From the NCBI RefSeq assembly GCF_964355755.1, contig NC_092674.1:22468001-22532000 (forward strand): a DNA stretch of 64,000 nt. The letters run 5' to 3'. Positions 1 through 64,000 of this stretch are shown one piece after another. Positions within the stretch are counted from its first letter, which is position 1; each line of letters opens with the position of its first letter. Position numbers and translations under genes: made by a program. Origin of the DNA: Antedon mediterranea (lineage: Eukaryota; Echinodermata; Crinoidea; Comatulida; Antedonidae). The notes beneath the pieces were generated by a model. That model made no database searches. It had not been told where the DNA came from and was given only the letters and a program-made list of their open reading frames with translations.

Positions 1-1019
1 CTGTACACACATTCCAGATGCATCTCTACTGCTGTCTGTATCGATTAAAAGCTGATCATCAATAATTATTCCTGTTCGTGATTCACATGGAAGTGTTACT
101 GTAACAACAGTAGTCAAAGAATCTTGGAAAATCAACTGAGAAGGCATAAAAGAAACTTCACCCGAATACTGACTGTGTGGAGGGAAAACCACCATTGCGG
201 CATCATCTTCTTCTCTTTCAATAAACTGTACAACCATTATAGGTTTATCTGAACTAATATAAATAGCATCAGCCTCATCTATTTCTTCAGAGTAGAAACT
301 TCCATCATTTACAGTTACACTTGAGTCTTCAATTTCTACAGTTGTGTTGTCTTCCGTGGCAACTAGAACTAATTTGTAAGGAAGCGGTGAGCTTACTGTG
401 AAGTTCCATCCCCATGTATTAACAGGAGGTAAACTTTCAACAGATATTCTACAATAACCACCTGCAATAGATCTACAATTACCACCACATGTTACAAACA
501 CTGGATTACTTGAAGATAATCTATGTCCAGTTAGGTCTTCATCACTTTGAATACTTAAAGATTCACCTTCCGAAATAGAAAATTCGTTCAACAATTCACC
601 ACGATTAGATATAGTAATTGTTGAATCTTCAGCTGCTGTTACTGTGCACACATGCTCTGGATATGATGCAAGTACATATTCAGTTCCTAGACTATCAACA
701 GGATAGACTAAGAATGATTCTAATGTTAACTCTTGGTTAATTGCTGCATGTAAGATTATGTTGCGATCAGCAGAAACGCGAATTGTATTTCTACAAACTT
801 CTGTACACACAAGAATATCTTGAGGCAAATCAACAACTCGTGTTTCTTTTCCATCGATGTCTATTGATGTATAATATTCATCATTGGAGGTGAACACTGT
901 TACAGTTGTGCTACTAAGACTTGTTCCTGTTATTATAAGCTTTGGTTCTGTCCCGTCAACTTCAAGTTGAGAAGGAAAGGCAAAAATAAACTGCTGTCCA
1001 ATAGTGTCAATTGCGTCAC
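1..1019 (-). CDS. IgGFc-binding N-terminal-type domain exon (continues past window edge)
   Basis: At least 339 codons open to the window edge. It starts after AG at 1021-1020 with [20 protein letters not shown], matching the T-x-G-x-x-F-x-x-AFP start of the IgGFc-binding N-terminal family. Further family-like motifs are [46 protein letters not shown] and [13 protein letters not shown]. In FCGBP this domain is at the N-terminus; here it follows five vWD modules. Human FCGBP binds the Fc of IgG, but invertebrates lack IgG, so only a glycoprotein or particle-binding role can be suggested. Confidence 0.85.
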
Positions 1020-4000
1020 CTACAAGAATATTGATATTGAGCACTTCATAATACCAATACAAACTATATATGTAGTGTACAATTTATTCTGATAAAATGA
1101 TACCTTATATTTATGGATGCATGCAATAGCAAAAACATATAAACAAAGCCTATGTGGTGAAAAGGTGGGATTTCAGAAACCATTTTGGCTGCGATATTGG
1201 ACCAATATGCCTGTTCATTTTCAAATGTTTTGTAAAACCTTAATTCCCAGTACATTTAGATACCCAACGTGGACATACAAACAAACGCTTCTCTTATAGA
1301 TTGAATTCTGTAAATTGACTTTTACATTTTTAATACTGTCTTGATTTTTATACATTTTTGGAAGTTTTTAAAATATATTTTAAAAGAAAGGAGGATATAT
1401 AACTTGTTACCTTGGTCATTAATGATTACATTACAAAGTTCTCTAGCTCTAGCTTCATTTTGTGGATTTTCTTCACATGGGTCATAATTATCATCATTAG
1501 GGTCTTCTAATGAATCACAATCTTCATTAGCAATCCAACTGTTGCCAAATAACGCTGGGCTGTTTACCTGTTGAGTTCAATAAAAAATAATAATAGAACT
1601 TTGATTTAATCTTTAAAACCCATACTTGATTTTCAATATATATCAACATCTTTGTTTTTAAAGGCAATATTCTATATTAATAATAAAGAATATGGATTTA
1701 GTGAATCTCACAATTATGGTATAATTTTGAACGTAAGCCTCACTGTGAGAGGTTTTGTCTAAATGTAAGCCAATACAGTATATAATATTATATGGACATT
1801 CCTTGCTTTACTGGAAAACCGAATTACAAGATGTACTGTTGTGCAGTTCAGCATTTAATTTGATTTATAGTACCAATACAACATTTTCAACGCATAGATT
1901 CATTTTAAGTTTCGGTTTTAATTGAAACTTAAATACAGCACATAATACAGATGCATGACATTCCAAGCCAACATACTTGAAATTGGTTCTAACTACAGAC
2001 ACAACACAAGAACATAACACAACGTAAGTGATTAGACCAATAACAAGTGAATTGACCAATAACAAGTGATGGATTGTTCGAACAGTCGCTTATTATTGGT
2101 CAACTTGCTTGCATTTTGGGTATGGCCTTGTGTTGCCTCTCTAGTGGGATCCAAGTTTGAGTAAGAGGCCTCATGTATTTTCCTTCACCTTACTGTGTGA
2201 ACATTCTTGTTTTGAATGGGTTTTTTTTTGGCAAAAAAGAATAAGAATGTATGGTTCAGTAAACGATCACAATATTATTCTGAAATACATTGAAATTTTA
2301 AGCCTCATAACAAAGTAGTACTTTACCAAAACACCATCACTTGTAGTAAAATCATTATCAGGATCTTCATCATAGTTTCCACACAAGCCACTTGTTTTGT
2401 TAGCATAAGAAGCTGATAGAAGAACTCTCCAATCATATCTACCATTCCAAGAAACCTCAAGGCTAAAGTTTGTTTTCAGAACCTAATAAATGTACATAAT
2501 AAACATTACATTACTTTCTTCTTTAGTTATAGAATACCATGCAATACAGTGCCTATACTGCATGGAATGCTAATACACTTTTCACACTTGCAAAAAATAA
2601 CAACTTGTAACAAGTTGTAACCAGGTTTGCATAGTTTAAAGATAATTTTCTGTAAAATCTTGAGAGAAAAACACACATGAACAATTAGAGGCCTATTTTT
2701 TTGTCCCGAGCTCTTGTTACTGCGCACACGTGTGTATTGACCTGGTATTAAAATGACCAATAACAGTGATCAAATAACGCGCAGAGATTTCTCAAGGTTC
2801 CACGTTTACATTTATGAAAACGTGTAGTAAATTGGGAGATCCAACCGGTTTAAGAAGGGGCGAATTTAGTTATTTAATTTTTAATTATAAACAAGAGTAT
2901 ACCATCAAACAAACAAAACTTCATGTTAGTACTGTGTATCTATAAAAGTATATGTACATATTAGACACAAAACTGATTGTTTTGTGTATCATGTGTCTCT
3001 GAATTCTATCTCATAAACTTACAGCAAATATTAAATCAGGTGTATTAATCAAAGATTTACTTAACAATCCATCAATAAAGATAATTATTGATAAACATTT
3101 TATAGTGAATTTTTCTTTCTATTTAAAGTTTTCTGTATTTTGTAAAATATTGTGTATAATCATGTACAGTATTTTCATCTGTGCCCTTATATTTATTAAA
3201 GTGCATCACATATATGCCCTACTGTATACATTGTACAACATTTTATACCTGTTTTATCATATTGGTTTATATGTGCCTTTTGTATTTAATACATTGTACA
3301 GTATTCTGTACTTCATTCATGTTGTTCGTGTCTCTTTTTTTGTCTTTCTATAAATTTATTAATCTGTATTAATAAACGTAATGTAACATAAATTTATTTT
3401 GGTTCATCTTTTGTGCCAAATACATTTTTACCTTAATCATAACCTTAGATGGTCATGTTTATGATTTGTTTTGTGACGTATCACGTTATTCCCTGAATTC
3501 TATCTGATAAACTCAGCTGGTTGTTTGAATGTTTACAGTATACATAGTATAGTGAATGTTTATGAGTGTGATGGTACAAATAATTTCATGAGGTGAAAAA
3601 TGAAATTGTATTTTACATTCAAACAACCAGCTGAGTTGTCTTTATTAAACAATTCTAAAACATTTCTTAAGTAAAGTTTTAAAATAATACAGCCAGTCAG
3701 GAGACCATCTAAATGTATCATCCATTTTCAGTTCAAAGATACACAATAATGTTTACAATTATTACAACAAAAACACCTGATTTAATAATTGCTTTAAGTT
3801 TATCAGATAGAAAAATTTTGAAACATGACGTGACATACAGTATATACGAACGCTTTAAAGTAAAATAATCATGCCTGTATAGTAGAGCTGCAATATAAAA
3901 AAACACCTTGAACCATTCACAATATTTATCTAAACTGCTGGTTTAGTAGAATCTTTACTGTAAATAATTTTATATCACCAGCTTCTTTCGAAAATTTATC

Positions 4001-7000
4001 TCAACCTTACTCAAACATAGATAGGGTTTATCAGCCGGCTGTTTGTGTGCTTTGCGTTTGTTTAGTTGGTAGATATGGACATAAATGTTTGTTTACAAAA
4101 TGTTTTATTGGTTAAAACGTGACTAAAATAAGGCTTATATAAAGTCACATAAATAGCATTCATTTACCTCCGCCAAGGAGGTATATGTAATCGGTAGCGT
4201 GTGTTTGTTTGTTTGTTTGTTTGTTTGTTAGCAGGATTACTCAAAAAGTAATTACAAGATCTTTACCAAAATGAATAGACAGATAGATATGTGGTCAAGG
4301 ACCATTCCATTAAATTTTGGAACCGTTTGGGACCACAGTCTCAATTCTGGACCACTTTTTAGTATACTTGTTTAGACCTGCTAGTGTTAAAAGATAGGAC
4401 AGAATTTTTCAAAAGCCGGCGAGCAGTCTTAAAGTAACAAGTAAACTGAAATTGCATTTTCTCGAGAACTACTTGTCCAAAAAACTTCATTTTTGAACAA
4501 GAGGCAAGAGTTATAATTTGTGATTTGTAATTTTAAAACATAATTTGATTTAATGTGCACGTTTTTTGATGCGAGTAGTTTAAAAAACCTATTTCTTTTC
4601 AAATTCACTCGTTTGATTTTCGCGTTGCTGTTCTATTGTTAGTCAACTGAAGCTATTGTTAATTGAAAGGCTTGTTACATAACCATTACACCAAACTCGC
4701 ATACACATGCTTGTAATGAAATTAGCCTAAATCACAAACAGCATTAAGACACACACAAATAAATATATATATATATTTTTTACCAGAGAAATTTTATGTA
4801 GGAGAATTTTACAGTAGGCGGAGGTATGCCCTCTCAGAGTGGCTTTCTAGTTCATATTGTTAGGATAATAATTTGATCGAGGTATCAGGGATTCGATCTC
4901 CTAGAAGTCAATAGTACTATTAATTTTTATCCATTCTGCAAGCTGTGTGTGAGTATCTATCTATCTATAATCTACAGGCATAAATACAGCAAGGTAATAT
5001 ACTGAATATTAATTAACTAAATAATGTCAGAATGATAAGTATTAGGAAATCTGTGAGTTAAAAAGCCGACATACATTAATTGAACTCGGACCTTCTGCTT
5101 GAATATTTCATATATCAATAAAAATATAACTTTATAAAAGTCAGCATACCTTAACATTATTCTTGTTCATTTCAATATTATTTGTCTAGGCCTATGCTAA
5201 ATTCTAAACAATTACTATACGATATAATTGTTTTTATTACAATAATTGACATTTGTTTGTTAGTGTCGTTTAATGTTATTGTATTAATGGTACGTGGGCT
5301 GTAATTTAATATTCTGAAAATTGAAATTACCAATGGTGTCCCTTAGTTACATTTCCCGAGGCTCAAGTTTACCTTGGGAATTAATAATAAATTATAAAGG
5401 TGCCAGTAATGTATAGAGCGAAGAGACACCCTTTAGTTCTCATAATTTGCATTATAGTATATAGATAGTTTACTATAAATGTAATAAGTTGTAAATTTAA
5501 GTGGTAAATGATGCCATCTTTCATTAAAAAAATTTTTTTTTTCTTTCCTATAACTAATCAGATATAAGATGACAGCCGTGTTGAACAGAACACAGTTGGG
5601 TTTAGAAAGGACAGAAATATTATTTTTTAAATCGATAAGCATTTTTATGGTATCCTTGATATTCTAATATTTGGGAGTACCCGCTCTTGGACGGGAGTCT
5701 TGGCTAGCAATCATTTCTTACCACATTGTTTCCAATGAGTTGTATATCTAGTCCTGGAGCAGGTGCGTATGGTGGTGTTACACTTACACCATTAACCCTA
5801 ACCTCACGTTCTTGAAGGAAATCAATTTCCTATAATAAAAAAGTAAAAATTAATAATTTGGTTGGTTCAAAGGAATAATGGGAAGTAACACATTTAACAT
5901 TATTCTATTGTAGAAATTGATAAAAAAAAAAACAAGACAACACCTAAACATTGTCATACATCCTCCTCCACTTCAACAATGGTACAGTTCATAATGGGTG
6001 GGTGTTGTCCTGGTGGTCATTGTCTGATTTCCGAAAAAACATATACTGAATACTATATTACTATATTGTTTATCTTTAGAAAGTACTAAATCGATAAGCT
6101 ATACTCACCATGTCATAAATATATATGTAGAGTTCCTTCGTTGTCGCAGCTCTTAGATTCAAAATATATTTTTCATTCTTCTGTTCAATTGTAAATCTAG
6201 GTTCATAAGAAGGCCCATACACATCAATGAGAGTATAAACACATTCTCCCATATAGTTAAAACTACGACCATCAAATGTTGTGTAATGGGGATCTCCCCA
6301 TGCAGAACATACAGCAGAACCTATAATACACAATAATGCATTAAGAACTAGGACATATGAAAATGAAAACTATTTATATTGATCTTAGCATAGAAGTTGA
6401 TTTACATCTCATTGTTATTGAACAAAAAATCAGGTCACCTCCGGCGTAATCTTTTTGATGACCAATGAATTACGTTGACTGCAAGAATAGTGATTTGTAT
6501 GTATTTATGTACTTAATTTAGTACAGTATTGTATTCTTGAAGGATTTCCTAATTTAAATAACAATAGCACGCACAGGTGAACAATAATATACAGCCTGTT
6601 GTTAGCAGTGATGGAGTTTTTAGGTCACCTGAGTTCTTTATCATATTAATATGCATTGTAAAGGAACTACTTTGAATTAATAGGCAGATTTTCCGATTAA
6701 TTTGTTGAGTTATTATGAGAAATAAACGGAAAGACGACTGCGTAATTCATAATCCTTGTTTTAGAACCGAATGACTGTGGTCTCCTATTCGACTAACATA
6801 GCTATGTTACATTGACCGTTCTGAGCACCATATTGGATACATCTGCTTGATGATGATAACATTGATCCTGAATTGGTGTGGCTGACTACATTAAGAATGG
6901 GAATACTGTATATAAATATATGTTATTATCAAATGAAATTAATCAAATATCGGAGGCTTACCACTTTCACAAAGATCACCAGACCATCCCAGGGTACATC

Positions 7001-10000
7001 GACAAACAAAGTCTGCTCCGTCACTATCACATTGTCCATTGTTCATACATGGCATAGAATTACATGGATCAGCTAAAAATTGTAAAATTATTATTTTGTA
7101 CATTACTTCTACATTTTCTCATATTTTGTAAATTAGTTTATATTTTCTGATACTTCATTTTGAAAATGAAAACACATTTCTTGTTACATTACATAATTTA
7201 ATCAAACTGCAGAAAAAAATTAAAAAGGTATTTTTTAGCCTGTACGTCAACAAGACAAATTGTCGTGTAAAAGTGTAGAGTCCTTATTAATCAGGTTAAC
7301 ATTATAACTCACGTTCACAAAATGATCCATCACCAAAAAGCCCTTCGTTACAGACACATGCATAATCACCATCTAGAATACTACATGTTGCATTGGAATG
7401 GCACGGTTCAAAACGACGACAAGACAATTCACCATCATCACAAGTACATGTTTCATTGCAGTTTGAAGTTACAAAGGTACTTTCATCCTGGAAATAAAAT
7501 GTGAATAAATATGGGGAGTTAACATGTAGCGATGCACACAGGTGTGTCAACAACACATACAACTTTCTTCTCCCCTAATGATTTCTTTGTGTCGAGTGCT
7601 GCCACCAACCGGCGCCCGTTCATCTGCACACAACAGGGAAAGGACCGGTACACCAGATAACCCCTATTCCTACAAAAGTGTACACTGGACCCGTATTAGG
7701 TCCTTATCTGAGAATACTTGTTCTATCACCAGGACAATGGTCGAGGAGTGACTTGAACATGTGCTGGTTGTATAGATATATTTTGCAGGTGGCCCTGCTT
7801 TAACTGCTTGGCCACTCTTGGTCAAGCAAACACTATGTTTTGTTCATGTTTTGCAGGGGAACACATCTTTAATATGCGTTATATAAATTGAACTACCTCA
7901 ATGTATGTTCCCCCCATAGTCACATCCTCACAATCTTCAGGATATATTTATATTATATATATTTGTTATTATTATATTATTACATTTATATGTTTATATT
8001 TTTACTATTATATTTATATGTTTATATTAAAGATTTACACATCTTTAATATGCGTTATATAAATTGACCTACCTCAATGTATGTTCCCCCATAGTCACAT
8101 CCTCCACAATCCTCAGCAAGTACACAGTCAGGGCCATCACGGACAAATCCTTCATCGCATTCACAACCCTCTGTGCAGAAGAACCTACACCACCAGGAAT
8201 ATCTTTCTGGATAGGAACATGTTGCAGGGCAGTTTGATGCACACAAAGTGTAGTGAGAGTTCTCTGGACAGTTGGCAGCTTTAAGAAGATTAACAATATT
8301 CATGTTAATGTTAAGAACTCATAGATATACTGTAGTTGCGTTTGGTAAATGTATTCCAAAAAAAATAAAGCATTATACACATGTAATTATCATCTGAGGT
8401 ATTAATAGAAAATAGACATGAAAATAAATGTAAAAATACTTACGACAGAAAGATTCAGAACGCCATAAGTCTAATGGAATTCTCCATATACCCAATAACC
8501 GGGCATAACCTGCTATATCATTACAAAGTACACTTTCATCAGGAAACGTGGCACACGCATCATACACACAACTTTCATATGTGGATTGAGCACTTATTAT
8601 CCTATTTCCAATGGAAAATGGACCTGAAAAAAGTAAGCACACATCATTGAAGAGGTTCATTTTTTCCAGGTTGGGCATACTTGGTACTCCTAACACAAAT
8701 ATAATACAAGAATTAATCATTATTTTAATTTAGCCATTCCCCCTTGTCGTATTAATTGTGGACGATTTAGAATCTCTTTTTCTGGTGCTGTTATTTGGAA
8801 TGATTTACCTTTAGAAGTACGAACAATTACATCTAGATTTGCTTTCTCTAAACAACTTAAAGAAATACTTTTATTTAAGTATATAAAAGAATAATCTATA
8901 ATTTACAATGTTTTATATATTGTTAATCCATCAGATATTATCTATTGAACTGATATGGTTTTGTTTATTAGAGTACAGTACATACAACACTTTATGTTAG
9001 GTTATGTTATTTATTTATTATTAAAAAATATTTTGTTTTGTTTTTGACGTTATCAAATTTTTTATTTTTCTTTAAGTTCTGTTATTTATTTGTTAATTTC
9101 GTAGCTTAAGTTATAGTAGAGGCTATATATGGTTTGACCTTGAAAAAATTCTAATAAAAGGTCTTTTGGTCTTTTTAGCTTTAGGTGTCAATAATTACCA
9201 AAAAATTTTTGCAGCCTTCTAGTTGCTGCGTTAGTGAGATATTGAGGGTCAAAGGTCAGTGACCTTTTTGTGGCATTTGATGGCTCATAACTCCTCAACT
9301 CCTGGGTTTAAAAAGACAAATGTGGTTTCTACATCTATGTGTTAGTGGTCAAACAACAAAATAAAGTTTTTGCCAATTTCGGGTTACTTGTGCCATTGGT
9401 CAGATAGTCGGGTCAAATGTCATTGACCTTTATTCATTAATAACTACTGCTAGTGTAGGACCTGAGTAAGATTTGTATGCATTCAATTTAGGAGAGAATA
9501 TCTCAACTGTTATAGGATAATTTGACCCCAAGGAACAATATGGGATATGTGTCAAATTCGTTATCTGGGGCGAAAATGCCCAAAATCGGGGTCAAGGGTT
9601 AGAAATGTGTGGTTCTTATATCTCGACAACCACTTGTCATACAGATTTGCTTTTGGTGTCAAATTGTTCAGAATATACATATTTATATTCGGTCTAACAC
9701 AACTTTTACCCAAAAAAATGACCGGAAATGCTTTTACTGACCTTTGACCAAAAAACACATTTTCGGGTTAAATTATTATTTAAAATGTCAATGGACACAC
9801 TGTATGGTATCAAATGAAAGCATATACAATATGCTACCCATTGCTACCCAACTTGTATTGAACATTTTTTAATTAGGAATCTAATCTTATGGAAAATGTG
9901 CCTAATTTGATTACTTTTATACAAAAAATGAATATTTAGTAGCGTAATTGTTGTGCTTATTTATATAATGTTAAATAATTTTAAATAAGTGTTTGGAAGA

Positions 10001-13000
10001 ACTATTTGGTATCAAATAAAAGCCCATACAATATTCTATCCATTGCTATCCAACTTGTAATACAAATCTGTAATTATGATGCTACTTTGGTGAAAAATGT
10101 GCATATTTTATTGCTTTTTGACAAAAATGGGTATACATTACCAGATAATTTATTTTGGTTTATTTATGAGATTAAATAATTCAAATATTTGAAAAGACAT
10201 ATTTGGTATCAAAGGAAAGCACATACAATATGCTACCTAACTTGTATTTAATTATGTGATGTTATTTTTGGAAAATATGCATATATTTTATTAAATTTAG
10301 ACAAAAATGAGTATAAATTAATGTAATGAAATATTTGGTATAAAAAAGAAAAGAATTAGTTGTAGTTTATTAAGTTCTTTATTTGGTAGACCAAACAAAA
10401 TGGCATTGCAGTAGTCTAACCGTGATGTTATTAGTGCATGGACAAGTTTAATAAGCGAGGAGTGGGTTAAGGATTTGCGAATTGATCTTATGTTACGAAG
10501 GTGGTAGGTATCAGATTTACTAATGTTGTTGATATGTCTGGACATAATCATTGCTGAGTCAAATACAACTCCGATATATCTAACCTCCAACGATGATGTG
10601 ATTGATGTTTCTAGCAATGGCCAATTTCTTGAAGTGTTTTGAATGAATAAATAAGATTTCTGTTTTACCAGGGTTAAAAAGAGCATGTTTTTAGTTAGCC
10701 AATCCTGAACATCAACAACACACGCTTCGATAACCGACTTCGCCTCATTAAACTCTGCTGAATTAAAGCTGATGTATCATCTGCGTACACATGATATTGG
10801 ACACAATGTCTCTTAATGATATCACTCATGGGCGAGGTGTAAACTAAAAACAATACTGGACCCAGTATTGATCCTTGAGGAACACCGCATTTCAGGTCGA
10901 TAGAGGTGGATTTGACATTACCAATCTGGACCTGCTGCTTCCTAGAAGACAAATATGACTTGAACTAATTTAGAGCAGATCCACAGATACCAATAGACGA
11001 GAGTCTTGCAATAATAATGGAATAGTCCATGGTATCAGAAGCTGCCGACAGGTCGAGGTACACAGAAAAAAGACAATTACCTTTATCCAGAGCTAAAATA
11101 AAGCAACGCATTTCTCAAGGATCTTAGATAAGATAGCGACATTAGAAATAGATCGAAAATTTGCCATGCAAGTATGTGAAGGCGTCTTTAAAATAAGTGT
11201 AACTAGACCCAACTTCAAATCATCAGGAAAGGTCGTACCAGTTGATAAAGTCAATTATGCACATTTTCCATAAAGTTATATTCCTAATTAAAAATGTTTA
11301 ATACAAGTTGGGTAGCAATGGGTAGCATATTGTATATGCTTTCATTTTATACCATACAGTGTGTCCATTGACATTTTATGGAATAATTTAACCCGAAAAT
11401 GTGTTTTTTTTTTGTCATTTTTTGGTCAAAGGTCAGTAAAAGCATTTCCGGTCATTTTTTGGGGTAAAAGTTGTGTTAGACTGAATATAAATATGTATAT
11501 TCTGAACAATTTGACACCAAAAGCAAATCTGTATGACAAGTGGTTGTCGATATAAGAACCACACATTTCTAACCTTTGACCCGATTTTGGGCAGCATGTT
11601 CGCCCCAGATAACGAATTTGGCACATATCCCATATTGTTCCTTGGGGTCTAATTATCCTATAACAGTTGAGATATTCTCTCCTAAATTAAATGCATACAA
11701 ATCTTACCAAGGTCGTAGACTAGCAGTAGTTATTAATGAATAAAGGTCAATGACCTTTGACCCGACTATGTGACCAATGGCACAAGTAACCCGAAATTTG
11801 CAAAAACTTTATTTTGTTGTTTGACCACTAAAACATAGATGTAGGCACAACATTTGTCTTTTTAAACCCAGGAGTTGAGGAGTTATGAGCCATCAAATGC
11901 CACAAAAAGGTCACTGACCTTTGACCCTTAATATCTCACTAACGCAGCAACTAGAAGGCTGCAAAAATTTTTTGGTATTTATTCACACCTAAAGCTACAA
12001 GAAAATACCAAAAGACCTTTTATTAGAATTTTTTCAAGGTTACATAGGATAAATGTCACATATAGCCTGTACTATTAGTTAAGATGTTTTAAAAGATACC
12101 AAGCTTGATTAGCTCCGACTATATCTTGGCTACCTTTTGTATTGATTGTTTGATACAATAAAGAAGAAGAAAATGACAGTACCATTGAGACACCCACTTT
12201 CATGAAACACCCCTCCACTATTAAGAAGACAATAACCAGTGAAACTAATTAGGGAAAATATATGTGTTGAAACTTCAGTCAACCCATATTCTGAGAACAA
12301 TAGTAGAAAATTGATATGTTCAAAAAACACTACCTGTTGAAGACACAAGAATGCTACACATTTCCTTTGCCTTTTCATAAATGTCCATGTCATCACAGGG
12401 ATTCACTGGTTCACCTTCTTCTGGAAATGTTAGACCAGGTGAAAGAACCCAACTATTTCCAAATGCATTGATGTTAGGCTCCTATTAGATAAAAACACAA
12501 AATAATTGAATGACTCTACACTGTAAAAATGCAATTATTACTGAAGTATATTTTACATAATAATAATACTTTTTAATCATCTACTATGTACCCCATTTTT
12601 CCTATTATAATAAATACCTGTGCATTTTATGGTTTTATAATTTGTAGAGAAGTTATATGACGTTATTGAACATGAAATAAATACACTCAATAAATTAATT
12701 TGCATTACCAGTCTGCCTTCAGGATTTCTGTTATCATTATCTGGGTCACCATCAGAGTTGCCACATAAGCCTTCAGTTGTGAACGTTGTTGGGAGAGAGA
12801 TGTCAACATGATCTACTCCATTATAAAAAACTTCCAGTCCAAAACTTGTTTGTACATACTGAAAAAGAAAAATAAACAATAGTAAAAAAAATGGAAATAA
12901 TAATCTTTTCTTTATTCTATGTTTTTAGGCACATATTCAATCACTGTCCTATCAGATAAGTGGTAATCACCCTGACACAAGGGAAGTTTTGAATCAGTTC

Positions 13001-16000
13001 ACTGAGGTAACACCCTACTCATCTCGAATGATGAACAGGGTTATTTAAAGTGCACACAAACTGTGTACACTGGACATACGGTTTATAGTCCTTAACCCAT
13101 TCTTCAGGTACAGTAAACAGCGACCATGCCTTAACCTCTTGGTTAACTTGATTCCTAATACTATAATAGATTTGAAACTGACAAATAGTAAAATAGTCTC
13201 CTTCTGTTCAGTATAATTATGTTATAATTAACAATAATTCAAATGTTGGTAGTCCATGATAAGAACCTGCATAAATACCATTGTATGTTTAACTTACCAA
13301 AAATTCACCAGTGAGACCAATCTCTACATCCTCATTAGGGCTAACAGGTGGGATGAAATCTAATCCATCTATCCTTAGAAGTTTACCTTGGCCAAAAAAG
13401 ATTTCCTTAAATAAAAATGAAAAAAAAAACACATTTATATATATGTTTAAATAAAATACTGTTTGTTATAAAACTCTCATTGATTTGCTAATACCTATAC
13501 AATTCTGGGTAATATGGAAAAAGATGAGTCTTGCCCATCAGATTCTTGAAAATTAACAAATAGATGATGTGTTCTGTCTCTTTACAAACCCATGTTCTAT
13601 TTTTACCATTTGCTCTTGGATGCTCAACCAATTTCATGTTCGCCTTGTTGTGTTCATGACAATAAAGATTTATCTAATCTTATCTTATCTTATGCACTGC
13701 TATCGATACTAACCAGATGTCCCAACTTGGAAAAATGAAATATCAAAGACTCTAAAAAAACATGGCCAAACCATAGAGGGCACAATAACTGTTTATACAT
13801 CCAGCCATAGAGGGCATTTACAGTGGTATCTAGTCAACATATAAAATAGGTGGTTTGAAAGCATGTCAATGTTTTGTACCACCCTTGTAAAATACTTTTT
13901 AAATAAAATAAATAAATAACTAAAGAGTTAACAGTGTTGATTACCATTTCATAGACATGTATGTAAATTTCCTTAGTATATGCAACTGCGGGGTTTGTCC
14001 TTAATTTTTCATTGTTCTGTACTACGACAAACGCATTTTGAGAATTGTTGGCATTTTTAGACAAATAAAAGTAACCTTCCCCCTGGTAGTCATACGTGAA
14101 ACCATCAAAGGTGGAATAATGAGGATCTCCATAGGCAGTGCAGTAGCGCGTTTCTGAAAATAAGAAATACAGTACATTTATTTGAGTATGTTTACTACAA
14201 AGAGCTAAAAGAAAAATAACACTTTCACACTCAATTAACACATTATACCAGGTAATGAAAATAAAAAACAAACTTAAAAAAATAACATTATGATTCTATA
14301 TTTTGAACATTCTTAATTGTTCTAAAGACGAACAAATAAATTTCAAAATATAGAATAATAACTTAGTTCACTAAATATTCATTATTATTTGGCAATCGGA
14401 TAACATCAGGACCAAAGTCAAAGTTTGATTGAACAATAGGCAGTACATACTCTAAGTGACATTGTTTATTCAGATTAACAATAATGGTTCTTAACTCCTT
14501 TTTTTTCAACAATGCATTTTGGTAGAGGTGTCAGCATGTGTATCAACTTATCTTGCAACACACAAGTTTAAATTTATATACACACAACATATCGTTATTT
14601 GTTGATTTTAATGAATATTAACTACTTTATAATTTCTTAATCTCATCCCTCGTTGCCTGGAGCTTTATATCATTTTGAAAGCTCCTTTTTACTTCTATGA
14701 TCTGCTAAATTAAGCAGACTATGATTAAATGAAATGTTGTCATTATAAATTACCAATACACCACAGTGCAGCATATTTAGAAGAAAGGCAAAAAGATATG
14801 TAAAGCTCTGTCTACACTATCAAACTAGTTTGACAAAAAAAGTGTGATGTGCCCAAATATGGTAGTGGTATGACATCATTATGTCTATATATGGTGCATC
14901 ACATTTTTTGTCACATCAAGTTTGATACTGTAGAACAAAGAACAAGGAAATTGAAAGGAGACAGAGGAAGTACACAACAGACAAGAATATAAAAGAAACA
15001 TACCATCCAGATGATTTTAATGAAGACAACTGATTTGTACTTAATACAAATACATACAATACTAACCAATCTCACAATAGTCTCCCGAAAATCCTCCGGG
15101 ACACTGGCAAATAAAGGATGGGTTATCATGATCTTCATTTGTGACGCAATTACCCATATTACATGGATTAGGAAAACATGGATCCACTAAAATAAACATA
15201 AACATAAAAAATACTATTTATTTAACTTAGATTATTTATAAATATTTATGTAATACATTTTTTTTGTGTTGAACTGGAACTTGATGCAAGACATGAAAAA
15301 AAATGCGTGATAAAAAGCAGAGCAAATTAGATATAACAAAAATGACTCAAGTTAGACTTTTTTTATTACATTTTATTTGCACATTACAGCAGACTGTTTC
15401 ATAAAGATGATAAAATTCACTCTTTATTCATCAGGTGCTAGGCTTGAATTATAATATTACTCAATTTGAGAGGCTTTTACATTATTAAATTTAGAAAGCT
15501 AGAAATGATGATCATGAATCAAATACATTAAATCATAACACAATACCTGTACAGATGTAGCCATCTCCAAAAAAGCCATCATTACAAACACAGCCATTCT
15601 CTCCATAACAAGTTGAATTTTGATGGCATGATTGCACGGTACAATTCAAATAACCATCAGGTTCACAGGTACATTTTTCTTCACAATTTGAAATACTAAT
15701 TTCGGAGAACAACTACAAACAAAAAAGGATTATAGTGTATAATTTGTTGTACTACAAGCACATCAATATTTATGTAGGCAACTTCACCAAGTTCCCCATT
15801 AAAAAAAATATCTCCATAGTACTGTACAATATTTATAATGTATATTAGAGAATACACTACGAATATCTTCCCTACCTCCACCCACAGTCAGGTTTACAAA
15901 TCCAAATTTATAAAAATAAAATTGTCACATGGGTCAGCCATGATTGTTTTTATTCAGAAAAAATACTAGAAAATTCCAAATTTCCCTTAAAAATTTAAAA

Positions 16001-19000
16001 AATATTAGCAGTTTGGCACAATTATATGTATCGAGTTGTAGCTCAGCTGCAAGTGGAGTTTTAGCTTGATGGTAATAATGCTCAACTACCAATCCTCAGA
16101 GAGTTTGGCTCAAATCCTGTTAGCATTTATGGCTACATGTACTTCCAAAAACTTTGTTCACATATACTTGTGTTTATGTTTGCTACAACAACAAAAAAGG
16201 TATCTATTGTGAATACATACCTCTATATATTGATCATCATATGAGCAACCACACTCACTTTCAGGAACACATTTATCACCACTGAGAAAGTAACCATCAT
16301 CACATTCACATTTTTCAAAACATTTTAAGCATTCATCAGGGTTTCTGTTGGAACATGTTGCTGAACAATTTGCACAACTAGAGTAATGAGAGCCATCTGG
16401 ACATTCAAGAGCTGTTAAAATAAATAATGAACATTTTTAATAAGTGGAATAATATTAATAATTTTTTTTTTTCATGGGCATCAAAATGTTGTCAATTCAT
16501 TGCTTTGTTCAATAGTTTAGAATAAACCTAAATAATCACTAATTTAATTTTAACTACTGTTCAGTACAGTAGCTTTTCATCAGGGTGTTTAGTTTAAAGT
16601 GGTCAGATGTTTGCCCTACTCTGACGTAATTTGTACTTTGTATACTAAGTACATTGAGAATACTTGTACTTTCTCAGTATTTAAGTATTCTAAATGTAAT
16701 TTTGTCAGAGTAGGGCAAAATCATCTGACCTAGTAATTTAATTGTTAATTGTTTACTTAAAAATTACATAAAATAATCAAATATCGAATTATTTGAACTG
16801 CATGAAAGTAATAACATGAGATATTAATTAGCATGTATTTGATAACATTTTAAATATAATCTTTTACAGTCTGTACTTACGACAAAAGTCTTCTGTTCTC
16901 CAGCTATAAATTTTAATGCCGATTGAGGTACATACATCAGTATACAAATCCAATGTTCTGCAGAACACTTGATCATCAGGGAAAGCACATTCGTCGTATA
17001 GACAACCAAGATAGAAGTAATATGGATTTACAATTTCAAGGCAATCTCGAAATGGTTCTAGAAAATATCAAATACAGGTAGTCACTCTAAGTACAATAAA
17101 AAAAACTGTCCTAAATGGCCAAATCAACCAATGGAAAGTTTGCTTAATGTGAATGAGCAATCAAAACTGATAAGGAAGAACTTTAAGCAACCTATTTTGT
17201 GACAAACAATACTTCCTTTGTTAAACTTGATAAAATGGATGGAAAATAACAAATAATGAGTACAACAAAAGGACAAAGATAGCATAGAAAAATGAGATAG
17301 TTAATAGAGAGTAAATAATTAGCAGAAGAGAAAGAACTTTGTAACAGGCTAACTTGATGTATTGTCCCTTTAAACAAAAAAAAAAATTAATAAAATCAGA
17401 TTTTGAGTATACCATTTTGCAGTTTTAATAAAGCAATTCACTTCTGTAGCAAAAAAAAAAAACCAAACAAAAGATGATTTTAATTATAAAAAGACAAAAT
17501 GAAAATGAGCTTCCGGTTGACATGATTACATTAGAATAATTTTTTCACAACAATATATCTTTAAATGATAATGAATTGTAATGCTCGTAGTAATTGTTTT
17601 TTGTTTTTTGGCATGTTTTAGTAATTATACAATTTCAAAAATGTATAACTGTAACTATAGAAAAAAACTGGGTTTGGCTTACTCACATTAACTAATTGCA
17701 TGAATTTTACCTTTGTGTTTTTTTAAATGTTGTATATTTTATAATCAACCTGTCATTGATGCTTTGTTGATTGTGAATAAAGAATTATACAAATTTGAGT
17801 TTAGGGTTGAATGTCTGTCCCAAATGTTGGCTTTGATATCATTTTGTAGAAAGAGGAAATACAGAAAAATATATAAAATCTAATAGAAATGTAATGGTAG
17901 TTCACAAACATACCAGTAAAAAGAATGTCACAATAATTGAAGTCTTCCTCCTCGTCGTTCATTTCATTGTTGCATGGATACATTTCGGGAACAGCAGGAA
18001 ACAAGCACTCTGAATATGCCCAACTGTTACCAAATGCAATAACATCTCCAACCTGTCCATAAAAAAAGAATTTATTTCAAAAACATACTTAAATAACCAC
18101 TTTATATTTGAGAACGTGTTCAAAGGAAATTTGCAGATTGAGATATGAGTAGATATAATAACATAGATATATAACACTGCAGATTAGAAGTTTACAAAAA
18201 CAATGGTGTTGATTTTCCGGGAATATAGTAGAGTTTCAGAACTGAGAATTGACGATTATTGGTTTAGTATTATATACCACTCAAATTGAAAAATCAACTT
18301 TAAAACAACAAATAATGGACTGGGGTGAGAATTTGTGCTTACTTTTCCTTTTAGCCTGACAATAAATTTAGGGTATAAAATTTAATTTGTGTATAGCAAA
18401 TTCTTTATGCATTATATATGCAGTATAAATAGTCCTTGCTACTAATGTTTGATTTTCATTAAAAAAAAATTAATTATACATACAGTCTCATTCGTTACAA
18501 TATCATTGTTAACATCATTATCAAAGTATCCACAAAGTCCAGCAGTTTGATTAATATAGGATTCTGGTACATGTATGACTACATTAGAAATACCGTCATA
18601 AAGAATTTCAAGTCCATCATTCATCAAAAAAACCTGTAAACAACATGTAAAAGATAAGAAAACATATTAGTGAAGAAATCCATCTTTAGCCGCTATATCT
18701 TTATCACACAGGTCTTAAATAGTACAAAATTCACCACCTCAGCAAGGAATATTTAAATGCTGTCCACACATGGACTTTCTTAACTCAAGTACCAAAGTCA
18801 TTGTGAAGTTCTCAAAAAGTATGATGTACCCAAATATGGTAGTGATATGTCCAAACATTGTAGAGCTATGACATCATCATGTCCATATATGGGCACCTCA
18901 CATTTTGTTGTCACATAAGTTTGATAGTGTAGAGCTTGAGACCAACAAATACAATTTCAAGGATGTACATTAAAGTACATTATTTCAAAAACATATCCGA

Positions 19001-22000
19001 TAGTATAGAAATAATTTTATGAGTTTTATGGTGAGTTGAAAGATTGACTGTAGGAGTTAAAAATAGAGCAGTCAAACTTTCTTCGAATGAAATATTCTCT
19101 CCATTCTCCTGTACTTTTATTCAACTTATCCATCGCAATACATTGATAAAGGATTGGCTGGAAAAGGCAGTATTTAACTTTGGAGGAGCAGAACAGTTAT
19201 AAAAAAACGCACATAGAGGTTGACATTCAAACAAACTTGCGTGGCAATGTTTAAAAAAAGGATTTCTGAGATCATAATTATTAAAATACTTACAACATAA
19301 TCTCCATTGTCATTTATAGAATATGATTCTTCCCAAACTGGTGGGGTTACTTCATATTGATTTACCAACACTTGCCTTCCTTTATGTAATTCAATTACCT
19401 CAAAATACAAACATGTTTTAAAGGTATAAAAATCAGGAACACAAATACAAATTAAACTAAAACTTAAACCTTGGTCTACCATCAGAACAATGGTGAAGGA
19501 GGGTCTGTTCTGATTTTGTGGCTATGGTTTGCAGTGCCATTGCCTTAAACTTTCAGCAACTCGACTCTAGACTGCCAATAACTCTCTAACTCTAGTCACA
19601 ATTTCTGTGTAAAAAAATTCATAGCAAACTTCAATCACTATAGTTTTAATTTGTTACAAACAAAATTTAAAAATTAAAAAAACATCAAATTACCAAGTCT
19701 TCAAAGTTAATTGCGAGTGACTCCAATGAAGAAACACTTGGGTTGTACCCACTTTTTTCATTTCTTTGAACGATGACTATGTTTTCAGTGGCAAATAGCA
19801 CATATTCACAGCCTCCCATAAAATCATAGTAAGCCCCATCAAATGTTATGTAATGTGCATTAAAAATGAAACAGGTTGCTAGCTCTGAAATATTAAGAAG
19901 ACAATATCGAATCACATAAAACACTTTTCAATATTGTATGAATAAAATTCATAAATGATAACTAAATGTCTAGGACCTATCAAAAAGTTGAGAATTGTTT
20001 ATTAAGTGCATTGAATTCCTAACTCTTGATAAGCACAGTATACTCAAACAGTATTTCAATCATTTATCTTGCACTACTGTAATGGTGATATGTAAAAGAA
20101 ACATTCTGACTATGTATACATTATTATAGTCTAGGTTCCAGACCGAGTTTTGTCTTAATATTAGTAAAAAGATAAATATTTTGGCACATATGGCGTTTCA
20201 TACGTATACTACTTGATTTTGGATACTCAGTCTGGGGAAACACGTACAAGTCACGTGGTTTGACACCAAGAATTCTTGGTGCATACGATTATCCAGTTGA
20301 CTAGTTTCAGCTGCATGCGATTGGCTACTCACTCGTACTCCATTTTAATATTCATATTTCAGAATTTCAAAGACTCAACAACTAAGATGATGCGCATGCG
20401 CTATGTTATGTTTAGACAATGTATACTTGGGTACATTTATGAAGTTTCTGAAGGCTGGAAAATATTTTATATCTCTAGTAGTCTGGTAAACATTTGATGG
20501 GATTTTTCCCAAGAACATGAAAACTCGTCTTGATATGATAGGCTAGCAAATCCGCAAATCAAACATTGAATGGATCATTTATTACGCGGAGATAATTTTG
20601 ATTTAATTCCCACCCAGACCCTGTCCTGCTGTGTGGTGGTGTGTAGACCTGTTGTGTGCTGGTGGTGGTAGGCCTACTTTATTGGCGTTTTATTTGGCAG
20701 GTCATACGTGCGAATTGAGTAGGACCTACGAAAGAGGCCTAGGCCAAGGATTAAACAATTAATAAACAAAACAACTTGGCATTACGATTTTATATTTCAA
20801 CAGTCTCGATCGTACTGCACGTACTCGATCTTTTTCATTTTGAAACAAAATGATCATTGGTTGATTCGAAATCCATATTTACATACCGCCCGCCCCATAT
20901 AGCCAAATACGGTATGAAAACCTACGTCATTCTTATCGGATGTTTGCGGTCTGCAAATCGATTTCTATACGTGTTTCACAAGTCTGTATTTTCAGACAAA
21001 AATTGCGGTCGAAATAAAAACAAATAGATAAAAATAAAAAGATAATACAGACTTGGGGCAAGTCTAGGTACAGCCTACAGTATCAAACTTTATGTGTCAA
21101 AAAAGTTTGATGTGCCTATATATGGTAGTGCTATGCTTAAATATGGTAGTGATATGACATCATCATGTCCATATATGGGCACATCACATTTTTTTGACAC
21201 ATAAAGTTTGATAGTGTAGACAGAGCTTAACATTATTTTTGTAAGGCTCTACTATTAGGGTCTAGTTTGAACATATTTTCTGCATTTTACATGCCTGAAT
21301 ACCCAGTAATTACTATTTACTATTTGTTTTAATGCCTTGTAAAAAATGATAGCGCTTTCTATTTTAGTCATGTCTATAGTCTCCTGATGTTTAAATTTTC
21401 CAAGTTGGAACTTAGTGCTGAGAGAGGGAGCTTAACCTGGGTGTAAGTAAAAATGATTTAATCTTACCTATTTCACAGTGACTTCCTGTCAATGCTTGGT
21501 AACATGAACATGTGTAGTTAGATCCTTCAGATGTACATAATCCTCTGTTTTCACATGGGTTATAAAAACATGGGTCATCTAAATAAAAGAAAAACATTTG
21601 AAATCGATCAATATAAACTGTCAATATATCTTTTTAGGAAAATAAAAAAGATGATTGATTTTTTTTTAGTAATATGTATTATAGTACACAGTCTGCAATT
21701 CAACTAATATGTCTTTAGCTCTATTTACTGGTCTTATTGCATGCTCAGTTTTTTTAATTATTTTTTTTTAAAGAAATTTGTGCAATGAAAGTTTGTTGCA
21801 CATAAAATTGTAGTATTCTTTTTGAAAGGCTTATTATTTATATCTTGCCTGTATTAACTTACTTATACACTCTTTCTCAAAATCGACAGTTCCCTCAGGA
21901 CAGTAACAGCCAAGTACACCATCCTGTATTTGGCAGGTATAGGTTAAAGCACAGGCGATTCCTATACATGAAACCTCGCTACTTGTCTCATTACAATAAC

Positions 22001-25000
22001 ACGCCTCACTACAATTACTGTTGCTAATAAATGCATCATACAGCTAAGAAAAAACATAAATAATAAGAGTGCATATAGAGAAAGTGTCTCAACAACAAAA
22101 TTCTTAATTATACATATAATAGCAATAATAAACTGTAGGCCTACGCCCTCACATCTCCACGCACCATGCACCTGTACCATGCACATAAACGATTTGAATA
22201 TGAAACAACTAGTTACCATTATTTCACTACAACATGTTCAACTTGCATAGCCAGTGTTATTAATGTTAAAGTAAAGAATACAAATAGATATAGTGTACCT
22301 CTACATAATAATCGCCATATCGGCAACCACATTCCTCCTCAGGAACACAACTTAACCCACTTAATACATAACCTTCATCACATTCACATGTCTCAAGACA
22401 TGGTCGGTTACAATCAGTATCCAGATATCCACATGTTTCTGGGTGCGCTGATCCACATAAAGTGTATTCAGCATTTTCACCACAATCCCAATCTAAAATT
22501 AATCAAAACAAATACACAAGAAACTTTATTTATCTTCATCAAAATACCAAGAAATGTTGGTGGACAGCAATTACAATTAAAAAGATACATAAATAGGACT
22601 ACAATACATAAACTGACTGAATACCAGACCTATTAAAGTTATAACAATGGATGTGCCAGGTTGTTTATAATTGTATGTATTTTCAGTCAGTAATTTATAA
22701 CAAAATAATTATTTTATTATGTAATGTTTAATTATCTTGTTGCATTGAAACAAAGAAATGAAAGTGCACATTTTCATAGATGAGACAGTGGTGTAATATG
22801 CTGAGCAATTTGTTTTGACCTATAACATTTTTCTTATTTATAATATGTTAAAGTTCCTAAATTACATAGTAGCCTATGTATTGTTACACTTAAAATCTGT
22901 CTGGTAGAGAAGAACTTTTATTTTGCTTTCAACTTTCAGTTAATTTAGTGAATTTAGTATTATTGTCTTGTTTGCAAGTAATGTTAAACAAGAATAGATT
23001 CCAAGTCAGCAATACTATAAAGATGATATACATCAAAAATGAAAAAAAAGGTGCAGCTGATTACTTAAATACAATTTAGTATTTTGAATTTTATTTTTAA
23101 TATTCATTTCATATTTATTGTCATTAAACAAAAATAAAACTTTTTTTTGCACTATTGTTCATATGATCTACAGGCAGAGTAAAGAAGCTTTCTAAAATTC
23201 TTTAAAAGTATTGTACTTGTAGAATGTAGAATGTAGAAACACAAGAAGACAAAATAATAATTAATAATATACCAATGATTGAAAATGATAATGTATGTAT
23301 GTTTGTGTGAAATAGGTACCGACTGTAAGCTTAGAAACTATAATTATTAAATAAATTAATGAACAGTAGTTGAATTGAACATGATAATCAAATACTACAC
23401 TAATAATCTTCATTATGAAATTGTTTTTATTTATTTAATTTACATTATTATTTACTTGTTATTATTTTGTATATGTTTTAATTGTATATGAGCATCTATA
23501 TGATATGAGGAGTAGCTGACCATGACTTTTTTTTTTATTACATATTTAATGAGGGTGATCCATCCAGCTAATGATGACCATTAGGGACCCTCAGAGGTTT
23601 ACAAGACAAAGTCTTATTACAAGTCTTTGGGAGTGGAGTTGTAATTTTGTCCTTAGAAAAAATCCTGACATGTGATGGGACTTGAACCCAGGACCCTTGG
23701 AGTGGTAGCCAAGCATCATAACCACCAAGCCACAACTCCACTTCAGTACAGTGATGTACACCATTTTGCTTAAGCTGCCCCTACTCAGCATTATTTCATC
23801 TCCTGTTCAAATATTGTATGTTAATGTATTGATTTTATACTGGTCAAATAAATAAATAAAACGAAAATAATTCAATAAATGAAAGCAATTAAACAATGAA
23901 TTATACATACAGCAAAAGTCTTCAGATCTCCATTCATCAATGTTGACACCTGTTGCTTGGCAATGATACACATATAGTGCTATTGAATTACATATTTCTT
24001 CTTGAATTGACTTTGAACATGGTAGAGAGACGCAGCCAATATAATAAGGTGTTGGATCGATAACAAAAATACATTCTGAAAAAGGTCCTATAATGCAAAA
24101 AAAAATTAAAAGGTTGTTGTTTAGTAAACTTGCTACCTTATTCTATAGCATTAAAAGTAACAATATAAGGTTTATGCTATAATGTAAAGCGTACAGTAAA
24201 TCCATGGTGTAAAAGGTCAAAGTGTTCGGACACAACGATCAACATTCTTGCATTTAAAATACACAGATATTACAATCCTGTCATTAATTAATTAAAGATT
24301 AAGTAATTAATTGTGTATGATTACTCAATAAAAGCAGCTTGCTAAATAAATAAACTTAGCAGGTTTAAAGAGTAAAGAAGTAACTGCAGTAGAGAATTCT
24401 GACATGTCACCTGCCTTATGTCATTATTAATTAAATTATGGCTGTTGGTTTATAAACCAAACTCAATAGGGTTGGGGCATAAAAAAAATTTCAAAATAAG
24501 ATTACCATAAAAGTCAAACAATACATTGCACTGTTCTTGATACATTTCTGTAGCAGATTCATTTTGACAAGGGTCGAAATTCGGAAATCGAAGTTCACAA
24601 TCTGATTCAACCAGCCACTCGGTTCTATAATACTCATTAATGTAATCCTTGAAAGAAAAAAGGTTATCGATATTTTAAAACTAAACAGTAAAATATGTCG
24701 TAACATTTCCATCATCAAAGCTGCCATGTCAATATATAAAAAAAGAAATACACATAGGGTAGTATATATTACATAGTTTAATAAAATTAGACTTACTGTA
24801 TAAATTACATAACAGAAATATACATCTCTTAATTAAAAACAGGTTTTAAGTATATTTTATTATTGGATACACAAGCAGTATCACGTCAAGCGACATTAAA
24901 CATCACGCAGTATTTTCTGACAGCAATCAATAGGGAGGTTTCGCAACCTTACGAATACGATAACGAAAACGGATACGTATGCGTGACGTATCCGTTTTCG

Positions 25001-28000
25001 TTATCGTATTCGTAAGATTGCGAAACCTCTCTTTTATCTACCGGGAACACTATAGAAAGAGATTTTTTAGAGGGTTAGATTGAAGTACTTGGTAAACATA
25101 TATCAGAAAGCTATATTCGGAGAGAGAGGGCTCACTACTTGATATTTTGATCCATGTCAAAAGAATACAGCATGAAAGATACAGTAAGTCAGATTTTTAA
25201 TATAAGCTTGTGACGTAACCAATATATCATTTTCCTGAAAACGAATAGGCATTCTGCAAGTATATACCTATTACAGTGATGTATTTAAAGATGTATTGTC
25301 CCTTGAAACACAAAAAAATGAAGGTCAAAATATTCTAAATTTAAAGTGGCCATATCAAAGTAATATTAAAGTTATTCACTTTAAGTCGAAAATTTAAGCC
25401 AAAACAACAAGTTTACGTAATTAACAGGTAAATTAGTTTGATTACATTTCATCTGGAAAATCGTCACGAGCGAAAGTAAACAAAGATTTCAAACCATGAG
25501 TACGCATTATGCATATGCTAAATTAGGATTGTTTACAACTCGTCACGGTTAAGAAGGTATTTTCACACAGATCATGAGGAAGTTTTATGATTATGCATAC
25601 AGAGTAGCCAAACAAGTGCGTTGCATTATGGGATATGTTTTGATTGAAAACTTTGACTGGAAGTCAAAGTTATTTTTTTAACAAAAAAACGTCTGTATTT
25701 CAGTTAAAAAATTGTTTTTTTTCGAAAAATTTTTGGTGATAGTTAATAACTATTATGATACTTCAAAAGACCCACCTTTTTTCGAAATCTTTTATTTTTT
25801 ATTTTTTTGGAATTAGTCAAAGGGACAATACATCTTTAAATAAAGTAATGCTATACATTTTCAATACAAAATTTTGGTAGCAGTTGGATGGTTAATTATA
25901 TAGTTTATTAAACAAACTTACAACTAATAATAATAATTCACAACAAAGAGTAATATATCTTTATTTTCAGTGCTAGTAAGGCAATGTTCTTTTACAACGC
26001 CACTTAGTCTGTAAAATACAGACACTATTAATATAAATATAGTTTATTGCTTATTTATTGTACGTGTTTGTCATATTAGTAAGTTTCGATTGGCTGGTTT
26101 AGAAGACTACCCACACACAATACAAAATATACTTTGAATGTCAATGAAATATGGCATGCGTTTACGATTAATATATCAGTTAATTTTAAAGGATACAAAA
26201 CGATACCTGTTAGGTTACACAAAATAAACATTTTTGCATTGCTTTGAGGTAAGGATGTAAAGTTCAACACTATCAAACATAATATGACAACAAATGTGAT
26301 GTTCCCATGGACATGACATCATATCACTACCATATTTGTGCAAATCACACATTTTTTGTCAAACTAGTTTGATAGTGTAGACAGAGCTTAACCGCACAGC
26401 AAGTAATTTTACCAACTTAACAAGCAATGTATTATCTGACTTGTTGCTTTGTCATTGATCAAGTGGCTTGCTTGGCACTTATGTCCTTGCATTGCTTCAT
26501 AGTTTTAACCCAACTTTATGAATATATTATTTTTATGTATACTTTATTATCACATGATCTGGGTGCTACAAATATGGTATTTAGACTTACTCTGTAGTCA
26601 GGAGGATAGTCTGTAGTGGTGTAATTGTCAGGATAGTCTGTAGTGGTGAAATTGTCAGGAGTTTCTGTAGAATTGAAAGATGGTTTATCGGGACTACGAC
26701 ATAATCCTTCACTTAAAATGTAAGCAGGCAGTCTTATCTCCACAACCATGTCACCATCCCATCTCACTTCAAGACCAAAAGATGTCACAAGAAGTAAGGT
26801 GGCACCACTAAGTGTGATTGTCACATCTTCACTACTGTAAGGTGGTGATACTGCTATGTAGTTAATTTCCATGTACTTATCTTCTTTCATTAGTACTTTC
26901 TAAATATAGAAAAAAAGAAAAATAAATAATATGTGCATTAAAAACTTTGTAATGTATTTGATCAGTATTTAAGTCAACATTTAAAAACTCTCTACAAACA
27001 AAATGTAGAACAATAGAATCAATAAATACAAATTTCAATTTATTTTATTTTATTTATTTATTTATTCATTGGTGCATTCATTTTGTATTATGTTTATTGA
27101 AAATGTCTCTTATTGTTGTTCTTTTATTGCCTGATGTAAGTTATGCATATCTCTTTGTTATTACTAACAAGCTCATAAAAGAATGAATGTATGTATATTA
27201 TATTGTTTGTACAATAGCAATAAAATATATATTTCAATTCAATTCAATAAAACTGATGGGGTATATTTTTTTCTAAAATCATTTTATAATTCACATAGTG
27301 CATCTTTATAATATATTACAAACAAATTCTACCTTTTAATACAACATCTAACTTTTCACCACTATTGTTAAGATGACAAAAATAATCTACAGTACAATTA
27401 CTGGATGCATTATACAGGAAAAAATGCCATGTGTACAAGGATAAAAATGTTAATATATGAGATTGCCATTTAATTGGACTTTTTACAATTAAACAATTTG
27501 GACAATTATCCCATCTGAATCCAAGAAAAAAATGTGTTGGTAGGAATACCTTTTTTTTTTTATTTTTACACATTTTCTCCATTTTTCTCTATTTAAATTA
27601 AGCTATTAAGGAAATAAGAATTCACTGTAGTATTGCCATGTCAGGTATTTATGTTGGTTGTTAAGAGAATATGGGTAAAGAAACCCATTAGTAACAAGTG
27701 ACTGAGCTAAGTAATGCTGTTCAGCAACGTCATTCTGTGAGATTTTCAGACCAAGTTTGAATCTAGTATTCACTGATTCTAATTTTAATTATACACAGCT
27801 GAATCTATTGGAACAATTCATGTGAGTCACTGCATCAACTGACTGACCACTATAGCATGTATTTTTCTCATATTTAAGTAAGTATACAACCTTTAATACT
27901 AATATATAATTATTATTACCAACTACAATAATTTTGTAATATAGACAAAAAAAATAGCATTTGATCATATTTACTGTTTCCTGTCTGAAATGTTACTGAT

Positions 28001-31000
28001 GAGGGAAATGTAAAGGTTGCTACACATTAGGACGATAACGATTAACGATAATAGTAAGCATACATTTTCTTACATGAAACAAAAAAAATTAGAAACGTTT
28101 TCATTTTAGAACTATGGATAACCATTTAAAATGACTTCATGGTCAAAATATTGATCAATATCAGAGGCAGCACAAAAAGGATCCTATAATTCTAGGATGT
28201 AAACTTCAAATTTATTTTATTTTATGTAAGATTAGCATAATTATCTAGTTGTCGTTCGTTATCTAGTATATGGGTCTTAAATAGTGCGTTTGGCACTTAA
28301 TAACAAATGACACAATGTTCAGTGATGGAGAAATACATTAGGAATGCAGTAATCTCACTGTTGGTTACACCATAGAGGAACCTCCATGGTTACACCAGCA
28401 TTTTGTACAGTCTGTGCCTGGTGTGACTGTATAAACCTCAGAGTTTAGGTGATGGGAAGGGTAATAAAATCAAAATAAAACAGGTTTAATTGAGCTAGTA
28501 TAGGTACTGTATATACTGTAGGAATTAACAATGAAGCTTATTGTTTACAATGTTTATACAAGTATATATCACAAAAATTAACACTTTAAACTAATAAATC
28601 TTAATCAATGTGTCAAAAGCAATTAATAATAATAATAATAATAATTTATTTGGAGATTACACTTTTACAACAGTGGCACTCGACCAAATGGAAGGTGCAT
28701 CCAAGAGAAATATAAAAAAAAAAAAAAACATGATATAGAAAATAACAATTACAATAAAAAGTCGACGTAGGTCAACATGTCAAAACAATTCAACTACAGT
28801 AACTACAATACCATTGAACTGACACCTAAAAATACAAAATATAATATCCAATTACTTTAACCCTATTTAAATTACACAATATATATATATATATATAAAG
28901 GAGGAAGTTAAACAAAACCTAACAAGTAATTGGTTCATAAATCTCTAATCCATAAACTGCTCCATTCATTGGAATGGAATTTGAGTAATTTATCTATGTA
29001 TTAAGATTGCATTAAAGGATCAAGTTTAAGCATAAAACCTGAAGAGGTCGTGCTTATACAGGAATCGTTGGCAAGTGATGATACATGGAGATAAACAGAT
29101 TGGGGATCAATTACAGACAATACAACAACTAGTATAGGAGATATTAAAAAATACACACACAGGATACAGGCAGTTCAGAGATATTCAATTCTATGATTAA
29201 CAATACATGGTAAGGAAGCTTTATATTATTGTTATTGCAGCATTGTAGCATGCGTAACACCATGTTTCTTTGTATTTAACATTTGGTAAACTGATTGCAA
29301 GAAGCCCCAAGGGTAAAATCTATCAAAACAATTAACTCATCACCAAGTTTAAGTTGTTACATGGTGTCCTGGATGATTTATTTGGTTAATGTCTTTTGCA
29401 TGGCTTCTAATAGTGCAATTCTGGGGCATGTTTCTGTTACATGATGCCAGATAGCAATTTGAAAATAGATTTTAAAAATATTATTGCTCCCAGGAATTGC
29501 TCCCAAAAAGTCATGCAAATCCAAGGGTGGGGAGGCGTCACCTGGAACGGTCTAGGCCCCACCTAGATACAGATATATACTATAGGGCATTTTACGTTAC
29601 ATAAAGTAAGTTCAATAATCAATGTCAATCAAGTAATCTTTATTTTAAAAGAATAAAGTTGCACAGCGATCACTGGTTAAATGGCGTTACAACACCCATG
29701 GATACGCTTTAGGAACTGTTATTTTAGAACACTATTTAACAGGTTGGGCCTATTTAAAAATGTTCCTCTTTCTGCTTCCAAAGAAATCATAGGTTCATTC
29801 ACATGGGATTTAATGTGTTATTTTTGCAACAAGGTTGTATTGTGTGAAAAAACTTTATTCTTTTCATGATAGCATAAAAGACTGATTTTAAACACTTTTA
29901 CTATTTCTAAAATATCGCCATGTTAAATGATATTTGCAAAAGTGACTAAAACTTTTCAAAACATTGGTAAACAGTAAATCATGATGTTCTAAAAAAACTA
30001 CTACTTAAAATTGATCTGAATTAAACAGATATTGAAAAACACTAACCTCATATTTATGTGGCGGATGTTTTATTTATGTAGGCTTTTAATGTCTTTTGTG
30101 TGGTTTCAAGTAAATTACACTTTTTGTAGTGCATCGTATTAATTATTTTCCCATATGTTCATTTCTTTTAATTAATATATGAAATAAAATTATTGCAAAT
30201 GTATTAACAAATCATAACAATTTAAAATATTTGAATAAAATCCTCCTTAGGTGTATTTGTTGGAAAGATCCAATGAATATACATTCATAAAATAAAAGGA
30301 GTGCCCGTTTGTACTTCTGTAGAACGATAACAATCAACCTCCAATAAGTAGATAATACAAAAGACAAACAAAATAAAAAAGTTTTCCTATTTATGTTGTC
30401 CAATCAGATAACATAGTAAGAGCAATAATAATGTGATGACACAACATTTTATTGATCATGAAATCATTTGATTGAATTTTAAAAAATATTACACATTTTT
30501 ATAAAAAATCTACAGTTCTAGAATAAAATTGTTTTTCTCTCTTTTGCTTTATGCAAGTGAAATAATTATGTATTTATCGTTGATGGTTATCGTCCTCTCA
30601 TATACATGCATTATGACTCCAAATAAGTGCTTTCTACCTTTTAAAAAACTCTCATGTTATTACATAATGATGTATCTTATGAAAATAAAATTGAAGTTTA
30701 AACATTCAAATTGATCTGTTTGAACATTTTAAAGAAGTTTAGTAAGTGGTTTATTTTTTGTAAAGTGTTAGTGTAAAGCACTTGGAAGAGAAGGGGTATA
30801 ACTGGCAGGCAACTAGTAAGTGGTTTATTTTTTGTAAAGTGTTAGTGTAAAGCACTTGGAAGAGAAGGGGTATAACTGGCAGGCAACTAGTAAGTGGTTT
30901 ATTTTTTGTAAAGTGTTAGTGTAAAGCACTTGGAAGAGAAGGGGTATAACTGGCAGGCAACTACTGCCTTAATGAAAGAAATAATATGATTTAATTAGAA

Positions 31001-34000
31001 TCTATGAGGAAAATCGTTAAAATACATAAAAAGTGGTCGATAACAATAATTACTGACACTGCAAATAAACATGTTTATAAAAAAATTTCCAGGATAGGCC
31101 AAAAACCTTATTAGCTTATATCTGTATATTATTATTTCCTGTGTCAAAATAAACGTATTAATACAAAGATATAACAGTAAACAAAATAATCCAATCGAAA
31201 ATAATCACGTTTTTGCGACTTTGTGTTATATTCGTATACCAGCTTTAATAATAGTACAAACCGATAACATTTTACAGTGTCCATAAAACATATTTTTAAA
31301 TATGTTTTATGGGTCTAACTATATTCACAAATGAGTGAATATGCACTTAAATATTCATATGTAGTAATGTACATTTAACAAATTATATTTTAAATTTATA
31401 TCATAAAATGTTATGATGTTATTGTACAGTAGTACTAGTAGAAAGAGTTTTAATAATGTCATTTGCTTTCACAGAATTAATCTCATTCTTTCTTGATTTA
31501 ACTTCTGGATAAGTCTATCAAAACTAGTTTTTGACTGCCAAAATTGGATGGTTATTTATGACCCTGTAGGAAAAATGTTGGCCATGGGTGATATTTGATC
31601 ATGAAAAGTCTTTATTTGAAGGAAGTTTTTAAATGTGGGGCTCCTAATTGGAAGGCGACCTAAATACTAATGATAACAAATAGTTAAGCAATTGGATCAA
31701 CACAAATCCATATTAACATTTAGTTTCATATTTGAACGGTTATAAAAGGATTCACTTCGTTTTACCTTTACTTTATCCAATTGCTTCCTGTATCGCAGGC
31801 ACAATAAAACAGGAAGATAGTCAAATCCATGGCTATAGCCTTGGAATGAATTGAACAGAACGCTATTGTACAAAAGCACTATAATTGGCATCAGGAGACA
31901 TCACAGGACTATCATTAAACTATGAATAAGTAAGTGTTCACATTTTTTCTTCAATTTATATCAAACTAAAAGTTAATTTTTGTTTCTTTCCAATAGTTAT
32001 TTATTGTTCTCTTTCTGGTTCCCAGGGGAATATAGACATATTGCAGAGAATATAATTTCATGTAGGCTAAATGTCTACTAAATTTTTGTGATTACCATTA
32101 TTGTGGATATGAGTTGTATACTGATGTTATGCATTAAAAATGTAACTGGTACCTATTAATATTATGTATATACAGTGGAACCGTAATCACGTAGCCATAA
32201 CATCGGCAGGGGTTCGAGGCTCACTCACTCCATGGTTCTGGTGGTAGAACAAGTCTACTCGGATAAAAACTATAAACTGTAGTCTCGTGTGCACTTTAAA
32301 AAACCTACTGTAGTACATCTTTCGAGACGAGTAGGGGGTTACCCCGGTGTATTAGTACATCACAGCCACTGATCACCAACTGGGCCCTCTGGGAGATCAG
32401 TCTTTGACTGAAGAGGTCACCCAGTATAAAGATAAAACAAACAAAACAAACAATATTTTAAGGCTTGAAATTTCCATATACAGTATGAGGCAGATACCAG
32501 GGTATGTTGATAGACGTATGTTATACTCTAAGGTTATACTATACTAGAAATCCTTGTTCAAAGGGGGAATAAGAATAATATTGAATTTTAATGAAATATC
32601 TATCTTTAAAAACCATTTCAATTTAAACATGTAAGCAGAGTTTGAAACTGATTTTTGTTGTTCAAACAGTTTCAACACAAATAAGTTTGCATGTTCACAA
32701 CCAAGTTTAGCACCTGTTTGGTCTTTCCGTGCCTCCTTTTAATTGTTTTGTCCTCTTTGTTTATGTATATGGCAGAAATTGAATAAATAAAAAAAAAAAA
32801 AAAAAACACTTTTGCAAATCTAACACTCAAACACATGTTTGAATGCGAATAGCAATTCACATTTTTTTAAATTGAAGTGATCAGCAATGATTTGTCAACA
32901 GTTTTATTTGTAATTTCTGTTTTTGCTACACAACACTTTACTGTTTATTATTTAAAAACAATTATAAAAAAAAAATATATAATTTCTGTTTTTTTGTGCT
33001 CTTAAAAAATTCATATTCAATAAAAATCGTTCAGACAAATGGTCATCGACGAAAAATGTTAGCATTACTCAAATACAATGCGCTCAGGATGGTAAATGTT
33101 AGAAAACTCAAGGTCAACAGCAGTCAATCAAATAACCATGATTTTGTGTTATAGCTAAGTTGCACAGCGATAACTTAAATATTTAATGTTCCAACACACA
33201 TTGGGTGATTTTAACCATTCTTTTGAGAAGCAATTTAACTGCTTATTTGAATTTTCTGCTGTCATGAAATAGGAGGACATTTTTTATCTATTCACACAGT
33301 TATTAATAAGGGGTTTTTTGTAGCAGAAATAGGTAGCCTACTACTGAGTTAGAAAATGACAGTAGTTTTTATTCAAACAGTTTCTAACCTTCATGCCTGT
33401 CATATCTAGAGCAGGCAGTTTACCTTGGTTTCTTCATACTCAATGTCAGTAGACAAATCCAGAACCACTTAGTGAAATTGGAAACAAATGTTTGAGCAAC
33501 AAAAATTACATTCAAAAATTGTTCTTAAATCTCTGAAAAGTTTTTCAGTAGATATTTAACATTCTGTTATGCGGGTTCTCAACAGTTTTCTAGTGACGGT
33601 CTTGTAGTAATTTATAAAAAAAAAATCTTGCGCCCCAGATAGAGTATAGCGTTATGGGTGGGTTTGAGCCTTGGAGAATCTCATGGGATTTCAGGATATT
33701 ACATCTTTTTTATTTACTTATTTTTTAGCAATAACTCTTTGCGTGCCGTACCATATTAAGTGCACTCTAAAGGCGCATTTGGTTTTTGCCTCGGCTGTTG
33801 AGAACCCCAATTTTACAATTTTTTGTTGAATTTCTTTCACATTAAAAAAATTATAGTTTTTTTTTTCTACTCTTTTAGCCTGGTAACTAGCATTCTCTAT
33901 TTCCTAATGATTGAATCTACAATTTACAAGTCATATGGATCCCCAACTTGTCACCCGTCGAGGTCAACTTGGAAGGAAACTGATGACCCAGCAGTATGTA

Positions 34001-36392
34001 TAGTGGATAACAACAACCCAGCACCACAGTTTAGTATTAATGGTATAGAGGTTCCAAGCAATAGAATTAGTACTACACGAAATGGCCCTACTACAGAACA
34101 CCGATACCAACCATCACGATATGATAGTGGTCAAATTATGTTGTGTTCTGTTTTTGATAGCATGAATTGTACATTTGAATTCACAACAGTTGTCTACATG
34201 CCAAATGTTACGGTAACCAGGCTGTCACAGGATGAATTTTCATGTACTGTTGATGCAAACCCTTTGACTACTATTTTTTGGACCTCTGACCCAGATTACA
34301 TCCTTCGATTTACAAACAAGGGAAATACCAAAACTCATTCTTCCAAGTCTGTTTTAATTGTAAATGACCCATCCAGGATTTCAGATGACACAACTTTTAC
34401 ATGTTCTATGAGTAATGACATGGGATATGATAGTGTGACAATATCATATAAGACTATGACATCAACAACTGAAATTAACACTGACGAAGAAAATGTTACT
34501 ATTGAAAACGTAGGCCTATCCACAAGCACGCGGTTTCCTTTAACCAAAAACCCTAATGACAGCCGCGGTTCACCAACTGTTAATTGGACAGTTGCAAAAA
34601 GTGAGAATACGTCTACCTCTAAGAAATCAATATCTTTGTTGATGATATTAGCAATCATTGGCGGTATATTATGTTTGTTAATATTAGTGTTAATTGGTTT
34701 GCACATTCACAAACACTCTTATGACAGTCGCCGCAATACCGAAACCAAAAACGATGAAAATTCAGACCCTATTTATGCAGAGTTAAACATAATTAATATA
34801 CCGCAAAATAACACAGAACAAAATTATACTTCAGTAATAGACCCTGTTGCTACAACGAGTATTATCAGCAACCATTATGAACAATTGCCAGAAATTATTT
34901 CTAATCACGTAGAAACTCCAAGTGATCCAACACTTGAACAGTCTTCGTTCAATGATTCTGAGTGTGTAGACCAAGTTGAATGTACTATTCAAGAGCTGGA
35001 CAGTACCCCGTCAGAAAACAGTCCAGAGGAAGCGCCCTCATACTTTGTACTCGAGAAAGATGATGAGGAAGAGGAAAATGTTACTATTTATGAAGATATT
35101 AATGATAAACAAATTAATAACAATCAAAACGATGATAATGATTTGGATGATCAAAGACGTCTTAGTTCTACAGTACCGGCGGATGACAGTAATATTTATG
35201 CTGAAATTGGAAATATTAGTAAAGACTTTGTAGACCATGAAAATGAGATATATGAATCTATTGAAGCCAAGACACAAGAGTAATAAGTACCTTTTTGTTT
35301 TTTGGCAGACTTAAAAACATTAAAAACATTTAATGATAATTAAATTTGAGGAAATCGTTTCTTTTATTTAACATTTTTGTATATCTGCTATGGAGATTTC
35401 ATTGGGAACATCTCAGGTTTGTTGTTCTCAGTTGCCCCTGGATTTTGTATCCCAGGTCTCGGCAGGTTAAAAGTGTGAATATATCTACAATTTCTCATCC
35501 CTATTTATGGTTTTGACCTTTTTTCTAATGGTGATGACATCATTCATCTGCTTCATAAACAAATACTGCTTTAATAATAATTTACTTTAAATGATTAGGT
35601 CTATTATTGGTCTGTTATAGCTGACATTAGACGGAGAACAACAAAAATCCGACGGGAGGTTGCATCGTTTTATCCCACCATAATAATTACAACTATAACA
35701 CAATTCTGAATATCACTGTATTACTGTGCATCTTCCTATAATATTAATAATGTTGTAGAGTTATTATTTATAATATATTTTTCTTTTAGTTTATTTCCTA
35801 TATGAAATTTCTTAATCCGATAATATTATTAATAATTTTTGGCTGTGAAAACATTACAGCTTATACAACATTTTTACCATCTGTTATAATTTACGATAAA
35901 AAAAAACCCAGTTCTAACATCATAAAATTAGGTTAGAAATTATTCATGGTTGACTCATGAAACTACATCATTGTGAAACAATAGAAGGTTAAAGAGTAAC
36001 ATAATTATTTGGCCTGTTTTTACCGCCTGCAAATAACTGGTTAAATTGAGTGTGGCTACTTGGAAGTAGAAACGGTGTTTAAAATGGCATTCTTAAAATT
36101 AATGACACCAAAATGCTTGCCATTTATTTATTTATTCTGTTTATTTATTCAGGTTTATAGTAAAAATATGCAGTCAGGAAGGCTGAAATTGTTGATTTAC
36201 AAAAATATATATATATATATATATATATTTGCACTGATGAAGGGCTAGTGTTGCCTGAAAGCTCTGCTAACTTTTCTGGCTGTTTACTTTATCGTTTTGA
36301 TTTAGCTTTTCGCTTTTTATTTTTGTATCTCCATTGAGATCCAGCCACTGATACCCACAGCATTGTCATTTTTTTCAGTAATTTGCCTTTGG

Positions 36393-36430
<38 letters not shown>

Positions 36431-39400
36431 AATTACAAATGTATACTATATAAAATAAGTTTGATCAAATATTTAAAATTTTATAAAAAAATACAATTTT
36501 TAAAAGACAGTTAAAAGTTGAGTTAAATCTTCTATAAAATTTAAATAAAAAATGCATATTATAAATAGCTTCGCAGCGTGTGATCAATTTAATTACTGTT
36601 TAAATTTAGGATTCTACTTATAGTAAAGGCAGGCGAGGTCTTAAGATGGTTGGTCCTATTAACAGGTACATTAAATAGGGGTTTATCTACCAAGGTTGAT
36701 GTAAGCTCTCTAGTAATAATGCGGTAGTCAAGCAGAATAAAGGCCCATTTACACTAGGACAATAACGATGGACGATAAATATATAAACATGCATTTTTTT
36801 TACATAAAACAAAATAAATTAGAAAGGTTTTCGTTCTAGAACTATAGGATAATCATTTATGCTGTCTTTGATAATAATAATATTTTTAAAATTCCAATCA
36901 AATGACGTCATGATAAATAAAAACAATAAAATCGTTGTATTGTCACGATATTATTGCTCTTACTAATCATGACGTCATTGATTGGACGTGTGAAAATATC
37001 ATTTTCATCAAAGGAAGCATAGAAGGTTATTCTATAGTTCTAGAATGAACAGTTTTTATATTTCTTTTGTTTTATGTATGAAAAATGCATTTGTCTATTT
37101 ATCGTCGATCGTTATCGTCCTAGTGTAAATGGGTCTTGACCGATAATTAACATTTATAGGTAAAGCACCAAATTCATACAGCTTTGCTGATTTTTTTTTT
37201 CTTTTTGGCTTCTCAAATAACTTGTGTTTCCCCCTCTTCCTAATGATACAAAATGGATCAGTTACCGGAATTCAGTTTTTATTCCCAGCAGAAGAAACAT
37301 GTCCTTAGATCCTTCTGGATAATATAATATATTTGTATTAAATTGAATTACAAGTTTAAATAATGCTATAGTAAATCAAATGTAAATAATTTGCCATATT
37401 TATTTGTCATATTTATGTTATGATTTATCAATATTAATAATGATTTTAACAGTGACTTATTTGTGTCATTTATTTTAATATTTTTTACCTCAAATGTAAT
37501 TTAGATTACAGATTGTAAGATTTGATGACAAACCTTATAATTTAATTTTGAGTAAATATCGTATAAAATGGTATGGATTTACTATTTAATGTAATAAGGT
37601 GTAAAGTTTATTTCCTAATTCTAAATCTTCATCATCGTAATTTCTACAATCAACATATTGATTATTACGAAACAAGATGCCTACTTTAAAGATGTATTGT
37701 CCCCCAAAAACATGAAAAATGAAGATTAATTAAATCAGACTTTGAATAGGTTATTTTGTAGTTTTAATTAAGTTAATTACTTCCGTAGAAAAAAAAAACC
37801 GAAAAAATTTTCAATTTGACCATTTTTTGCTTTAAATTCCAGTTTTTTCAGGTAAATAAATTTGTTTTGGATTCAATTTTTAGTCGAAGTCAATAACTAT
37901 TATGTGACATTAGAATGGCATACTCAACAACAAAAATTTTATAAATTATTTTTCAGGGAGACAATACATCTTTAAGTAGTGGCTGTGTGTGACAGTGGTG
38001 TGAATTAGTACACTGGGGTAACTACTTGTCTCGAAAGATGTACTAGGTTCTTTAAGCACACTGGACATAACGTGTATAGTCCTAATCCAAGAAGAATTGT
38101 TCTACCACCCGAACAATGGAGCGAATGCAGCTCGAACCCTTGCCGATACTATGGTTACTGTATGTATTACATTTTCGCTGTCTTAACCACTCCATAAAAA
38201 AGTTATTTATATGTATAATTTTAGTGAATAGATATAAAAAAAATGATTTTAACACAAGTTTTAAAAGATTTCAATTTGTTCTATCAGATGTTGCCATTAT
38301 TTAGAAAACTCAAGCAACTCATACACTTTTTATAACTCATCATCTTGGTAATTTTTTTTAAAATAAAGTACCAATTTAAAGAGATTTAATTATGTAAATC
38401 ATTTATTTATTTATTATTACTTGTATAGTGCACATTTATACAACATTTAATTATAAATCAGCAGCGTTTCACATCAATTAGTATCGTAACATTGTTTGAA
38501 ATATAGTGCCTTTAAATGTTTTTAAATTGATTATTAGTCGTCTAAGTGTTTAATGTGACTTGGTAAACTGTTCCAAATTTTGGGTCGTGCTACGGCAAAC
38601 GAACGGTCAGCAAATTTCTTTCGTTTAGTTCGTGGGATTGTCAGGTTAACATTGCTGGTGCTTGAACGTGTACTGCGAGAAACATTAATTATAACTGATG
38701 TCTCAAAATATTAGTATACAGTGACAGGGAGACGAAACATTTTGAGGTGCTGAAAATCACATAGCTATATTTAAAATTGAAATCTGCTGAAAATTTTCCA
38801 CAAGATGAGGACAGAATAAACTTGAACATTAGAAATTTAAATAAAATATTTAAAAGATTTTTGAGATTTAAAATGTGCAAACAAAAATGGGATAAATTAA
38901 AAGCTGACAATTTTTTTAATTTTTTTTTTGGGCAATGCCAGCCAGTATATATTGTTGTATATATACATTTTGATTTAAATAATCTTCATCTTTATAGTAT
39001 GATATTGATGGTTGATGGAAGTTACAAAAATAATCTTTTTACTGATCTTTTTTCTTATAAATAAAATTGTTTGTTTTTCTGATAAAAGAAATAGAAGTAG
39101 TTTTATTAAAAGAAGAAGATTATCCTATCACAAATAATTTACAATATTATGTATCGATCATTTTTATAATAAATAGAATTGGCATAAAATAACTTAATTT
39201 ATTTTTCTTGTCGAATGAAAAACTAGAATATAAATAGAAAATGGAACAAATTTCAAATTCTACAACCTATTTGTTTAAAACATTATGCATAAGGAAACTA
39301 TAAATTTTACAATTATATATTTTCAAAGAAAACAAGCATATTTCTACAGCTAATGGTCAGGCCTTGTCTTTTAAGGCGGGTGAGTGCGATCACTCACCTA

Positions 39401-42400
39401 AAACACTCCTAAACAGCCCTTGAGGAGTGCGATTTACAAGTTACAACACGCTTAAATACAAACAGCACACCTACAAGAGTGCAATTTGTAGCACACCTAT
39501 AATTTTCAAAAGATAAGGCCGGAATGGTATGATGTGCAATTTTCAGATTGAAAGTACTGTATACCATACACCTTTATCAATTGGGTATGACATCACAAGT
39601 ATAGTTGTTTTTCTAACTCCAAGAATATGTCTGCTGCACCTATAAGTTAGCATAAACCAGTACGCTAATATATACAACAATTTAAATAATGTAAACAAAG
39701 TAAAATCATACAAATTAGCTAAAAAAATTAAAGAAAAAAAAACGACTTGTTGTGCCAAAGATGCCATTAAATCCAATTTCCAAGTAACCTTCCAACATTA
39801 TCTTGTTTTACATATTTATTATTATTATTGCTTCCTGTAGTGTAACACAACATTGGAATAGTATTAAACAGAAAATGCTTAGGTTGTATGGAAGCAACAT
39901 CGTATTTGTATCAGGAAACGAAATACCACATCATATCACTATGAATAAGTAAGTGCTGACATTTTCTCTTCAATCTATATCAAAACTCAAACATTTAAAT
40001 GTTAGCTACTTATTGACATGCCCTTTTTATTTCTAAAAATTAGACATTTCAAAGAATAAATGTCATATAGGCAAGTTAAAGCCCCATTCCCTACGTTTTT
40101 TAGATCTAATTTAAGATCACAAACTATATTTAATGTAAAAATAATACTATATGGTCCTATTGCGATAACTTTTTTCGTCTTTAAACGGTTAAAAATGTGA
40201 AAAATAAATCGATTCTAATAATTATAGCGGCCCGCTATAAATCCCAAAATGCATTGCGCGCGGATTGATATTTTTGTTTTTCACCTGTAATTCGCCCACT
40301 TTTCGATCGATCGTGAAGCCAAAACAAATGGAAGACTCCTAACTTTTCAGCGAAAATACCGGGTTTTCCCCAATTTGTATCAACGGAGTCTGGCAAAAAT
40401 AGAAAGACAATTAATGCAGCAACTATACAACGTCAGGCTAGGTATATAGCTAGCGTACGATGTTCGTACGTTATCGATGTTTACCAGCTAGGCCTACAAA
40501 ACTAAGCCTAGCTAGGCTAGGCCCAAGACCGTCCACGAGAGGTCGATCGCCGCGAGCTACTTAGGTAGTGCATTGTTTCTCACTTTTTATCATAATTTAC
40601 CATAAAACGTACATTTAAGACAAGGAATGACATGGTTTAATGTTTTTAAAGTGATATATATGTATTATTTTCCAAAAAACGTCCAAAATTGCAGGGAAGG
40701 GGTCTTTAAAGGGCTAGAAATTTATCAAAATCTAACTTAGTAAAATCAGCAACTTAACTAGTGTAGCAAGCAAATGTTTTGGTAAATTACAAGTTTGGTA
40801 GTTTGAATTTCGAGCAATGTAACTTGAGTAAAAGTATGGTGTGAACCATGATACAGTTAACCTAAAATAGTTGGTAACTTAACTAAGTTGTTGCATCGTC
40901 TGTCTGGAATCCTGTTGTGATATTTAACAGGCCTTGTTGAATTTATATCTTTCCAGGTAAGAAAAGTATACTGTGATATGTTTTTCTGTTTATTGTTTTA
41001 GCCTGGTAACTGGCATTCTCTATTTTCTATTGATTGAATCTACAATATATCAGTCATATGGATTCCCAAAATGTCACCCGTCGAGGTCAACTTGGAAGGA
41101 AACTGATGACCCAGCAGTATGTATAGTGGATAACAACAACCCAGCACCACAGTTTAGTATTAATGGTATAGAGGTTCCAAGCAATAGAATTAGTACTACA
41201 CGAAATGGCCCTACTACAGAACACCGATACCAACCATCACGATATGATAGTGGTCAAATTATGTTGTGTTCTGTTTTTGATAGCATGAATTGTACATTTG
41301 AATTCACAACAGTTGTCTACATGCCAAATGTTACGGTAACCAGGCTGTCACAGGATGAATTTTCATGTACTGTTGATGCAAACCCTTTGACTACTATTTT
41401 TTGGACCTCTGACCCAGATTACATCCTTCGATTTACAAACAAGGGAAATACCAAAACTCATTCTTCCAAGTCTGTTTTAATTGTAAATGACCCATCCAGG
41501 ATTTCAGATGACACAACTTTTACATGTTCTATGAGTAATGACATGGGATATGATAGTGTGACAATATCATATAAGACTATGACATCAACAACTGAAATTA
41601 ACACTGACGAAGAAAATGTTACTATTGAAAACGTAGGCCTATCCACAAGCACGCGGTTTCCTTTAACCAAAAACCCTAATGACAGCCGCGGTTCACCAAC
41701 TGTTAATTGGACAGTTGCAAAAAGTGAGAATACGTCTACCTCTAAGAAATCAATATCTTTGTTGATGATATTAGCAATCATTGGCGGTATATTATGTTTG
41801 TTAATATTAGTGTTAATTGGTTTGCACATTCACAAACACTCTTATGACAGTCGCCGCAATACCGAAACCAAAAACGATGAAAATTCAGACCCTATTTATG
41901 CAGAGTTAAACATAATTAATATACCGCAAAATAACACAGAACAAAATTATACTTCAGTAATAGACCCTGTTGCTACAACGAGTATTATCAGCAACCATTA
42001 TGAACAATTGCCAGAAATTATTTCTAATCACGTAGAAACTCCAAGTGATCCAACACTTGAACAGTCTTCGTTCAATGATTCTGAGTGTGTAGACCAAGTT
42101 GAATGTACTATTCAAGAGCTGGACAGTACCCCGTCAGAAAACAGTCCAGAGGAAGCGCCCTCATACTTTGTACTCGAGAAAGATGATGAGGAAGAGGAAA
42201 ATGTTACTATTTATGAAGATATTAATGATAAACAAATTAATAACAATCAAAACGATGATAATGATTTGGATGATCAAAGACGTCTTAGTTCTACAGTACC
42301 GGCGGATGACAGTAATATTTATGCTGAAATTGGAAATATTAGTAAAGACTTTGTAGACCATGAAAATGAGATATATGAATCTATTGAAGCCAAGACACAA

Positions 42401-43515
42401 GAGTAATAAGTACCTTTTTGTTTTTTGGCAGACTTAAAAACATTAAAAACATTTAATGATAATTAAATTTGAGGAAATCGTTTCTTTTATTTAACATTTT
42501 TGTATATCTGCTATGGAGATTTCATTGGGAACATCTCAGGTTTGTTGTTCTCAGTTGCCCCTGGATTTTGTATCCCAGGTCTCGGCAGGTTAAAAGTGTG
42601 AATATATCTACAATTTCTCATCCCTATTTATGGTTTTGACCTTTTTTCTAATGGTGATGACATCATTCATCTGCTTCATAAACAAATACTGCTTTAATAA
42701 TAATTTACTTTAAATGATTAGGTCTATTATTGGTCTGTTATAGCTGACATTAGACGGAGAACAACAAAAATCCGACGGGAGGTTGCATCGTTTTATCCCA
42801 CCATAATAATTACAACTATAACACAATTCTGAATATCACTGTATTACTGTGCATCTTCCTATAATATTAATAATGTTGTAGAGTTATTATTTATAATATA
42901 TTTTTCTTTTAGTTTATTTCCTATATGAAATTTCTTAATCCGATAATATTATTAATAATTTTTGGCTGTGAAAACATTACAGCTTATACAACATTTTTAC
43001 CATCTGTTATAATTTACGATAAAAAAAAACCCAGTTCTAACATCATAAAATTAGGTTAGAAATTATTCATGGTTGACTCATGAAACTACATCATTGTGAA
43101 ACAATAGAAGGTTAAAGAGTAACATAATTATTTGGCCTGTTTTTACCGCCTGCAAATAACTGGTTAAATTGAGTGTGGCTACTTGGAAGTAGAAACGGTG
43201 TTTAAAATGGCATTCTTAAAATTAATGACACCAAAATGCTTGCCATTTATTTATTTATTCTGTTTATTTATTCAGGTTTATAGTAAAAATATGCAGTCAG
43301 GAAGGCTGAAATTGTTGATTTACAAAAATATATATATATATATATATATATTTGCACTGATGAAGGGCTAGTGTTGCCTGAAAGCTCTGCTAACTTTTCT
43401 GGCTGTTTACTTTATCGTTTTGATTTAGCTTTTCGCTTTTTATTTTTGTATCTCCATTGAGATCCAGCCACTGATACCCACAGCATTGTCATTTTTTTCA
43501 GTAATTTGCCTTTGG

Positions 43516-43551
<36 letters not shown>

Positions 43552-46500
43552 AATTACAAATGTATACTATATAAAATAAGTTTGATCAAATATTTAAAAT
43601 TTTATAAAAAAATACAATTTTTAAAAGACAGTTAAAAGTTGAGTTAAATCTTCTATAAAATTTAAATAAAAAATGCATATTATAAATAGCTTCGCAGCGT
43701 GTGATCAATTTAATTACTGTTTAAATTTAGGATTCTACTTATAGTAAAGGCAGGCGAGGTCTTAAGATGGTTGGTCCTATTAACAGGTACATTAAATAGG
43801 GGTTTATCTACCAAGGTTGATGTAAGCTCTCTAGTAATAATGCGGTAGTCAAGCAGAATAAAGGCCCATTTACACTAGGACAATAACGATGGACGATAAA
43901 TATATAAACATGCATTTTTTTTACATAAAACAAAATAAATTAGAAAGGTTTTCGTTCTAGAACTATAGGATAATCATTTATGCTGTCTTTGATAATAATA
44001 ATATTTTTAAAATTCCAATCAAATGACGTCATGATAAATAAAAACAATAAAATCGTTGTATTGTCACGATATTATTGCTCTTACTAATCATGACGTCATT
44101 GATTGGACGTGTGAAAATATCATTTTCATCAAAGGAAGCATAGAAGGTTATTCTATAGTTCTAGAATGAACAGTTTTTATATTTCTTTTGTTTTATGTAT
44201 GAAAAATGCATTTGTCTATTTATCGTCGATCGTTATCGTCCTAGTGTAAATGGGTCTTGACCGATAATTAACATTTATAGGTAAAGCACCAAATTCATAC
44301 AGCTTTGCTGATTTTTTTTTTCTTTTTGGCTTCTCAAATAACTTGTGTTTCCCCCTCTTCCTAATGATACAAAATGGATCAGTTACCGGAATTCAGTTTT
44401 TATTCCCAGCAGAAGAAACATGTCCTTAGATCCTTCTGGATAATATAATATATTTGTATTAAATTGAATTACAAGTTTAAATAATGCTATAGTAAATCAA
44501 ATGTAAATAATTTGCCATATTTATTTGTCATATTTATGTTATGATTTATCAATATTAATAATGATTTTAACAGTGACTTATTTGTGTCATTTATTTTAAT
44601 ATTTTTTACCTCAAATGTAATTTAGATTACAGATTGTAAGATTTGATGACAAACCTTATAATTTAATTTTGAGTAAATATCGTATAAAATGGTATGGATT
44701 TACTATTTAATGTAATAAGGTGTAAAGTTTATTTCCTAATTCTAAATCTTCATCATCGTAATTTCTACAATCAACATATTGATTATTACGAAACAAGATG
44801 CCTACTTTAAAGATGTATTGTCCCCCAAAAACATGAAAAATGAAGATTAATTAAATCAGACTTTGAATAGGTTATTTTGTAGTTTTAATTAAGTTAATTA
44901 CTTCCGTAGAAAAAAAAAACCGAAAAAATTTTCAATTTGACCATTTTTTGCTTTAAATTCCAGTTTTTTCAGGTAAATAAATTTGTTTTGGATTCAATTT
45001 TTAGTCGAAGTCAATAACTATTATGTGACATTAGAATGGCATACTCAACAACAAAAATTTTATAAATTATTTTTCAGGGAGACAATACATCTTTAAGTAG
45101 TGGCTGTGTGTGACAGTGGTGTGAATTAGTACACTGGGGTAACTACTTGTCTCGAAAGATGTACTAGGTTCTTTAAGCACACTGGACATAACGTGTATAG
45201 TCCTAATCCAAGAAGAATTGTTCTACCACCCGAACAATGGAGCGAATGCAGCTCGAACCCTTGCCGATACTATGGTTACTGTATGTATTACATTTTCGCT
45301 GTCTTAACCACTCCATAAAAAAGTTATTTATATGTATAATTTTAGTGAATAGATATAAAAAAAATGATTTTAACACAAGTTTTAAAAGATTTCAATTTGT
45401 TCTATCAGATGTTGCCATTATTTAGAAAACTCAAGCAACTCATACACTTTTTATAACTCATCATCTTGGTAATTTTTTTTAAAATAAAGTACCAATTTAA
45501 AGAGATTTAATTATGTAAATCATTTATTTATTTATTATTACTTGTATAGTGCACATTTATACAACATTTAATTATAAATCAGCAGCGTTTCACATCAATT
45601 AGTATCGTAACATTGTTTGAAATATAGTGCCTTTAAATGTTTTTAAATTGATTATTAGTCGTCTAAGTGTTTAATGTGACTTGGTAAACTGTTCCAAATT
45701 TTGGGTCGTGCTACGGCAAACGAACGGTCAGCAAATTTCTTTCGTTTAGTTCGTGGGATTGTCAGGTTAACATTGCTGGTGCTTGAACGTGTACTGCGAG
45801 AAACATTAATTATAACTGATGTCTCAAAATATTAGTATACAGTGACAGGGAGACGAAACATTTTGAGGTGCTGAAAATCACATAGCTATATTTAAAATTG
45901 AAATCTGCTGAAAATTTTCCACAAGATGAGGACAGAATAAACTTGAACATTAGAAATTTAAATAAAATATTTAAAAGATTTTTGAGATTTAAAATGTGCA
46001 AACAAAAATGGGATAAATTAAAAGCTGACAATTTTTTTAATTTTTTTTTTGGGCAATGCCAGCCAGTATATATTGTTGTATATATACATTTTGATTTAAA
46101 TAATCTTCATCTTTATAGTATGATATTGATGGTTGATGGAAGTTACAAAAATAATCTTTTTACTGATCTTTTTTCTTATAAATAAAATTGTTTGTTTTTC
46201 TGATAAAAGAAATAGAAGTAGTTTTATTAAAAGAAGAAGATTATCCTATCACAAATAATTTACAATATTATGTATCGATCATTTTTATAATAAATAGAAT
46301 TGGCATAAAATAACTTAATTTATTTTTCTTGTCGAATGAAAAACTAGAATATAAATAGAAAATGGAACAAATTTCAAATTCTACAACCTATTTGTTTAAA
46401 ACATTATGCATAAGGAAACTATAAATTTTACAATTATATATTTTCAAAGAAAACAAGCATATTTCTACAGCTAATGGTCAGGCCTTGTCTTTTAAGGCGG

Positions 46501-49500
46501 GTGAGTGCGATCACTCACCTAAAACACTCCTAAACAGCCCTTGAGGAGTGCGATTTACAAGTTACAACACGCTTAAATACAAACAGCACACCTACAAGAG
46601 TGCAATTTGTAGCACACCTATAATTTTCAAAAGATAAGGCCGGAATGGTATGATGTGCAATTTTCAGATTGAAAGTACTGTATACCATACACCTTTATCA
46701 ATTGGGTATGACATCACAAGTATAGTTGTTTTTCTAACTCCAAGAATATGTCTGCTGCACCTATAAGTTAGCATAAACCAGTACGCTAATATATACAACA
46801 ATTTAAATAATGTAAACAAAGTAAAATCATACAAATTAGCTAAAAAAATTAAAGAAAAAAAAACGACTTGTTGTGCCAAAGATGCCATTAAATCCAATTT
46901 CCAAGTAACCTTCCAACATTATCTTGTTTTACATATTTATTATTATTATTGCTTCCTGTAGTGTAACACAACATTGGAATAGTATTAAACAGAAAATGCT
47001 TAGGTTGTATGGAAGCAACATCGTATTTGTATCAGGAAACGAAATACCACATCATATCACTATGAATAAGTAAGTGCTGACATTTTCTCTTCAATCTATA
47101 TCAAAACTCAAACATTTAAATGTTAGCTACTTATTGACATGCCCTTTTTATTTCTAAAAATTAGACATTTCAAAGAATAAATGTCATATAGGCAAGTTAA
47201 AGCCCCATTCCCTACGTTTTTTAGATCTAATTTAAGATCACAAACTATATTTAATGTAAAAATAATACTATATGGTCCTATTGCGATAACTTTTTTCGTC
47301 TTTAAACGGTTAAAAATGTGAAAAATAAATCGATTCTAATAATTATAGCGGCCCGCTATAAATCCCAAAATGCATTGCGCGCGGATTGATATTTTTGTTT
47401 TTCACCTGTAATTCGCCCACTTTTCGATCGATCGTGAAGCCAAAACAAATGGAAGACTCCTAACTTTTCAGCGAAAATACCGGGTTTTCCCCAATTTGTA
47501 TCAACGGAGTCTGGCAAAAATAGAAAGACAATTAATGCAGCAACTATACAACGTCAGGCTAGGTATATAGCTAGCGTACGATGTTCGTACGTTATCGATG
47601 TTTACCAGCTAGGCCTACAAAACTAAGCCTAGCTAGGCTAGGCCCAAGACCGTCCACGAGAGGTCGATCGCCGCGAGCTACTTAGGTAGTGCATTGTTTC
47701 TCACTTTTTATCATAATTTACCATAAAACGTACATTTAAGACAAGGAATGACATGGTTTAATGTTTTTAAAGTGATATATATGTATTATTTTCCAAAAAA
47801 CGTCCAAAATTGCAGGGAAGGGGTCTTTAAAGGGCTAGAAATTTATCAAAATCTAACTTAGTAAAATCAGCAACTTAACTAGTGTAGCAAGCAAATGTTT
47901 TGGTAAATTACAAGTTTGGTAGTTTGAATTTCGAGCAATGTAACTTGAGTAAAAGTATGGTGTGAACCATGATACAGTTAACCTAAAATAGTTGGTAACT
48001 TAACTAAGTTGTTGCATCGTCTGTCTGGAATCCTGTTGTGATATTTAACAGGCCTTGTTGAATTTATATCTTTCCAGGTAAGAAAAGTATACTGTGATAT
48101 GTTTTTCTGTTTATTGTTTTAGCCTGGTAACTGGCATTCTCTATTTTCTATTGATTGAATCTACAATATATCAGTCATATGGATTCCCAAAATGTCACCC
48201 ATTGAGGTCAACTTGGAAGGAAACTGATGACCCAGCACTATGTATAGTGGCTAACAACCACCCAGCCCCAAAGTTTAGTATTAATGGTACAGGGGTTCCA
48301 AGCAATAGAATTAGTACTACACGCAACGGACCTACTGCAGAATACCGGTACCAACCATCACGATATGATAGTGGTCAAATTATGTTGTGTTCTGTTTTTG
48401 ATAGCATGAATTGTACATTTGAATTCACAACAGTTATCTACAAGCCAAATGTTACGGTAACCAGGCTGTCACAGGATGAATTTTTGTGTACTGTTGATGC
48501 AAACCCTTTGACTACTATTTTTTGGACCTCTGACCCAGGATACATCATTCGATTTACAAATAAGGGAAATACCAAAACTCATTCTTCCAAGTCTGTTTTA
48601 ATTGTAAATGACCCATCTAGGATTTCGGATGACACAACTTTTACCTGTTCTATGAGAAATGAAATTGGAAATGATAGTGTGACAATATCATATAAGACTA
48701 TAACATCAACAACTAAAATAAACACTGACGAAGAAAATGTTATAATTGAAAACATATCCACAAACACACTGTTTCCTTCAAACAAAAACCCTAATGACAG
48801 CCGCGGTTCACAAACTGTTAACTGGACAGTTGCAAAAATTGAGTCAATTTCTCCCAAATCGCTACCCATTTTGATGATAATAGTAGGAAGAGGTCTTTTA
48901 ATATTAGTGCTGGTTGCTTTATACATTTACAAACTATGTAACAGTCGCCAAAACACTGAGTCCAAAAAATGATAAGAATTCAGACCCTATTTATGACTTA
49001 AAAATATATGCGGCAAAATAACAATCCAAACATTTATTTCTGCATAGAACCTGTTGTTACCTCCCGCAATGTACATGCCATAAGTTTAGTTATTGATTTG
49101 TTTTACGTAGCACCAGCAGCATGAGTTTTGATTTAATTTTGCTGAATTACTGCAATTACGCAAACAATACACTTTTCATTGCAGTGATTTTAATACCAAA
49201 TATATTCTATACATTTTAGCAGTACACTGTATGTATACTAAATTCTGTGGGCCTACAGTATATCACTGCAAACTATAACTGCTATTGCTATATATAAAGT
49301 CATTGATTGTACTATTATTCAGTAATGCTTTGGTAATGGGTAACAGGCAGTGAACACTAAACCAATCATGTCTCGCTCTCAATATTTTTTATTCAATTAA
49401 TATATGTGTTGATCCATATTCATCCAATAAAGCAACAATCATTCAAAAATAAAACCGAACTGTGAAACCATAACAAGGAAAAAACATTTCAGTATTTCTC

Positions 49501-52500
49501 ATGGAAAAAATAGAGATGTTGATCAAAGTACAAGGTCAATTATAAGCCACAGGATAATGTTAAACACAATCTCATCACCTGTAGGTTTATGGTTACTTGT
49601 TATTCTTGCACAGGTTCAACAAGCTTTCTTTCAACAACCTTAATGGTTTTTAAGGATGTTGTTTTTGGTAAGCTAGGAAGTTGTAAAGACATACCAGGTA
49701 TTAAATAAAGGAAATCTGTTCTAATTTCACTCGTATTAATTATAAGTTAGCGAGGATGAGCTCAGACCTAATAACCCTGTTGTGGGCTCAAATGTGGGTG
49801 GTTAATTGTCCACAATATTTTTTATATAAATTAGTGCTTTTTCCAAATTGTTTGTTTGTTGGTTTAAAAAATATATTCACTTTCTCTAATTTTAGAATTT
49901 TTTTTGTTTTTGGACCTGACATTCTCAATGAATGACTAAGCGAAACACTCTCAAATTTATTTTTTTTTTTTTTTCAAAATAAAAGTATTAACTATTATCA
50001 TCACTATAAATGTGTATTTTTTTTTATAAATGTAAAATATTTATATATATTTGCAACATTAGCATTTCAGTCACATGCTTGTATTGTATGTTTTTAATGT
50101 TAGTAAGTATGAATAAAAATATACCAATATTTTAAAAATACTGAACTATGGTAAGTTAAAAAATCAATTAAATTGCATTATAGCCATTATGAGGCATAAC
50201 TTAATCCAATTGCAACAATTATGTCAACAATCACTTCACAGTTCAAAAGGAGGAATCAAACTTGAATTGCAAAGTATTTGTGCATGCTATTGGACCTATG
50301 ATTGTGGTATTTTCAGTCATGCTTAGACTCACTGTATTCATAGTAAATTATAGACAACAAAACAAGTAATCCTGAAGTGTATTTCAATTGATAAACTGTT
50401 TTAAAAAACAGGATTATATTAAAAAAACTATTAACCACAAATTTGACCATTTTGCCGCTAAGGCGGGGCATGTACTTACTTTTTATTCATTGTTACGTTT
50501 AACAAACTTCTCAAACAGAGATAATTATGTTTAAAATTATGATGAATAAATAAAACAAACCTGAAAGAGAGCAATAATCTTTTTTCTGAACTAACTGTTT
50601 TGTTGACAATACATGGAATAATTTCGCCAGTGTAGCATAGCAAAAAGCTATACAAAACAACCTTATTGCTACACATTTCTAAAATTGTGTAGCAAAAAAG
50701 ACAATACAAAACTATGTTTCTCGACTAAAAAAATCAGTTTGATTAGCAATAATTGCTAAACAAAATTTTAAAATGAAATTTTTCCCTGCAATAAAGAAGA
50801 ATACATAATACAGTGGAACCCCACCTTTGGGACAACTGTATTCAGGGGACAACTGTATTCAGGGGACAACTGTATTCAGGGGACAACTGTATATATAAAA
50901 GGACCCCATGAAACGAACAAGGTCACTATATTAATACCATGGCCCGTCGTGAGGTGGTTTCCCGATTAATCGTATGATCAAACGGTACTGGGTATGATCA
51001 ACTAGCGTTCGTGTTCCCACCTAATCATCCATTCATAGAAGTACTGATGAAGATATCAATCTGTGGCGACAATAGAATGGACCCGAGACCTGGCTATCTT
51101 CGACTTTTAAATAAACACGAACGCTAGTTGATCATACCCAGTACCGTTTGATCATACGATTAATCGAGAAACCACCTCACGACCCTATTAACAAAGTGTC
51201 CCCTTCATAGGAGTTCTACTGAACAACTGTATATCACTTATTAGTGATGAACAAAAAGAATGAACTTACCAAGTTATCAAGGTAGATTATAATTTCTCTT
51301 GAGAACTCTTCCTCATAATATTCGTTCTGCTCTAATTTGTTATTTATTAAGATTTTGAAAAATGGATCTGAACCATTTAAACTTTGTGCCAGAACATGTA
51401 AACAATTTCCCATGTCATAGAAGAGGTCCTCGTCAAATGTAAAGTAGACATTCTCAGTGGTAACAATACAAAGAGATTGTTCTGTAACAAAGAGTACAAC
51501 ATTTTAAAAACCATAAAGTATAAAAAATTGAATATTTAAAAATGTTAGTATAAATAATAATATGAAACAAAAGGTATGGTATATTATTCATCGTATTTCC
51601 ATATATATATTTTTTTTATTCTGCACATGACAGTAAAGTATACTTTTAAAATAAATTTAATTGCAGTAATCAGAAATCGTACTCTAAACAAAAACAAGAC
51701 TAAATGAATGTATTTTAGATTAGGAATCAAAAGTTGATTAGCAAAGGTTAAGTGAAATTCAGAAATTGGGGTAGTTGCAAAAGCTATCACAACATATGTG
51801 CATATGCTAGCCTACTGTTCTAGCATTATGCTATAAACATTATTATTTATTTATATATTTAAGTTGGGTTCTTTAAAACTGTATCAAAAAAAGTATCCTA
51901 TGCAAAATATTGACTGTGTACCAATAATGGAAAATGTATCTAATATGAATTTAGATCAAAATATGCAAAGAGGATCGTAGATACAACAGGATTTAATTAA
52001 ACTGAATGAGCTAAAAATAGCAAGATAATAGGACAATTGGATGCCATAAAATGCAATGAGTACCATGGGACTATACTGTATAGATAGAAAGCTAACTACA
52101 TATGAAAATTAAGGTACTTTATAGCATTATAATTACTTTGTTTATCTTTCAACATAGCAAATTTGTCTTCACCTATGATATGTAAGTTGACTTTTGGTTT
52201 TAATCAAATTACAGATCACTTTGAGAATTTTTGACTAATTAATAGCTACAGACACTGTGCAATTTTTGTGTATACTGCCCTCTATTCAAACTAACATTAT
52301 TAGATGTTAGTTTGAATAATATTGAATTATTATACTCTTGCCATGCAAATGAGCATGTGAGGGGCAGTTAGAGTGGTGCAGTAATTAAGGGTTGCTTATA
52401 GAATTATGCTATTACTCATATAATGTTTAACATTTATTTACTATTGTAGGATTTCTATAAGTGAATATCAGTCAAAATAAGCTCTTGTCGATAAAAGAAT

Positions 52501-55500
52501 AAAGGAGGGATTTTTTATAAATAGTGGTGCCCACATGTTATGTTTCTTTTAAATATTAATCTATTAATATAATATAATAAATTGCTTATTATAGCGCTTT
52601 AACCAAAGTGCTTTATTTTATTTATTTTTTTTTTATTTATTCGACTTCTCACTAACTCAGTTAGTGAAGGATCTGGACCAACAGGTGGTAAACACCTCTA
52701 AAACGGTCCAGTCCCAATTTGCACAGTGGCTGTGTGTGACAGTGGCTGTGTTTGTGTGGACTAGTACACCGGGGTAACCTCCTACTCGTCTCGAAAGATG
52801 TACTAGGTTCTTTAAAGTGCGCATGAGCTATGTGTACACTGGACCTACGGTTTATAGTCCTTATCCGAGAAGACTCGTTCTACAGTACCACCAGAACCAT
52901 AGAGCGAGTGAGCCTCGAACCCTTGCCGATGTTATGGCTACGTAATTACGGTTCCACTGTCTTAACCGCTCGGCCACTCACTCATATATAATATAATAGA
53001 TCATAAAGTAATGAGCTTTAATAAAGATGACACTCGGCCACAGTCTTGACTTAAATAATAATAAATTTAACAATACATACGGACATCACAATTGTCTCCT
53101 CCAATGCCAAGAGGACAGACACAGGTAGGGGCTCCACCTTCACAGACGATACACTCTCCAAGACCACAAGGATAATTTGAACATGGATCATCTGTTTAAA
53201 AAAAAAAAAGAAATATAGAATTAAATAAGAAAATTTGTAACTTTTAAATTTCAGCACTGAGCATACTTGTTGATTCACATGTTCTATTTGGTTGCAAATT
53301 TTACTGCGACTATTAAAAAGTTAAATTTATTTTGATTCAAGATTAATAATTTATTGTCCATAAACTGGAAATGAGAAAAAAGAAACAAAATTGTAAAATA
53401 CATTTAAACATCAAAAGAAAAAAAACCTGTATCATCGTTTTCAAGCTTAACTTGATCAGATTAGGACCTCTATTGACGCACGGCAGACAGAAGAGAAGCG
53501 AGATAATTCCCTACTCTTTTTAACAGTGCACAAATTTTTTGCACTATATGTACAAGGGACCAATATTATTTTGTCCCATCCGGATAAACTATAGTCATTT
53601 TAATTTAAAACAATAAGGTTTAAAGCTCAGGTACAGGCATGAATTTTAAATATAATATCTGGTTAATTGTACATAAATCAAATATTTGTAACAGAAATCA
53701 AGACGAAAAAACATGAATTTCCCCTACTATGGTCAAATACAAAATTTGGTCAAATACAAAATTTGGCAAAATTCTGCCTAAAAAACTAGGAAGACTTTTT
53801 TTCAGTAGTTAGATAGTTAACTTAATGTAATAACATGTCTGGTGACTCCCTAGAAGGTGAAAAAAGATAGTGGATATACGGTGGATAATTTTTGCTATAG
53901 CATGAAAATAAAATTCTGAAGTTGAATAAAAATACCAGAAATGTAAAATTCAAGTTATATTACCTATATTTAGTCATCTGATAACATTTTTTACCACACC
54001 GTTTATTTTTCATAGCTTTTTAAAATGCCTCTCTATTTTCAAAATTTGTGTACAAAAGAATAGAGATTTTACTGTGTAATTTGAACTATACCCCCACTGA
54101 TATGAAAGTGCTAATTTTCAAAAAGCTCGCGTAACACAAATAAAATCCCAACAATTATGAAACATATGGGAAACTATAGATCGATAATTATTGGAATGTA
54201 TGATCAATAGAAATGTTTTGCCTGCACCTGGCCTTTAACATGTTTCTCACACAATGAAGAGCTACAATTATGTTTTCTATTATGATGATGATGAATTATT
54301 TATTTTTAAACCTACAAAAACAGCTTATTAAATTTGAGATTTTTGGCAGCACAACAATGTTTTTTTTGTCATGGCTTAAATATAGATTTTCAAATTGATA
54401 TATTTGGTATTGGACCTTGTGTCTCCACTGACTAAACTATTGTTCTATTTTAAGTAGAGGTCAACAACCTAAGTACAGGATTTCCTGTGGTAAAATAATC
54501 ATTTTCATTTTACGAATGTTTTTCTTATCTTTTTTTCTTTCACATTTATATCTAGCGTTAATGAACTTTTAAACACAGGAAGGAATATACAGAACAATCT
54601 TTTTTTGGGACACCCCTATTCAAGGGACATTTTCCTGAAGTTGTCTCCTTTTAATTTAGTGGGCACACCTATTAAGGAAACACTTTCATCCAACCCCTGT
54701 TCAGTGGACATCACTATTAGGAGGACACCACTATTAAGAACACACTTTGTAGAGCCTAAGGTGTCCCCTTAATAGGGATTCACCCTGTATGTACATTTAG
54801 AAAACATATTTACCTGCAGTCCAACAGGTGCGCCAACCTCTTGGCTCATAGAACCTATCAGCACTAAATAAAAACCAAGCAGAATCTCCATCTATAACAA
54901 AGTCATTTGGTGCAGAATAACCATCAAAAAGTTGATCTGGATAAGTAACACCTTGATTAAGATCATCAAGACTTGGAGGCTCCAAGCCTGGACCAACAAA
55001 CAAAGCATCGCGATCTTCTTCCACCTCAAATAGTGGTTCAAATCGGAAGTATAGGTTATTAGCGCCTTCATAACTGACAAGGTACAGAACATCGTAAGAG
55101 CGATTATAGCTGTCGGGGTAGTTGGGAGATTCAAAACAGCCGGTCATACATCCTGCTCCTATGCATGTAATCGTCTCTATTTGTACTATTTAAAAAATAT
55201 TATAATATTAATAAGTCAGTTGAGCTGATATACATATAATATTTATTAAATTATTTTCATGGTCTTGACTATTATACATTTGAAATCAAAATATGGATTT
55301 AACATCATAAACTTCCTATTTGAAAATACATCTTTGATCTGCTATATGATAAAACCAGAATGGGCTGATTTTTTGGGCTTCAACAATACAAAAGACCTAA
55401 AAGGAGAAATATAATAAATAAGTTATTGAGTATGTATGAAGAAACAGCAATTCAACAGTCAGGTGCTGTAAGTGAAATGACAACAGGCACAATGCACACC

Positions 55501-58500
55501 AGTGTAATACCCTTTTCACATCTGCATAAATTGTTGTAACATACATTGATCTCCCAACTTAATATTACATGTTTTTATCACGCAATCGCGACCTTGTGTA
55601 ATCTCGGGAAAAGCATTGTCATTGTATAGTTTGGGGCGCTGTTTTTCCAATGAATGAGACAAATAGATAAAAAAACATCACTCTCTAATACTACAGTATG
55701 TTTTAATACCAGGACAAAGGACACATGCACAGTACTCGGGACAACAAGTTTTTCCTCAGAGCTCAGGAAAATGTTCACTAAATCTTCTTCTTCTTCACAC
55801 TACGCGAACCCTGTTACAACTTGTTTAAAGTTGGAGATGTGAAAAGGGTGTAAGTAGGCTTACAGCAGAGCAAGAACAAGTCTACCTTTTAAATGTATGT
55901 CACATAATGAATATGTTTTAGTATATATAAAAAAACAGTACCAATACCTCCTCCTTCGCAGACCTCTGGGGTACACATTAAGCCATCACCTTGGTACCCT
56001 TGTAGGCACAAGCACTGGTAACTTCCACTGTCCAGAACGCACACAGCATTCTCATGACAAGCTTGAGGTTCACAGGTCACATTCCCACTACTCTCACATT
56101 GACATATCAATGAGCAGTTTTCATTAGAATAGGTATCTCCAAGCTAAGTGAAAAAGTAATGGTTTACTTTATGTTAATTTATGCAGCTTATCCATCTAAG
56201 TGGCTGTAGTAAAATACTAAGTATTGAGTGGGAATTATTATGATTATTTGGTGAACAATGTTAATACACATCAAATTTGACAAAAAAAAGTGTGGTGTGC
56301 CCAAATATGGTAGTGATATGACATCATCGTTTCCATATGGGCACATCACAGTTTTGTGTTACATTTCTGTAGACAGAGCTTAAATAACAATAACTGCTTA
56401 CAGAATAATAAATATTATCTTCAACACATCCACAATCTTCCCAAGGCACACAATCGTCACCATCTTGCAGGAGACCATCTTCACATTGGCAGCCTTCACG
56501 GCATGGTTGATTGCTGGGACCAGGACCTGGAGTTCCCGTAATGAAGTCATAACATGTTTCTGGATATTCATCCACACAATACGAATACACGGAACCATCA
56601 GGACATTTCAATTCTTAATATATATATATATAAAATAATGTTATTATGTATTTATGATTATTTTAAGATAGCCATTTGAAGTATGATTTTGCTATGATAT
56701 AAAAGGATGTGTTGGCATCCAATTTTAACCCAAAAAAAATAGAAAAAGGCCTGTGAGCCATTTTAAGATATATTTAGTGCTTCTTTTGTTAATGTTTTGT
56801 TCTCATAGAAATAAATATTACATACAAACATATTGACTTAAAGCAACTGTATGCAGCATTCACACTAAGGTTAAGACAAACTCTACTTCAAGCTTTGAAA
56901 ATGTTAAATGTTGATTGTCTTCAATAAAAATATGTTTATTTCCATTTAAGGGAAATATCTAGATTTCATGAGTGATGATATATATGTTAAAGACTAGGAG
57001 CCTGTTCGGACAGAAAAAATGTACTTGTGTAATGGTCGCGTGTGGTGTAAATTTTGAGATAAACTTGCTGTTTCAAAAATCCACCTCATGGGGTGGATTT
57101 TCAATTACACCTTAAACCGCAAGCTGATTAACCGCAAGATTAGGAGCAATTTGACCTTAATAGTGTAAAGAGTGCATGAAATATGACCCTGCTGGGTATT
57201 TTTTTGTTAGTTTACACAAGTAAATTGTTCATCGTCCGAACAATCACTGATTACACATGTAAAGTTACACATGTAACTGATTTTACATCAGAACACAGCC
57301 TAGTACCTCTTTCATATCACCTAGAAAACTCTGGAGTTTACACTGATTTATAAACAAATTCTTACCACATAAAACGTCTCGCCAATCAAATGGGACATTA
57401 CTTCTGTCGACACATGCATGATAGTAAGTGGCCAGAGATTGGCAGACTTTTGTCTTATCGTTACCAGAGGCGCAAGCATCATATTCACAATCAGCAAAAA
57501 AAGCTTCACCATCAACAAAGTCTAAGCAATTTCCAATACCACCTGTAAATAGATATTAGTGTGGTAAAATAAATTTTATTTATTTCTGTCTTTAATGTAA
57601 CACACTTTTCAGAATAGATATTAGTTAAAACAGAAAATTTAGCTTCAGTGACTTCAACCACCAAATCAGAAAATATATACTGACCTTTAATAGCATAACA
57701 GTTTGAAAAAACATTTGACCCATTACAAGGGTCATACATTTCATCCTCTATAGTTTGCATTGTGTTACACTCATCTGGGTTGACGATCCAAGCATTTCCA
57801 AACATATATGTATAATTTAGCTAATAAATAAAATTGAGAAGGAAAATAAAAACTTGATATACTTAAATCACTTGTTGTTTCAAAAAACGTTTTTGCTGAA
57901 CAAGTTTGATAGTGTATACAAAGCTTAAAAAAACTGAACTAAAAAAACCAAACTTACGAGCATGCCTTCCTGGTTAGTGAAATCGTTTTCTGGGTTGTTG
58001 TCATAGCTACCACACAATCCAACTGTACAATTCATGTAGGTTGATGGGATTTTAATCTCTACATTACTAGATCCATCCCATGATACTTGTAAACCAAATA
58101 CGGTTTCAAGAACCTAAACAACAACCAATTTAATTTATTCTATAAAATTGATAATGCTGTGATGGTTGAAATTGGAAACATTTTTATACATGTTTATAAA
58201 TTGTATATGGATTGTTGGATAGAATTTCTTCTATTAATCCTTTCTTCCATTTAATCAATTTAAATTATACTTTGAAGTGCAGCATTTAACAATTTGGAAA
58301 TACAAAATCCATCCAATTTTACATTAATGAATAATCTAGATGTTTGGATTATATTGTGGGAGTATATTTGGGACTCATATAGGGTTGGTAGGGAGAACTT
58401 AGCTCTGCTAGCATTTCTACTTAAAGATATTGATACCTGAATATGTTTGGCAGTTCACAACATTCAGGGGCACGATAGGGTTCATCGGTAGGTTATGGTC

Positions 58501-61500
58501 TTGAGTTTGGGTATTTGGTGAACAAAATATTGACCCAAGCCTAACCATATCTAGTAATGTATACTCACCAGATAAAGACCAACTATTTTCACAGTCATTC
58601 CAGGGGTAACAATTGGCACTTGTCTAATGAAACCATTCAGGTAAATGTCCCTATCCTGAAGGAAAGCTATCTCCTACAATGGTATAATATGATATAAACA
58701 ATTAGGAAAGACAATCATGGTACAAAATAGTAAAGGTCTGTCTACACTATCAAACTTTATGTGACAACAAAATGTGACATGCCCATATATGGACATGATG
58801 ATGTCATATTACTACCATATTTGGGCATATCACTACCATATTTGGGCACATCACACTTTTTTGTCGAACTAGTTTGATAGAGTAGACAGAGCATAAGACA
58901 CCTGTCTTTATGACAGAGTTTGATTAAAGAGAATGTTCAGAAAACCAAACTGTATAGTAAAAAGTACAACATTTTTAAGGGAGTTTCTATCAGCGAGGAC
59001 AACTGGGAGATTAATTTATTATTTTTCTATTGGCACACCTGACTGTGCATCTAGTGTAAAGTTTTCAATCGGCACGGTCAACCTTGAAAACAAGACATTG
59101 AACACACATTAAGATGCTGATAACAAACAATAAACGTAATAGTCACCACGCTACCTATTGACTATTGGCACGACCAATCATACTGATATAAGTGGCTTAT
59201 TTACATGCACCGTCGACCTTGCTTATAGAAAATATAACATTACACACATAGTTGGCTGTGACGATAGCCTCAACCAAAGTTTATACCTGATCATTGAAGT
59301 AGATGTAAATTTCTCTGGTGTAAGCAACTTTATCGTTTTCTTCATACTTGTTATTTTTGGCCTCTACACTGAAGTATGTCACCATGCTATTATTACAAGA
59401 CTGTGATAACACATACTGGCAGCCTCCTTGATACTCATAGTCGACACCATCATATGTAGTATAGTGAGGATCCCCATATATAGTACACACAGCTTCCTCT
59501 GTTTATTAATTTAAACAAAATCAGTGAAGTAGGTATATGTTTCTCTTTACTCAAACACAAATTTACAGAATACTCTAGTTGTAAAATGTCAGTGTGTTAC
59601 ACTATCCACTGCTACAGGACTTGAAAATAATCCTAGCCATTAAGTGCAATCTTTGACTACAATGATCTTAAGGTGTTGTTGATCCTTAAGAAATCAGTTG
59701 ATAAAGATCACTGAAAGAGATCGTAAAATTCTGTACTCTGTTTAATAAACTAGCTTTTCCAAAAATCAGCCATAAAACTGAAGCTGAAATTCTTAATAAT
59801 TAATTCTTAATACCTTCTTCACATGTTTCTCCTCTGAATCCATAAGCACAAACACAATAATAACTTGTTTCATTGATTAAATTGCACATTCCTCCATTTT
59901 CACAAGGTAGAGAACCGCATGGATCAACTTTGAAAAAAAAAAGCTTATAACAATTATCCCACTGGGTAACAATAACCCCTATTTCTTAATTCTTGGGCAT
60001 GTGTTTTTTTTTCTATAAACAGGACCAACAGAGTGTAAAATATCCTAGGACATACAAGGCAATTAACAGTAGATTTTAGTACTGATCTTGTACAATTCTC
60101 CAAAACAAATACTTTATCACAACTAAATATATCTTTGCCAATTGATTGGTTTAAAGTAAACAAGGCCTACTGTAAGAATTGGTTATTTTATTCAATTCTT
60201 CTATTTAACAGTCAGATTTCTGCCAAAAAAGTTTTGTGTCAAGTGATAGGCTAATTTTCAACTCTTAAATATTCATTACACATTTCATGGGCATAGTTAT
60301 CGCTAACTTTTGGTAGTAATAAATTAGCTGAATGTAGGCTAAGATTGCCACTTCCAGGCTAAAAGATTTCCAAATAAGTAAATCAGAATTCTGTTGCCAT
60401 ACAAAAAAAATAATCTGAATACAGCATCAGGGAAAATTGAAATCATATATAAATCCTTACCAAATTCACAGTTCATGCCAATAAAGCCATCTGGGCAGAT
60501 ACAATCATAGTTTTCAGCATCTATGACCTCACAGGCTGCACTTTGAGCACATGGATTAGGGACACATGGATCATCTACATTATGATTAAAAATATCAATT
60601 TAGCATTAGCATACAGGTTTTGTGCTTTCTACTTTATGTTTCTCATATTATGGTGAACTGTGTGGCAAGCAAACCTGGTTGTCTCCTCCTTTGAAGACTC
60701 TTGAAGAGCAGAACTTCCAGAAAAAAAGTAATAAGAGAAAAAAAACAGAACATACAGGCGTAACAACTACTGCACAACAAACCCTCATCTGCAGCCATGT
60801 AGTAGTTGTATACAATAGTCTTTCATAAAATCTTTCGCAAAGTAAAGCTGAAATATTTCATTTAAGTTTAAAAGGCAATATCAGATTTTATATAATAATC
60901 ATTCTTTTTTTTTTCAAGTGGAAATTATAAAGAAAATCTACTATTATATTAAATTTATTTATAGTACATAATTATATAGTTATATAAATAATAAATAACT
61001 TATTTGCAGTATTTTATGATATTTTAATGAAACTTTCACAAAGTAAATAAATTATGCTCTTATATACTACATAAATTTCATGATTGTAATTCTCTTTACC
61101 TAACATGGAGTTATGGTTCTAAATCAAGAGGATTTATTAAACAAAAACTTACTTTCAAGTACAATAAACATAACATAACATGTTCCAAGATTAGGCTGAA
61201 TAGTTGACGTATCGGAAACGGTGTACATCACGATGGTTTTTCCAACTGGAAACACTCCAGTTGTAAAAATAGATTCCATCATACTGTCAACAGTATAAGT
61301 ATCCCCTCCAGGGGAAATATATGTGTAGTTGGTATTTACATTCGATACTTGCACATTATCACTCACATAAACAGTATAATTAATGGTAGCATTGGATTCA
61401 CCAAAGAGAACATATTCTGTGATTGTATCAGGACATTGCACAACTGGAGCTTCAACGTCTGAAAGTTAAGAAAAATAATATTTTATTAGTTAAATTACGA

Positions 61501-63777: not shown

Positions 63778-64000
63778 CTGAAAAAGAATTCAAAAGTGTA
63801 TCAGATGATATTAAAAAGAATGTTTCAATGTTAGTGGAACCACCTGTGATTTGCTGTATTGGTGGACATAGATGTTAGACAACATCCACACACACTTCTC
63901 TCCTAAGGGTCTTCATATCTTTTTAATGGCTATAAACAGTGCCTATTCCACAGTCCATAACAGGGGCTGAGACAAACCACAATACTGTAGTAAACACCTA
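63778..64000. other. Intron reaching the window edge
   Basis: No exon seen; the next upstream exon, expected to be the second half of a C8 domain, lies outside the window. Confidence 0.5.

Follow-up and report, generated by a model that had tools for sequence, protein, structure and literature searches.

The KIR, LILR, SIRP and NITR families set receptors with a short tail and a basic membrane residue against receptors with a long tyrosine tail. In other families, gene conversion keeps neighbouring Ig ectodomains alike while the signalling parts differ. Passages of two papers describe this for Siglec-11 and Siglec-16 (PMC5701461) and for dog CEACAM1 and CEACAM28, where the converted block runs from the 5' flank through the leader exon and intron 1 to the N exon (PMC2110893). 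Among non-vertebrate deuterostomes, the fester/FcoR Ig receptors of Botryllus can have long tails with core YxxI/L/V motifs. FcoRs combine a V and a sushi domain with two domains of the C2 type, and ITIMs or hemITAMs may be present (PMC12065747). A passage of that paper also mentions candidate allorecognition genes of the invertebrate Hydractinia with ITAM and ITIM motifs (PMC12065747), and the oyster receptor CgIgIT2 is described, in part of its source, as having five Ig domains and a classic ITAM (PMC11999971). Among the open-access papers listed for paired receptors of echinoderms, sea urchin, amphioxus or invertebrates in general, none deals, judged by title and opening of the abstract, with an echinoderm set.

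Here we describe, in a window of 64,000 nucleotides of genomic DNA from the crinoid echinoderm Antedon mediterranea, three adjacent genes for one type of two-Ig cell-surface receptor with a common Ig ectodomain. As in KIR, LILR, SIRP and NITR, a short-tail copy with a basic membrane residue (copy 3) stands beside long-tyrosine-tail copies (copies 1 and 2). Unlike KIR, LILR and SIRP, the Antedon receptor has a tail without strict ITIMs, and no such chains are among its PDB matches listed. As in the described parts of the Siglec-11/16 and CEACAM1/28 systems, the Antedon ectodomains are alike and the membrane and tail segments divergent; copies 2 and 3 also have their 5' flank, exon 1 and intron 1 in common, in the manner of the CEACAM1/28 block. 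The locus departs from both pairs in that no sequence kinship to them was found, strict ITIMs are lacking and any adaptor or ligand is putative. Moreover, whereas the dog CEACAM family has ITAM-bearing relatives, as part of the source states (PMC2110893), copy 3 has no tail motif.

Like Botryllus FcoR, the Antedon protein is a non-vertebrate deuterostome Ig receptor with a YxxPhi-bearing long tail, and the FcoR tails, as far as the cited passages portray them, thus make the paired-receptor idea plausible for a crinoid. Unlike FcoR, it has two Ig domains and no sushi domain matched by Pfam, in copies 1–3 or in the Anneissia relative introduced below, and its partners differ through tail loss. 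The Hydractinia allorecognition receptors, likened here by a one-passage description only, are likewise invertebrate receptor genes with tyrosine motifs. CgIgIT2 is an invertebrate Ig receptor with a tyrosine activation motif; unlike it, the Antedon receptor has two Ig domains and a short-tail partner, none being described for CgIgIT2 in that part of the source (PMC11999971).

Gene models and domain content

The protein predicted from copy 1 is identical to a 470-aa NCBI protein of A. mediterranea, P0001, which fixes the gene model as an 8-base exon 1, an intron and one large exon 2 (Table 1). The splice signals, a GTAAG donor and a TTTAG acceptor, are common to all three copies. Exon 2 encodes nearly the whole protein, comprising ectodomain, membrane segment and tail, a feature that sets the Antedon receptor apart in the comparison with KIR, LILR, SIRP and NITR. 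The product of copy 3 is 285 aa long. The NCBI protein cluster for the copy 1 type comprises two proteins, which are presumably those of copies 1 and 2. Rfam returned no match within the window at gathering scores.

Table 1. Positions in the window of the receptor copies, the tandem duplication and associated features
Feature	Position	Strand	Remarks
Copy 1 exon 1	31922..31929	+	ATGAATAA, first 8 coding bases; agrees with P0001 start MNNLVT
Copy 1 exon 2	33879..35283	+	Encodes remaining leader, both Ig domains, membrane segment and tyrosine tail; stop
Copy 1 cytoplasmic tail	34717..35280	+	Seven YxxPhi motifs; six also YxxPhi in Anneissia japonica
Copy 2 exon 1	39941..39948	+	Inside stretch identical to that of copy 3
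Copy 2 exon 2	41002..42406	+	Chimeric: leader of copy-3 type; ectodomain, membrane segment and tail of copy 1
Copy 3 exon 1	47062..47069	+	
Copy 3 exon 2	48123..48972	+	Encodes leader, both Ig domains, membrane segment (Arg259) and 12-residue tail; TGA stop
Copy 3 Arg259 codon AGA	48889..48891	+	In membrane segment
Decayed proximal tyrosine-tail remnant	48978..49086	+	3' of copy 3 stop; 0/300 shuffles reach its score
Duplication unit 1	33949..41079	+	7131 bases, first of 7.1-kb tandem pair
Duplication unit 2	41072..48200	+	7129 bases; 2-nt difference from unit 1, in (TA)n run
Interval in copy 2 within which copy-3-type gives way to copy-1-type sequence	41072..41079	+	

Membership in the Ig superfamily is clear from Pfam, which finds a curated-score I-set domain in copies 1–3 and also places C2-set_2 above its cut-off in all three. 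The best C2-set_2 stretch falls in the first domain of copy 3 and in the second domain of copies 1 and 2, and the matches are limited to I-set, C2-set_2 and general Ig models. In the Anneissia relative the I-set match lies below the Pfam cut-off (13.8 vs 23.7), and the six ectodomain cysteines are kept across copy 1, copy 3 and this relative.

Profile comparison with solved structures gave eight weak matches, with nectin-1 on top at E = 0.005. NCAM and nectin-1 were the best of the weak PDB matches, and the lists of PDB sequences with E up to 1, of 6 and 8 entries, contain no KIR, LILR or SIRP chain. Two AlphaFold models reached mean pLDDT values of 34.4 and 39.6, the latter with fair confidence only for the second Ig domain and the membrane helix. 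A Foldseek search with the second model returned no match at E <= 0.001, and its matches say no more than Ig-like.

Tyrosine tail and membrane segment

A first-pass annotation of this DNA had ascribed to copies 1 and 2 an uncharged membrane segment and a tail with seven YxxPhi motifs. Both features were found: K, R, D, E and H are all missing from residues 252–278 of copy 1, a stretch that copy 2 has unchanged, and in both copies the tail motifs lie at residues 302, 319, 336, 391, 407, 443 and 461. The annotation's suggestion that this tail is of the inhibitory kind is not supported by the strict ITIM pattern [ILVS]xYxx[ILV], which none of the seven motifs fits. One motif, TIYEDI, fits the ITSM pattern and is kept in Anneissia, and two of the motifs, spaced by 12 residues, conform to a loose ITAM pattern.

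A profile search at E up to 10 returned one further protein, LOC117108829 (P0002), from Anneissia japonica of the family Comatulidae, and no short-tail Anneissia protein. P0002 has 508 aa (41% identity, 99% coverage); it is long-tailed, no charge lies in its membrane segment, and its tail retains the YxxPhi form at 6/7 Antedon motifs. Between the Antedon and Anneissia tails, 26 of the 35 motif columns are identical, against 55 of 146 outside the motifs (p = 1e-4), so we read the tail as a conserved, presumably signalling, part of the receptor. Because this relative, the one outgroup protein, is both long-tailed and uncharged, the comparison strongly indicates that the long-tail uncharged form is ancestral and copy 3 derived.

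In copy 3 the membrane segment contains Arg259 and is followed by YIYK and a tail of 12 residues, as the annotation had it. A basic membrane residue thus occurs in the short-tail copy and in none of copies 1 and 2 and the Anneissia relative, a comparison that includes one short-tail case. One extra base in the A-run adjoining the stop shifts the frame at the start of the tail. Some 110 bases 3' of the stop are related to the first 137 copy 1 tail bases tested (score reached in 0 of 300 shuffles). The rest of the copy 1 tail has no detectable relative behind the copy 3 stop, 170 of 300 shuffles being as good. That the distal tail had been moved to another part of the window was rejected, since tblastn of copy 1 (E up to 10) gave only the copies themselves and weak scattered matches.

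Origin of copy 2

Across the exon-2 sites that distinguish copy 1 from copy 3, copy 2 agrees with copy 3 first and with copy 1 thereafter, with a single switch. Its upstream region, exon 1, intron and leader come from copy 3 and its body from copy 1. From this one clean switch and the near-perfect repeat units, we conclude that copy 2 is, as its sequence reads, a chimera that arose when a gene like copy 1 and a gene like copy 3 crossed over unequally. The long-tail form is thus represented once by copies 1 and 2 together, which rules out treating them as two independent long-tail members. At the first listed differing site, just 5' of exon 2, copy 2 agrees with neither copy 1 nor copy 3.

We consider it unlikely that copy 2 is an assembly duplication rather than a separate gene, leaving one long-tail and one short-tail gene. 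The two units do differ solely in the (TA)n run, as that reading would have it, but where they join, within exon 2, one paralogue gives way to the other in a single clean switch, as recent unequal crossing-over would leave it. This reading concerns copy 2 alone and is compatible with any reading of copy 3. If the assembly is correct, the upstream DNA of copies 2 and 3 is alike except for the TA run, and such common DNA would favour co-regulation of the two copies.

Unequal divergence along copies 1 and 3

The near-identity of the two-Ig ectodomains noted in the first-pass annotation is borne out at the DNA level, at 91.5–92.7% between copies 1 and 3, against about 69% in the membrane segment. 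Scored per 60 bases of exon 2, identity is 89–100% up to position 34599 and 69–81% beyond, in the membrane and juxtamembrane segments. The best break point, 34614, takes the mismatch rate from 0.07 to 0.31 (0 of 300 permutations as strong), and the longest stretch of ectodomain without a mismatch extends over 87 bases (p = 0.04). In the 5' part, copies 1 and 3 align well only over 55 bases around exon 1 (87%), and the bases before the acceptor (33820–33879) are 77% identical.

Synonymous divergence is 0.11 in ectodomain residues 31–245 against 0.85 at the membrane segment, or 14.5 differences in 142 sites against 14.8 in 29 (p = 2.4e-6, computed on counts rounded to 15/142 and 15/29 sites). 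This disparity rules out an equal age for all parts of copies 1 and 3 and leads us to ascribe the ectodomain likeness, with probability rather than certainty, to gene conversion or repeated crossing-over, the simplest account. The pattern strongly indicates that the two copies are older than their ectodomains suggest, and that the copy 3 ectodomain has been homogenised with that of copy 1 while the membrane segment was spared. Since conversion can refresh an ectodomain, the intact ectodomain of copy 3, which may be due to conversion alone, was dropped as evidence of function by itself.

Selection on copy 3

Copy 3 has 285 open codons and intact splice signals, and its four coding indels relative to copy 1 (6, 6, 12 and 3 nt) are all in-frame before the tail. 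A pseudogene on one branch is expected, by our own reckoning, to show a Ka/Ks near 0.6, which lies inside the interval for the whole copy 3 open reading frame (0.47, 0.30–0.70). As to selection on copy 3, on which the first-pass annotation had made its reading depend, Ka/Ks is 0.38 (0.14–0.93) in the non-converted membrane and juxtamembrane segment and 0.52 (0.28–1.07) in ectodomain residues 31–245, where the interval takes in neutrality. A relative-rate test gave 14 derived changes in copy 3 and 9 in copy 1; the excess is not significant in what is a small test, with gapped columns left out and 27 differing columns unpolarised. The protein database, with candidates of about 155 to 833 aa admitted, returned no copy 3 protein.

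In neutral simulations, which started from copy 1 rather than an inferred ancestor and ignored indels, a stop-free hydrophobic segment was kept in 45% of cases at 13 substitutions, 28% at 20, 18% at 26, 10% at 35 and 3% at 53, and a basic residue appeared in 12–22% of the surviving membrane segments. The intact frame and the lack of a significant rate excess mildly favour function.

Weighing the readings

We propose that the locus encodes a long-tailed two-Ig receptor whose tail has conserved tyrosine motifs (copies 1 and 2) together with a paralogue of derived form whose tail is short (copy 3). The sequence of copy 3 shows a frame-shifting insertion where the tail begins, decay of the proximal tail and no recognisable distal tail. 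In the long-tail form, phosphorylated tyrosines would recruit SH2 proteins. Copy 3 would still be displayed, bind the same ligand as the long-tail form and signal differently through a partner reached by Arg259, either an adaptor or a co-receptor, and the set would work in a paired-receptor-like way, with signals of either sign. We give this account of copy 3 a probability of about 0.45. The anatomy makes a paired-receptor-like reading of the trio possible. Of the paired-receptor split proposed in the first-pass annotation, the common ectodomain, the opposite tails and the confinement of the basic residue to the short-tail form stand, and the strict ITIMs expected of the inhibitory side do not. 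What weighs against our account is that the trio offers a single short-tail case, that the protein search returned no copy 3 product, that the Ka/Ks interval of the open reading frame takes in the value reckoned for a pseudogene, and that drift alone yields a basic residue at the simulated rate. Its more specific form, an independently evolved crinoid paired set in which copy 3 couples to a putative ITAM-type adaptor, the ectodomains are matched by conversion and copies 2 and 3 are co-expressed from a duplicated promoter, we regard as doubtful.

The chance that copy 3 is instead a decaying paralogue, its tail lost by frameshift, its Arg259 acquired by drift and its ectodomain refreshed by recombination with copy 1, falls somewhat short of even. 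The frame-shifting insertion and the decayed tail 3' of the stop are what decay would leave, as are the homogenised ectodomain with a Ka/Ks interval reaching neutrality and the empty protein search, and in the simulations drift supplies a basic residue in part of the surviving segments. Against decay speak the open codons, the intact splice signals, the solely in-frame indels before the tail, the Ka/Ks of 0.38 in the segment that conversion spared and a rate excess that is not significant. The same signs of function that fit signalling through a partner would also fit a working tail-less decoy, a ligand sink that damps the long-tail receptor and in which Arg259 is incidental. The upstream DNA common to copies 2 and 3 would co-express the two, as a decoy would have it, and the adaptor for copy 3 is putative. 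A mid-membrane basic residue usually needs an acidic partner, however, and the membrane segments of copies 1 and 2 have no acidic residue to pair with Arg259; a decoy seems improbable to us. With partner signalling and the decoy taken together, the odds lean somewhat towards a functional copy 3.

If copy 3 works, an echinoderm would have followed the same route to activating receptors as vertebrates, losing the tail and gaining a basic residue in the membrane while conversion kept the ectodomains matched. Should copy 3 be dying, the locus still presents a crinoid Ig receptor whose tyrosine tail has been conserved across two families of crinoids, and it illustrates clearly how chimeric receptors arise by unequal crossing-over.

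Genomic surroundings of the Ig cluster

The three neighbouring two-Ig receptor genes (copies 1–3) lie between two groups of minus-strand ORFs. One group carries VWD and C8 domains; CUB, HYR and TIL domains occur in the group at the opposite flank. Pfam matches were found in nine of the ten minus-strand ORFs around the cluster, and one VWD match fell below the cut-off. Both ORF groups could be parts of a single very large gene that holds the Ig genes inside one of its introns. For the ORF beside the inverted pair, a Pfam search returned no match.

Features around the Ig genes (window positions)
Feature	Positions	Strand	Remarks
ORFs	8373-26899	-	Pfam domain matches; flank Ig cluster
Inverted pair, ~790 bases	9137-9907 and 11253-12040		93% identity
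ORF	10318-10776	-	adjoins inverted pair
Tandem repeat, 74-base unit	30740-30963		~3 perfect copies; shortly upstream of copy 1
Dispersed repeat	32172-32376, 37989-38192, 45110-45313, 52753-52971		scattered around Ig genes
Imperfect palindrome, ~400 bases	36740-37137 and 43861-44258		81%; intergenic, among Ig genes
ORFs	54797-63874	-	Pfam domain matches; flank Ig cluster at opposite side

The dispersed repeat reaches up to about 200 bases, at 77–87% identity. The palindrome occurs twice, having been copied together with the 7.1-kb tandem duplication.

Promoter of copy 2

Provided that the assembly is correct, copy 2 acquired the upstream region of copy 3 (second duplication unit, 41072-48200), and a long-tail gene would therefore stand under the promoter of the short-tail gene.
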